Source: a virus
Length of the DNA stretch: 41,620 nt
Direction: 5' to 3' (one strand)
Virus record (IMG/VR): IMGVR_UViG_3300008114_002492
Coordinates: 1-41,620 of that record
A model generated the notes under the pieces. It did no database searches, was not told the origin of the DNA, and saw only the letters and a program-made list of their open reading frames with translations. Position 1 is the stretch's first letter; the number at the start of each line of letters is the position of its first letter. Below, one piece after another: positions 1 to 41,620 of this stretch. The position numbers and the translations under genes are program-made.

Positions 1-14
1 AAATATAAATTAAT

Positions 15-815
15 ATGAAAGTAGACAGAGTAATTTTAGCAACTAATAACAATCCATTATATTATGATTTTTGGAATAATCTTTCTTTTACATACAAGAA
101 AAAATTTGGTATTACACCAACTTTAATATTTTTTGGTACTGAAGAAGAATTATCTGAAATTAATTTATCTAAAGAATATGGTGATATCATAGTACAAGCA
201 CCAGTTCCCAATATTAAACCATGGCAATATACTTGGGGATTGTTTTACTTTACAAAATTTTTTGAAGATGAGGTTTGTGCGATTATGGGAATTGACCAAA
301 TACCTATGGGAACTTATTTTTTGGGTGATGTAATTCAAAATGTACCTGATGAAAATTATGTGATGTTAATTGATGACCAATATAAGTTAGAAGGTAAATC
401 TAAATTTACTTGGAACGAAAATGGTTTTAGTCCATCCGCATATCACATCGCCAAGGGTTCTACTTTTTGGGATGTTTATGATTTTGAGGAAACTTTTGAA
501 GAAGAAATTATGAAACTTGAAAATTCAAATATTGTTACCATGTGGGGTGATAAATGGGGAATGGACGAGGCATACAGTTGTAACAACTTAATGAAATTTA
601 AATATAGAAAAAGAATTTCAGCATTAAGTAAATCTAAAGATTTCTTAAAAAGACGTATTGATTGTTATAGAAACATAGAAGTTCCATACGACACAACTTT
701 ATTAAAAAACAACTATTACATTGAGTGTCATTCTGTAAGACCATATTCTGAACATAAAGAATATCTTGATACTTTATTTAACAACATACCTTATTTCGTT
801 GACAATCATGAATAA
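15..815 (+). CDS. putative nucleotide-sugar glycosyltransferase
   Basis: This 266-residue protein resembles GT-A-type nucleotide-diphospho-sugar transferases. It opens with a beta strand and loop typical of the fold (VILATNNNPLYYDFW), followed by a second strand ending IFFG near residue 40 and a MGIDQIPMG segment near residue 92 that could be the acidic donor-binding region. I see no signal peptide or membrane segment, so it is probably cytoplasmic. It is the first gene of a compact plus-strand cassette of sugar genes, and its stop overlaps the next gene (ATGAATAA). No Shine-Dalgarno site precedes the ATG, which is usual for Bacteroidetes. The family call is by fold-like features only; donor and acceptor are unknown. 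Confidence 0.5.
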   Translation: MKVDRVILATNNNPLYYDFWNNLSFTYKKKFGITPTLIFFGTEEELSEINLSKEYGDIIVQAPVPNIKPWQYTWGLFYFTKFFEDEVCAIMGIDQIPMGTYFLGDVIQNVPDENYVMLIDDQYKLEGKSKFTWNENGFSPSAYHIAKGSTFWDVYDFEETFEEEIMKLENSNIVTMWGDKWGMDEAYSCNNLMKFKYRKRISALSKSKDFLKRRIDCYRNIEVPYDTTLLKNNYYIECHSVRPYSEHKEYLDTLFNNIPYFVDNHE

Positions 816-1593
816 TCTAATACAAATGAACCGATTTTCCGAATTGCATGATGACGAAAGAATTGTCTTTTGTAAAATTGACCATGTTATGGAAGATTTT
901 AGGAGAGTTGCCACATTACCACATAAAGTTGTTATGTTGATAATGAATGGTGATTTTTCATTTACCCCTGAAATATTAAAACATAAACCAAGTAATGTTA
1001 AACATATTTTTGCAACCAATTCAACTGTTTATAACAATATGGTGACACCAATACCAATTGGTGTTGAGAATCAATTTGAACCTAAACGAAAAGGTCATGG
1101 TATGATTAATGATGGTATTTTTGAAAAACTACCGTTTTTGTTGGGTGAACAAACTGTTGAACCTGAATCATTTGAAGATAAACTGTATGCGAATTTTAAT
1201 ATTCAAACAAATTTTTTCTATAGAGATTTAGTAAAACAAATTTGTACAATATCAGATAATGTTAATTTTGAATACGGATTAACATATAAAGATTATGTTA
1301 AACGAATGAAAGAACATTTAGGTGTTGTTTCTCCAACAGGGAATGGATTAGAATGTATTAGAACTTATGAAGCTTTATACCTTGATTGTATTCCTGTTTG
1401 TGTTGGAGACCAAAAAAAATATGAAGCAATATACAATGGGATTTATAAATTTTTACCAATAGTTTTCATATCAAACCCTGGTGATTTAAATAATATCCAA
1501 TTAATAAAATCAGAAATAAACAGAGTTAAAAACAATAGTAAAGAATTGATTGATTACGAATATTGGATTGACCAAATAATGAAAAAAGTCTAA
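808..1593 (+). CDS. exostosin-like (GT47-type) glycosyltransferase
   Basis: A 261-residue protein starting at the ATG that overlaps the previous stop by 8 bp; an upstream in-frame ATG at 766 would overlap that gene by 50 bp and is less likely. Residues 174-199 contain the exostosin/GT47 C-terminal signature ([19 protein letters not shown] followed by CIPVC), where the conserved Glu and Arg line the donor-nucleotide pocket in relatives. The protein is about half the length of full exostosins, so it is a reduced form, probably one GT-B half plus a short N-terminal region. It is likely to transfer a sugar in the same surface-glycan pathway as its neighbours. The specific linkage cannot be read from sequence. 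Confidence 0.6.
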
Positions 1594-1594
1594 A

Positions 1595-2059
1595 ATGAAT
1601 AAAATTTTTATACATAGTACATCTATTGTTGAAACTGAAAAAATTGGTGATGGAACCAAAATTTGGGCTTTTTCACATATATCATCAAATGTAACCATCG
1701 GTAATAATTGTGTGATTGGTGAAGGTGTTCATATCGGTCCAAATGTAGTAATAGGAGACAACTGCAAGATACAAAATCATTCATTACTTTACGATGGTGT
1801 AACATTAGAAGATGATGTGTTTTTAGGACCAAACACCGTAACCACAAATGATTTTATTCCTCAAGTAGGTGGTGATTGGAAAAATTCAGATAGATTTAAA
1901 AAAACTTTATTTAAAAAAGGATGTTCTATTGGTGCCAATTCTACTATTATTTGTGGTATAACAATCGGGGAAAATTCTTTAATTGGAGCTGGTAGTGTTG
2001 TTACCAAAGACATACCATCAGATTCAAAAGCATATGGAAATCCCGCAAAATTAAAATAA
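1595..2059 (+). CDS. WbpD/WlbB-like left-handed beta-helix N-acetyltransferase
   Basis: A 154-residue hexapeptide-repeat acyltransferase. Imperfect [LIV]-G-x4 turns run through residues 20-100 and again at 115-150 (for example [31 protein letters not shown]), forming a left-handed parallel beta-helix trimer in this family. The opening [18 protein letters not shown] closely follows the start of WbpD/WlbB enzymes, which acetylate the 3-amino group of UDP-2-acetamido-3-amino-uronic acids using acetyl-CoA. The ending AYGNPAKLK is the usual family end. It is about 35 residues shorter than bacterial WbpD. The next two genes match the preceding steps (aminotransferase, oxidoreductase) of that pathway, which supports the assignment. 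Confidence 0.75.
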
Positions 2060-2060
2060 T

Positions 2061-2870
2061 ATGCCTGAAATAGTAAGAGAAATATTTGAGAACTATGTCA
2101 AAGAGACATTTGATTTAAAAGATTGTATTGCAGTAAATAATGGAACTAGTGCTCTTATTGCACCATTGTGGTCTATGGATTTTCAAGATGGTGATGAAGT
2201 TATCACAACACCATTTACCTTTATTGCAACAACAAACGCAATTATCATTGCCGGTGCAAAACCTGTATTTGTAGACATTAATCCAAATACATTATTAATT
2301 GATGTTGATAAAATAGAGGAATCAATAACTCCAAAAACAAAGGCCATATTACCAGTCCATCTATACGGTAGAATATGTGATATGGATAGGATTAATGAGA
2401 TATCCAAAAAACACAACTTAGTAGTCATTGAAGATACAAGTCAATCTTTCTCTGCTCAGGACGAACAAAACCGTTTTGCGGGAATGATGAGTGACTGTGG
2501 AACATTTAGTTTTTATAAGACCAAAAATATTTCAACCTTTGAAGGTGGGATGATTTGTATACCTAAAGATTCTAAATTAGATTCTAAAAAAATTAGAAGT
2601 ATCTGTAACCAAGGACAAGATGGGAGATATAATCATGTTCATATTGGTTTTAATTTTAGGTTGGCAGAACCATTGTGTTTAATGGCTTATGAACAAATGA
2701 AATTACATATGACTGGAATTAAATCTGAACTTGGATTAAGAGGTCCAAATCAAGGACATTATCCAAATGTGGTTTACGAACAACCAATTTATAAATCCAA
2801 AGGTATAACAGGAAATTGTCCGATTGCCGAGGAAATTGCAAGAAAAATCAGGAATAATGAAAAAGTATAA
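2061..2870 (+). CDS. DegT/DnrJ/EryC1-family PLP aminotransferase, shortened
   Basis: A sugar aminotransferase of the WbpE/ArnB type. Recognisable elements are NNGTSAL (residues 26-32), TTPFTFIATTNA, Asp125 in IEDTSQ (contacts the PLP ring nitrogen in relatives), and Lys155 in the SFYKTKN motif, the expected Schiff-base lysine. At 269 residues it is about 100 shorter than the family norm: roughly 25 N-terminal residues are missing, and most of the small C-terminal domain is deleted between EQMKLHM (near 215) and the closing PIAEEIARKI. Its end overlaps the next gene by 14 bp. Activity is uncertain because of the deletion. It would transfer an amino group from glutamate to a 3-keto nucleotide sugar. 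Confidence 0.8.
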   Translation: MPEIVREIFENYVKETFDLKDCIAVNNGTSALIAPLWSMDFQDGDEVITTPFTFIATTNAIIIAGAKPVFVDINPNTLLIDVDKIEESITPKTKAILPVHLYGRICDMDRINEISKKHNLVVIEDTSQSFSAQDEQNRFAGMMSDCGTFSFYKTKNISTFEGGMICIPKDSKLDSKKIRSICNQGQDGRYNHVHIGFNFRLAEPLCLMAYEQMKLHMTGIKSELGLRGPNQGHYPNVVYEQPIYKSKGITGNCPIAEEIARKIRNNEKV

Positions 2871-3870
2871 AGTAGGAATTATTGGGTGTGGGGCAATATT
2901 ACCCAGACATTTAGAAGCAATAAATGCCAACCCAAATTTTGAATTAACCGCCCTGTGTGATATTCAAAAAGATTTGGTAGAAAGTCTTTCAAAAAAACAT
3001 AATGTATTACCATATACTGACTACAAAGAAATGGTAATGTCTAAAAATGTGGACTTTGTAACTATCGCAACACCAAACTCACTACACCATGAACAATCAA
3101 TTTTTTCATTAAAAAACGGTTGTGATATTTTAGTTGAGAAACCAGTTTCATTTTCTGTTGAAGAAATTGAAGACATTATTAAAGTATCTAAAAAACACAA
3201 ACAAGAAGTTTTTTGTGTGTTACAAGTAAGATTAAACCCAACAGTTCAATTACTAAAAGAAATCATAAGTAATAATTTATTGGGTGATATTAGAGCAGTA
3301 AATCTTGTTCAAAGATGGCAAAGACCGATTGAATATTTTACAGGGTGGAGGTCAATACCATCAATAGGTGGTGGTACATTATATGAAGTTGGAATACATT
3401 ATTTAGATGTGTTTCAATATGTCTTTGGAAAACCAAAAGTCCACAGTTCAAAAGTTTATAGCGCCAAACATACCTCAGTTGATATTGAAGATACAATATA
3501 TTCAATTTTTGATTTTAATACTTTTGGTGGAACTTGTGAAATAACAATTGCCGCAGAACCAAGAAACCTTGAATGTTCATTATCTATTTTAGGTGCCAAT
3601 GGATTTGTCAAAATTGGTGGAAAGGCGTTAAATATTGTTGAATCTGCGAATTTTTTATCTCATGGGTCTCAAACAGAATTTGATAAAATTAGAAAAAAAT
3701 ATAAAATATCTAATGAACCAAATAACTATGGTTCATATGAAGGTTCTTGTCCTAATCACCCATTTGTTTACCAAAATTTAAATGAATTTAAAATGGAAGA
3801 ATCAATTAATGTTATTTCGTTAATTGATGAGATATATGAAAAATCAAATATAAAATATAGAATAAAATAA
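2857..3870 (+). CDS. Gfo/Idh/MocA-family oxidoreductase (WbpB/WlbA-like)
   Basis: A 337-residue NAD(P)-dependent dehydrogenase. The Rossmann motif GIIGCGAI lies at residues 7-14, the family EKP motif at 94-96, and the second-domain active-site stretch GGGTLYEVGIHYLD at 171-184 with His181. The ATG at 2857 follows an AGGAAT purine stretch and starts MKKYK; a start at 2824 would add 11 residues inside the aminotransferase and lacks sense. WbpB/WlbA enzymes oxidise C3 of a UDP-GlcNAc uronic acid to give the aminotransferase substrate, which fits the gene order here. Other Gfo/Idh sugar dehydrogenases cannot be excluded from sequence alone. Confidence 0.82.
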   Translation: MKKYKVGIIGCGAILPRHLEAINANPNFELTALCDIQKDLVESLSKKHNVLPYTDYKEMVMSKNVDFVTIATPNSLHHEQSIFSLKNGCDILVEKPVSFSVEEIEDIIKVSKKHKQEVFCVLQVRLNPTVQLLKEIISNNLLGDIRAVNLVQRWQRPIEYFTGWRSIPSIGGGTLYEVGIHYLDVFQYVFGKPKVHSSKVYSAKHTSVDIEDTIYSIFDFNTFGGTCEITIAAEPRNLECSLSILGANGFVKIGGKALNIVESANFLSHGSQTEFDKIRKKYKISNEPNNYGSYEGSCPNHPFVYQNLNEFKMEESINVISLIDEIYEKSNIKYRIK

Positions 3871-3875
3871 AAGGT

Positions 3876-4478
3876 ATGGGAGCTCAATTTGGAATAGACG
3901 ACCTAATATTAAAAAATTTAGGAAATGATAAAATTTTTGTTGAGGCTGGTGGGTCTCATCCTGATGACCAAAATAACACATCATTATTAGAAAAATTTGG
4001 GTGGAGTGGTCTAATTGTTGAACCAAAATTACTTTATAATGATTTGTACAAAAAAACAAGACCTAAAACAATTGTTGAAAATTACGTACTTGTACCTAAC
4101 GAATATAACAATGATACCATAGATGGTGATTTTAGTCATTATATGATGGGAGGTGTTGTAAATATACATAATTTAGATTGGAACCCTAAACCTCATAACG
4201 CAATACAATTGTCTAAATTATTAAAAAAACATAATTTAACTGAAGTACATTTTATGAGTTTAGATGTTGAAGGTTATGAAGAACAGGTTTTAAAAGGTGT
4301 TAATTTTGATGAAGTTTTTTTTCACGTTATTGATGTTGAAAATCATGGTCAAATAGGGGTAGTTCAAGACTTTTCATTTTTAAATGATTTTGGTTTTGAA
4401 AAAGTTGGTGTAGTTGAAAACTCACATGAAATTTATATAAACAAAAACAGTCCTTTTAAAGAAACTTTTGTTTTTTAA
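3876..4478 (+). CDS. FkbM-family SAM-dependent methyltransferase
   Basis: A 200-residue methyltransferase. The SAM-binding motif I is FVEAGGSHPDD (residues 21-31), an acidic residue ends the second strand (LIVEP, Glu49), and the FkbM motif FMSLDVEGYEEQVLKG covers 126-141. FkbM enzymes O-methylate sugars or polyketides; here a sugar substrate is likely because it sits inside a glycan cassette, 5 bp after the oxidoreductase gene. O-methylation often caps or disguises a glycan. No membrane segment is visible. The length fits a compact FkbM domain with no added domain. Confidence 0.8.
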   Translation: MGAQFGIDDLILKNLGNDKIFVEAGGSHPDDQNNTSLLEKFGWSGLIVEPKLLYNDLYKKTRPKTIVENYVLVPNEYNNDTIDGDFSHYMMGGVVNIHNLDWNPKPHNAIQLSKLLKKHNLTEVHFMSLDVEGYEEQVLKGVNFDEVFFHVIDVENHGQIGVVQDFSFLNDFGFEKVGVVENSHEIYINKNSPFKETFVF

Positions 4479-4501
4479 CATAGTTGGTTTTAGTCATCAA
4501 T

Positions 4502-5248
4502 ATGGTTACATTAGAGTATAATGGTAGATTAGGTAATAGTTTAATACAATATGTAACTTCATTATTTTTTGCAAAAAAATTTAATTTACAATTTAAAAAC
4601 CCACCATTTTGTAATTCTGACAATTGGGGTCTTTTAATTAAAGAACCACAAATAGATGGACTGGTTGGTAAAGAAAACAAAAAAGTCAATGATGATAATT
4701 TTATGGAATTATTTGATACTGACACAACAAATCCATACCATTACCACTTTAATGGGTTTTTTCAAAAAAAAGAATTTTTTACAAAATACGAATTTGAAAT
4801 AAAATCTTTATTAAATATAAATCATAAAAGTATTAATGAAGATTTGGTTTTTGTTCATTATAGAATTGGTGACATTGAAGGAGATAAAAGAATGTTACCT
4901 TTAGAATATTACATTGAGGCTTTAGAAACCACAAAATTTAATGGTGGTTATATTGCTTCGGATTCACTAAACCATAATCATTGTCTATATTTAATTAACA
5001 AATATAAATTAAAACCTATTCAGGGACTATCACCAATTAATACGATATATTTAGGAAAAAATTTTAATAATTTGATTTTATCTGAAGGAACTTTTTCATG
5101 GTGGATTGGGTTTTTAAGTAGAGCTGAAAACATAATTTCTAACAAACGAGACTTTATGTGGCATGGTGATATTTTTTTAGATAGATGGAAAAAACTATAT
5201 TGGGATTATAATGATAAAACACCAATTAATTTAAAAAATAATATATGA
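4502..5248 (+). CDS. GT11-like (alpha-1,2-fucosyltransferase type) glycosyltransferase
   Basis: A 248-residue protein with motifs in the order of family GT11: NGRLGNSLIQY at residues 7-17 (family GRLGNQxFQY), VHYRIGDIEGDK near 118-129 (family HxRRGDY; here HYRIGD), LPLEYYIEAL near 132-141, and SEGTFSWWIGFLSRA near 194-208. GT11 enzymes use GDP-fucose. The HxRRGD motif is altered (first Arg to Tyr-Arg spacing HYRIGD), so donor specificity may differ. I use the ATG at 4502 because the GT11 motif begins almost at once; a TTG at 4484 would add six residues. It overlaps the next gene by 4 bp (ATGA), which suggests translational coupling. Confidence 0.68.
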   Translation: MVTLEYNGRLGNSLIQYVTSLFFAKKFNLQFKNPPFCNSDNWGLLIKEPQIDGLVGKENKKVNDDNFMELFDTDTTNPYHYHFNGFFQKKEFFTKYEFEIKSLLNINHKSINEDLVFVHYRIGDIEGDKRMLPLEYYIEALETTKFNGGYIASDSLNHNHCLYLINKYKLKPIQGLSPINTIYLGKNFNNLILSEGTFSWWIGFLSRAENIISNKRDFMWHGDIFLDRWKKLYWDYNDKTPINLKNNI

Positions 5249-6303
5249 ATATTGGTATAATTGGAATTGGTAATTTAGGTCTAAATTTATTAAATTTTTT
5301 ATCTGAACAAAAACATGAAATTTATGTTTCAGACGTTGATGGTGATAATGTTGAAGTTATTAAAAACTCTGATGTTATTTTTTGTTGTGTAGATACAAAT
5401 ATTTTACCATCAAATTTTTTGGATATAAAAAATGTAATGAATGTTGTTGAAGATTTTGGTGTCTCATTTGAAAATGAAGTACCATTATATGACAAAATTT
5501 TTGTAATCTGTTCTACTTTAAATCCTGGTGACACAAAACAAATATCGGAAATTTTAAATCCGATGAATTTAAGTATTTGTTATCTCCCTTTAATTGTTAA
5601 TTCAGATAACACATTATCATTAGAAACTTTAGTAATTGGTACTATTGATTCACACATTGTTAACACAATCTCAGATATATTTCAACCACATCAAGACAAA
5701 AAAATAAATGTAGTATCTATGACAAGTAAATCTGCCGAAATATATAGGTTGGCATATAGTTCTTACATTTATTATAAAATAAATTTTGCAAATTTTTTAG
5801 GTGAACTAATGTTAAATTTTGGTACATCAGATGAAACAAAATTACTTCTTAAAAGTTTAGGATATGACAAATCAATCGCCGAACAAAACTTTAATTTTGG
5901 ATTTGGTGTTGGTGGACCTTGGATACCAACGGAAAATAGAGTTTTTGGTCAAGTTGCAAATGGTAATAAATTAGATTTTGTATTACCATTTGTTAATGAT
6001 GATTTTAATCTTAATCATAATGAGTTTATAAAAAATCATTTTATAAAAACTAATCCCGATAAAACACAACCATTTGTCATATCAGGTATTGGGTATAAGG
6101 ATAATTCAATTAGTATTAAAGAATCTTCTAAACTTGAATTAGTATATGGTTTATTAAAAGAAGGTTATACTGTGTTTATTATTGAAAGTGATGAGTTTAT
6201 TAAAAATGTAAAAGTTGTTAAAGAATTAGTTTTTGACTTTGGTGAAAAAGTAAAGTTCTTTAAAAAGGGTACATCGCCCAAAGGAGTATACATTAATTTT
6301 TAA
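5245..6303 (+). CDS. UDP-glucose/GDP-mannose dehydrogenase homologue lacking catalytic residues
   Basis: A 352-residue protein with the layout of nucleotide-sugar 6-dehydrogenases: Rossmann motif IGIIGIGNLGLNLL (3-16), CSTLNPGDT (89-97) matching the STxPPGT element, the central helix with AEIYRLAYSS (164-173), and GFGVGGPWIP (219-228) matching GFGFGGSCFP. The key residues are changed: the catalytic Cys is Trp226, the Lys of ExxK is Arg168, the following Asn is Ser172 and the Asp four residues after Cys is Glu230. It is also about 50-80 residues shorter than active enzymes. It therefore probably does not oxidise C6 in the usual way. It may bind nucleotide sugar, act as a partner, or catalyse a Cys-free reaction. 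It is the last gene of the sugar cassette. Confidence 0.72.
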   Translation: MNIGIIGIGNLGLNLLNFLSEQKHEIYVSDVDGDNVEVIKNSDVIFCCVDTNILPSNFLDIKNVMNVVEDFGVSFENEVPLYDKIFVICSTLNPGDTKQISEILNPMNLSICYLPLIVNSDNTLSLETLVIGTIDSHIVNTISDIFQPHQDKKINVVSMTSKSAEIYRLAYSSYIYYKINFANFLGELMLNFGTSDETKLLLKSLGYDKSIAEQNFNFGFGVGGPWIPTENRVFGQVANGNKLDFVLPFVNDDFNLNHNEFIKNHFIKTNPDKTQPFVISGIGYKDNSISIKESSKLELVYGLLKEGYTVFIIESDEFIKNVKVVKELVFDFGEKVKFFKKGTSPKGVYINF

Positions 6304-6340
6304 TGTTTCTTTTATTATTATATTTCATAAATTATAAGTA

Positions 6341-7093
6341 ATGGAAAAAAAACCAAGAAAAAAACCAAGCGTTACCTCTAAAACAACAGCGTTTAGCGGG
6401 GAAACCAGAATTACACCTAAATCAAAAAAAGAAATTATTGCTTCTGTAATTTCAAAACCAACAAAAGAAAAATTTTTAACTGAAAATCAAAGATTATATT
6501 ATGATTTATTACAAAAAAATCAAATAATTGTATGTTCAGGTCCAGCTGGTGTTGGTAAAAGTTATATTGCAATGAAAGCTGCTGTGGATTTACTTGCAGA
6601 CCCAACAACTCCTTATGAAAAAATCATTATTGTTAGACCCGCAGTTGAAGCTGAAGAAAAACTTGGAGCGTTACCAGGTAATGTTGAAGAAAAATTAGAC
6701 CCATATATTTTCCCATCTTACTATCTATTAAATAAAATAATAGGTAAAGATAAAAGAGAATATTTAAAAAATATTGAAGCTATTGAAGTTTTTGCATTAG
6801 CCTATATGAGAGGTATGAACATTGACAATTCAATCTTAATTTTTGAAGAAGCACAAAACTGTACACCAAAACAAATGAAACTTTTATTAACTAGAATTGG
6901 TTTTAAAAGTAAATTCTTTATTTCAGGTGATTTAGAACAAACTGACAGATATAAAGATAAAACACATTCTGGATTGTGGGATGCAATTGATAAATTTAAA
7001 AATGTTAATGATATTGGTGTTTTTGAATTTAACGACAAAGATATTGTTAGAAATCCATTAATTTCACAAATTTTAAGTAAATACGAAGAATGA
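6341..7093 (+). CDS. phoH: PhoH-like ATPase
   Basis: A 250-residue protein of the PhoH/phosphate-starvation ATPase family, common in large phages. Walker A is GPAGVGKS (residues 67-74), followed by IIVRPAVEAEEKLGALPG (96-113), and Walker B is LIFEEAQNCTPKQMK (166-180), with Glu where most members have Asp (DEAQN). SGDLEQTD near 195-202 is the family sensor region. The first 40 residues are lysine-rich and probably disordered. The gene follows the sugar cassette after 37 bp and overlaps the next gene by 4 bp. PhoH relatives hydrolyse ATP and some act on RNA; the phage role is not established. Confidence 0.9.
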   Translation: MEKKPRKKPSVTSKTTAFSGETRITPKSKKEIIASVISKPTKEKFLTENQRLYYDLLQKNQIIVCSGPAGVGKSYIAMKAAVDLLADPTTPYEKIIIVRPAVEAEEKLGALPGNVEEKLDPYIFPSYYLLNKIIGKDKREYLKNIEAIEVFALAYMRGMNIDNSILIFEEAQNCTPKQMKLLLTRIGFKSKFFISGDLEQTDRYKDKTHSGLWDAIDKFKNVNDIGVFEFNDKDIVRNPLISQILSKYEE

Positions 7094-7683
7094 GAATTGC
7101 AATTGACATTGATGGAGTATTAAGAGATACTTTTACAAAAATAGAACAAATCTATCAAAAGTATTTTATTGATGAATTAGAACTTGTTGATGATGATTTT
7201 AAATATGAAATTATCACACCGTATGATACTTCAGAATATTCAAACCATTTTAAATTTAAAACTGATGAAGAATATTTGTCATTTATGTATGAAGAGTTTG
7301 CAATGGAAATATTTGGACATTCACCATCAACTGAAATGTCAACATTTTATGATTTAAATGATTTAATTGTAAAGTACAAAGATAATGTAAAATTTTTATT
7401 AATTTCAAAACAAATTAGTAAAACAAAACCTGCAACATTATTTTTTGTTTCAAAATTTGGATGTGAGATTGAAAAAATTGTATTCTATAACCAATTAACA
7501 AAAGATGATGTATGGAATGAATTTGATGTTTTAATTACGGCAAATCCTGATTTATTATCACAAAAAGATAATAAAACTTTAATTAAATATGAAACTTCCT
7601 ATAATTTAAAAATAGAGTCTGATATTACCATTTCAGACTTAAAAGAATTAGATAAAAAAATTGAAATTTTAATAGAAAAATGA
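7090..7683 (+). CDS. HAD-like phosphatase / deoxyribonucleotidase-like protein
   Basis: A 197-residue protein starting IDIDGVLRDT, the HAD motif I DxDGVxxDT with nucleophile Asp6 and general acid Asp8. A strand with LLISKQ near residue 98 could supply motif II (Ser), and KTKPAT shortly after could supply the motif III lysine. Motif IV is less clear (FDVLITANPD near 142-151 has Thr-Ala where most 5'-nucleotidases have an acidic pair). Possible substrates are a nucleotide or a sugar phosphate. It is coupled by 4-bp overlaps to both PhoH and the following small gene. Confidence 0.6.
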   Translation: MRIAIDIDGVLRDTFTKIEQIYQKYFIDELELVDDDFKYEIITPYDTSEYSNHFKFKTDEEYLSFMYEEFAMEIFGHSPSTEMSTFYDLNDLIVKYKDNVKFLLISKQISKTKPATLFFVSKFGCEIEKIVFYNQLTKDDVWNEFDVLITANPDLLSQKDNKTLIKYETSYNLKIESDITISDLKELDKKIEILIEK

Positions 7684-7955
7684 TTACATTATTTGGTGAA
7701 AACTACTACATAAATTTGGATAATATTGACAAATATGTTAATATCCAAACCCCACCAGCATCAGGTTCAACTGAACCTGAACAACATATTTCAATTGTGA
7801 AATATGAAATGGTTAAAACTCTTACTGATGTAATTTTAAGTGAGAATGAAGATATTGATGAAAAACTTGGTGGAAAAGCATCAGGGAATCTTACAATACC
7901 ATTTAAATTAGCATGGAACACAATGTTAGTTAATAAATTAATTGAAAAATTTTAA
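7680..7955 (+). CDS. small hypothetical protein
   Basis: A 91-residue protein I do not recognise. It begins with a short hydrophobic beta-like stretch (ITLFGENYYINLDNI), has a Pro/Ser/Gly-rich break (TPPASGSTEPEQ) at residues 24-36, and ends in a helix-like segment. There are no cysteines, signal peptide or membrane helix. Its ATG overlaps the HAD gene stop (ATGA), so translation is probably coupled, and the next gene starts 8 bp downstream. Codon use matches its neighbours, so it is a real gene of the same operon. No function can be assigned. Confidence 0.6.
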   Translation: MITLFGENYYINLDNIDKYVNIQTPPASGSTEPEQHISIVKYEMVKTLTDVILSENEDIDEKLGGKASGNLTIPFKLAWNTMLVNKLIEKF

Positions 7956-7963
7956 GTACAGAT

Positions 7964-9016
7964 ATGGAAAACGAAATGATTGAAAAAATCAAAGGGTCAA
8001 TAAAAAATATTGACGAAAAATTAAACAAAATTTACTTCTTTGTACAAGACACAAGAGGAAACGCCAAAGCATCTATTAGATACATTTATGAAATGGCATT
8101 AACACTTAAAAATAATGGTCACAATGTTGTAATGCTTTATGAGAAAAAAGAATACACACCAGTTACTTCTTGGTTATCAGGACCATATGATGAAATTCAA
8201 CATCAAACTTTAGAAGGAACAAATTTAGCTGTGGCACCTGAAGATGTGTTGGTCATTCCTGAAATCTTTGGATTTATTATGGAACAAGTAAAAAACTTAC
8301 CATGCGGTAAAATTGTTTTAAGTCAAGCTTATGACCATATTTTAGAGACTTTAGCACCTGGAGCTACGTGGCAACAATATGGGTTTTATAAATGTATTAC
8401 AACATCCGAAGCTCAAAAAGAATATATCAATAGAATAATGAAAAACACATCAATTGATGTTGTTGAACCTGTAATTTCAGACTCATTTAAAAAACAAGCT
8501 TATCCACCAAAACCAATGATTGGTGTTCTTGCAAGAGAACAACGAGAAGGATTAAATGTTATTAAACAATTTTACATCAAATACCCACAATATAGATTCT
8601 TCACATTTAAAGATTTACGTGGTTTATCACAAGATGATTTTGCAAATGCATTACAAGAATGTTTTTTAGGTGTTTGGATTGACCCAACATCATCATTTGG
8701 TACTTTCCCATTAGAGTGTATGAAAACAGGTATTCCAGTTGTTGGAAAAACACCTTATATGGTATCTGATTGGATTACGGAGAAAAATGGTGTTTGGGTA
8801 GAAAACCCACTACAACTTGTTGATGTAATAGCTGATGTTGTACAAACTTGGTTAGAAGATAACATCCTTGTTGACTTATATACTGAAGGTGAAAAAACCG
8901 CAGAAAAATATACAAATAAAGAAAAATTTGATACTGATGTTATGGAAATATTTACATCATTTATCACTAAACGTAAAGAAGCTTTTGAAGCACAAATTCA
9001 ACCCGAAACTGTATAA
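7964..9016 (+). CDS. GT4-like (GT-B fold) glycosyltransferase
   Basis: A 350-residue glycosyltransferase. The N-terminal half has a nucleotide-fold pattern (IYFFVQDTRGNAKASIRYIY near 23-42, then HNVVMLYE), and the C-terminal half carries the GT4 donor-binding stretch DPTSSFGTFPLECMKTGIPV (240-259), equivalent to the ExFGxxxxEAMACGxPV motif with Glu251 as the likely donor-contacting residue. A substrate sugar cannot be inferred. It and the following GT2 gene form a second glycosyltransferase pair, separate from the first cassette but in the same transcription direction. No membrane segment is present. Confidence 0.75.
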   Translation: MENEMIEKIKGSIKNIDEKLNKIYFFVQDTRGNAKASIRYIYEMALTLKNNGHNVVMLYEKKEYTPVTSWLSGPYDEIQHQTLEGTNLAVAPEDVLVIPEIFGFIMEQVKNLPCGKIVLSQAYDHILETLAPGATWQQYGFYKCITTSEAQKEYINRIMKNTSIDVVEPVISDSFKKQAYPPKPMIGVLAREQREGLNVIKQFYIKYPQYRFFTFKDLRGLSQDDFANALQECFLGVWIDPTSSFGTFPLECMKTGIPVVGKTPYMVSDWITEKNGVWVENPLQLVDVIADVVQTWLEDNILVDLYTEGEKTAEKYTNKEKFDTDVMEIFTSFITKRKEAFEAQIQPETV

Positions 9017-9018
9017 TC

Positions 9019-9825
9019 ATGGAAAAGAAATTAGATTTATCCGTAATATTACCAATTAAATCATCAATTGTTAGAGATTTTGATGAATATTTTGAAAAAG
9101 CAATTAAATCATTACAAATACAAAACGTTCCTTGTAATGAATTAATTATTGTCCATACAAATGAAGAATCATTAGTCAATAAATTACAGTCTTTTGATTT
9201 TGGAACCTTAAATGTTAAACTTGTAGAATATACAGGTACACCTAACTATCAAAGTCAAGTATCACTTGGTGTGGAAAATTCATCAAGTACATGGGTTTCT
9301 TTTTTTGAATTTGATGATGAATATGCAAATATTTGGTTTAATAATGTTTTAAAATATAGTGAATTTTATCCTGATGTAGATGCGTTTTTACCAATTGTTG
9401 TTGACGTTGATAATAAAGATACTTTTGCTGGGTTCACAAATGAAGCAACATTTGCAGCAAACTTCACTCAAGAAATGGGTTATTTAAATAATGAAACATT
9501 GTTAGATTATCAAAATTTTCAAACAGCTGGTATGGTAATTAAAAAATCAAAACTTGAAGATTTTGGTTGTTTTAAATCATCAGTTAAATTGACATTTGTT
9601 TATGAATTCCTACTTCGTATGACTTATAATTCATTGAGAATTATGACTATACCAAAACTTGGTTACAAACACACTAGCATGAGAGAAGGTTCAATATTTT
9701 GGAACTACAAAAATGGTGATGATGTAATGACTGAAAATGAAGTAAAATTTTGGATTTCTACCGCAAAAAAAGAATACTTCTTTAAAGACGACAGAAATAT
9801 AAAGTATGAAGTTCAAAATGCTTAA
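9019..9825 (+). CDS. GT2-like (GT-A fold) glycosyltransferase
   Basis: A 268-residue protein. It opens with the GT2 strand SVILPIKS (residues 8-15), has a second strand ELIIVHTNEE (41-50) and a candidate DxD-type metal-binding motif FFEFDDEYAN at 95-104. The end of the protein lacks a membrane anchor. The gene begins 2 bp after the GT4 gene and its stop overlaps the start of the sigma-factor gene (TAATG). The acceptor is unknown; candidates are a virion protein, a DNA base or a host glycan. Confidence 0.7.
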   Translation: MEKKLDLSVILPIKSSIVRDFDEYFEKAIKSLQIQNVPCNELIIVHTNEESLVNKLQSFDFGTLNVKLVEYTGTPNYQSQVSLGVENSSSTWVSFFEFDDEYANIWFNNVLKYSEFYPDVDAFLPIVVDVDNKDTFAGFTNEATFAANFTQEMGYLNNETLLDYQNFQTAGMVIKKSKLEDFGCFKSSVKLTFVYEFLLRMTYNSLRIMTIPKLGYKHTSMREGSIFWNYKNGDDVMTENEVKFWISTAKKEYFFKDDRNIKYEVQNA

Positions 9826-10562
9826 TGTTATCTGCCGAAACAACCTCAGATTCAGCTAAGAAAAGAGGTAGAAAAGCTACTAATGTAAATTATTTTGACG
9901 TTGCAGAAGAGGCTGCGGTAAGGAGATATCTTACCGCAGAAACTTTTGAAGAAAAAAATGCAATTTACAATGAGTTTTTAAGAGGACCTTTAGATAAGAT
10001 GATTTCATCAATCATCCGTAGATATAAACTATATCGTAAAGATATGAATTTTACGGATATTCATACTGATACTCATTCTTTTTTGATGACAAAGGTTGAT
10101 AAATTTAAACCTTCAAAAGAAAAGAAGGCTTATTCTTATTTTGGTACTATTTGTAAAAATTATTTAATGGGTCAAATTATAAAAGACCAAAAAGATACAA
10201 ATAGAAAAATTTCATACGAAGATATTTCATCTAGTTTAGAACAGAGACCTGACATGGTCTATTATATGGAATTGGAAAAAACTGAAGCCGATGATGTAAT
10301 ACAACAATTTTTAAATGAACTTAAAGATTATGTAGATAACGAATCTTTAACCGACAATGAAAGAAAACTTGGTATTGCACTACTTGAATTATTTGAAAAT
10401 TATAAGACTATTTTTTTAGGGACGGATAATAATAAATTTAACAAAAATATTATTTTATTATCAATTCGTGAGATGACAAACCTTTCAACAAAAGAAATTA
10501 GAACGGCAATGAAACGTTTTAAAAAATTATATTATGTGGTTCTAAATGACATGATAGAATAA
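9825..10562 (+). CDS. gp55: T4 gp55-like late transcription sigma factor
   Basis: A 245-residue protein matching the sigma-70-like region 2 of T4 gp55. The core lies at residues 55-135: MISSIIRRYKLYRKD, then DIHTDTHSFLMTKVDKFKPS and KKAYSYFGTICKNYLMGQII, the helix that in sigma factors contacts the RNA polymerase clamp and the -10 DNA. In T4, gp55 directs host RNA polymerase to late promoters with only a -10-like element. The basic N-terminus (KKRGRKA) and the divergent C-terminal 100 residues are phage-specific; a helical end near 215-240 may contact a sliding-clamp or other co-activator. It begins the late region and is the candidate reader of the TATTTAT box seen before many genes in this window. 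Confidence 0.8.
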   Translation: MLSAETTSDSAKKRGRKATNVNYFDVAEEAAVRRYLTAETFEEKNAIYNEFLRGPLDKMISSIIRRYKLYRKDMNFTDIHTDTHSFLMTKVDKFKPSKEKKAYSYFGTICKNYLMGQIIKDQKDTNRKISYEDISSSLEQRPDMVYYMELEKTEADDVIQQFLNELKDYVDNESLTDNERKLGIALLELFENYKTIFLGTDNNKFNKNIILLSIREMTNLSTKEIRTAMKRFKKLYYVVLNDMIE

Positions 10563-10578
10563 AAAACATTAAAAATAA

Positions 10579-10585
10579 TATTTAT
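10579..10585 (+). promoter_or_regulatory. TATTTAT box, candidate late promoter
   Basis: TATTTAT in the coding orientation, 4 nt before the ATG of the next gene, in the 27-bp gap after the sigma-factor gene. Flanks are AATAA and CAGT. If it is a -10 element, the transcript would be leaderless or nearly so. Confidence 0.4.
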
Positions 10586-10589
10586 CAGT

Positions 10590-10958
10590 ATGTCAAGACC
10601 AAAAAAAAAGGAAATAGCGTTAAATAAAGATTCCGTTCTTTCATTATTACAAGAAATTTATAATGAGCTTGTAGAACAAAGGTCTACGGCAATTAGGGTT
10701 CAAAATAAAATGTTAGCAATGCTAAAAGACCCTGAAGACATGACTGTAATTGGTCCTGTTTTAGAAAAACAACAAAAAATAATTAATGATGTGGTTGAAA
10801 AGAAATTAACTTTAGCCAAACTACAATCAACTATATGGGAGAAATCAAACAAGGTTGAAGATGATTTATCTTTAGGTGATATTGATGATGAAATGTTACA
10901 ATCATTAATATCAAAAGATATTGAAAATATTAATGATAAACCATACAAATTAAAATAA
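10590..10958 (+). CDS. hypothetical protein, helical
   Basis: A 122-residue charged protein I do not recognise. It starts with a basic stretch (SRPKKKE) and continues as a probable long helix or coiled coil (residues 12-95, heptad-like Leu/Ile/Val spacing, no proline except near 47 and 56). There are no cysteines. It sits between the sigma factor and a large virion-type gene and has a TATTTAT box 4 nt before its start, so late expression is likely. A chaperone or small structural role would fit but is inference. Confidence 0.55.
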   Translation: MSRPKKKEIALNKDSVLSLLQEIYNELVEQRSTAIRVQNKMLAMLKDPEDMTVIGPVLEKQQKIINDVVEKKLTLAKLQSTIWEKSNKVEDDLSLGDIDDEMLQSLISKDIENINDKPYKLK

Positions 10959-10964
10959 TTTGAT

Positions 10965-12926
10965 ATGCCAGCAGTTGATTTAAATAAACAATATAGTCGT
11001 GTTGAAGAACGAGTTAAATCATTAGAAACTTACAATCAAGTTACTGATGCGACAAAACAAATTATTTCACAACAACAATCATCCTTAGAAAAGGCTGAGG
11101 ATAGTGTTAGTAGTCCAATAGACCAATTGGCAGAACAAAAAAAAAGATATCAAAGACAAGTTAGTAGCCAATTAGAAAAACTTGTAGATATTAACAAACT
11201 TTTACCCGATAATAGAATGTCTGGTAAAACAACTAATTCAAGTGTTGGACTAATTAAAAACCAATTTACAGAAGCATTAAACACTATTATCGCATTAATT
11301 CCTGAAATTATAACTAAAGAAATGATGAAACAATTGGGTTGTTCACAAGAACAAACCTATGATTCATCAATAGCCAGTAAAGGTATTTATGTACCTGTGT
11401 CAAGTGTTGATTTATTTGGATTATTAAAAGTTTCTCCTGATACACCATTAGGTAAATTAAGTTATGAAACAAAAAATGTCCAAGTTCAACAAAATCCATT
11501 TTCAATGAATAGAGAATTGTACAACCGCATTCAAAATGAAGGTGTTTCGTATGATGATGATAATGGAAAAAATTATTTAGGGTCATCAAAACAAAGTCTT
11601 TTTAATATAACATATGTTAAACAAGATGGTTTTGGTAATAAAGGAGATTTTTTTCAAGTACAATTAATCAATAGAGATAATAATCAAAATTTGGTTAGTC
11701 AGTTTATGACCGATTATTTCACAACAATTAAAATTGTTGATTTAAAAAATGTTTTTTTACAAGTATTTCAAATATTATTTGGAGCTATTTCAATAAATGT
11801 TAAAATGGGTGCTGGTGAAATTGAAGACCAACAATATTTCCAAAAAATTCTTACAAGAATTATGGGTTTATGTTTTGATGATAGAGCCGAAATTGATGTT
11901 AGTGGAAACGCTAAGGTTGCACCGTTAGATGGTGTTGATGATAGTTTCTTTGAATTAACGGACATTGATATTAGACAGATTGAATCTGAAATATCTAATA
12001 TTCAAAGAGGTGTTGTTGAATATCCTGATTGTACAAATGTAAAATTACCAGTTAATACTGATGATTTATTTGATACTTTAAATGAATTATTGTTCATTAG
12101 TGATAGTGATTCTGCAGCTAATACTGCTGTATTTAACAAAGCTGTTGATTCTGTTAAAAAGAATAGACAATGGCCTCAAATTGACCAAATTGGTTTAACA
12201 ATTGACGGTGGAATAATTAAAGCTATACCAAATGCTTTATATTCAGCAATAATTTCACCAAAAGTATTATTACCATTTATGACAATGTTTAAAGCCTTAG
12301 AACAAATTGTGGTTAATAGTGCTGGTTCAGCTGTAGACCAAGTTTATGATTTAAAATCTTACATGAAAACATTCAGTAAGATGAACATTGAGATTATGTC
12401 TCAAATTGGGGCGGAGTTTGTAAAAATTCTTAGAAATATCATAATTCGTGATATTAGAAAATTACTTCAAAAAATAACTGCCGATTTAAAGAGAAATCAA
12501 TTAACAAAAAAATACGCCATTATATCACAATTAATTGAGGCGGCAATTTTAGTGACACAATTTATTGATGACTATAGAAGGTGTAAAAGTGTAATTGATG
12601 ATATTTTAAATATTATTGAATTTGCCCTAAGAGGAACTAATATTCAAATACCACCATTTTTATTACCGTTAGCGGCATTAAGAACAGGTTTTAACAATAC
12701 TAGAGCAATGTTAGAGGTAATAGCACAAATGCAAAAATTAGGAATACCAACAGGACCATTACCTGATGGTAGTCCAAATTTATATCTACAATCAATTAAA
12801 AGTCAAATTGAAGGTGTTGAATCTGAAAGAACCCAAAATAGTAAGATGAGTGCTCTAACACCACAACAAATTGTACTTCCAATAGGAATAACCATACCAA
12901 TGCCAATGTCAGGAATATTATTATGA
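10965..12926 (+). CDS. large putative virion (baseplate/tail) protein
   Basis: A 653-residue protein with no family I can name. Residues 1-80 look like a coiled coil rich in Gln and charged residues; the middle (110-420) is mixed alpha/beta; residues 440-600 are helical with hydrophobic stretches (for example IIKAIPNALYSAIISPKVLLP) and the end is apolar (PIGITIPMPMSGILL). There is no signal peptide. It is directly followed, with a 4-bp overlap, by a small gene and then the gp5-like baseplate protein, so a baseplate or tail hub role is likely from context. Confidence 0.55.
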   Translation: MPAVDLNKQYSRVEERVKSLETYNQVTDATKQIISQQQSSLEKAEDSVSSPIDQLAEQKKRYQRQVSSQLEKLVDINKLLPDNRMSGKTTNSSVGLIKNQFTEALNTIIALIPEIITKEMMKQLGCSQEQTYDSSIASKGIYVPVSSVDLFGLLKVSPDTPLGKLSYETKNVQVQQNPFSMNRELYNRIQNEGVSYDDDNGKNYLGSSKQSLFNITYVKQDGFGNKGDFFQVQLINRDNNQNLVSQFMTDYFTTIKIVDLKNVFLQVFQILFGAISINVKMGAGEIEDQQYFQKILTRIMGLCFDDRAEIDVSGNAKVAPLDGVDDSFFELTDIDIRQIESEISNIQRGVVEYPDCTNVKLPVNTDDLFDTLNELLFISDSDSAANTAVFNKAVDSVKKNRQWPQIDQIGLTIDGGIIKAIPNALYSAIISPKVLLPFMTMFKALEQIVVNSAGSAVDQVYDLKSYMKTFSKMNIEIMSQIGAEFVKILRNIIIRDIRKLLQKITADLKRNQLTKKYAIISQLIEAAILVTQFIDDYRRCKSVIDDILNIIEFALRGTNIQIPPFLLPLAALRTGFNNTRAMLEVIAQMQKLGIPTGPLPDGSPNLYLQSIKSQIEGVESERTQNSKMSALTPQQIVLPIGITIPMPMSGILL

Positions 12927-13153
12927 TACAATCAAATAAATTATCATTTGAAGAAATGAACGAAATTGTTTCTGATATGAAAAATAGGGGTAATTCTGAT
13001 TTAACTAAAGTTATGGATTTTTTGTCCGATGATTTTGAAGAAACTAAAAATTTAGTTATTGAACTAACGGTTCATTTAGATAATATAGAAACTTTATATG
13101 ATAGGGTTTTAAAAGAACATACTGCAAGAACAAATGGACAAGTCATTTCGTAA
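12923..13153 (+). CDS. small hypothetical protein in baseplate operon
   Basis: A 76-residue acidic, helical protein without recognisable motifs. It overlaps the large upstream gene by 4 bp (ATGA) and the gp5-like gene by 20 bp, so all three are almost certainly translated from one message. Leu/Ile spacing in residues 35-70 suggests a coiled coil. It may be a chaperone or a small baseplate subunit, but nothing in the sequence decides this. Confidence 0.55.
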   Translation: MIQSNKLSFEEMNEIVSDMKNRGNSDLTKVMDFLSDDFEETKNLVIELTVHLDNIETLYDRVLKEHTARTNGQVIS

Positions 13154-14624
13154 ATTAATATTTCCTGCCAAAGTTGAGGATAATCAGGACCCAATGATGT
13201 TGGGTAGAATTCGTGCATATCCTTTGGACCAAAATGATAGGGCGGTATTAGAAGGTTTTCAATACGACCCCGCGACTGATATGTGGGGACCAAAAGACCC
13301 GTTTGTACAACTTCCACTTTTACCAATGTTCTTTAGTCAAGTTCCTGAAGTGGGTGAACGTGTTAATTTAATTTATCAAAATCCGTTGTACCCATACCAA
13401 GATGTATACTATATTCAAGGGGCATTTTCAAGTCCAATGAGTTTACCTTATGAAAACTTACAAGCCGCAAACAAATACACATCTTTAGGTAACAGAGTAA
13501 AAGGATTATTAGCCTTAAAGAATAAAAACGGTACACATAAAAGTGAAAAATCAAAAGGTATTTTTCCTGAACCTGGTGACAACGCTTTATTAGGTAGAGG
13601 TGCCGCGGATGTTATTGTTAAACCTGATACAGTATTATTAAGAGCCGGTAAGACAAAAAGATTAGATACTAGTAAACAACCAATTGCAAACAACACAAGA
13701 GCCTATGTACAACTTTCAAATTTTGACACGCAAGTTGTTAGTAAAAAACCACAATCATTTCTTAAATTAAATACCGTAAATCAAGAAGTAAAAAAATTAG
13801 TAGAGTGGGATATTGAAAATTTAGAAAATCAACAAAATGCTTTCACAGGTTCAATACGTTTATATTCTTTAAAACCTACAAATAAAACATTTACTGATAA
13901 TATAAATTATGATTCAAATTTAGAAGATGTTAAGTTTTTAGAATATTATGAGAATTTTATAGGATTAACTTTTAATGATGCCGTTTCAAAAATAAATAAT
14001 TTTATCATTGGTGTTAATAATGGTCAAATACCTAATGGTCCAAAAATTGAAAACCAATTCCCATTTGTTTATAGACCTGATGCAACAGCCCGAGGTTATA
14101 TAAATGCAATATCATTAGTATCATCTCCAATTATATTTTCAAATGTAACAAAATTTGTTAACGCCATTACACTTAATTCAGGTTTAGGTAGTCAGAGTTA
14201 TAAATTTGCTTTGGTTCGTTCTAAAGGGGAAATTGGGAAACCAATAAAAGTTGATATTGAGACAATAACTCCAAAAGATATTGAAGCTAATTATGGTACT
14301 GTTTATGCCGCGGGTGCTGACACATTATTTTTACTTTCAAACAAGTCCAATAAAAATGTGGATTTCTTACAAAATAGCATTTATGGATTTACACAAGCAG
14401 ACATCCAAGAAAAAATATTACCAAACACATCTTCAACTGTAAGGGGTGAGGAGTTAATAGAACTTTTAAATTTAATTGTAAGATACTTAGTTGCTCACGT
14501 TCACGCATTACCAGGAACTCCACCAGTACCTGTTGCAACCGATGGAACAAGTTCAACAGAAATATTATTTCAATTACAAAATGCGGCAAATAAAGTTCTT
14601 AATCCAAATATTCGCATTAATTGA
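13134..14624 (+). CDS. gp5: gp5-like baseplate hub/spike protein
   Basis: A 496-residue protein. The first 110 residues match the OB-fold N-terminal domain of T4 gp5: basic start, then AKVEDNQDPMMLGRIRAYPL, GPKDPFVQLPLLPMF, VGERVNLIYQNPLYPYQDVY and YIQG. Near the C-terminus (465-480) is AHVHALPGTPP, a His-x-His element seen in gp5-type spike proteins before the end. I cannot see a T4-type lysozyme domain between OB and C-terminus, and the sequence shows no long regular beta-helix repeat, so the hub may work without lysozyme or with a separate one. It probably forms the trimeric centre of the baseplate. Confidence 0.72.
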   Translation: MDKSFRKLIFPAKVEDNQDPMMLGRIRAYPLDQNDRAVLEGFQYDPATDMWGPKDPFVQLPLLPMFFSQVPEVGERVNLIYQNPLYPYQDVYYIQGAFSSPMSLPYENLQAANKYTSLGNRVKGLLALKNKNGTHKSEKSKGIFPEPGDNALLGRGAADVIVKPDTVLLRAGKTKRLDTSKQPIANNTRAYVQLSNFDTQVVSKKPQSFLKLNTVNQEVKKLVEWDIENLENQQNAFTGSIRLYSLKPTNKTFTDNINYDSNLEDVKFLEYYENFIGLTFNDAVSKINNFIIGVNNGQIPNGPKIENQFPFVYRPDATARGYINAISLVSSPIIFSNVTKFVNAITLNSGLGSQSYKFALVRSKGEIGKPIKVDIETITPKDIEANYGTVYAAGADTLFLLSNKSNKNVDFLQNSIYGFTQADIQEKILPNTSSTVRGEELIELLNLIVRYLVAHVHALPGTPPVPVATDGTSSTEILFQLQNAANKVLNPNIRIN

Positions 14625-14631
14625 TATTTAT
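14625..14631 (+). promoter_or_regulatory. TATTTAT box, candidate late promoter
   Basis: TATTTAT followed by ATAG, in the coding orientation, 16 nt before the ATG at 14648 and directly after the gp5-like stop. Confidence 0.45.
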
Positions 14632-14647
14632 ATAGAAATAATATCAA

Positions 14648-16126
14648 ATGTCAATTTTAAGGTCATATTTCAGCAAAAATAACACTATTCAATTAAATAG
14701 TTTAACCAACACGGGTAGAAACCCCGTAATGGAATTATATTTTGGTTCAGACCTTGCAACATACGCACCAAAAGGTTATACAAGATTCATATTTGATTTA
14801 GATTTAGAACTATTAAGAGAAAGTATTGCAACAGGTGAAATCTCAACAGGATGTACCACAGCAATGACTCATAACTTAGTTATGACAAATTCGGCATCAT
14901 TTGATATTGATTTGTTAAATGATACAACATCACAAGGGTCAAGAAGGGCAACATCATTTGATTTAATATTATTTAGAATCCCACTTTATTCAGGAGCCAC
15001 AAGTAGCCCACAATTTTGGGATGAAGGTGTTGGTTTTGATTATGTATACCAACCCGTAGTTGCCGAATTTTCAAACAACATACCTTTTAGTAGTAGACCA
15101 TCAAACTGGATTGAAAGAACAACAATTACTGATTGGTCTGTACCAGGAATTTATAGTAACATAAATTCATCACAAATACCAAGTTTAAATTATTCAGGAT
15201 TAACAATTATTGATAGACAACATTTTGAGTTCGGTAATGAAGATATTTCATTTGATATGTCAGGTGAAATTAATGGTATTTTAAATGGTTCAATAACAGG
15301 TGTAACAGGTTGGGGAATCGCTTATGTTCCTGAAATTGAAAACATTACAGGATTAACCGAAACATATTCTGTTGGTTTCTTTACAAGACATACACAAACT
15401 TTTTATCAACCATTCCTTCAAACAACTTATGATGATATCATCAAAGATGATAGAAATACCTTTGCATCAAATAGAGTAAACCATTTATATCTTTATGTAT
15501 ATTCAAATGGTAACTTTATGAACTTGGATGAAAACCCCATAGTTGACTTGTACGACCCTAACGGTGATATTATGTCAGGTTATACAGGTTTAACTACTTG
15601 CCTCCGTACACAGGGGGTATATGAGGTTACAATACCACCTATTACAGGTTGGACAACTCCTTGTCAGTTCTCTGATGTTTGGACAAACTTAATTAAAGAC
15701 GGTCAGACATTAAATAATGTTGAGAATGAGTTTATTTTACAAGGTCAATCATCTGTTTATCAAATCGGTACCCAATCAAAAGACCCAATTCTTTATGGTT
15801 TTGATTTTAGTGGTATTAAACAAAATGAAAAGATTTTGAATACCGATGTTAGAAAAGTAATGGTTACAATCAAACAAGCCTACACAAGTCAAGTAGTATT
15901 AAACAGTATTGAAGCGTTTTATAGAATCTATGTAAGAGAAGGTAATACTGAAGTACAAGTTCAAGATTGGACACCAATTAATAGAACACCTAATGAGTAC
16001 TACTTTATGTTTGATACAAGAGATAAAATACCCAATCAATATTATGTTGATATTAGAGTGAATACTAGTGGAGAAAGAGATACTTATCAAAAAGAATTAA
16101 TGTTCCAAATTGTAAACAAAAAATGA
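14648..16126 (+). CDS. putative virion structural protein, beta-rich
   Basis: A 492-residue protein rich in Thr, Ser, Asn, Gly and aromatic residues, the composition of beta-sandwich virion proteins. I recognise no catalytic motif. Residues 300-345 contain a segment like an adhesin or carbohydrate-binding domain (LYVYSNGNFMNLDENPIVDL, then CLRTQGVYEVTIPPITG). No signal peptide or membrane segment is present. It follows the gp5-like gene with its own TATTTAT box and overlaps the next gene by 4 bp. A baseplate wedge, tail or fibre-attachment role is inferred from context only. Confidence 0.55.
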   Translation: MSILRSYFSKNNTIQLNSLTNTGRNPVMELYFGSDLATYAPKGYTRFIFDLDLELLRESIATGEISTGCTTAMTHNLVMTNSASFDIDLLNDTTSQGSRRATSFDLILFRIPLYSGATSSPQFWDEGVGFDYVYQPVVAEFSNNIPFSSRPSNWIERTTITDWSVPGIYSNINSSQIPSLNYSGLTIIDRQHFEFGNEDISFDMSGEINGILNGSITGVTGWGIAYVPEIENITGLTETYSVGFFTRHTQTFYQPFLQTTYDDIIKDDRNTFASNRVNHLYLYVYSNGNFMNLDENPIVDLYDPNGDIMSGYTGLTTCLRTQGVYEVTIPPITGWTTPCQFSDVWTNLIKDGQTLNNVENEFILQGQSSVYQIGTQSKDPILYGFDFSGIKQNEKILNTDVRKVMVTIKQAYTSQVVLNSIEAFYRIYVREGNTEVQVQDWTPINRTPNEYYFMFDTRDKIPNQYYVDIRVNTSGERDTYQKELMFQIVNKK

Positions 16127-16593
16127 AAAAAATAGTTAGACTTAACGAATCTATGATTCAAAAACTTGTAAGAAAAGTTTTACAAGAACAAAAAAATGAA
16201 AGATACATGTTCTTCTCTAATTTAGAACAAATGAAAAGACAATGTGAATTATTGTTAGATTTAGATGAATCACAAATTGAAAGTATTCTTGACAATGGTC
16301 ATGATTGGGCTCAAGACCATATTTCTGAAGCTAAAAATAATATGGACCAAGTATTTGATTTCTTGATGAATGAAATCAATGGGGGTGAAGAAGAAATGAT
16401 GGACATTGAACCTAATGTAATGGAAGGTAGGAAAAAAACGGGAACAAAATTATGTGTTCGTGGTAAAGCGGCAGCTAAATCAAAATTTGATGTTTATCCT
16501 TCAGCATACGCAAATGGTTATGCTGTCCAAGTATGTAAAGGTAAGATGCCAGGTTTAGATGGAAAAAAACGTTGTTCTGGTTCCTATTGTTAA
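16123..16593 (+). CDS. small protein with possible capsid-targeting peptide and Cys-containing basic domain
   Basis: A 156-residue protein with two parts. Residues 1-23 form an amphipathic basic helix (MKKIVRLNESMIQKLVRKVL, then QEQ) nearly identical in pattern to the start of the protein encoded at 40650-41243; it contains LNE and LQE, which fit the (I/L)-x-E rule of T4-type prohead proteases. After an acidic middle (EEEMMDIEP), residues 105-156 form a basic domain with four cysteines and the pattern LCVRGKAAAKSKFDVYPSAY, a domain I have seen in many large phages without a known function. I infer an internal head protein cut during maturation. Confidence 0.6.
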   Translation: MKKIVRLNESMIQKLVRKVLQEQKNERYMFFSNLEQMKRQCELLLDLDESQIESILDNGHDWAQDHISEAKNNMDQVFDFLMNEINGGEEEMMDIEPNVMEGRKKTGTKLCVRGKAAAKSKFDVYPSAYANGYAVQVCKGKMPGLDGKKRCSGSYC

Positions 16594-16617
16594 TTTAAAA
16601 AAAAATTATTATCTTTG
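16587..16617 (+). promoter_or_regulatory. Bacteroidetes-type promoter (TTG-N20-TATCTTTG)
   Basis: A -33 TTG (16587-16589), 20 nt spacer and -7 element TATCTTTG (16610-16617), matching the Bacteroidetes consensus TAnnTTTG. It points to the gene at 16631, whose ATG lies 13 nt after the -7 element. Confidence 0.75.
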
Positions 16618-16630
16618 AATCCATAATAAA

Positions 16631-17038
16631 ATGAAAGAATACAAACACATATTCAAAAGATGGATTCAAAGAATGTACATTGATTCTGCAAGAAAAATGG
16701 ACTACGAACGTGGTCAAAGGTCAAAATACGAATTAGATTGTATATCAATTTGCAAAAGATTAATTGATAAACCAGACACTCAGTTATTGATGACACCACT
16801 TTCAAATAAAAAATATATACATAATCCTTTAAATTCTATTTTTATTACAATAGAAGGTAATACGGTTAATGTTATTAACCATAAATATTCATACACGGTT
16901 GTTATTCAAGATAAATCAAAAATTGAAATAACTAACTATTTCAATGAAGTTTTAGAAACTCAAAGATTAAAAATGGAAGAAGAAATCACTTCCAATATTA
17001 AACACTCTCTTAAGAATATATTACAAACATTAGTTTGA
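16631..17038 (+). CDS. hypothetical protein, host-type promoter
   Basis: A 135-residue basic protein with no family I recognise. The first 45 residues are helical and positively charged (KRWIQRMYIDSARKMDYERG), the middle (75-110) has beta-like strands (FITIEGNTVNVINHKYSYTV), and the end is a helix. It is preceded by a good Bacteroidetes-type promoter while its neighbours are virion genes, so it may be expressed early in infection. Its end overlaps the convergent gene by 9 bp, with no terminator between them. Confidence 0.6.
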   Translation: MKEYKHIFKRWIQRMYIDSARKMDYERGQRSKYELDCISICKRLIDKPDTQLLMTPLSNKKYIHNPLNSIFITIEGNTVNVINHKYSYTVVIQDKSKIEITNYFNEVLETQRLKMEEEITSNIKHSLKNILQTLV

Positions 17039-17587
17039 CGGACAAACTTCTTTAGCGATTTTTTCAGTTTGTCCCTCTTCAATTAGTCCTATTCTGTGTA
17101 GTACGCAATAATATCTTGGATTTTCATTTAAATGTTGTTGTGCAATTTTACGAGCTTCTTTTAAATCTTTAACGTATTGCGATTCAACCATTTCTCCAAG
17201 GTCTATCATTTTGTTTTTTCTGACCTGTTCGTTGAGGATGGACTTGATAAATTGTCTCATACCTTCATTAGTATTTTTCTTTTTGGGTTTATAAGAGGTC
17301 ATTATTGGTTTTTGACCTTTACCTGATTGTGTATCTTTTTTTTCAGCTTCTCTTTTTTGTCTACAAGCATTTTGTTTTGCGGAATCGCTCATTTTACCCG
17401 CAACACCTGCTGCTCTACACTTTGGATAAGCACCTTTATCGGTGTCAGAACGACCACAAGGTGGATGTTTTCCATCTTTATCTTTTCTACAAATATTAAC
17501 CCACGGCCCTTTAGGCTGACTACTACCTTTTGGCTTCTTTTTTTTGCCAAACCATACTGCTAAATCTTCATTTAATTGTTGTTCCAT
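17030..17587 (-). CDS. basic Cys-containing phage protein with helix motif and (I/L)-x-E site
   Basis: A 185-residue lysine-rich protein. Residues 15-75 hold a compact domain with four cysteines (WVNICRKDKDGKHPPCGRSD, then YPKCRAAGVAGKMSDSAKQN and ACRQKREAEKK), a pattern that I recall from many phage and some giant-virus proteins, possibly zinc-binding. A short motif MRQFIKSILNEQVRK near 110-124 resembles the amphipathic peptides at 16123 and 40650 and has an LNE site. I start at the ATG at 17587: the longer frame would add 40 hydrophobic residues that run across the divergent gene start at 17637. A TATTTAT box lies upstream. Confidence 0.6.
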   Translation of the reverse strand: MEQQLNEDLAVWFGKKKKPKGSSQPKGPWVNICRKDKDGKHPPCGRSDTDKGAYPKCRAAGVAGKMSDSAKQNACRQKREAEKKDTQSGKGQKPIMTSYKPKKKNTNEGMRQFIKSILNEQVRKNKMIDLGEMVESQYVKDLKEARKIAQQHLNENPRYYCVLHRIGLIEEGQTEKIAKEVCPSN

Positions 17588-17620
17588 GTTGTTTTTGTGA
17601 AAAAAATTACGATACTTTAC

Positions 17621-17627
17621 ATAAATA
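17621..17627 (-). promoter_or_regulatory. TATTTAT box, candidate late promoter
   Basis: TATTTAT on the minus strand, 33 nt before the minus-strand start at 17587. This is the longest spacing of the set. Confidence 0.3.
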
Positions 17628-17636
17628 TAAAACCAT

Positions 17637-17876
17637 ATGAAAAATACTAAAAATACTGAAGAAATATTAAAAAAAACACAAGAAATTATTGGTTCTCTTT
17701 TTGACACAATACATTACACATCAAATGAACAATTAAATTCATTTATTGATGGTATGAATGAAGAACAAGCAATGTATTGTTTAAAACAAGCATTAATTGC
17801 CTGTCACGTTAGAGGTGCATTTACAATGGAAGAAACCGAAGCAGTTTCAAAGTCTTTAAGAATTTTAAATTCTTAA
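17637..17876 (+). CDS. small hypothetical protein
   Basis: A 79-residue, probably all-helical protein ([20 protein letters not shown] and [20 protein letters not shown]) with two cysteines. No family recognised. It is a lone plus-strand gene between two minus-strand genes; its stop shares bases with the stop of the convergent Thr/Pro-repeat gene. The divergent 49-bp gap to the gene at 17587 must hold its promoter, but I see no clear TAnnTTTG there. Its good coding quality supports a real gene. Confidence 0.55.
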
Positions 17877-18883
17877 GATGTTGGTGTAGGTGTTGGTGTC
17901 TCAGTTGGAGTTTGAGTAGGAGTATCCGTTACCGTAGGTGTTGGTGTATTAGTTGGTGTTTGAGTAGGAGTATCCGTTACCGTAGGTGTTGGTGTATTAG
18001 TTGGTGTTTCACTAATAGTTGGTGTTGGTGTTTGAGTAGGAGTATCCGTTACCGTAGGTGTTGGTGTATTAGTTGGTGTTTCACTAATAGTTGGTGTTGG
18101 TGTCTCAGTTGGAGTTTGAGTAGGAGTATCCGTTACCGTAGGTGTTGGTGTATTAGTTGGTGTTTGAGTAGGAGTATCCGTTATTGTGGCCGTTGGTGTG
18201 TTAGTAGGAGTTTCAGTCACTGTTGGTGTAACCGTATTAGTAGGTGTTATTGTGGGTGTAGGTGTAGGTGTTGGAGTTCTTGTCGCCGTTGGTGTTGGTG
18301 CGGGACACGACTCAATTAATATTATATTACCTGAACCATTTGTTTGAAATACAGTGTTACCTGGTAATCCACCAGAATCTGAAAGATATGTTGCAAAAAT
18401 TGGTGTTGTAAAACTACTATTCAAGTATATTGTTGTTCCTGTAGTCCAAAAACCAATAGCAACATTACTATAATATGTTTGAAGACTTGGACTTGAACAA
18501 GCATCTAATGATGTTGTACCGCTAGATAATGATGTAATTGTAAACACAGGTCTAGTTGGTGTTGGTGTAATTGTAGATGTTATAGTTGGAGTTGGTGTTA
18601 AACTTGATGTTACACTTGGTGTTGGAGTTGCTCCATAACTTGGAGTAACAGATGCTGTAATACTTGGAGTTGGAGTTACTGGTGGTGGCCAATCAATTGT
18701 TGAAAGAATTTGAATACTTTTAGATGCTGTCGAATAAGTACCGTCAATATACCATACATTAATAGTTTCATTTTCTAATACTTCGTGATTATTTATATTT
18801 AAATTATCCGAACATCTAGTATAATTAATAACACCAATAGATGTTATTGAGTTATTTTTTATTATTGATTTTTTACAAGCCAT
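17873..18883 (-). CDS. Thr/Pro-repeat virion-type protein
   Basis: A 336-residue protein. Residues 1-70 form a small domain (begins [14 protein letters not shown]); residues 72-110 and 195-336 are Thr-Pro arrays with Ser, Val, Glu, Asp and Asn (for example [14 protein letters not shown]); between them (111-192) is a second folded domain with two cysteines (DACSSPSLQ and ESCPAPTP). The C-terminus consists wholly of repeat. Such arrays form stiff extended stalks and are common O-glycan acceptors. It has a TATTTAT box and follows the capsid gene after a terminator. The DNA repeat unit is about 48 bp. I infer a surface-exposed fibre or decoration protein. Confidence 0.6.
17877..18300. repeat. tandem coding repeats (about 48-bp unit)
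   Basis: Four near-identical copies of a core beginning GTATCCGTTACCGTAGGTG start near 17922, 17970, 18042 and 18126, with a decayed copy near 18174. Units are separated by interchangeable shorter TPT-coding blocks, the pattern expected from slippage or recombination in a Thr/Pro-repeat gene. Confidence 0.8.
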
Positions 18884-18898
18884 CTTATTTTATACATT

Positions 18899-18905
18899 AT
18901 AAATA
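18899..18905 (-). promoter_or_regulatory. TATTTAT box, candidate late promoter
   Basis: TATTTAT on the minus strand, 15 nt before the start of the Thr/Pro-repeat gene and just after the capsid-gene terminator. Confidence 0.4.
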
Positions 18906-18917
18906 CCTTTATAAAAC

Positions 18918-18947
18918 AAAAAAGGGAACCTAAGTTCCCTTTTTTTA
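18918..18947 (-). terminator. bidirectional rho-independent terminator after the capsid gene
   Basis: A 9-bp stem AAAGGGAAC / GTTCCCTTT with loop CTAA (18921-18942), flanked by A-rich and T-rich tracts. It lies between the capsid stop (18964) and the next start (18883), so it ends the capsid transcript. Confidence 0.8.
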
Positions 18948-18963
18948 TGACGTTTGAGATAAA

Positions 18964-20805
18964 TTATCTCAATTCTTGTAAGTTGAATGTTCTAACTCCG
19001 TCAACTGTAACTCTACCATAGAAACGGTTGTTAACCATTTTCTTAGCGTATCTTGTCATGATACCCTTGATAGGTGTGAAGTTGAATGGGTTATACATAG
19101 TTGGAGTCAACTGTAAAGGTACGTATGGAGCGTAAATGTAACCAGTATCCAACAAGCTAGTTCCTTTGTGTCCGATTAACACTTGGTTAGCTGGGAAGTA
19201 AGGGTCACGATATACTTGATATCTACCTGACAAAGTACCGATTCTTTCAATACCCATGTTGTATTGGTCTTGCTCAGGAGCTGCGTTTGATACGTGGAAG
19301 TATTCCAAGTCATCAAAGATAGCAGATACTTCAGAAGATACAACAATCCAGTTAGCACCACCTCTTAAAGTTGATTTGTGAATTTGAGCTGACAATTGGT
19401 TAATTGCAGTAATCAAAGTTTGGTTCCAATCTTTTTGAGTGTAAGGAGTTGTTCCGCTAGAAGATAGTCTCTTCCAACCGTTATAATCCCATCTCAAGTT
19501 CCAAGCCGCACCTTTTCTCAAATCTCTCAAGATTTCTCTATCAATTTCTGCAGCAACTTGCTCAGATAACAATGCTGTCAATTCAGCTTCAGCATCAATG
19601 TTGTGGAACGCCGCAACGTCTTGAGCTAATTCAGGAGACCATTGTGCTCTTAATTTTCTTTCTGTTACAGAAACAGTTACTGACTCAAGGTCAAAAGAAA
19701 CTTCACCAATTTGGTCTTCAAATTCCAATTCTTTATACAATCTGTAGATAGCTAAGAACGCATCGTTAGTAGTTGTATCAGATGAGAAAGTAGAACCTGT
19801 GTAACCATCCATAGATGAATCACCACAAGTAATACAAACAGGAGCTTGTAAATCAATTTCCAAGAAAATAAATCCATTAGCGTCACATACGTTGTAGTAA
19901 GAACCACCTGAATTTTTGTTTACTGGGAAAGTAGTATTTACTTGACTTCCGTATTGAACAATACCTTTACCATATCTTTGAGTAACAACTCTGAATAAAT
20001 AAGGGTTAGTTGTGTTTGCTGAAGTAAATTGGTTAGTTGAAACACCTAAGATGTTCAAACCTGACAAGAATTCTTCAGTATCCATAGTATTACCGTTAGG
20101 ACCAATCAATTGACCAGCACCTGCGTTAGAGAATCCACTCATAACAATGATAACTTTTCTATAGTTATCTTCAGGGTATGCTGCAGGTAATAAAACACCA
20201 GCGTTAGACCAAGCGTAAGTTACAGTATTTGCTGTAATAGCAGTCCACTGACCTTTTGAATAGTCAAACAAACCAGGAGGGTTTAAACCAGCCTCATTTC
20301 CTTCGTAGAATAAATCATACAAATCTTTGTTATAGATTGGGTTAAATGTACCATCACCTGAAGTGTATCCAGCATCAGGATTACCAGGGTAGTTTCCTGG
20401 AGAACCGATAGGTGCGTAGTGAGTTCCTGAACCACCAAACAAACCATCTGTTGATGTACCACCAGAATAACCTTGAATTTTAGGTACGAAGTAGAACAAT
20501 TTACCGATTGGTAAGTTCATTGCTTGTACAGACACGATGTCGTTAGCTAATAATTTAGAGAATACTCTTCTCACGATTGGGAAAACAACTGTTTCAAAAG
20601 AACCGCTATCAGAAGTTGAAGAAGCCTCATTGATTAAGAAAGAAGCTTGGTTTTCGTATAACTGAGCTACGTTTTCTTTCATGTGACCTTTTAAACCTTC
20701 CAAAAAGCCAAGTTTATCCCATTTGTTGATTGTGTCTTCTTTGATAACCTTAAGGTGTTTTAAACCAATGTTACCAACAAGACCGCTTTCTAATAATGCA
20801 CCCAT
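18964..20805 (-). CDS. gp23: major capsid protein, T4 gp23-like
   Basis: A 613-residue capsid protein. Gp23 hallmarks are FPIVRRVFSKLLANDIVSVQ (75-94) with GKLFYFVPKIQ (101-111), WSPELAQDVAAFHNIDAEAE (389-408) with EIDREILRDLRKGA, and the closing YAPYVPLQLTPTMYNPFNFT followed by a GIMTRYAKK stretch. The HK97-like fold is expected. FLINE followed by ASSTSDSG (56-68) matches the T4 gp23 maturation context: a T4-type protease would cut after Glu60, removing the N-terminal delta domain. It is about 90 residues longer than T4 gp23, with a Gly/Ser/Tyr-rich insertion at 112-180. Its codons look optimised relative to neighbours. No TATTTAT box precedes it in the coding orientation; it may be read from the scaffold promoters. 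Confidence 0.93.
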   Translation of the reverse strand: MGALLESGLVGNIGLKHLKVIKEDTINKWDKLGFLEGLKGHMKENVAQLYENQASFLINEASSTSDSGSFETVVFPIVRRVFSKLLANDIVSVQAMNLPIGKLFYFVPKIQGYSGGTSTDGLFGGSGTHYAPIGSPGNYPGNPDAGYTSGDGTFNPIYNKDLYDLFYEGNEAGLNPPGLFDYSKGQWTAITANTVTYAWSNAGVLLPAAYPEDNYRKVIIVMSGFSNAGAGQLIGPNGNTMDTEEFLSGLNILGVSTNQFTSANTTNPYLFRVVTQRYGKGIVQYGSQVNTTFPVNKNSGGSYYNVCDANGFIFLEIDLQAPVCITCGDSSMDGYTGSTFSSDTTTNDAFLAIYRLYKELEFEDQIGEVSFDLESVTVSVTERKLRAQWSPELAQDVAAFHNIDAEAELTALLSEQVAAEIDREILRDLRKGAAWNLRWDYNGWKRLSSSGTTPYTQKDWNQTLITAINQLSAQIHKSTLRGGANWIVVSSEVSAIFDDLEYFHVSNAAPEQDQYNMGIERIGTLSGRYQVYRDPYFPANQVLIGHKGTSLLDTGYIYAPYVPLQLTPTMYNPFNFTPIKGIMTRYAKKMVNNRFYGRVTVDGVRTFNLQELR

Positions 20806-20840
20806 TTTAGTATTTTTTTGTTTTTAAGTTTTATTTATTT

Positions 20841-22463
20841 TTATTTTTGTATTTTTTGCATGATATCCTTCATTCTTAAGAATTGTGGATTTTCATAAGT
20901 TTTTGACTCAATTAAGTTTTGTGAAGAACCTGATGCTGGTGATTTACCAATTTTTTCCATAGATTCTGTAACTACGTTTTGAGTCGTGGTATTTAATTCA
21001 TTTTTAATTGATGAATACAATGATTTTGATTCTTTTAATGACTCAACATCATCAAATCTTCTTAAGATATTAATCTTCTCTTGTTTTGTTGTTGTATGTT
21101 CTGTGAACAATCTTGTTGCGTAAGCCAAGTTTGAATTAAACACAGCAACTTCATTTAATTTTTCTCTGAAAATATTAAGTGCTTTTCTGTATTCTTCATT
21201 CTTTTCTCTCAATCTTTCAACTTCTTCAGCAAGAGCTTGATTTGGAATTACTTTCATTTTAGGTAAACCTTTTCTTTGAGCGTAATTTCTAGTTCCATTA
21301 CCTAATGTTCTAGCAGCTTCTTTAGTTTCCTCTTTTTCGTAATCTTTGTAATGACCATCTTTTTCACCAGCTTTCTTTTCAACACCATCAACATCCTTAC
21401 GTCTGTATTCGTGTTTTTTAGAACCATACTTTTCTTTCATTTCAGCTTCAGTGTATTCAAACTTCTTAGGTTTTAAATTCATACCAACTCCTTTAGCTTT
21501 ACCTTTTGGTTCAATAGCCGCTTCTTTGGTTTCCATTTTTCTACCTTCTTTATATTCAAATTTAGCACTTCCAGTTTTAACACCTTTACCTACTACAGGT
21601 TTACTCATCATTGACCCTTCTTTAGTTTCCATTTTTTTAGCTTTGTTAGTTAAAGAGGATTTTGTTAATTTACCCATAACTGGTTTAATTGTCATTTTAC
21701 CTTCAGACATGTTTTCATCCTCATCTTCATCTTCATCTTCATCCTCATCGTCATCGTCTTCTTGTTCTTCCATTTCTATTTCATACACTACTTCGTCCAT
21801 TTGTTCTTCATCCATGTACTCTTCTTCCATTTCAACTTCGTCCATTTGTTCTTTACCAAAAATGTCAGCCATCATAGATTCTAAATCATCGTTAGATAAT
21901 TCATCTTCATCCATTTGTTCTTCTTCCATGTACTCTTCTTCCATGTACTCTTCTTCCATTTCAACTTCGTCCATACTTTCAGTTTGAATAATGTATTCAA
22001 CATCTTCATCTTCATCGTTTAAAGTAATGTGGTTACCATCTTGTTTAACAATGATACCATCTTCATCACTCATAGATTTGAAAACCTTTAAGATTTCATC
22101 ATCAGACGCATTTGTAAGGTCAATTGGTAGTGTATCTTCAGAATCCATATCAAAGTCCATATCAAATTCATCTTCCGATTCATCATCGTCAGAATCCATA
22201 TCAATGTCCATTTCAACATCATCCATGTCTTCATCATCAGAATCCATATCAATATCCATGTCTAAATCATCTTCTGATTGTTCATCCATTTCAACTTCTT
22301 TTGATTCTTTTTCAGTCTCATTTTTCAAAGACTCTTTTACTAATTCTGAGATTTCTTCCTTCATAGTAGAAGCAAGTATTCCTTTTGCATTTTCGGCAAC
22401 TACTTGTTCCAAATTTTTCATTTGTAGTAGTGCTTCCTCAACTAACGACTTTTTATCTGTCAT
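20841..22463 (-). CDS. gp22: prohead core scaffold, gp22-like
   Basis: A 540-residue very acidic protein directly upstream of the capsid gene, the gp22 position in T4. Residues 60-260 are runs of Asp/Glu/Met (MDIDMDSDDEDMDDVEMDID style), 255-400 are Lys/Glu-rich with repeats around METKE, and 425-500 hold the helical scaffold core (RLREKNEEYRKALNIFREKL, then NEVAVFNSNLAYATRLFTEH). The core helix and its LREKLNE-like pattern resemble gp22-type scaffolds. It is much longer than T4 gp22 (269 residues) because of the acidic repeats. Such proteins are degraded to peptides by the prohead protease before packaging. Confidence 0.75.
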   Translation of the reverse strand: MTDKKSLVEEALLQMKNLEQVVAENAKGILASTMKEEISELVKESLKNETEKESKEVEMDEQSEDDLDMDIDMDSDDEDMDDVEMDIDMDSDDDESEDEFDMDFDMDSEDTLPIDLTNASDDEILKVFKSMSDEDGIIVKQDGNHITLNDEDEDVEYIIQTESMDEVEMEEEYMEEEYMEEEQMDEDELSNDDLESMMADIFGKEQMDEVEMEEEYMDEEQMDEVVYEIEMEEQEDDDDEDEDEDEDEDENMSEGKMTIKPVMGKLTKSSLTNKAKKMETKEGSMMSKPVVGKGVKTGSAKFEYKEGRKMETKEAAIEPKGKAKGVGMNLKPKKFEYTEAEMKEKYGSKKHEYRRKDVDGVEKKAGEKDGHYKDYEKEETKEAARTLGNGTRNYAQRKGLPKMKVIPNQALAEEVERLREKNEEYRKALNIFREKLNEVAVFNSNLAYATRLFTEHTTTKQEKINILRRFDDVESLKESKSLYSSIKNELNTTTQNVVTESMEKIGKSPASGSSQNLIESKTYENPQFLRMKDIMQKIQK

Positions 22464-22486
22464 ATTATTATAGAATAATTTAACAT

Positions 22487-22493
22487 ATAAATA
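22487..22493 (-). promoter_or_regulatory. TATTTAT box, candidate late promoter of the scaffold gene
   Basis: TATTTAT inside ATATATTTATATG on the minus strand, 23 nt before the scaffold start. A second copy lies at 22540-22546. Confidence 0.45.
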
Positions 22494-22539
22494 TATCCAT
22501 ATGTCAAAAAATTCTATTTGGGGTTAGTAAAAACCCTAA

Positions 22540-22546
22540 ATAAATA
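22540..22546 (-). promoter_or_regulatory. second TATTTAT box upstream of scaffold gene
   Basis: TATTTAT on the minus strand just after the terminator that follows the DUF4494-like gene. It could restart transcription for the scaffold and capsid genes. Confidence 0.3.
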
Positions 22547-22575
22547 AAAAACCCCTCGGTTAGGAGGGGTTTTTA
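22546..22575 (-). terminator. rho-independent terminator
   Basis: Stem ACCCCTC / GAGGGGT (22551-22557 with 22564-22570), six-base loop, A-tract on one side and T-tract on the other. Read on the minus strand it directly follows the DUF4494-like stop at 22576. Confidence 0.8.
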
Positions 22576-22788
22576 TTAATCTTCAATAACTTCGTCTATT
22601 TTACTTTCGGAGACTGCTGTGATTCTCCAATCATGTTGAAACCCAGTATATCGGGATGTTACCTTGGCTTCAACATCAGTTACAGAGTAACCTTTAACCA
22701 ATTTTTCCTCTCGGATTTTCTTTAATTTACCTGTGTTTTCATCAGGTAAATCGTACTGTACTTTTGCTACAAAATATTTTTCGTCCAT
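22576..22788 (-). CDS. small DUF4494-like protein
   Basis: A 70-residue protein (YFVAKVQYDLPDENTGKLKK, then EEKLVKGYSVTDVEAKVTSRY) with the arrangement of DUF4494, a small domain common in Bacteroidetes and their phages: a short strand, a K-rich loop, the EKLVKGYSVTDVEA helix start and a C-terminal strand. Function is unknown. It lies between the prohead protease and the scaffold, 10 bp after the protease gene, and ends at a strong terminator, so it is co-transcribed with the protease. Confidence 0.6.
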   Translation of the reverse strand: MDEKYFVAKVQYDLPDENTGKLKKIREEKLVKGYSVTDVEAKVTSRYTGFQHDWRITAVSESKIDEVIED

Positions 22789-22798
22789 GTTTTTTAAA

Positions 22799-23530
22799 TT
22801 ATCTGTCCAAATAATGGTTTAATTTTTTCAATAAGTCAATAGAGCGATTCATTTTTGTTCCACTATCTTGTTCTATTGGAGACATTCTTGAAACTTTTTC
22901 TTCTTCCAAATTTTCTTCAAATTTACTTCTATCATCAGGATTTGTAAAAAGATATGCTCCAGGTGTAGATGGTGAAGATACCAAATCAAAACAGATTAAT
23001 TCAAAATCATCCTGTACTTCATTTTGTTCACCGTTCTTTTTTAAAGAACCAACCCCACGTGAAGATATACCCAAAGTAACACCCTGTCTCAACAAGTTAG
23101 CAGCTTGGTCACCCTTTGTAGATACAATACCTCTTTCATGGAATCCTGGTGATGTTAGAAGACGTAACTTACCCATAAGGATATGTCCGTCCCACCATAT
23201 ATCATTAATGATGTGAGACACACGGTCAAGGTCAATTAATGATGATTCAGGGTGGTTTAATTCTGAAAGAGATGTTCCTTTTTCAATCATCTTTTTATAA
23301 TTGTCAGATTCACGTTTTAAGATTCTTTCAGGGTACACTCTACCATTACGGTTTGGTGTGTTGTATTTTTGAAGTACGGCATAGAATTCAAAAGGTTTTG
23401 AATAATCCAAGAAATTCTTGTGATTTTCTTCAAGCATCTTTTTGTTAAATTCATGAGATGGTGACACATATCCTGCATCCATTTCAATCAATATTCCTTT
23501 ACCTGTGTCGGTAGGTCCTAATATTTTCAT
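22799..23530 (-). CDS. gp21: prohead maturation protease, gp21-like
   Basis: A 243-residue serine protease of the herpesvirus-assemblin/gp21 type. Catalytic candidates are His93 in SELNHPESS and Ser156/Ser157 in GISSRGVG, with the usual DRVSHII stretch (102-108) following the His motif. The C-terminal 40 residues (EENLEEEKVSRMSPIEQDSG) are probably the region removed by autocleavage. In T4 this enzyme cuts scaffold, capsid and internal proteins after (I/L)-x-E. Matching sites occur in the capsid protein and in several small proteins here. Position between portal and scaffold matches T4. Confidence 0.87.
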   Translation of the reverse strand: MKILGPTDTGKGILIEMDAGYVSPSHEFNKKMLEENHKNFLDYSKPFEFYAVLQKYNTPNRNGRVYPERILKRESDNYKKMIEKGTSLSELNHPESSLIDLDRVSHIINDIWWDGHILMGKLRLLTSPGFHERGIVSTKGDQAANLLRQGVTLGISSRGVGSLKKNGEQNEVQDDFELICFDLVSSPSTPGAYLFTNPDDRSKFEENLEEEKVSRMSPIEQDSGTKMNRSIDLLKKLNHYLDR

Positions 23531-23545
23531 ACGTATGTTTTAGTA

Positions 23546-23552
23546 ATAAATA
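23546..23552 (-). promoter_or_regulatory. TATTTAT box, candidate late promoter
   Basis: TATTTAT on the minus strand, 15 nt before the protease start and just past the stop of the upstream gene. Confidence 0.4.
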
Positions 23553-23999
23553 TTAAGATGTTTCTTCTTTGCTCTTTTTAGATAGTGTAAAATCAAAATA
23601 CTCGTTCTTTTTAAAGTTTTCAATATAAATTTCTTTGGCAATTCTTTTTAATTTATCTTTAAGAATTGTATCTTTGAAATCCACTTCTTGTGATAAGAAT
23701 AAGGTAATTTCCAAATTCATAAAACTTTTCTTACCATAAACAATTCCGCTAGTCCTTAAATCCAAATCAACAATATAATTGTCTTTAAAAAATGTGGGGT
23801 CTAATATTTCAAATATTGTGTGTTTTATCTGTCTACTAAAATTTGATACTATTCTTTCCCAATTGTCGTAACTTTGTTTTGGCGAAACCCAACTTTGTAG
23901 ATTAAGATAAACTGATTTAAAGTTTTTGGAATCAACTGTTCCATAACTCACTTTTGAATTGTTGAATCCTACAATTCGTGATGTTTTTCCTTTTTTCAT
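23553..23999 (-). CDS. hypothetical protein between portal and protease genes
   Basis: A 148-residue basic protein with alternating strands and helices (SYGTVDSKNFKSVYLNLQSW; IVDLDLRTSGIVYGKKSFMN; LEITLFLSQEVD). The middle part resembles small beta-rich tail or baseplate proteins of the gp25 size class, but I do not see the gp25 signature and make no such call. It is in the capsid module, transcribed with it, divergent from the bS21 gene. No cysteines or signal peptide. Confidence 0.5.
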   Translation of the reverse strand: MKKGKTSRIVGFNNSKVSYGTVDSKNFKSVYLNLQSWVSPKQSYDNWERIVSNFSRQIKHTIFEILDPTFFKDNYIVDLDLRTSGIVYGKKSFMNLEITLFLSQEVDFKDTILKDKLKRIAKEIYIENFKKNEYFDFTLSKKSKEETS

Positions 24000-24097
24000 T
24001 AATAATCATGTGTATAAATTGTTTATTGTTTGAAAAAAAATAATCTAATTTTATTCTATTGTCAAATTTTCACCAATTTTGTATTATTTACTATAAT

Positions 24098-24286
24098 ATG
24101 TTAAAAGTAAAAATAGACGAAAAGACTCCATTGGAAAAAGCCTTGAAACAATTAAAAGGAAAGGTAATTAAAACCAAGCAAAATGAAAAGTTGAGAGAAA
24201 GACTTCAGTATGAAAAACCATCTGTTACACGTAGAGCTCAGAAATTAAAAGCTCAATACGTTGAATCTCAAAAACCTAAAGATTAA
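24098..24286 (+). CDS. rpsU: ribosomal protein bS21
   Basis: A 62-residue bS21. The family pattern is complete: KVKIDEKTPLEKALKQLK (3-20), KLRERLQYEKPSVTRRAQKL (31-50) with the conserved EKPSVTRR core, then a basic tail. bS21 sits next to the 3' end of 16S rRNA; in Flavobacterium ribosomes it helps cover the anti-Shine-Dalgarno sequence. A tyrosine is at residue 54 in the tail that lies near that site. The start at 24098 is the first Met matching the family start; the frame opens at 24059. There is no Shine-Dalgarno site before it, unlike many flavobacterial rpsU genes that use one for autoregulation. A weak box TATTTAC lies at 24085. It is a single plus-strand gene within a minus-strand capsid operon. 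Confidence 0.88.
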   Translation: MLKVKIDEKTPLEKALKQLKGKVIKTKQNEKLRERLQYEKPSVTRRAQKLKAQYVESQKPKD

Positions 24287-24987
24287 TTAATGTTATTATA
24301 CAAATTGTATAATCTTACATAATTGATTTTAGAAAACTCTTCACCTTTAATTTGGTTAATAGTTTCCTGCAATTTTTTTGTTGTGATATCATCCATAGAT
24401 TCATTAATACCACTTAAAGAGTGAATTGTTTTTACTTTTAAATCTTCAAACTCTTTTGATAATTCCACATCTTCAGTCATTAATACTTTAGATAAATCTC
24501 TTTTAGAATCTTCATCTAAATTTTCAATATAAGAACTTATTTCTCTATTGGCAATATTCATCAAAGTTTCTATTGGTAATTGTATTGTAGTTTTAACTTC
24601 AGTACTTTCACTTAAAGTTTTTATCAAATTTTTTCTGCTTTCAATATTCTCCATAATCTTATCAGGAGTATTGTAAATCAAATTATCAATATCTTTATAG
24701 TTGTTTTCACTTACAACATCTTTAACCCAATATTCAATTTTTTGAGTTTTTAATTTTGGAATAATTTTTTCAACTTGTCTTAAAGATTCGTTGATGTAAG
24801 CTTCAGATAATGTCTTATCATAACCTTTTTTCTTGGACAATTCAGTGTAGATGTAAAACATTGTACTGGCATTTTTATTCTCCAACACCAAACTTTTAAA
24901 GTTTTTTAACTCTATTTTTGTTGTTTCATTCACATAAGAATTAATCATTAATCCTTCTATCTTGCTAAGTAATTGTCCAAATTTCAT
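24283..24987 (-). CDS. hypothetical protein, possible prohead core component
   Basis: A 234-residue, mostly helical, charged protein (Lys/Glu/Asn-rich, long helices over 20-230). I recognise no family. It holds several (I/L)-x-E triplets followed by Ser (for example YINES near 67 and GINES near 195), the pattern of prohead protease substrates. It lies between portal and protease, where T4 has the small core genes 67 and 68, so a prohead core role is a fair inference. It overlaps the bS21 stop by 4 bp (convergent) and has a TATTTAT box 4 nt before its start. Confidence 0.5.
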   Translation of the reverse strand: MKFGQLLSKIEGLMINSYVNETTKIELKNFKSLVLENKNASTMFYIYTELSKKKGYDKTLSEAYINESLRQVEKIIPKLKTQKIEYWVKDVVSENNYKDIDNLIYNTPDKIMENIESRKNLIKTLSESTEVKTTIQLPIETLMNIANREISSYIENLDEDSKRDLSKVLMTEDVELSKEFEDLKVKTIHSLSGINESMDDITTKKLQETINQIKGEEFSKINYVRLYNLYNNIN

Positions 24988-24991
24988 ATTA

Positions 24992-24998
24992 ATAAATA
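24992..24998 (-). promoter_or_regulatory. TATTTAT box, candidate late promoter
   Basis: TATTTAT on the minus strand, 4 nt before the start at 24987, in the 13-bp gap after the portal gene. Confidence 0.4.
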
Positions 24999-25000
24999 TA

Positions 25001-26824
25001 TCAATCTAATAGTTTTCCTAATTGTTCTTCAATAAGTCCTAATGAACGTTTTCCTCGTTCTAAATCAACCTCATCAACACCATACAAATTATCACGCTCT
25101 AAAATGATGTTCATATTCTTTTTAACTGATTCGGGTGTAACCGCAGTTTCACCTCCTGCCGGTGGTACTTCACCTCCTGCTGGTGGTTCTCCACCTAAGT
25201 CAGCACCAAATCCACCCATATCACCTCCTTCTGCAGGTGGTGTTTCTGTGGTTCCTGTTGGTGCTCCATTATTACCATACAACTTGTCAACATTGTCAAA
25301 CAATCCTGTTCTTGTTATTACGTTAGGTGTATTAGCAATTTCAGTAGCAACTGCTTTCTCAACTCTTTGTTGTTGTAAGTCAAGTTTAATATCCTCATCA
25401 GAGAATCCAAGAATATGTTTCTTAGCCCAAGTTTGAGATGTTGGAGCAATACCTTCAATAGGTGCAACAGCGTCTTTGTATAACAACATTTTTTCTTTCC
25501 AAACATCTATTGTTAACAAGTCCGCTTGTTTAGATGGGTTAGTCAAACTTAATTGGAATGAATTTAATTCATCTTCAAATCCTAATAAGAATAGGTGAAT
25601 GATTGCAATTTTGTTAAGTTCGGCAACCATAGATTTTTGAATTCTATTGATTGTACGAGCAAAACGAATATCCTGTAATGATAAGTTTCTACCATCACCA
25701 ACAACTTCTTCAAAACCTAAGAACGCTTTTGGTATTCTTAATGCTGTTAAAAGTTTCTTTTGGATGTATTCAATATCGGCAATTTCTGATAAGTTTGTAG
25801 CCCCTGGTAAAGTTTCAATTGGGTTTGGAGCTGCCGGGTCTCTTACAGGTATAAAGAAATCTTGGTCAACAGCCATTTGGTTAAACCTCATATCTACGTT
25901 TCCTGTTTGTGGGTCAGTGATTTGGTCTTTCTTAAATTGTTGTGCAAATCTTTGTACGTATGGTTGAATATCAGCATCATCCATGTTACCAACAAACACT
26001 TTAAATACACGTCTTTCAGGTGCTCTTGATGTTCTATAAACCAACATCGCATCTTCAGCAAGAATTAATTGTTTCCAAATACGTCTTGCTTTTTCTAACA
26101 TTGCGGTACCATAAGGAAGTTTTCTGTCATCACCCAATAATCTAAAGTGAGCCATTTCCCATGTGTTAAATTCCAAATTTTTGTTCTTCCAAGTAAATGT
26201 TAAACTTTTAGCATCACTATTAGAAGCTACCGCACCACCCATACCAGATGTTGCTCTACCTTTCATACCAACTTCAATACGTTCAATTTCAATGTTTGGT
26301 AGTTGTAAACAACCAACTATACCTTTTTCAGGGTCCAACTTTAAGAAAACAAAGTTATCACCATATTTTGCGGTGTTACGTGTCCACATTGGTAAGTTTG
26401 TATTAATATCCAATGCGTTATTAAATAAATCTCCTAATACAGCCTTAATTCTTGGTGAATCAGAGTATATTTGTAACATGTATCCATTTTCATCAACCGT
26501 TGTAGATTCTTCGGCATATGTATCCAAAGCCGCAGAAATTTCAGGAGTATACTCCATTGACTCATAATCGTAGTATGATGCCAATCTTGTTGGTTGATAA
26601 TAAATTGCTTGAGAATATAAATTATTTTCAATTTTAGCCCATTGACTTGAAATATAATAAGTTTGACGAGCTTGTAATTTTTCTTTTTCGTATTCGGCTT
26701 TATCCGTAGTTCTTAATAATTCTTTCTTATCAAACTTATAAGTGGGAATATCTTGACCCAAAAGGGAATTTGGTCCAAGTTGTTGGGACAATCTTTGCCA
26801 TATCGTCAGGTTCTTTTCTTCCAT
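25001..26824 (-). CDS. gp20: portal protein, gp20-like
   Basis: A 607-residue portal protein. Typical features are the start TIWQRLSQQLGPNS, the YDYESMEYTPEISAALDTYA stretch (84-103) and TRNTAKYGDNFVFLKLD (147-163), which follow the T4 gp20 pattern (YRxMxxxPEIxxALDxxxxE, then KYGDxF). The dodecameric portal sits at one capsid vertex, starts head assembly and is the DNA channel. Residues 515-570 are Gly/Pro/Ala-rich and probably flexible, an addition compared with T4 gp20 (524 residues). It lies between terminase and core genes, as in T4. Confidence 0.87.
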   Translation of the reverse strand: MEEKNLTIWQRLSQQLGPNSLLGQDIPTYKFDKKELLRTTDKAEYEKEKLQARQTYYISSQWAKIENNLYSQAIYYQPTRLASYYDYESMEYTPEISAALDTYAEESTTVDENGYMLQIYSDSPRIKAVLGDLFNNALDINTNLPMWTRNTAKYGDNFVFLKLDPEKGIVGCLQLPNIEIERIEVGMKGRATSGMGGAVASNSDAKSLTFTWKNKNLEFNTWEMAHFRLLGDDRKLPYGTAMLEKARRIWKQLILAEDAMLVYRTSRAPERRVFKVFVGNMDDADIQPYVQRFAQQFKKDQITDPQTGNVDMRFNQMAVDQDFFIPVRDPAAPNPIETLPGATNLSEIADIEYIQKKLLTALRIPKAFLGFEEVVGDGRNLSLQDIRFARTINRIQKSMVAELNKIAIIHLFLLGFEDELNSFQLSLTNPSKQADLLTIDVWKEKMLLYKDAVAPIEGIAPTSQTWAKKHILGFSDEDIKLDLQQQRVEKAVATEIANTPNVITRTGLFDNVDKLYGNNGAPTGTTETPPAEGGDMGGFGADLGGEPPAGGEVPPAGGETAVTPESVKKNMNIILERDNLYGVDEVDLERGKRSLGLIEEQLGKLLD

Positions 26825-26854
26825 AGTTAAAATTTAAATCAATACTAATATATA

Positions 26855-28624
26855 TCAACGCTTCATTCCGCCGAATAACCATAAATAGTCTTGATAATCC
26901 TTTTGTGTTGGTTGATTCTGATATGCAATGTTTGACTTATGATTTGTATTTGGCATTGCAGGATTAAAGTATTGTTCTTTTGGTGGGTCATAAGAAGTAA
27001 CCTGCCAAGACTCCAACATAGTTTTTGCTTGTTCTGTAACCTTAGTAAGTTGTGAAAATGATGAATCTGACACATATACAGCCATAGCCAAAGACATGAT
27101 TAAATCATCATGTTGTCCTTTCATGTGGTCAGGTCTTCCATTAATATAAACAAACGTATTCATTTCATTCAACAATCTTGATGAATGAACTTTTAATCCG
27201 TGTCTTAAACTTTCTTCAAGAGCGGCAATAATTTGAACCCTTTTGTTGTTAAAGTTAATACCAGGTATTTTATCAGCAGCCTTTGGGTCAAATTTCCATC
27301 TGTTACCAAAATCAACACCATCAACATATAAATCTTTATATCCTAATTCTTGGAGTTTTCTTGCGGTTGCAACCCCCATACCACCCGTGATATCAATTAC
27401 TATAAAACAGTTGTACATATTACCCCATTTGTAAGCAATTTCCGCCAATACATCAGGAGGAAGTTTTCCAACATATTCGGCAACTTGTTCCCTTTCATCA
27501 AAATCATAAATTTGGAATGTTGAGTAATCTTCTGAGTCTCCACGAGATACGTCAACACCCATAATATATCTATGATTAAGTTCAGGTTCTTTCCAAATCC
27601 AAAGTCCACCACCCATCATTTTATTCATGGGTTCTTTAATCATATTATCTGTAATATTTTTAATTAAATTAGCATCAAATACGTTATCACCCGAACCCAA
27701 GAAATTACATTCTAATTCCTGAGAAACTTTACGTTTATCGTATTTAAGTTTCTTTACCATCGCCTCAAACCAAGATGAACATGGTTTGTATCCCAATTCA
27801 AAATAAGCCTTTAACTCATCATAGTTTCTTTCGTAAGGGTCACGACCTGAAAAATCAATAATCCTATCTGAAGTATATTCTTCACGGTTTAATAAAAAAT
27901 GAATAATCTCATCTGTCTTAACCAAATACAAATCTTTAGTATAACGAGGGTCACGATACCAAAACATTTCGGTAATCTTGAAATCATTCATTCCACGATT
28001 GGCTTGTTCGTAAATTTCATAGTAAATTGGGTCGTATCCGTTTGGTGTTGATACAACAACAACTTTACCACCCGTAGACAACGAAGCCATACAAGCCGCC
28101 CAGAAATCACCATCTGCTTCAATATACGCAGCTTCGTCAAATATCAACATAGTTGGGGTATAACCACGAAGTGCATCTTTAGATGTTGCAACCGCTTTGA
28201 CTTCACAACCATTAGATAATTTAAAGTGTCTTGCGGCGTTTTTATCAGGTGAAAAACTTACACCAACCCACGAAGGCCATTGTTCTGTGAATCCACGGAT
28301 TTTGTTTGCCATTTCCACGGCAGTATCCAATTTGTTTGCAATAATCAAAACCTTTTCAGGTCTTTGTTTTGATGCAAATACAAGTCTTTTACTTGCCCAA
28401 GCGGCAGTTACCGTAGACACACCTGCCTGACGGTATTTTAATGCAATGTTTTCGTTGAAGTTTTCATAATCCTCAACCAAATTAACTTGGTCAGGAAATA
28501 ACTCTAATGGGACGTATCTTGACTGAGTGTTATCATAAGTCTGAAGATACGTCTTAAGAGCGTATGGTGTGTTTTTAATACACCTTGAATATTCTAATAG
28601 TAATTGTTCTCTGGTTAAACCCAT
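26855..28624 (-). CDS. gp17: terminase large subunit, gp17-like
   Basis: A 589-residue packaging motor. The ATPase has the KYRQAGVST Walker A variant (63-71; the lysine precedes the loop, as in many terminases with RQxGxST), Walker B with catalytic Glu in LIFDEAAYIE (160-169), and the coupling motif STPNG (192-196). The RNase-H-like nuclease starts with GVDVSRGDSEDYST (356-369, Asp358), continues with VIDITGGMGVAT and ends with the HDDLIMSLAMAVY acidic motif near 520. It powers headful packaging into the portal. The gene is 30 bp before portal and 14 bp after its upstream neighbour. Confidence 0.93.
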   Translation of the reverse strand: MGLTREQLLLEYSRCIKNTPYALKTYLQTYDNTQSRYVPLELFPDQVNLVEDYENFNENIALKYRQAGVSTVTAAWASKRLVFASKQRPEKVLIIANKLDTAVEMANKIRGFTEQWPSWVGVSFSPDKNAARHFKLSNGCEVKAVATSKDALRGYTPTMLIFDEAAYIEADGDFWAACMASLSTGGKVVVVSTPNGYDPIYYEIYEQANRGMNDFKITEMFWYRDPRYTKDLYLVKTDEIIHFLLNREEYTSDRIIDFSGRDPYERNYDELKAYFELGYKPCSSWFEAMVKKLKYDKRKVSQELECNFLGSGDNVFDANLIKNITDNMIKEPMNKMMGGGLWIWKEPELNHRYIMGVDVSRGDSEDYSTFQIYDFDEREQVAEYVGKLPPDVLAEIAYKWGNMYNCFIVIDITGGMGVATARKLQELGYKDLYVDGVDFGNRWKFDPKAADKIPGINFNNKRVQIIAALEESLRHGLKVHSSRLLNEMNTFVYINGRPDHMKGQHDDLIMSLAMAVYVSDSSFSQLTKVTEQAKTMLESWQVTSYDPPKEQYFNPAMPNTNHKSNIAYQNQPTQKDYQDYLWLFGGMKR

Positions 28625-28638
28625 ATAAAAGGTTAGTG

Positions 28639-29934
28639 TTAGGACCTGTCAATACCTAAACTACCTAAGAAATCATCTAAATCACTCAAATCATCATCGT
28701 CAGGACCCATAGTGTCACCATCTTCATCAGTATCATAGTCTTCGTCATCATCACTATGTTCCTCATTCAAATGTTCCACAATTTCCTTAACCATTCTGTC
28801 TAAGATTGATGTTGCTTTTGCATCACCCCTTAAAATCATTTTCGCTAATTTGAAAAATTCATCAGCAGATAATGCTGAAAATCTTGCAAAAAGGTAGTTT
28901 TGTATGAATTTTTTATCTTCATCAAATAACTGTTCAGGATATGCTGCCAAGAATTTTTCCCATAATATTGGACCGATTCTTAAATCCCAAATTTCACTTG
29001 ATAAGCTGTCAGTTGATGCCATGACCATTTCGGCTTGTTTTGGGTCATCAGGAAGACCTTGTGTTCCCAAGATTTCCATAGTACCTTTAATTAATTCGTG
29101 AATTAATATAGGGAAAAATACACCCGTCGCTTTAACTGTTGGGGGGTCAGTTTGAATATCAACCTCTTCCTTACCACCAACACCACCTTGACTCATCATC
29201 ATGTCCATCATCTCATCAGGTAATACCCAATACAATAAATCATTTACAGACATAACAACACCGTACAAATTCAATAAGTCGGGGTCAACTCTATCTAATT
29301 CATCTCTAACTAATTCAAACATGTAATGTCCTTTTTTAGACGAACCTTGAATTAATGCATTAATAAATCTTCTTTTCGCCTTTTCAATATCAAATCTTTC
29401 AAATGCTGAAATAAAATCTTCAAGGTCTTCTTCTTTTTCTTGGAAATTCTGTTCAACTTCCTCGTCTTCAGGTTCTTCACCTTGTTTTTGAAAACCAGTC
29501 ATATCAATTTGTCCTGGCATTACAAGTTCTGCAACATAATTAATTTGGTCAGGTCTTACACCCATTTCTTTTCTAACCAAATCAATTGCCAAATTTTCAA
29601 GATATTCTTTATGAGCCATTTGTTTTTGTAACAATTGCATGGCCATACTCATCATAGTTCTTTGTAATTGTTGTAAAGGATTTCCTCTTGAAATATCAGC
29701 ACCTGCATTTGGAACATAACGTCTAACTTTAGCAACAACATCTTTAAATCTTTTAGACGCTACTAACTCTTCAAACGTTTCAGGTATATTACCTTGTTCT
29801 ATATTTGGAAATGCAGGATTCGCAGATAACGGAGTTCCTCTTGAAAGAATTGTTCTTTCAATATCAGGTGACATTCTTTCAGGGGTATCTCCATAATCAA
29901 TTGGAGCCTCTCTAACAATTATTTTCTTTTTCAT
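28639..29934 (-). CDS. hypothetical protein in packaging operon
   Basis: A 431-residue protein I cannot assign. It begins with a Pro-rich disordered segment (1-55), is helical through 56-150 with a Met/Gln-rich stretch (LQRTMMSMAMQLLQKQMAHK), has an acidic linker at 150-175 (EEPEDEEVEQNFQEKEEDLE), a helical central domain, and ends in a very acidic tail (390-431). It is directly upstream of the terminase in the same transcript; its start overlaps the upstream stop (TAATG). A small-terminase or head-completion function fits the place but there is no sequence evidence for it. Confidence 0.5.
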   Translation of the reverse strand: MKKKIIVREAPIDYGDTPERMSPDIERTILSRGTPLSANPAFPNIEQGNIPETFEELVASKRFKDVVAKVRRYVPNAGADISRGNPLQQLQRTMMSMAMQLLQKQMAHKEYLENLAIDLVRKEMGVRPDQINYVAELVMPGQIDMTGFQKQGEEPEDEEVEQNFQEKEEDLEDFISAFERFDIEKAKRRFINALIQGSSKKGHYMFELVRDELDRVDPDLLNLYGVVMSVNDLLYWVLPDEMMDMMMSQGGVGGKEEVDIQTDPPTVKATGVFFPILIHELIKGTMEILGTQGLPDDPKQAEMVMASTDSLSSEIWDLRIGPILWEKFLAAYPEQLFDEDKKFIQNYLFARFSALSADEFFKLAKMILRGDAKATSILDRMVKEIVEHLNEEHSDDDEDYDTDEDGDTMGPDDDDLSDLDDFLGSLGIDRS

Positions 29935-30932
29935 TATTGGTTTTTAAAATCAATTTTTAATTGGTCAAATTCTAAATAATCAGGAATCTTAACAGTACCC
30001 ATTTTTGGAGCTTCTGTAGATGCTTTTGGTTTTGGTTGGTGCTTTGGATTTTTGAACGGGTCAGAAGTTTTAGGTTTTTCTTTAGTACCTGGTTTAACTA
30101 CTGGAGGTGCTGTTTTAGTACCTTGCTCATCAATTTTTTCTGCTTTTGGTTTTGGTTGGTGTTTTGGATTTTTAAAAGGGTCCATTTTACCAGGTTTTTC
30201 TTTTTCTTTAGTACCAGGTTTTACTCTTGTCGGTGCTGTTTTTGTACCTTGCTCCATAGTTTCTTTTTTAGAAACATATGTATTTTTATTTGATTTGTCC
30301 ATTTTTGTTTCATCAACAAAACCAATCATACTATTTTTAAATGGACGAGTAATAATACCTTGTTCACTTAAAGTGTTTATTAATTCACTTTTAGTCATTT
30401 TTGGTGAAATATGTTTTTCAACCATTTTAGCCAAAGCGGCTTCCATTATAGGTAAATAAGGATTTTTTCCTTCTTTTAATTGTTTTTTAATTTCTCTTAC
30501 ACATCTTTCCCACTTTCTTGATTTTTTTGGACCAACTTGTGAATGACAAATAGCGAAAGCTTTTGAACTGTTTTTTTCTTCCATCATACCCATACCATCA
30601 TTTCCACCACCAAATCCATCATCACTAGATGGACCATCATCATTTCCTACACTATTGCCAGCGTAAGGGTCAAAACCACTTTCTTTTTCAGCGGAATCGT
30701 CTAAATCGGCATCTTCACCCATTTCTGTCATAGTCACATTAATCCCTTTATCATTTAAATCTTTTGCGATTTGCGATGCATTTGGGTTTTTACTACTGAC
30801 CATAGTTGTTGCCTTTACTTGTTCACCAACCATCATTTTATGTAGTTGATTAATTTGACCTTCATTCATTGTTGATAACAATTTATGGCTCAGTCCACGT
30901 TCCATTAGTTGTTTAATTTTATTATTTTTCAT
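29934..30932 (-). CDS. hypothetical protein with Lys/Pro tandem repeat, possible core protein
   Basis: A 332-residue protein. Residues 1-40 are basic and amphipathic (NKIKQLMERGLSHKLLSTMN) with MNE before Gly, followed by a Gly/Asp-rich linker (70-115). Residues 120-185 hold a folded segment starting KAFAICHSQVGPKKSRKWER, then CVREIKKQLKEGKN. Two copies of a Lys/Pro-rich unit follow (about 225-300: GTKTAPTRVKPGTKEKEKPG type, each ending DPFKNPKHQPKPKA). The ATG at 30930-30932 is preferred; a TTG at 30950 would add six residues. No family known. The gene overlaps both neighbours. Confidence 0.5.
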   Translation of the reverse strand: MKNNKIKQLMERGLSHKLLSTMNEGQINQLHKMMVGEQVKATTMVSSKNPNASQIAKDLNDKGINVTMTEMGEDADLDDSAEKESGFDPYAGNSVGNDDGPSSDDGFGGGNDGMGMMEEKNSSKAFAICHSQVGPKKSRKWERCVREIKKQLKEGKNPYLPIMEAALAKMVEKHISPKMTKSELINTLSEQGIITRPFKNSMIGFVDETKMDKSNKNTYVSKKETMEQGTKTAPTRVKPGTKEKEKPGKMDPFKNPKHQPKPKAEKIDEQGTKTAPPVVKPGTKEKPKTSDPFKNPKHQPKPKASTEAPKMGTVKIPDYLEFDQLKIDFKNQ

Positions 30933-31320
30933 ATACAACGTCTTTTTCAATTTCTAAAATGATGTCTCTTTCGTACAATTTATCTTTTACTTTCTGTTCT
31001 GAATCTCCGAAACGAAAAACAAGACGAGTCTCATTTTCACAACTTTCATCTTTCTCCCAGGCTAACGCAATTACATCTTCCATTGCGTCTGTGACTCCCA
31101 TAAAATCAGAGTCCTGTATAAGTTCAAGTTGGACCACCGTATTTTTCAGTAGTCCAACTTTATTTATATATTTTAATTCAGGTGGTTGTGGGTAACCATG
31201 TGCTGGTCTTGAATCCCAATTCTCACCCCAAACGTCTAATTCATCACTAAAGATAAACTCATACATGTTATCTCCTCTATAATTTGGACCAAGTCCATTA
31301 ATATAGATTAAATGACTCAT
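30922..31320 (-). CDS. hypothetical protein
   Basis: A 132-residue protein that I recognise only as a type seen in Bacteroidetes phages: MYEFIFSDELDVWGENWDSR (residues 19-38) followed by PAHGYPQPPELKYI. The middle (55-85) has strands and an acidic helix, consistent with a small compact protein. No catalytic motif is visible. It sits between the acidic 494-residue gene and the Lys/Pro-repeat gene, overlapping both by a few bases, so it belongs to the same late operon. Confidence 0.55.
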   Translation of the reverse strand: MSHLIYINGLGPNYRGDNMYEFIFSDELDVWGENWDSRPAHGYPQPPELKYINKVGLLKNTVVQLELIQDSDFMGVTDAMEDVIALAWEKDESCENETRLVFRFGDSEQKVKDKLYERDIILEIEKDVVYEK

Positions 31321-32801
31321 AAAACTTCACCTTTTGGTGTTACTCTAATTTGTTCTCCGTTGTGTTCAAATACTAAATTACTTTTGTTTGTTTTCCCAAC
31401 GAATTTAAAATTATTATTTTCTTTCAAGATAAATTCAGAAGCCAATTCTTGTTCGTAACTTTCTGACAATTTTTTAACTTGACTCATTATGTTTGTTTTT
31501 TGTTCTTTTGATTCAACAAGTTTTTTACTCTTTGTTTTTTGTTCATTTTCATTTACAACAAAATACGAAGATAAAACTTTATCAACTTTAGATTCACTGA
31601 AAATTTCGTCCATTATTGAAGAAATTTTTGAGTGTACCTTATCTTCTTCAGACATTTCACTACTCATTCTTTTAGTTCTAACTTTCATTGGACCGAATTT
31701 TTCTTTGTATGCGTTGAACATTCTTTCACCCTCAGGTCCTTTTTGAAACATCGCATTATTACTATGTTTTTTCATCATTGGTTCAAATTCATCAAACTCT
31801 TCTTCATCAAAATCAAAGTCAAAATCACCTGTATATGGTCTATCATTTTCATCGTACCATTCGTCATTCTTAAATGAACCATACATACCTTCTCCCATTT
31901 CACCATCCATTTCAACATCGGTATCCATATCTAAATCCATTTCATCATCACCCGCATCTGCATCCATATCATAATCACCACCTTCAGAACCCATGTCATC
32001 CATTTCATAATCAGCCTCAACATCTTCAAATTTGTTCATAACATCTTCTTTGTCTTCCTCATCAAGTTTGGTTAAATCCAATGCTGACAAAATTGAATTG
32101 ATAACATACTTAATATCTTCAGATGTCATACCAATAGAATCGTTCATTAATCTGATTTTTTGTCCTAACTTACCTGTAAGTTTTTGAACAACTCTAAATG
32201 TAACTTCTTCGTCAGGTTCTGATGTTTCAGAATCCATGTCCATTTCCATATCACCATCAGGTGTATCTAATTCCATGTCCATATCCATTTCTTCACCACC
32301 TTCAGGTGCGTCAAGTCCTGCGTCATCCAAAGGAGCATCCATAGAACCTTCTTCAGGTGCTGGAGCTGGCGGTGGAAGTTCTGCAACTGGTTCAGGAGCA
32401 GGTGCCGGAGCCGGGGCTTTAGGAGTTTTTAATGTAAACTTTTTTTGTTCACCGATGTTATACATAGACACCTCTTCTTCATTTTCAGTAAGTCTATTAA
32501 CTTCACCAGCCATTAAGTTTAATCTTTTTAATGCTTGAGAATATGAACCATAGTATTTTCTATTTTTCATAGGCTCAATGTATTCCAAAGATTCATTAAC
32601 CATTTTCTTAATGATATAACCTTGTTTTTCTTTTACGATTTCATAGTTAGTACCATCAGCTAATTGTTTAGCAAATTCCACTCTTGAAGTTTCATTGATT
32701 CTTGAAGGAATATTTTCTTGATATCTAGCGATTTCAAGGATTCTTTTGATTTTTTCATCTCCTTGTAATTTTTCGCTTCCGATAGGTTTTAAGTCAGCCA
32801 T
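31317..32801 (-). CDS. acidic Asp/Met-repeat protein, probable prohead core component
   Basis: A 494-residue very acidic protein. Residues 1-115 are helical and charged; 125-150 is an Ala/Pro hinge (KAPAPAPAPEPVAELPPPAP); 150-200 and 255-310 are Asp/Glu/Met tracts (MDMDMELDTPDGDMEMDMDS) like those of the scaffold at 20841; between them is a helical domain (VTFRVVQKLTGKLGQKIRLM). The C-terminus (460-494) is a small beta-rich end. Several (I/L)-x-E triplets occur, for example RINE near 38. The shared composition with the scaffold suggests a second head-core protein, but there is no direct proof. Confidence 0.55.
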   Translation of the reverse strand: MADLKPIGSEKLQGDEKIKRILEIARYQENIPSRINETSRVEFAKQLADGTNYEIVKEKQGYIIKKMVNESLEYIEPMKNRKYYGSYSQALKRLNLMAGEVNRLTENEEEVSMYNIGEQKKFTLKTPKAPAPAPAPEPVAELPPPAPAPEEGSMDAPLDDAGLDAPEGGEEMDMDMELDTPDGDMEMDMDSETSEPDEEVTFRVVQKLTGKLGQKIRLMNDSIGMTSEDIKYVINSILSALDLTKLDEEDKEDVMNKFEDVEADYEMDDMGSEGGDYDMDADAGDDEMDLDMDTDVEMDGEMGEGMYGSFKNDEWYDENDRPYTGDFDFDFDEEEFDEFEPMMKKHSNNAMFQKGPEGERMFNAYKEKFGPMKVRTKRMSSEMSEEDKVHSKISSIMDEIFSESKVDKVLSSYFVVNENEQKTKSKKLVESKEQKTNIMSQVKKLSESYEQELASEFILKENNNFKFVGKTNKSNLVFEHNGEQIRVTPKGEVL

Positions 32802-32824
32802 TTTTATATTTTTTGTTTTTTAGT

Positions 32825-33724
32825 TTAAGAGTTTAGTCCATTAAATCCACCAAGGGCAACTGAGTCTACTTGAACTACAGACCTTCCTTGTGCGTTTGAA
32901 TATATTGCGTGTGGTAATGCTTGTGTATATGTGTTACCTGAACATGTAATACAATCTTCATATACTATAGTTCCACTTTGTGTATTTGTTGTTCCACCTG
33001 TTAACGCAAAACCACTAGGTGTGATTGTTGGTGTTATACTTGGTGTTGGTGTTATTGTTGATGTAACCGTAGGGGTTACAGTTCTTGTTGGGGTAATACT
33101 TGGTGTTGGAGTAACAGTTGGTGTTCTTGTTAATGTTGGTGTTACTGTTGGTGTAGCACTTGGTGATATAGTAATACTTGGGGTAATACTTGGGGTAATA
33201 CTTGGTGTTGGTGTTAACGTTCTAGTTGGTGTTAACGTTGGAGTAATACTTGGAGTAATACTTGGTGTTGGTGTTAACGTTCTAGTTGGAGTGACAGTTG
33301 GAGTAACAGTTCTAGTTGGAGTAACAGTTGGTGTTCTTGTTACTGTTGGTGTTATAGTTGATGTTGGAGTAACAGTTGGTGTTCTCGTTACTGTTGGTGT
33401 TACCGTACTTGTTGGTGTAGGAGTTGGTGTTACAGGTGTTCTTGTAGGAGTTGGTGTTACGGTCTGTGTTGGAGTTGGCGTTGGTGTAGGATTTGCCGAT
33501 AAACAAGTTGCACAATCATTATAATCAACAGATTGTGTTAAAACTTTATCAATACCTGTTGCTGGCTCTGCGTTATCTATTATATCATAACATCCTGGTG
33601 TGGATGCTCCTGTGAATGTTAAATAGTAATTACCATTAACTGCAGGTAATGATGCACTATCAAAATCAACGAGTATTGATGCTCCGCCACCACAAGGACC
33701 TATTAAATATGTTACTAATGCCAT
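32825..33724 (-). CDS. second Thr/Pro-repeat virion-type protein
   Basis: A 299-residue protein starting [14 protein letters not shown]. Residues 1-75 are a small domain with four cysteines (paired as CGGG, GCYD, NDCATC), 78-235 are a Thr/Pro/Val/Ser/Arg array ([18 protein letters not shown] and variants), and 236-299 are a C-terminal domain with a CITC pair. So the array is a stalk between two folded ends, unlike the protein at 17873 whose stalk is terminal. The ATG at 33724 follows a TATTTAT box; the longer frame to 33748 crosses that box. A surface fibre or decoration role is likely by analogy. Confidence 0.6.
33020..33490. repeat. degenerate coding repeats (Thr/Pro stalk)
   Basis: Low-complexity GTTGGTGTT-type DNA made of short 6- to 36-bp blocks, including two near copies of a block that reads GTTAACGTTCTAGTTGGTG on the plus strand. 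It encodes the Thr/Pro stalk and is a likely site of length variation. Confidence 0.75.
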
Positions 33725-33735
33725 AATTTTACTAT

Positions 33736-33742
33736 ATAAATA
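33736..33742 (-). promoter_or_regulatory. TATTTAT box, candidate late promoter
   Basis: TATTTATATAG on the minus strand, 11 nt before the start at 33724. Confidence 0.45.
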
Positions 33743-33766
33743 TAGCAATAATGGTAAATTGTTAAA

Positions 33767-34519
33767 TTATTCTACGTCAGTATTTTCAACAGATAAATTT
33801 TTATCTATTAATTTGTTTTTAAAATCAAATAATTTTTGAATATAACCATTTCTACGAAGAAATTTAAACACTAAATTTTCGTATGAAAACTCCCCATCTT
33901 TTTCCAAACCCGAACTACGGAATTTCTTTAATCTGTCTTTGAAGGTATCTAAACGTTTAACCGATTTGTCATAATCTTCACCTTCAGCATCTTCAATAAT
34001 ACTATCAATTTGACTCATCATTGAATTTGTTTTTGACAATAACATTTCTTTGTCAATTTTAACATTTTCTTTTTCAGGATTATGAACCCATGTATCAAAC
34101 ATTACTGAATACACACCACTTGAAAAATGTGATTCGTCAATATCTTCAGCGTATAATTCCACATCAAAACCTTTTACGGTAATATTGTGGGTAGTATTAA
34201 ATAAAGTTTTTTTAAGTGTAAATAACTCTTTATACATTTCAACATCTTCAGGGTCAAACTGTGTAAAATCAACGTAAAGGTGTAAATCAATATCAGAAAA
34301 TTTTGACCAATTAAAATTGGCTAGTGAACCAGTAAATCTAACATCATCAACAAATAAATCATCACCCAAGTAATCCATGAATTCCCCGGCAATCATTAAC
34401 AATGCTTTTCTAATTTGTGGTTTTAACTTTGGTTCATCACTTTCAACATCATCCCATATTTCAGGGTTTAATGTTTCTTGTGTTCCAAAAGAAGATAATA
34501 TTTCTGAGTATTTATCCAT
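33767..34519 (-). CDS. nucleotidyltransferase-like protein
   Basis: A 250-residue protein with the pol-beta nucleotidyltransferase signature: TGSLANFNW (63-71) supplies the GS of the motif, SDIDLHLYVDF (75-85) the two metal-binding aspartates Asp76 and Asp78, and GFDVELYAED (117-126) the third acidic residue, Asp119. It could transfer a nucleotide to RNA, protein or a small molecule. The C-terminal half is helical and charged and may bind the substrate. It sits in the late operon with a TATTTAT box 5 nt before the start. The acceptor is unknown. Confidence 0.7.
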   Translation of the reverse strand: MDKYSEILSSFGTQETLNPEIWDDVESDEPKLKPQIRKALLMIAGEFMDYLGDDLFVDDVRFTGSLANFNWSKFSDIDLHLYVDFTQFDPEDVEMYKELFTLKKTLFNTTHNITVKGFDVELYAEDIDESHFSSGVYSVMFDTWVHNPEKENVKIDKEMLLSKTNSMMSQIDSIIEDAEGEDYDKSVKRLDTFKDRLKKFRSSGLEKDGEFSYENLVFKFLRRNGYIQKLFDFKNKLIDKNLSVENTDVE

Positions 34520-34524
34520 CCTAT

Positions 34525-34531
34525 ATAAATA
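34525..34531 (-). promoter_or_regulatory. TATTTAT box, candidate late promoter
   Basis: TATTTATATAGG on the minus strand, box end 5 nt before the nucleotidyltransferase start. Confidence 0.45.
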
Positions 34532-34544
34532 CTCAACTTTTTAT

Positions 34545-34710
34545 TTAAGGTAATTTTTTGTATTTGTATACTTTTGAAATTTTGGAATTGAAGTATTTTC
34601 CTTGTGATTCTGACAATCTGAATTCAGCATATACAGGTTCTAACAATGTTAGACGAATTAATTTCATTAAGAATTTTTGTACCTTTAATTTCTTGTCTTC
34701 CTACTGCCAT
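34545..34710 (-). pseudogene. small gene apparently broken by a frameshift
   Basis: On the minus strand an ATG at 34710 opens MAVGRQEIKGTKILNEINSS and stops after 28 codons, while the +1 frame continues without stop as LLEPVYAEFRLSESQGKYFN and a basic end up to a stop at 34545-34547. The tail ESQGKYFNSKI resembles the end of KTSC domains. Dropping one A from the A5 run (plus-strand T5 at 34674-34678) joins the frames into one basic protein of about 54 residues. A TATTTAT box lies 6 nt before the ATG. Either a real frameshift or an assembly error in the homopolymer explains it. Confidence 0.42.
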
Positions 34711-34716
34711 AATAGT

Positions 34717-34723
34717 ATAAATA
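34717..34723 (-). promoter_or_regulatory. TATTTAT box, candidate late promoter of the broken gene
   Basis: TATTTAT on the minus strand, 6 nt before the ATG at 34710 and just past the terminator of the UVR gene. Confidence 0.4.
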
Positions 34724-34725
34724 TT

Positions 34726-34758
34726 AAAAGACCCCTGATTTTAGTCAAGGGTCTTTTT
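34726..34758 (-). terminator. rho-independent terminator after the UVR gene
   Basis: Inverted repeat AAAAGACCC-C-TGA / TCA-A-GGGTCTTTT around the loop TTTTAG, with T-tract and A-tract flanks. It lies 1-2 bp after the UVR gene stop on the minus strand. Confidence 0.75.
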
Positions 34759-34759
34759 A

Positions 34760-35206
34760 TTAGGGTTTCATTTTTTGTAGTTGGTCTCGTAGTTCAATTG
34801 CCTTTTCAAAGTTTTGTGATTTAATACACTCCTTCAACTCATCTTCAATCTTTTTAATTTCTTCTTGGTCTTTTTCAAAAGTTTTGATTTTATCACGAAG
34901 ATAAATTGCCAATTGGAAATCTTCTTTTTCAACTGCTTTGTCAAGTTGTTGTTTTAATGATTCCAAAGAATTTTTATTTTTTCTTGGTGCACCCATAGTA
35001 CCCGTAGTTACAATGTAAGTAATTCTACCATCAGGGGATGAAAAAGTTTCTTTTTCCCATTCCATACCATTTTCACTTCCTGTTTCAGTTTTATGTTCCA
35101 TAGAAGAACTGTTAAAGTTAGGGTTGTAATCACCAAACATCTCATTGATTTCGTCCATCATTTGTTTTAGAGATTTTCTGTTGTTGTTTCCAAATAAGTC
35201 AAACAT
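34760..35206 (-). CDS. UVR-motif protein, McsA-like ClpC-adaptor candidate
   Basis: A 148-residue protein with two UVR motifs at the end: LKQQLDKAVEKEDFQLAIYL with RDKIK (84-107) and LKECIKSQNFEKAIELRDQL (124-143). UVR motifs occur in UvrB/UvrC and in McsA and ClpC, where they mediate contacts with each other. The N-terminal 80 residues are strand-like (EKETFSSPDGRITYIVTTGT) and lack the four zinc-binding cysteines of McsA; only Cys127 is present. It is divergent from the phage ClpC-like gene, whose own middle domain also carries a UVR-like motif, so an adaptor role for that unfoldase is a reasonable inference. Confidence 0.65.
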   Translation of the reverse strand: MFDLFGNNNRKSLKQMMDEINEMFGDYNPNFNSSSMEHKTETGSENGMEWEKETFSSPDGRITYIVTTGTMGAPRKNKNSLESLKQQLDKAVEKEDFQLAIYLRDKIKTFEKDQEEIKKIEDELKECIKSQNFEKAIELRDQLQKMKP

Positions 35207-35231
35207 ATTTTTTTATTTTAAATTTTTTATG

Positions 35232-35239
35232 TATCTTTG
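35232..35239 (+). promoter_or_regulatory. possible upstream -7 element of the clpC promoter region
   Basis: TATCTTTG matches TAnnTTTG on the plus strand, but no TTG is present 19-20 nt upstream. A transcript from here would have a leader of more than 100 nt that includes both repeats described below. Confidence 0.3.
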
Positions 35240-35275
35240 TGAAACATAAATACAAAATTGTGCCAAATCAATAAC

Positions 35276-35313
35276 ACTGACATTTTGTCATATTATACTG
35301 ACATATAGTCATA
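35276..35313 (+). promoter_or_regulatory. paired operator-like repeats upstream of clpC
   Basis: Two 17-bp copies, ACTGACATTTTGTCATA (35276-35292) and ACTGACATATAGTCATA (35297-35313), are identical at 15 of 17 positions, have TGAC/GTCA inverted arms, and start exactly 21 bp apart, two helical turns. The second ends 1 nt before the -33 TTG of the clpC promoter. This is the geometry of a dimeric repressor or activator site pair. Confidence 0.65.
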
Positions 35314-35314
35314 G

Positions 35315-35344
35315 TTGTTATTTAAAATAAAAATGGTATATTTG
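35315..35344 (+). promoter_or_regulatory. Bacteroidetes-type promoter of clpC (TTG-N19-TATATTTG)
   Basis: -33 TTG at 35315-35317 and -7 TATATTTG at 35337-35344, spacer 19 nt. The predicted start of transcription is about 10 nt before the ATG at 35362. Confidence 0.8.
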
Positions 35345-35361
35345 TGGTAAGATAAAAGACT

Positions 35362-37356
35362 ATGATTGAATCAATGGATAACACAGAAGGTAAGTCAACA
35401 CCTAAAAAGAAATCAGGAGGAACTCCTGTATTGGACAATTTCAGTAAGGACTTAATCAAAATGGCTCAAGAGGGTAAATTGGACCCTGTTATTGGTCGTG
35501 AGATGGAAATTAACCGAATTGCTCAAATCCTTTCTCGTAGAAAGAAAAACAACCCAATTATCATTGGTGAACCTGGTTGTGGTAAAACCGCAATTGTTGA
35601 AGGTTTGGCAATGAAAATCTTTAACGGGGATTGTCCTCGTAACTTACGTGATAAACGTATTGTATTATTGGATTTAACATCCATCGTTGCCGGTACAAAG
35701 TATCGTGGTCAATTTGAAGAACGTATGAAAGTTATTATTGAAGAACTTTCAGAAAATCCTGACATTGTAATTTTCATTGATGAAATCCATACAATTGTTG
35801 GAGCTGGTAATTCTTCAGGTTCAATGGACGCATCCAACATCTTTAAACCAGCACTTGCTCGTGGTGAAATCCAATGTATCGGAGCAACCACTTTGGATGA
35901 GTATCGTACCAACTTTGAAAAAGACGGAGCCCTTGAGCGTCGTTTCCAAAAAGTTGTTGTTGACTCTCCAAATAAAGCTGAGACTTTAACAATCATTACA
36001 AATGTTAAAGACAAGTATGAAGAATACCATAAGGTTAGTTATTCTGAAGAAGTATTGGAATTGTGTGTGAACTTGGCTGACCGTTACATCACTGACCGTG
36101 AGTTTCCTGACAAAGCATTTGATATTATGGATGAAGTTGGTGCCCGTTCTCAAGTGGATACCAAAATCCCTGAATCCTTGGAGATTCTAAAACAAAAAGC
36201 TTCAGAACTTAAACAACAAAAACTTGATGTTGTTAAAAGACAAGACTTTGAACACGCAGCTGAACTACGTGATAAAGAGAAAAAACTTCTTGAACGTTTG
36301 GAACTTGAAAAGGCGAAGTTTGAAAAAGAACAATCTGAAAATCGCAAACCGATTGACCCAGAATTGGTCTTGAATGTAGTTTCGTCAATGACAAAGATTC
36401 CTGTCAACAAATTAAATGTTGATGATAAGATGGCTTTGGTTGGAATGGAAAAAACTTTGATTTCCGAAGTTGTAGGTCAGGATGATGCGGTGTCAAAGAT
36501 TTCAAAATCTATCCGTAGAAACCGTTTGGGTATTAAAGACCCAAATAAACCAATCGGTTCGTTTATCTTCTTGGGTTCAACAGGTGTAGGTAAAACCCAC
36601 TTGGCAAAACAATTGGCTAAACAAATCTTTGGTAGTTCAGATGCACTTATCCGTGTGGATATGAGTGAGTACCAAGAGAAACATACCATCTCTCGTTTGA
36701 TTGGTTCCCCTCCAGGTTACGTGGGTTATGAAGAAGGTGGACAGTTGACCGAACAGGTTAAGAACAAACCTTACTCTGTAATCTTGTTTGATGAGGTTGA
36801 AAAAGCAAACAAAGAAATCTTCCACACACTTCTTCAGATGTTGGATGAAGGTCACCTTACAGATTCTTTGGGTAGAAAAATTAACTTCAAGAATTGTTTG
36901 ATTATTATGACATCAAACATTGGGGTTAAAAAACTTCAAGACTTTGGAACAGGTATCGGTTTTTCAAGTAACGCTTATTCTAACGAAGAACAGAAAAAAG
37001 AAATCTTGAAAAAAGAAATGAAGAATTATTTCTCTCCTGAGTTCTTGAACCGTATTGATGATGTGATTGTGTTTAATTCTTTGAACGAAGAATCTATCAA
37101 AAAGATTGTTGACATTGAATTAAAGAAATTAATGGGTCGTTTGTCAGAGTTGAAACTTATTTTCAAGTATGACGACAAATTAGTTTCACACATTGCCAAG
37201 ATTGGTTATGATGAATTATATGGAGCTCGTCCTATCAAAAGAGCAATTCAGGACCAAATTGAAGATTTGATATCTGAAGAAGTCCTAAACGGAAATGTGG
37301 TTGAGAGTAAACAATATTCCCTATCGGTAAAATCTGAGAAGGTAATCATCAAATAA
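35362..37356 (+). CDS. clpC: ClpC-like AAA+ unfoldase without N-domain
   Basis: A 664-residue Hsp100 ATPase. D1 has Walker A GEPGCGKT (69-76), pore loop KYRG (113-116) and Walker B IFIDEIH (137-143). The middle domain has a UVR-like motif (LKQQKLDVVKRQDFEHAAEL, 283-302). D2 has GSTGVGKT (405-412), pore GYVG (452-455) and FDEVE (476-480). GTGIGF (529-534) fits the ClpP-docking loop (I/L/V-G-F), so it should work with host ClpP. The first 20 residues are a short basic tail; the about 150-residue N-domain that binds adaptors in ClpC is absent. D2 ends with YGARPIKRAIQDQIEDLIS. Host-type promoter and an operator-like repeat pair lie upstream; a terminator follows. Confidence 0.9.
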   Translation: MIESMDNTEGKSTPKKKSGGTPVLDNFSKDLIKMAQEGKLDPVIGREMEINRIAQILSRRKKNNPIIIGEPGCGKTAIVEGLAMKIFNGDCPRNLRDKRIVLLDLTSIVAGTKYRGQFEERMKVIIEELSENPDIVIFIDEIHTIVGAGNSSGSMDASNIFKPALARGEIQCIGATTLDEYRTNFEKDGALERRFQKVVVDSPNKAETLTIITNVKDKYEEYHKVSYSEEVLELCVNLADRYITDREFPDKAFDIMDEVGARSQVDTKIPESLEILKQKASELKQQKLDVVKRQDFEHAAELRDKEKKLLERLELEKAKFEKEQSENRKPIDPELVLNVVSSMTKIPVNKLNVDDKMALVGMEKTLISEVVGQDDAVSKISKSIRRNRLGIKDPNKPIGSFIFLGSTGVGKTHLAKQLAKQIFGSSDALIRVDMSEYQEKHTISRLIGSPPGYVGYEEGGQLTEQVKNKPYSVILFDEVEKANKEIFHTLLQMLDEGHLTDSLGRKINFKNCLIIMTSNIGVKKLQDFGTGIGFSSNAYSNEEQKKEILKKEMKNYFSPEFLNRIDDVIVFNSLNEESIKKIVDIELKKLMGRLSELKLIFKYDDKLVSHIAKIGYDELYGARPIKRAIQDQIEDLISEEVLNGNVVESKQYSLSVKSEKVIIK

Positions 37357-37384
37357 GTGAATAATATTCCTTATCGGTAATAAA

Positions 37385-37412
37385 AGTGGGGTCATTGACC
37401 CCATTTTTTTTT
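37385..37412 (+). terminator. rho-independent terminator of clpC
   Basis: Hairpin TGGGGTCATTGACCCCA (37387-37403) followed by nine T. Its core GGGTCATTGACCC is shared with the terminator at 40607. Confidence 0.85.
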
Positions 37413-37430
37413 ATAAAGTTATAAGCATAA

Positions 37431-37456
37431 AAAAAAGGGTCGTTAAGACCCTTTTC
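37431..37456 (-). terminator. rho-independent terminator of the peptidase gene
   Basis: Stem AAAAGGGTC / GACCCTTTT (37433-37441 with 37447-37455), loop GTTAA; an A-run at 37428-37436 gives the U-tract on the minus strand. It directly follows the peptidase stop at 37459. Confidence 0.8.
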
Positions 37457-37458
37457 TA

Positions 37459-38286
37459 TTAAATGTACCACTGACTTTTGGCATATTCTTTATCGTACTG
37501 ATACTCATGTTTTTCATATCCAAGTTTATCAATCATTGCATATGCGGTCTTAATTGAGTTATCCAAATCATCAATTACCACATACTCACTTGGTCTGTGG
37601 TAGTTGTAATAACCACAAGAAATGTTGATACAAGAGAAATCAAACTTCATTTTCAATTGAGAAACGTCTGTGTATGGGTGAACCATATACTCACGAGTTG
37701 GCATGTATTCATCTAATACCTTGTCAACAATGGTAAAGAATTCACTATCACGGTTAAATAAACGTACACCAGAACAAACTTCAGTAACCATGTAGTTCAA
37801 TGGTGCATCCAACTGAATTGCGTAAGACACATCAACAAAGAAATTTGGGTCAGCTTTACGAGAACCCCAACATCCTGTTTCCTCACTAACAAAGAACGCT
37901 GCTTTTACGTGTGGTAAATCCAAAAGAGCTGACATTGCTCCAAACACACCACATTTGTCATCACCACCAATACCTGTTTCTTTACCTTCAGGTGTATAAC
38001 CTTTAAGACAAACTTTAAGGTTTCCTTCATAGTCAGGTAAGGTTTCTGTGTGAACAACAATCTCATTCATTCCGTGAACGGTATCGGTATGAGCAACCAT
38101 ACATGGATAAAGTTTCCCTTCAAAACCTTCACTTGTTTTGGTGGCATAAATGTTCATCATTTCATCTACCACATAAGGTATGTTGTTTTCCTTAAGCCAG
38201 TTGGAAATAAATTCCACCATATATTCTTCATGGTACGTAGCGGTTGGAACGCTAAGTACTCTTTCTAATAAATCTAATCTGTTCAT
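37459..38286 (-). CDS. M20-type zinc peptidase (PepT-like), compact
   Basis: A 275-residue metallopeptidase with a full ligand set: His66 and Asp68 in VAHTDTVHG, Asp109 in GIGGDDKCG, the acid pair Glu135-Glu136 in SEETG, Asp160 in IQLDAP, and His230 in YNYHRPSE. This is the M20/PepT catalytic arrangement with two zinc ions. It lacks the roughly 100-residue dimerisation domain of PepT. Such enzymes release amino acids from short peptides, so it may recycle ClpP products. I start at 38286: the frame to 38307 would run across the promoter. A TATCTTTG promoter ends 7 nt before the ATG. A host-type promoter suggests early or middle expression. Confidence 0.8.
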   Translation of the reverse strand: MNRLDLLERVLSVPTATYHEEYMVEFISNWLKENNIPYVVDEMMNIYATKTSEGFEGKLYPCMVAHTDTVHGMNEIVVHTETLPDYEGNLKVCLKGYTPEGKETGIGGDDKCGVFGAMSALLDLPHVKAAFFVSEETGCWGSRKADPNFFVDVSYAIQLDAPLNYMVTEVCSGVRLFNRDSEFFTIVDKVLDEYMPTREYMVHPYTDVSQLKMKFDFSCINISCGYYNYHRPSEYVVIDDLDNSIKTAYAMIDKLGYEKHEYQYDKEYAKSQWYI

Positions 38287-38293
38287 CTTACCA

Positions 38294-38323
38294 CAAAGAT
38301 ACAACAAAATTATGAATTATCAA
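38294..38323 (-). promoter_or_regulatory. Bacteroidetes-type promoter of the peptidase gene (TTG-N19-TATCTTTG)
   Basis: On the minus strand, TTG at 38321-38323, 19 nt spacer, TATCTTTG at 38294-38301, then seven nt to the ATG. The transcript is probably leaderless or has a leader of only a few bases. The TTG overlaps the end of the upstream gene. Confidence 0.8.
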
Positions 38324-40119
38324 AAAAGTTGTAGATTATAAATAAAATCTTTGAATTTTTCAAATGGTAATCTCATTTTTTTCATATCACCTTTACCAAC
38401 AGTGTTTATTGCAAATGTCACCCTATCATCTTCCATATCCAAATCAGAAATTTTTAGATTATATCTATCATCACCTGGCATTACAAACCACTCATCAAAA
38501 CCACCCAATTTTTTAATAAAATCATAATGGTCAATGTAATCACCTGTTATGTTTTCATTTTCATTAATAGTTTCTTCCATAGTATCTAATAATTTTTCTA
38601 TGGCATTGTAGGTACTACTATATTCATGATTCCCAGACCTAAACTCATATACACTATCAGCAATACTTGGGGGGTCAATATTTTCAAGATTAATAATTCT
38701 TCTTAATAATCCATAAATTCCAATATTAAACTTTGGATTATATTTTTGATAGGTTTTTATAAGGTCATCTAATTTAACCGTTTTCTTATAAAATGTACCC
38801 GTCATTGGTAACCCATATTCGGCAAACATATTTGAATAATCTCTTTCCAAATATTCTTTAATACCTCGTTCGGCATCAACATTCATGTCATAAGTATATT
38901 CACTGGTTATGTTATCAACGGCATTTTCAAATGTCTTTGATAGGAATTCGGAAACTTTAATTTTACAGTCATCATTACCATATTCCTTTAATCCCAACGT
39001 ACATTCATATAATTTTGGATTAATAATCTTCATATACGTTTGAAGTCTTTTCATTTGTTCGTCATCAAAATAAGAATACATATATCCCTCTTTCCATTCT
39101 TCTTCACCATAATAACTATCAAAAATTTCACCTGTACCGTAACTAGATAATGAAATATCTAAGTACATTCTATCACCGTCACCTTCGTTCCACTCAAATA
39201 AATCAAAATAATCATTATCTCTTCCGTTAAAATCTAAATTCAAAGTGACATTATCCTCATTATCTCTATTGTAACTGGTGATTAATGGGTCCACCCTATC
39301 AGCATTCCAACTTGAAATAGTTCCGTCTTTAATTCTTTCAAATCCTGCTTTTACTTTTCCACCACCCAATAATTTTTCAATAACAAAATTTTCAACCTCA
39401 GGATAAACGTGGTATAGAAAATCCACATCATGTCCAGTATCCGCAGCATCATACACAGTTGGGTCACCGTCTTTAATATATAAAGCCACTTTTTGTCTTC
39501 TATTAGATTTGTCTATAAAGTAATAAAGTTTACCGTCTTTGGTGTATTTGTTAAAATAATCAGGCTGTTGCCCCGCAGTACACCAACGTGTACCTGAACC
39601 ATAATAACAAGAAGCATTATGTGTGATGGCTCTAATTCCTATTACATCACCGTCTTCAAATACTTTTTCAGCTTCTTTTTTCGCCTCACGTTCTTTTTCT
39701 CTTTTAGATGAAATCATTGAAAGTGCTTGCGTCAAATAACCCAATGTATCAATATTATACGAATTAATATCTTTTGGTGATTTTAATATAACGTCTAACT
39801 TTGGAAATGCTCTTGATTCAATACCATCCCACAACTCTTTGGTTGTACCTATTACTTCAGGTGTAATTTTATCATTGTTTTTGATAAATGACCTAAGTCT
39901 ATTTACAAGTAGATTAATAAAATCATTAATATCTGTATTTTGGTCAATCAAATATCTTTTGGTTTCGTTCTCAACAAACGGAATAAACTTGGTTCCCAAA
40001 CTTGACGTAGCATCAAAAATTTTGTCAATCATCTCAGCATCCTCAGGAGATGAAAACATTTCTTTTACCTTTTTGATGGCATCTTCTTTCTTACCTTCTT
40101 GTAAAAATATTTTGTACAT
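38320..40119 (-). CDS. large hypothetical phage protein with WCT motif
   Basis: A 599-residue acidic protein of unknown function. A region near residues 165-212 has ASCYYGSGTRWCTAGQQPDY followed by FNKYTKDGKLYYFIDK, a WCT-centred pattern I have seen in many proteins of large phages; its role is unknown. The N-terminal 150 residues are helical and charged, the C-terminal 350 mixed. No membrane segment or signal. A TATTTAT box lies 5 nt before the start, suggesting late expression, and the plus-strand promoter at 40133 lies just beyond it. A virion or host-interaction role is possible but not shown. Confidence 0.55.
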   Translation of the reverse strand: MYKIFLQEGKKEDAIKKVKEMFSSPEDAEMIDKIFDATSSLGTKFIPFVENETKRYLIDQNTDINDFINLLVNRLRSFIKNNDKITPEVIGTTKELWDGIESRAFPKLDVILKSPKDINSYNIDTLGYLTQALSMISSKREKEREAKKEAEKVFEDGDVIGIRAITHNASCYYGSGTRWCTAGQQPDYFNKYTKDGKLYYFIDKSNRRQKVALYIKDGDPTVYDAADTGHDVDFLYHVYPEVENFVIEKLLGGGKVKAGFERIKDGTISSWNADRVDPLITSYNRDNEDNVTLNLDFNGRDNDYFDLFEWNEGDGDRMYLDISLSSYGTGEIFDSYYGEEEWKEGYMYSYFDDEQMKRLQTYMKIINPKLYECTLGLKEYGNDDCKIKVSEFLSKTFENAVDNITSEYTYDMNVDAERGIKEYLERDYSNMFAEYGLPMTGTFYKKTVKLDDLIKTYQKYNPKFNIGIYGLLRRIINLENIDPPSIADSVYEFRSGNHEYSSTYNAIEKLLDTMEETINENENITGDYIDHYDFIKKLGGFDEWFVMPGDDRYNLKISDLDMEDDRVTFAINTVGKGDMKKMRLPFEKFKDFIYNLQLF

Positions 40120-40124
40120 TTCTT

Positions 40125-40131
40125 ATAAATA
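40125..40131 (-). promoter_or_regulatory. TATTTAT box, candidate late promoter
   Basis: CTATTTATAAG on the minus strand, about 5 nt before the ATG at 40119. Confidence 0.45.
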
Positions 40132-40132
40132 G

Positions 40133-40163
40133 TTGTGTAGATTAAAAAATGGTTGTATCTTTG
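40133..40163 (+). promoter_or_regulatory. Bacteroidetes-type promoter (TTG-N20-TATCTTTG)
   Basis: TTG at 40133-40135 and TATCTTTG at 40156-40163, spacer 20 nt. Points to the exported-protein gene at 40185; a purine stretch AAGGAAG before the ATG could help ribosome binding. Confidence 0.8.
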
Positions 40164-40184
40164 TTTAAGAAAGGAAGACAAACT

Positions 40185-40601
40185 ATGAAAAACATCATCA
40201 CCACCATCGCAATGTTCATCTTGACTATCACCGCTCAAGCACAATCAGTTTATAAGTTTGAAAATTTCTACAACTACAAACACCTTTCTATTTGGGAAAG
40301 CCCATATGCGGTAAACAATGATATGGACAGTAACTTGGGTAGTGGTATGGCTAAATGTGAAATGACTCTTGAAAACAAGACTATCACTATCAAAAATTAC
40401 ACTTCTAAAAACACTTTCACCTACAATATTGTAAGTGTTGAAAATGGTCCTTACACTATCTACAGAACCAAATGTGTTGAGTCAAATAATATGGATGTTA
40501 ATTTCTACATCCTTGATGATGGTGATAAAATTTTCATCTACTGCACTTGGGACATTGATGGATACTACCTCCAAGGATGGCAAACAAAAATTAACAAATA
40601 A
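40185..40601 (+). CDS. small exported protein with signal peptide
   Basis: A 138-residue protein. Residues 1-20 are a typical signal peptide (MKNIITTIAMFILTITAQAQ): Lys at 2, hydrophobic core, AQA before the likely cleavage site near residue 19 or 20. The mature part is beta-rich (repeated strands, for example KTITIKNYTSKNTFTYNIVS) with three cysteines. No lipobox. I start at 40185: the frame start at 40149 would add 12 residues and lies within the promoter. It has its own host-type promoter and strong terminator, so it is probably an independent early-expressed gene. Export to the periplasm or outer surface suggests a role in altering the host surface or blocking other phages; the exact target is unknown. 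Confidence 0.7.
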   Translation: MKNIITTIAMFILTITAQAQSVYKFENFYNYKHLSIWESPYAVNNDMDSNLGSGMAKCEMTLENKTITIKNYTSKNTFTYNIVSVENGPYTIYRTKCVESNNMDVNFYILDDGDKIFIYCTWDIDGYYLQGWQTKINK

Positions 40602-40632
40602 AAAAAGGGGGTCATTGACCCCCTTTTTTATT
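40602..40632 (+). terminator. bidirectional rho-independent terminator
   Basis: Hairpin GGGGGTCATTGACCCCC (40607-40623) with A and T runs on both sides. It serves the exported-protein gene and the convergent gene at 40650. Confidence 0.85.
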
Positions 40633-40649
40633 ATAATTAGTTTTTTTTA

Positions 40650-41243
40650 TTATGCCATATTTGATACTCCAGCCTGAGTTGCAATCATATCAACAAGTTT
40701 TTTTCCAACTTCTGTTTTTGCCCACTCTGGCATTGTACTTTGAAATCCTGATAATTCAGCTGCTTTATTTCTCAAAGCTTGTTTCATATTAACTAAATCA
40801 TTAATTGCTGAAATGTAAACTGATTTATCATTACCCGCAACTGAGGTGTTAAATATATTACTCTTGTAATTTTTCCAATTAGATGTAGTAGCTTCTTTAT
40901 ATCCCTGAGGATTTATTTTTTCTAATAATTTTTGTACTTCTAAAAATGGTTGTGCAACATTAATAAGTGGACCCGCACCAGATTTAATTTGAGCCATAAC
41001 ATTTTGTAGTTTTTTACTATCAAAAGGTAAATAAGTATCTACTTTAGCAACCAAATTTTTGTATTTTTCTTTATTGTCTTCTTGTGGAACAACACTTTGT
41101 TGTTGTTCTTGAGTTTCCATTTTTTTGATTTTCAAACCGTTAGGTTCTCCAGACATAAATCCAACACCCATAGACTCCTTTATAACACGTCTTACAATTT
41201 TTTCTAAATCAGATTCTGTTAATCTTACTATTTTTTTTGTCAT
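40650..41243 (-). CDS. putative internal head protein with N-terminal targeting peptide
   Basis: A 197-residue protein. Residues 1-24 (MTKKIVRLTESDLEKIVRRV, then IKES) match the start of the 16123 protein in pattern: KKIVRL-x-ES with IVRRVI. LTE and IKE, each before Ser, fit the prohead protease rule. Residues 50-197 are mostly helical (YKNLVAKVDTYLPFDSKKLQ and MKQALRNKAAELSGFQSTMP) with no known motif. I infer that the first 20 or so residues send the protein into the prohead and are then removed. The TATTTAT box is 17 nt before the start. Confidence 0.55.
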   Translation of the reverse strand: MTKKIVRLTESDLEKIVRRVIKESMGVGFMSGEPNGLKIKKMETQEQQQSVVPQEDNKEKYKNLVAKVDTYLPFDSKKLQNVMAQIKSGAGPLINVAQPFLEVQKLLEKINPQGYKEATTSNWKNYKSNIFNTSVAGNDKSVYISAINDLVNMKQALRNKAAELSGFQSTMPEWAKTEVGKKLVDMIATQAGVSNMA

Positions 41244-41260
41244 GATTAAATTATTTCTTA

Positions 41261-41267
41261 ATAAATA
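41261..41267 (-). promoter_or_regulatory. TATTTAT box, candidate late promoter
   Basis: CTATTTATTAAG on the minus strand, 17 nt before the ATG at 41243; it lies back to back with the tmRNA promoter on the plus strand. Confidence 0.4.
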
Positions 41268-41268
41268 G

Positions 41269-41299
41269 TTGTTGATTCAAAAAAGTATATTTATATTTG
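41269..41299 (+). promoter_or_regulatory. Bacteroidetes-type promoter of the tmRNA gene (TTG-N20-TATATTTG)
   Basis: TTG at 41269-41271 and TATATTTG at 41292-41299, 20 nt apart. The mature tmRNA 5' end lies about 20 nt further on. Confidence 0.8.
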
Positions 41300-41320
41300 T
41301 ATAAATGTTCTTTGATATAT

Positions 41321-41620
41321 GGGGATGACATGGAATCGACAGGTATTGTTGATTGATGGATGCACGTATGAGCTGAAATAACTCATTAAAAACTGGTTCA
41401 AAAAATTAGACGGCAACGTTTTAGACAAAATGGCGACTATCGGATTAATCCGTGAAAACGCTTCTGTAGTAGCCTAATCGCTATTGCAACTCAGGTCGGG
41501 AGACACTAACCTAGGAACAGAAGTCTTTAGAGGTGTGGTTTCTATCTTAAAAGAAACAAGTGGAGGATTAGTTCTCAGTAAACCGAACCACTATAAAATA
41601 AGGGAATTGTGAATTTCGGA
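41321..41620 (+). ncRNA. ssrA: tmRNA (5' part; 3' end beyond the window)
   Basis: The start GGGGATGACATGGAATCGAC is the conserved tmRNA 5' end (acceptor strand, then GGAATCGAC). A pseudoknot-1 stem ATGAG / CTCAT is visible (41368-41372 with 41382-41386). TTAGAC (41407-41412) matches the conserved stretch before the resume codon, which would be GGC at 41413. The frame then runs 21 codons to TAA (41476-41478). The tag begins GNVLDKMATIG and ends LIRENASVVA. The window ends at about TTTCGGA, which leads into the T-arm and 3' acceptor strand, so only about 30-40 nt appear to be missing. The host-type promoter suggests early expression. tmRNA with SmpB rescues stalled ribosomes and tags the nascent protein. 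Confidence 0.88.

Follow-up and report, generated by a model that had tools for sequence, protein, structure and literature searches.

Our analysis of a 41,620-nucleotide stretch of viral DNA (positions 1 to 41,620 of IMG/VR record IMGVR_UViG_3300008114_002492, a fragment of a phage genome, here called the window) revealed a cassette that, judging from its sequence, probably makes a rare 3-amino sugar from one that is common in cells. One of its predicted enzymes, a compact sugar aminotransferase (mini-AmT), has by alignment lost much of the C-terminal domain yet keeps the predicted active-site motifs, and in the genomes searched it is found almost only in phages. We propose, at about even confidence, that the cassette's enzymes take a UDP-GlcNAc-type sugar supplied by the host, oxidise it at C3, transaminate it and N-acetylate it, the likely product being UDP-2,3-diacetamido-2,3-dideoxy-glucuronic acid.

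Organization of the locus

The preliminary description had listed, at positions 1595-6303, an acetyltransferase, an aminotransferase, a Gfo/Idh oxidoreductase and a nucleotide-sugar dehydrogenase homologue, and had likened them to the Wbp enzyme set. Pfam confirmed four forward open reading frames of these families at the expected positions (hexapeptide, E value of 9.5e-31; DegT, 5.1e-73; Gfo/Idh, 3e-26; UDPG_MGDP_dh, about 3e-7), and a second contig (L002/L019) carries the identical gene order at 97-100% identity. The match to the pathway holds for three of the four enzymes only, because the dehydrogenase homologue has no catalytic Cys; the aminotransferase is present but short.

All features described here lie on the plus strand. 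The source is an uncultured T4-like phage, in which the sugar cassette fills a slot just upstream of phoH. Judged by the terminase, its nearest isolates are Flavobacterium phages immuto, at about 29%. The left-most gene (GTa, 15..815) had no sequence match in Pfam or PDB; however, its AF2 model (pLDDT of 93.4) and Foldseek suggest a glycosyltransferase-like protein of GT-A fold, the top matches (TMq about 0.5, E value of 8e-6) being UDP-sugar transferases of GT6/GT8 type. In related phages, GTa often adjoins the Gfo/acetyltransferase pair. It is followed by a possible exostosin-like glycosyltransferase (GTb, 811..1593), the C-terminal part of which resembles RXYLT1_C below the Pfam cut-off and which more likely starts at the in-frame ATG near 811 than at the TTG 766 of the listed frame. 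Downstream of the three sugar-modifying genes lie a putative FkbM-type methyltransferase (3876..4478; Pfam Methyltransf_21, 1.2e-8) and a predicted glycosyltransferase (4484..5248; PHROG 2644, 5e-10), possibly GT11 fucosyltransferase-like on the sole basis of an HxRxGD-like motif. The right flank of the variable slot is a PhoH-like ATPase (6341..7093), so named by sequence resemblance, which is 75-97% identical in many relatives bearing different cassettes.

The Gfo/Idh dehydrogenase and the acetyltransferase resemble WlbA and WlbB

The Gfo/Idh gene (2857..3870; ATG 2857 is a likelier start than TTG 2824) encodes a WlbA-like, putative UDP-sugar 3-dehydrogenase. Its top PDB matches were 3q2i (130 bits) and 3q2k (121 bits), which we take to be WlbA of C. 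violaceum and of B. pertussis, respectively, followed by a glucuronide 3-dehydrogenase (97 bits); WbpB scored 64 bits. Identity to WlbA is only about 30%; 44 alignment columns are invariant between the phage proteins and WlbA, and the EKP lysine (K95) and the HYxD histidine (H181) are invariant. In the tree, the protein falls in a separate phage clade, placed on the WlbA side of a second phage Gfo clade by a weakly supported join.

The adjacent acetyltransferase (AcT, 1595..2059) is a predicted WlbB/WbpD-like hexapeptide N-acetyltransferase. Among hexapeptide-repeat proteins of solved structure it is, by sequence, closest to WlbB-type enzymes, with a WxcM-like protein (4mzu, 127 bits) and a lipopolysaccharide (LPS)-biosynthesis acetyltransferase (3mqg, 122 bits) as top PDB matches, and it shares 42-55% identity with the acyltransferases of four Wlb operons, the Lawsonia operon giving the 55%. 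Cellular context points the same way: five of the nine plasmid Gfo homologues examined sit in 6-dehydrogenase/Gfo/(acyltransferase)/DegT operons, the carriers of Wbp-type operons being Lawsonia, Massilia, Diaphorobacter, Sphingomonas and Agrobacterium. The Lawsonia Gfo copy scored 497 bits against 3q2i, and the Agrobacterium DegT scored 427 bits against WbpE. The earlier view of both proteins as Wbp-like is thus supported.

A compact DegT-family aminotransferase with retained active-site motifs

The mini-AmT gene (2061..2870) encodes a putative 3-aminotransferase of 269 amino acids, compared with about 365 for a usual DegT enzyme with its two-domain architecture of about 360. Some 110 residues are missing in three blocks, of about 36 at the N terminus, about 48 internally and about 25 at the C terminus. 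Alignment to WbpE nonetheless recovered D125, Q128, K155, N198, R200, the HYP at 233-235 and Q241. Lys155 (codon 2523..2525), the expected Schiff-base lysine for pyridoxal phosphate (PLP), aligns with the SFFPSK lysine of WbpE, and the His-Tyr-Pro...Gln motif (residues 233-241; 2757..2783), aligned with xHYPxPLxxQPA of WbpE, is in sequence terms the retained remnant of the C-terminal domain. Foldseek matched the predicted structure to GDP-perosamine synthase and WbpE (TMq 0.7-0.8); low-confidence stretches of the model comprise residues 153-159, which contain Lys155, 186-196 and 215-226. The missing domains are not encoded next door, as AcT ends at 2059, mini-AmT begins at 2061 and the Gfo ATG lies at 2857.

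Neither a pseudogene nor an assembly error can account for the short form, which recurs in the second contig and is full length in more than 40 viral relatives, where it constitutes a conserved clade. In contrast, only 3 of 1,024 cellular genomes searched contained it. No full-length counterpart was found in 50,697 isolate phage records, which gave partial matches with less than 45% identity among the matches listed, and a structure search of BFVD returned larger proteins or partial matches.

Naming the function by top match or NCBIfam proved unworkable, as perosamine, WbpE, PseC and LegC models score similarly. In the tree, mini-AmT forms its own clade (support of 100/100) outside the WbpE clade, with poorly resolved branching around it. 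A first AU test, which constrained mini-AmT with WbpE, omitted Par_AmT and 7b0d, and its rejection was set aside. Grouping with the perosamine synthase clade was not rejected in the better-posed test (p-AU of 0.3; 0.109 in the first test).

The UGD-like protein belongs to the conserved flank

The fourth gene (5245..6303), which adjoins phoH, encodes a homologue of UDP-sugar dehydrogenases (UGD). Its catalytic Cys is replaced by Trp226 (TGG, 5920..5922), and its motif reads GGPWIPTE instead of the family GG(S/H/P)C(F/L)P(K/R)D, so that the Asp of PKD is changed too. Relatives that are 81-94% identical all share the Cys-to-Trp change, and selection on the gene is purifying (pN/pS of 0.08-0.20). 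Three relatives (L009, L013 and L015) keep the gene without Gfo, AcT or mini-AmT in the region compared. Because of the Trp and of this retention beside unrelated cassettes, the protein does not serve as WbpA, the first step; by sequence it is a conserved backbone gene of the flank and not a cassette member. C6 oxidation encoded by the phage accordingly finds no support.

It is very improbable that the UGD-like protein nevertheless performs a WbpA-like step through a different nucleophile, in which case the phage itself would encode the conversion of UDP-GlcNAc to the acid. The gene is intact and conserved, and its KxxFAN motif still has the Lys and the Asn, but the exchanged Cys, the altered Asp and the presence of the gene beside other cassettes argue against such a step.

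Recurrent linkage and purifying selection

At 33 of 42 non-redundant loci, mini-AmT has a Gfo/Idh gene no more than 5 kb away (15 WlbA-like and 18 other, the latter at least partly GnnA-like), and at 25 of the 42 an acetyl- or formyltransferase is equally near. This recurrence, together with the second contig, shows that the arrangement is not due to chance or misassembly. Several Gfo- and AcT-bearing relatives have no DegT gene anywhere in their record, one of which spans 353 kb; in those phages the missing step must come from the host, or the genes must serve another purpose. The compared cassette genes yielded pN/pS values of 0.03-0.09 (GTb, 0.03 against L002; mini-AmT, 0.07), AcT excepted, which had only three changes; 27 synonymous versus 8 nonsynonymous changes were counted in mini-AmT and 8 versus 1 in Gfo. 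A WbpI-type 2-epimerase (PF02350), for which the preliminary description had proposed to check the rest of the genome, was found in none of 21 viral records (the window and 20 related ones), whereas 11 of 14 control genomes were positive. The record, which covers a fragment of the genome, thus contains no recognisable working 6-dehydrogenase or WbpI.

Discussion

In the pathway that we favor, the WlbA-like Gfo/Idh enzyme would oxidise C3 of a UDP-GlcNAc-type sugar in an NAD-dependent step, mini-AmT would transaminate C3 with PLP, and the WlbB-like hexapeptide enzyme would N-acetylate the resulting 3-amino group. With UDP-GlcNAcA drawn from the host, the most likely product would be gluco-configured UDP-2,3-diacetamido-2,3-dideoxy-glucuronic acid. 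The adjacent glycosyltransferases and the FkbM methyltransferase may then attach and decorate it, candidate acceptors being a virion protein or the host surface. Several points speak against this pathway: the grouping of mini-AmT with perosamine synthase stands unrejected, the Gfo has low identity to WlbA, some relatives carry Gfo and AcT but no DegT gene, the phage lacks its own UDP-GlcNAcA synthesis in this record, and the mini-AmT model is of low confidence around Lys155. Background on the Wbp/Wlb pathway, including a citation of the WlbA paper, is available (PMC10622841). The cassette resembles the WbpB-WbpE-WbpD/WlbA-WlbC-WlbB segment of UDP-ManNAc3NAcA synthesis in P. aeruginosa and B. 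pertussis in that the three enzyme families are adjacent; unlike it, the genes are ordered AcT-AmT-Gfo, reside in a phage genome and are accompanied by neither a working WbpA nor a detected WbpI, and the aminotransferase is shorter.

The same three enzymes might instead act on UDP-GlcNAc without C6 oxidation, yielding neutral UDP-2,3-diacetamido-2,3-dideoxy-glucose, so that a 6-dehydrogenase would not be needed; we regard this as unlikely, though a serious alternative. The precedent is the GnnA/GnnB route to UDP-GlcNAc3N for lipid A (PMC7663294), in which a Gfo/Idh 3-dehydrogenase and a DegT aminotransferase likewise cooperate, on UDP-GlcNAc. The want of a working 6-dehydrogenase in the window fits this route, as does the best NCBIfam match of the window Gfo, the UDP-GlcNAc 3-dehydrogenase model NF040723 (118 bits, below the cut-off of 450). 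In other phages, mini-AmT pairs with the second Gfo clade, of which one member (c2 member L114) reached 207 bits to that model, also below the cut-off, and one metagenome-assembled genome has the mini-AmT and Gfo pair alone, inside an apparent menaquinone operon. However, the window Gfo groups on the WlbA side of the tree, away from that clade, by the weakly supported join, and its best PDB match is WlbA. Moreover, a UDPG_MGDP_dh gene is present in six of the phage records with mini-AmT, and the Cys is intact in the aligned c4 members. The cassette differs from the lipid A system in that it includes an N-acetyltransferase, and no lipid A genes were seen in it. A different substrate, whether nucleotide sugar or sugar phosphate, seems improbable; the chemistry would then be perosamine-like 4-amination or of the kanosamine type (NtdC/NtdA), and the Wbp resemblance would hold at the family level only. 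GDP-perosamine synthase (3bn1/3dr7) is the best Foldseek and phmmer match to the mini-AmT core, slightly outscoring WbpE (163 versus 144 bits), and the tree does not reject the grouping; it is, however, full-length and acts at C4 of a GDP-sugar. The Gfo/Idh partner indicates 3-oxidation routes, AcT is close to WlbB, and the cassette has no 4,6-dehydratase, though L009 and L015, with other cassettes, seem to carry one.

T4-like cyanophages and pelagimyophages also harbor variable LPS and nucleotide-sugar clusters, including UDP-glucose 6-dehydrogenase genes and sometimes near phoH, but the main texts describing them mention no aminotransferase (PMC3037559, PMC7029224). Whether phage LPS genes, some of them near phoH, work or are 'stuffer DNA' was a question that the 2010 comparison of T4-like cyanophages did not settle (PMC3037559). 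That the present cassette is stuffer or a decaying remnant, with the short aminotransferase and the Cys-less UGD as broken enzymes, is hardly credible: two of the proteins have indeed lost elements that their families normally possess, but mini-AmT is full length over its many contigs, the Trp is fixed, and the low pN/pS values extend to every compared cassette gene except AcT. The recurring linkage, the preserved motifs and the strength of purifying selection all favor function, here for one definable chemistry.

Slightly short of even confidence, we further suggest that a working compact DegT enzyme without much of its C-terminal domain, together with a 3-dehydrogenase, forms a mobile two-gene phage module for making 3-amino sugars, to which acetyl- or formyltransferases are added interchangeably, beside a repurposed Cys-less UGD kept across differing cassettes. 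The latter protein calls for caution in taking phage 'UDP-glucose dehydrogenase' annotations as evidence of uronic-acid synthesis. If true, a working DegT enzyme of 269 amino acids would change the presumed minimal fold of a large family of sugar aminotransferases.

Organization of the cassette

The window (41,620 bases, viral record) derives from a phage that is T4-like by its terminase, with Flavobacterium phages as the nearest named isolates (~29%). On the forward strand, positions 15-6303 encode two glycosyltransferase-like proteins (GTa, 15-815; GTb, 811-1593), a hexapeptide acetyltransferase (AcT, 1595-2059), a DegT aminotransferase (AmT, 2061-2870), a Gfo/Idh dehydrogenase (Gfo, 2857-3870), an FkbM methyltransferase (3876-4478), a GT11-like glycosyltransferase (4484-5248) and a UDP-sugar dehydrogenase homologue (UGD, 5245-6303), followed by a PhoH-like protein (6341-7093); these ORFs bear out the gene order of the preliminary description. 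A second contig, L002/L019, carries the same genes at 97-100% identity. From the dUTPase/glycosyltransferase side to phoH, the window (1-6340) and related loci L006, L009, L013 and L015 contain a hypervariable sugar slot, whose cassettes differ among related phages (sugar dehydratase-like, FdtA-like, PhyH-like and DegT genes, named by sequence reading). A gene for a 664-aa ClpA/ClpC-like AAA+ ATPase, likewise named, lies at 35362-37356 (+).

Wlb-like dehydrogenase and acetyltransferase

The best solved relatives of Gfo were 3q2i (130 bits) and 3q2k (121 bits), which we take to be the WlbA enzymes from C. violaceum and B. pertussis; WbpB scored 64. When phage Gfo is aligned with WlbA, 44 columns are invariant, including K95, H181 and a W-x-R-P-x-x-Y...W-R signature. 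We examined nine plasmid homologues of Gfo. Five (Lawsonia, Massilia, Diaphorobacter, Agrobacterium and Sphingomonas) belong to operons that combine a nucleotide-sugar dehydrogenase, Gfo/Idh, acyltransferase and DegT, the acyltransferase of the Sphingomonas operon not being annotated. The Parabacteroides homologue forms a DegT-Gfo pair, and those of Riemerella, Azospirillum and Cetobacterium have other gene contexts. These operons are valid references because the Lawsonia Gfo scores 497 bits against 3q2i, and the Agrobacterium DegT 427 bits against WbpE. AcT and the Lawsonia acyltransferase share 55% identity.

A compact aminotransferase family

Compared with WbpE-type enzymes, AmT (269 aa) is missing ~36 N-terminal residues, ~48 inside the C-terminal domain and ~25 at the end. 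In alignment it retains the PLP lysine and other active-site motifs, including HYP...Q of the reduced C-terminal domain. Its AF2 model, built with 16 relatives (pLDDT 80.7, pTM 0.84), is of low confidence in the lysine loop (153-159) and in residues 186-196 and 215-226; in Foldseek it retrieved GDP-perosamine synthase and WbpE. Nearly every one of 48 viral contigs with the short form spans the query close to end-to-end. In trees the short forms constitute one clade on a long stem (100/100), a support that does not extend to its place relative to WbpE or perosamine synthase. No full-length member was found in isolate phages, and 1,024 genomes sampled from three bacterial phyla yielded full-length matches in three MAGs, all previously recognized, and in no others. 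One MAG contig carrying it, L083, has phage gene order; in MAG LL2.bin32 (L081:3541-8554), it lies with a Gfo/Idh gene between MenH-like and MenB-like genes, a setting that looks like a menaquinone operon (Men names by sequence reading). A second, even shorter DegT-like family (~200 aa) occurs in phage sugar loci (L034:9659-10252; L003:10347-10988).

Within 5 kb of AmT, a Gfo was present in 33 of 42 non-redundant loci (15 WlbA-like, cluster c5; 18 of a second clade, c2), AcT in 16, a formyltransferase-like protein (PF00551) in 14 and either of the latter in 25; as all loci were gathered by their AmT, these counts describe recurrence, not tested enrichment. For the c2 clade overall, the label GnnA-like is only provisional, since one member matches UDP-GlcNAc 3-dehydrogenase (207 bits) and another does not.

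The UGD homologue

The UGD homologue had been proposed as the nucleotide-sugar dehydrogenase of a WbpD-WbpE-WbpB set leading to di-acetamido uronic acid. This role was not upheld: its catalytic motif reads GGPW(I/V)PTE, with Trp226 for Cys, in the window and in L009, L013 and L015; the Cys is kept in cyanophage and other phage homologues. UGD adjoins phoH also in relatives with quite different cassettes and is therefore a backbone gene. Relative to L002, it carries 13 synonymous and 4 nonsynonymous changes (AmT, 27 and 8; Gfo, 8 and 1), and this purifying selection argues that the Cys-less protein probably has some other function. A UDPG_MGDP_dh gene occurs in six other records with the compact aminotransferase, the Cys having been checked individually in part of them. 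Phage UDP-sugar dehydrogenases of cluster c4 (~280 aa; L087:9008-9853 and others) keep the catalytic Cys and lack the C-terminal UDP-binding domain. Nor did the WbpI-like epimerase sought elsewhere appear, no PF02350 member being found in any of the 21 records.

Proposed route and its setting

In the literature, covered in part, we found no description of a family of such compact aminotransferases, of the 3-dehydrogenases that recur beside it or of the Cys-less UGD, and novelty is not proven. T4-like phages are known to carry variable sugar genes, some near phoH, with function left open (PMC3037559); the pelagimyophage authors favour host-surface change (PMC7029224), and mycobacteriophage virion glycosylation is known from work cited in PMC12619734. 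Two window proteins with long Thr/Pro repeats (TPTPT; 17873-18883 and 32825-33748, both minus strand) had been named as possible glycosylation targets.

The pathway of PMC10622841, which also cites the paper on these WlbA structures, follows the same logic as the phage route, but the latter is without the first and last enzymes. Several relatives have Gfo and AcT but no DegT anywhere in the record, which argues for host supply or another use. The GTa fold resembles UDP-sugar GT6/GT8 transferases (TM ~0.5), and the modeled similarity is weakly consistent with a UDP-linked donor. The best-supported account is that the cassette would convert host UDP-GlcNAc(A) by C3 oxidation, transamination and then N-acetylation into a 3-amino, N-acetylated sugar, either neutral (Gnn-type) or acidic, which GTa, GTb or the GT11-like protein would transfer, possibly alongside methylation.

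Follow-up and report, generated by a model that had tools for sequence, protein, structure and literature searches.

The locus considered here raises the question of whether a virus that carries an unfoldase of the ClpC type uses it to exploit the host protease ClpP or operates a degradation pathway of its own. It lies at positions 34760–41620 of the virus record IMGVR_UViG_3300008114_002492, whose 41,620 nt were analyzed as a whole and are called the window below. A UVR-motif gene and clpC diverge there from a 155-bp intergenic region, and an M20 peptidase gene and a tmRNA gene complete a set of four (Table 1). A sequence-only reading of the window had proposed that the phage redirects host ClpP to chosen proteins and recycles amino acids, with the UVR protein as an adaptor candidate; MecA and McsA are adaptors of bacterial ClpC–ClpP.

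Table 1. Positions of the four genes and their motifs in the window
Feature	Position	Strand	Basis
UVR-motif protein, 148 aa, proposed ClpC partner	34760–35206	-	Pfam UVR over two stretches, E = 1.5e-14
TATATTTG, Bacteroidota-type -7 element before clpC; TTG at 35315–35317, spacing 19	35337–35344	+	Read in the sequence
ClpC-type double AAA+ unfoldase, 664 aa, without N-domain	35362–37356	+	Pfam, PHROG and PDB matches, open-frame length
UVR-like motif, ClpC middle domain, residues 278–309	36193–36288	+	Pfam UVR, E = 1.3e-4
GTGIGF ClpP-docking loop	36946–36963	+	Read in the sequence
Compact M20-type metallopeptidase of 275 aa with a PepT-like catalytic domain and no lid domain	37459–38286	-	Pfam M20, 1.1e-6
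TATCTTTG, promoter element before the M20 peptidase	38294–38301	-	Read in the sequence
TATATTTG, promoter element before the tmRNA	41292–41299	+	Read in the sequence
tmRNA (ssrA), 5' three quarters, contig end inside the gene	41321–41620	+	Rfam RF00023, E = 1.9e-11
tmRNA tag reading frame, GNVLDKMATIGLIRENASVVA-stop	41412–41477	+	21 distinct homologous tags, 31 tmRNAs

Both AAA+ modules were present in the window ClpC (Pfam AAA, AAA_lid_9, AAA_2, and ClpB_D2-small). Its top match among solved structures was a ClpC chain, which it joined at residue 149, and phrog_4871 was aligned to it from position 163 of 764. The middle domain has the length of that of ClpC and bears the UVR-like motif that the sequence-only reading had pointed out, a weak match (22.0 bits against a cut-off of 21.5), and the long coil of ClpB is absent; in most of the long relatives, Pfam UVR matches likewise fell in frames of 664–716 aa. 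In NCBIfam, a ClpB model scored highest, at 808.7, which is below its cut-off of 1232.1. The lack of an N-domain, also part of the earlier reading, was borne out: the intergenic region is too short to encode one, and there was no space for it in any of the 129 distinct phage ClpC proteins with a readable start (6 further starts could not be read), none of the phage starts falling at a locus edge. At least 200 residues occupied this position in 78 of 80 bacterial ClpC proteins, and a crude N-domain motif occurred in 58/80 bacterial sequences versus 0/130 from phages; because this motif catches 58 of the 80, the statement for bacteria is based on length. A search for Pfam Clp_N in the 41 long related records gave no match, but its sensitivity is limited, as the B. 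subtilis control was missed as well. On these sequence features, the window protein was filed as a ClpC-derived, N-domain-less unfoldase and not as a canonical ClpC.

The N-domain is also absent from the ClpC proteins of three uncultured huge phages. Because the ClpC proteins of L333 and L334 nested among bacterial rows in a quick tree (L335 formed a long branch and was unplaced), the N-domain has probably been lost more than once. Many of the best 40 of 166 ClpC matches in a “phages” collection may be bacterial DNA, and one of four such entries inspected, a faecal contig, had a ClpC start of N-domain length. Among 127 full-length phage ClpC proteins, most pore-loop and Walker patterns were found in 113–127 (D1 Walker B in 110), [IV]G[FL] occurred somewhere in all, and the stricter loop DFGxG[IVL][GP][FL] was found in 113, so that the ClpP-docking loop noticed in the window is intact and widely kept.

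The M20 Pfam match of the gene facing clpC was above the cut-off. Its start was placed at the ATG at 38286, not at the TTG at 38307, because a TAnnTTTG element lies directly upstream. The metal-binding and catalytic residues H, D, D, E, E, D, and H (positions 66, 68, 109, 135, 136, 160, and 230) were invariant in 46/46 aligned rows, the alignment taking precedence over an over-strict motif regex that found 49/121; the compact zinc peptidase inferred earlier thus has an intact active site. The AF2 model (pLDDT 94) had the PepT structures 3gb0 and 1vix as its top PDB matches, and as a single domain of 275 aa, compared with 373–411 aa for PepT, it is missing the PepT lid/dimerization domain.

For the divergent gene, the two UVR motifs described from the sequence were recovered. 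Its layout is an N-terminal helix, a short beta segment, and two UVR helical hairpins, on the evidence of the Pfam match, a 45-row alignment, and an AF2 model of low confidence (pLDDT 61). The protein is not McsA, a candidate that was rejected since it has one cysteine in 148 aa and is missing the CXXC pairs of the zinc fingers; the McsA model aligned over the UVR end only (35.4 bits against a cut-off of 210). No full-length host orthologue was found in 15 Bacteroidota genomes, 14 of which gave partial matches (mostly in frames of 202–226 aa, two in frames of 666–668 aa), and tblastn against named phages gave no match.

When the slot beside clpC was compared across 126 loci, it held a UVR gene in 79, a small heat shock protein (sHsp) gene in 26, neither in 21, and both in none, and whole records agreed. 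These loci, like the set of 128 used below, were pooled from ClpC, UVR, and M20 searches (best 80, 30, and 80 loci, respectively), which favors UVR and M20; a repeat count over the 74 loci located by the ClpC scan alone gave 37 UVR, 17 sHsp, and 20 neither. The exchange between UVR and sHsp required at least six changes. The Hsp20 alpha-crystallin domain (PF00011) exceeded the cut-off in 10 of the 41 long records, several of them near-identical, and the aligned sHsps of the relatives share a terminal I-x-[IL] motif. Because a substantial share of loci have neither gene, the slot partner is there either dispensable or replaced by something unseen, and the presence of an sHsp in the slot elsewhere suggests a role in dealing with misfolded or aggregated proteins no less than one directed at chosen host targets. 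Derivation of the UVR protein from an sHsp by domain replacement, considered because the N-terminal helix is F-rich and followed up by a DG turn in both, found no support (hhalign probability 4%, over 12 columns).

Neither ARAGORN nor Rfam at its gathering score reported a tmRNA in the window, where the gene is cut by the contig end. At relaxed Rfam thresholds, the truncated gene scored 35.2 bits (below the gathering score), and the tmRNA is whole in the four most closely related records (63.7 bits), which upholds the earlier placing of a tmRNA near clpC. Across the 41 long related records, a tmRNA exceeded the cut-off in 36; G007 and G031, which bear ClpC and include the expected region, had none above it. 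The G3-U70 pair and 7/7 acceptor pairs were found in 30/30 tmRNAs. ARAGORN recovered 9 of 31 phage tmRNAs trimmed to their Rfam bounds (that of the window being incomplete) versus 13/13 from hosts, and tmRNAs of such phages may therefore be under-reported.

The phage tag is conserved and 21–22 aa long; the tags encoded in 13 Bacteroidota genomes are of 9 aa (GENNYALAA-type) and do not resemble it. Between the distinct tags, the difference rates at codon positions 1, 2, and 3 were 0.398, 0.173, and 0.499, and GL was invariant in 21/21; second codon positions being the most alike, conservation of the tag acts at the protein level. The tag was kept also in loci with neither UVR nor sHsp, so that the slot partner is not required for it. 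An SmpB gene of the phage's own was found in 2 of the 41 records.

The association of these genes holds well beyond the window. In the relatives located through ClpC alone, the peptidase gene lay downstream of and convergent with clpC in 73/74 loci and elsewhere in one, and an M20 match was found in 128/128 distinct-ClpC loci that extend 1.5 kb or more downstream (on the opposite strand and downstream in at least 125). Together with the frequency of the tmRNA, this synteny supports the protein-turnover gene set proposed in the sequence-only reading, which a lack of conservation in related phages would have refuted. Its claim of host-type promoters fared unevenly. TAnnTTTG is the Bacteroidota promoter -7 consensus, and it preceded the tmRNA in 23/26 distinct regions and the M20 gene in 113/126 relatives; upstream of clpC it was found in 35/130 (5.8% in shuffled sequence), a partial agreement, upstream of the UVR gene in 10/81, and before four neighboring genes in 3/120, 1/123, 1/119, and 0/73. 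Since most relatives have no host-type element before their ClpC and UVR genes, these two genes may not be expressed at the same time as the tmRNA and the peptidase.

No ClpP match was found in the window, whose end lies 4.3 kb beyond clpC. Among 79 placed records, a phage ClpP was found in 37 and was absent in 7, absence being called only where at least 35 kb downstream had been searched; the other 35 were scored neither way, with L048 (33.8 kb) and L066 (34.5 kb) falling just short. In the 37 records, clpP lies outside the operon of clpC, 13–44 kb from it and mostly at 20–30 kb. The family matches (PF00574, above the cut-off, E from 1e-51 to 1e-60) occurred in 26 of 41 and 12 of 40 records and scored below the NCBIfam equivalog cut-off (245.9 bits against 361); Ser, His, and Asp motifs were present in all five ClpP proteins read (L231 and L221–L224; four distinct). 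In L001, L083, and L084, which encode a ClpC 98% identical to that of the window and, their ClpC being mutually identical, are probably one phage, clpP is 23.7–24.2 kb from clpC. ClpP is outside the fragment available from the window's own phage, which may carry it as well, judging by these close relatives.

Because these nearest relatives own a ClpP, the redirection of host ClpP onto chosen host proteins through a UVR adaptor is not the best reading of the locus, and we regard it as improbable for this phage. The docking loop adds some nuance. All 32 IGF-loop records of known status have a phage ClpP, as against 5 with and 7 without among VGF-loop records; VGF is the form of 72/80 bacterial ClpC proteins, and the window and its closest relatives have IGF. 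A hijack of host ClpP thus fits better a subclade that seemingly has no ClpP, all seven ClpP-less records being of the VGF type. This link is suggestive and cannot reach significance, as it reflects one or two independent changes, and five VGF records do own a ClpP; UVR proteins, moreover, occur in ClpP-bearing phages too. The sequence-only reading therefore stands for the gene set, the docking loop, the M20 active site, the tmRNA, and, with the reservation on clpC, the promoters, but not for host ClpP. Neither the phage ClpP nor the sHsp exchange is visible from the window, and that reading was silent on the tag.

Two further explanations were weighed. ClpC with an sHsp or UVR partner might act, much as ClpB does with IbpAB, as a disaggregase or folding helper that keeps virion proteins soluble, proteolysis being secondary; the sHsp in part of the slots, the ClpB model at the head of the NCBIfam scores, albeit below its cut-off, and the position of clpC beside conserved genes (NT250 in 119/120 loci, P494 in 109/110) that adjoin the head block all speak for it. 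However, the UVR-bearing middle domain of ClpC length, the ClpC chain as best PDB match, the ClpP-type docking loop kept in its strict form by most phage copies, and the frequency of phage ClpP against seven clear absences make it an unlikely main function. Alternatively, the genes could be of use separately, for ribosome rescue, as a general peptidase, and as a chaperone, and lie together in an early-expressed part of the genome with no joint action, as suggested by the distance to clpP, by the promoters of ClpC and UVR differing from those of the tmRNA and M20, and by Cellulophaga phage Calle, in which the tmRNA and M20 genes are 1.25 kb apart and the whole record has no match to Clp D2-small. 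The near-universal joining of ClpC with M20 in the ClpC-scan loci and the confinement of the UVR/sHsp exchange precisely to the divergent slot argue against such loose neighborhood, which we likewise consider improbable.

On balance, we lean towards reading the locus as the core of a largely self-contained phage module for trans-translation and proteolysis. Given the gene content, its conservation, the intact active-site motifs and loops, the distinct tag, and the partner swap observed in these genomes, we infer all physical contacts, the recognition of the tag by ClpC, the timing, and the order of events as follows. Expression from host-type promoters, probably early, would yield the tmRNA and the M20 peptidase of the phage (in some phages also ClpC), and the tmRNA with host SmpB would rescue ribosomes stalled during the takeover, adding the phage-specific tag in place of the host one. 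The ClpC hexamer would pull tagged and misfolded proteins and feed them into the ClpP of the phage itself, which docks at the GIGF loop, and the compact M20 peptidase would trim the products. Having lost its N-domain, ClpC would not be steerable by N-domain adaptors; a partner encoded by the divergent gene, namely the UVR protein in this phage and an sHsp in other lineages, would deliver aggregated or unfolded substrates, the UVR partner probably acting through the ClpC middle domain. More tentatively, and with some doubt on our part, the tag may be read by the phage N-domain-less ClpC–ClpP and only inefficiently by host ClpXP, with the slot partner taking over from the N-domain in the delivery of misfolded substrates.

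This module resembles bacterial ClpC–ClpP in its double AAA+ architecture, UVR-type middle domain, ClpP loop, and UVR-motif partner, but its ClpC copies are without the N-domain, and its partner has no zinc fingers, is not McsA, and can be an sHsp. The N-domain is retained by plastid ClpC, which acts together with ClpS. Hsp100 motors can be active without an N-domain, as illustrated by mitochondrial Hsp78 and the short form of ClpB, but these are ClpB-type disaggregases with no ClpP loop. In chloroplasts, UVR proteins (UVR/EXE) are trapped by ClpC1 and the adaptor ClpF contains a UVR domain (PMC8889267), making UVR-domain proteins physical partners of ClpC there; the architecture of the phage partner differs. 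Trans-translation by tmRNA–SmpB, also described for phage tmRNAs (PMC4131195, PMC7162821), has in common with the module the RF00023 family, the Ala identity pair G3-U70, and the hydrophobic end of the tag frame; the phage tag of the module differs in its length, in its unlikeness to the Bacteroidota host tag, and in its nearness to phage Clp genes. For jumbo phages, excerpts of the available accounts annotate ClpA/ClpC, ClpP, or Hsp20 singly, and a moraphage core list includes ClpA and a putative peptidase; those excerpts make no tie to tmRNA, UVR, N-domain loss, or a partner swap (PMC7824862, PMC12619734, PMC9723584). Among the titles and abstracts listed by searches of the open PMC literature, none described this gene set.

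Whereas the accounts examined list Clp, Hsp20, and tmRNA genes of jumbo phages singly, these genes occur here as a single conserved set across a large clade of Bacteroidota phages, combining a host-unlike tag, a ClpC minus the domain for host adaptors, and an interchangeable UVR/sHsp slot. Two questions thereby become testable, namely, whether an orthogonal degradation tag can belong to a virus and whether UVR proteins serve as aggregate adaptors by acting on the ClpC middle domain, and an orthogonal degron–protease pair is a possible research tool. A group of large Bacteroidota viruses appears to carry most of a private kit for tagging and destroying proteins, the protease barrel often included; if this is true, such a private tag-and-destroy pathway would separate protein quality control in the phage era from that of the host.

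In the window, a 41,620-base IMG/VR virus fragment, the UVR/ClpC gene pair, the M20 peptidase gene and the tmRNA all lie to the right of the T4-type head genes (major head protein, prohead protease, portal and terminase). What the sequence-only reading had observed in the sequence was confirmed. At the left end are genes of the aminotransferase and UDP-glucose dehydrogenase types; similar genes occur in other Bacteroidota phages, which are said to remodel host surface glycans (PMC9723584). The window also encodes a Thr-Pro repeat protein with an irregular spacing of 12 and 18 bases, which phrog_15511 matches together with a second window protein. A 250-aa protein (NT250) belongs to a PHROG of unknown function and has a GS...SDIDL pattern, which we take to be nucleotidyltransferase-like.

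Features of the window discussed in the text
Feature	Position	Strand	Remark
Aminotransferase and UDP-glucose dehydrogenase type genes	2061-6303		left end
Second phrog_15511 protein	17873-18883	-	
Thr-Pro repeat protein	32825-33748	-	
NT250	33767-34519	-	conserved, 250 aa
UVR-motif protein	34760-35206	-	divergent from ClpC
ClpC-type unfoldase	35362-37356	+	divergent from UVR protein gene
M20 peptidase	37459-38286	-	after ClpC
tmRNA	41321-41620	+	at contig end

Where the flank of the fetched loci was long enough, an M20 match was present in 128/128, NT250 on the left in 119/120, and the genes P494 and P599 in 109/110 and 99/99, respectively. Because these loci had been obtained through ClpC, UVR and M20 searches together, the loci of the ClpC scan were recounted alone: in 73 of these 74 the M20 gene followed clpC in convergent orientation, and in the remaining one it was elsewhere.

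The window ClpC aligned to residues 149–794 of a ClpC of known structure (E = 1.8e-221), with approximately 20 residues ahead of D1, one of its two AAA+ modules. The start was readable in 129 of 135 distinct viral relatives (differing in the last 500 residues; the loci are related, not independent), the other six being left out of the N-domain count. In each of the 129, fewer than 100 residues of open frame preceded D1, not enough for an N-domain, and no such frame started at a locus edge. In contrast, at least 200 residues preceded D1 in 78 of the best 80 bacterial relatives among the matches listed (77 with titles that, as read, name Bacteroidota), and the two exceptions (L261 and L255) were near the start of their own contig sequences. 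The N-domain was scored by length in both sets; a crude N-domain motif occurred in 58/80 bacterial and 0/130 phage ClpC sequences. In a quick tree (no bootstrap), 76 phage ClpC sequences formed a single clade (SH-aLRT 100), and two N-domain-less ClpC proteins of uncultured huge phages were placed within the bacterial rows; therefore, the N-domain has probably been lost more than once. These two (L333 and L334) are among three uncultured huge phages, L335 being the third (642, 635 and 484 kb, respectively), whose ClpC has no N-domain; in two of the three, clpC is among apparent glycan genes. At the L147 locus, the start of the ClpC frame falls within sequence resembling part of an intein.

The gene divergent from clpC is not always the same. 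Across 126 loci whose upstream flank measured at least 1.5 kb, this slot was occupied by a UVR protein (79 loci), by a small heat-shock protein (sHsp; 26 loci) or by neither (21 loci), and never by both; the ClpC-scan loci alone (n = 74) gave 37, 17 and 20. Position and orientation were the same for both genes, at 50–192 bp (UVR) and 67–180 bp (sHsp) from the ClpC open frame. Whole-record searches agreed, with ten Hsp20 records (five near-identical) lacking a UVR protein in the slot. At least six exchanges were required on a tree that covered a sample of 28 UVR rows and every one of the 26 sHsp rows, and no homology between the two proteins was detectable. We take the two proteins to be alternative ways of assisting ClpC on the substrate side. 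The middle domain of the phage ClpC is UVR-like, and a trapping study identified UVR proteins that physically associate with plastid ClpC1 (PMC8889267); we infer that the UVR protein contacts phage ClpC. In a locus without a ClpC match (L107:7440-8375), a protein of 311 aa combines three UVR motifs with a different N-terminal half.

Of 41 long records, 36 had a tmRNA above the Rfam cut-off; among the others, G015 lacked any Clp match, the sequences of G016 and G032 stop near clpC, and G007 and G031 had none above the cut-off where one was expected. The window and 30 loci, some near-identical, gave 31 tmRNAs with 21 distinct tags of 21–22 residues, following the pattern GN[VT][LFI]xK[ML]xxxGL... 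and ending mostly in VA, AA, GA or TA (TI in one); two tags starting with D were read by analogy. Tags of Bacteroidota genomes, readable in 13 of 15, had nine residues, GENNYALAA or close. Difference rates at codon positions 1, 2 and 3 were 0.398, 0.173 and 0.499, which fits the expectation for a selected tag peptide. All seven acceptor pairs and G3-U70 were present in 30/30 complete copies. With default settings, ARAGORN independently called 9 of the 31 sequences (L191–L220 and the window), and the two tags it printed concurred; annotation may therefore miss many such phage tmRNAs. The tag was retained with UVR, sHsp or neither in the slot (e.g., L191, L205 and L193) and thus does not depend on the slot partner. 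SmpB was carried by two of 41 records (G011 and G012); in G012, which has no slot partner, it lies approximately 0.5 kb from the tmRNA (G012:83042-84397, in L234).

Within 70 bases upstream of mechanically assigned starts, the host-type element TAnnTTTG was counted for the tmRNA (23/26), M20 (113/126), ClpC (35/130), UVR (10/81), sHsp (2/28) and four neighbour genes (3/120, 1/123, 1/119 and 0/73), against 2–9% in single-base shuffles. The host-type element is thus conserved upstream of the tmRNA and the peptidase gene, and less so upstream of ClpC. The M20 active-site residues were invariant in 46 aligned relatives, and the AF2 model (pLDDT 94), which has no lid domain, was nearest to PepT and Xaa-His dipeptidase. 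Calle, a cultured Cellulophaga phage, also has an M20 peptidase and a tmRNA, possibly permuted, 1.25 kb apart (L343:8373-11056). Its relative phi38:1 carries the same peptidase with no annotated tmRNA, and a stretch matching the Calle tmRNA was identical in the parts compared except for the last few bases. Neither phage gave a Clp D2-small match; Calle is a possible laboratory system.

PF00574 (ClpP) was matched in 26/41 and 12/40 records (E 1e-51 to 1e-60). When clpC and clpP were placed in 79 records, ClpP was present in 37, 13–44 kb from clpC, and absent in seven with at least 35 kb searched; the other 35 were scored neither way. Three loci (L001, L083 and L084) carry ClpP 23.7–24.2 kb from a ClpC 98% identical to that of the window; these ClpC sequences are identical to one another, so the three are probably one phage. 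The S, H and D motifs were present in all five phage ClpP sequences read (four distinct), and the best NCBIfam ClpP model scored 245.9, below its equivalog cut-off of 361, which marks them as divergent ClpP proteins.

Among phage ClpC sequences, D1 Walker A was matched in 124/127, D1 Walker B in 110/127, D2 Walker B in 126/127 and the D1 pore motif in 127/127. A disaggregase role for phage ClpC is unlikely: the strict ClpP-docking loop was matched in 113/127. ClpP was present in 32/32 records of known status with the IGF form of this loop and in five with the VGF form, and the VGF form was found in 7/7 records without ClpP and in 72 of the best 80 bacterial ClpC sequences among the matches listed. 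Hijacking of host ClpP, as the sequence-only reading proposed, would fit this ClpP-less clade better; the association of loop type with ClpP status amounts to one or two changes in the tree, and we consider hijacking improbable as the general explanation. That the genes adjoin without acting together is slightly less probable again. The distance of clpP from clpC is among the weakest parts of our reading, which is best supported by the gene set, by the presence of ClpP in close relatives, by a tag that is distinct and selected, and by the exchange of partners in the slot. Reports on large phages have described ClpA-type genes, ClpP, Hsp20 and tmRNA individually (PMC12619734, PMC7824862, PMC9723584 and PMC7162821). 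Our searches of an open-access library gave no description of these as one module, of the loss of the N-domain, of the replacement of UVR protein by sHsp or the reverse, or of the conserved tag. The anatomy of these phages is consistent with a largely self-contained route by which they would tag, unfold, degrade and trim proteins.
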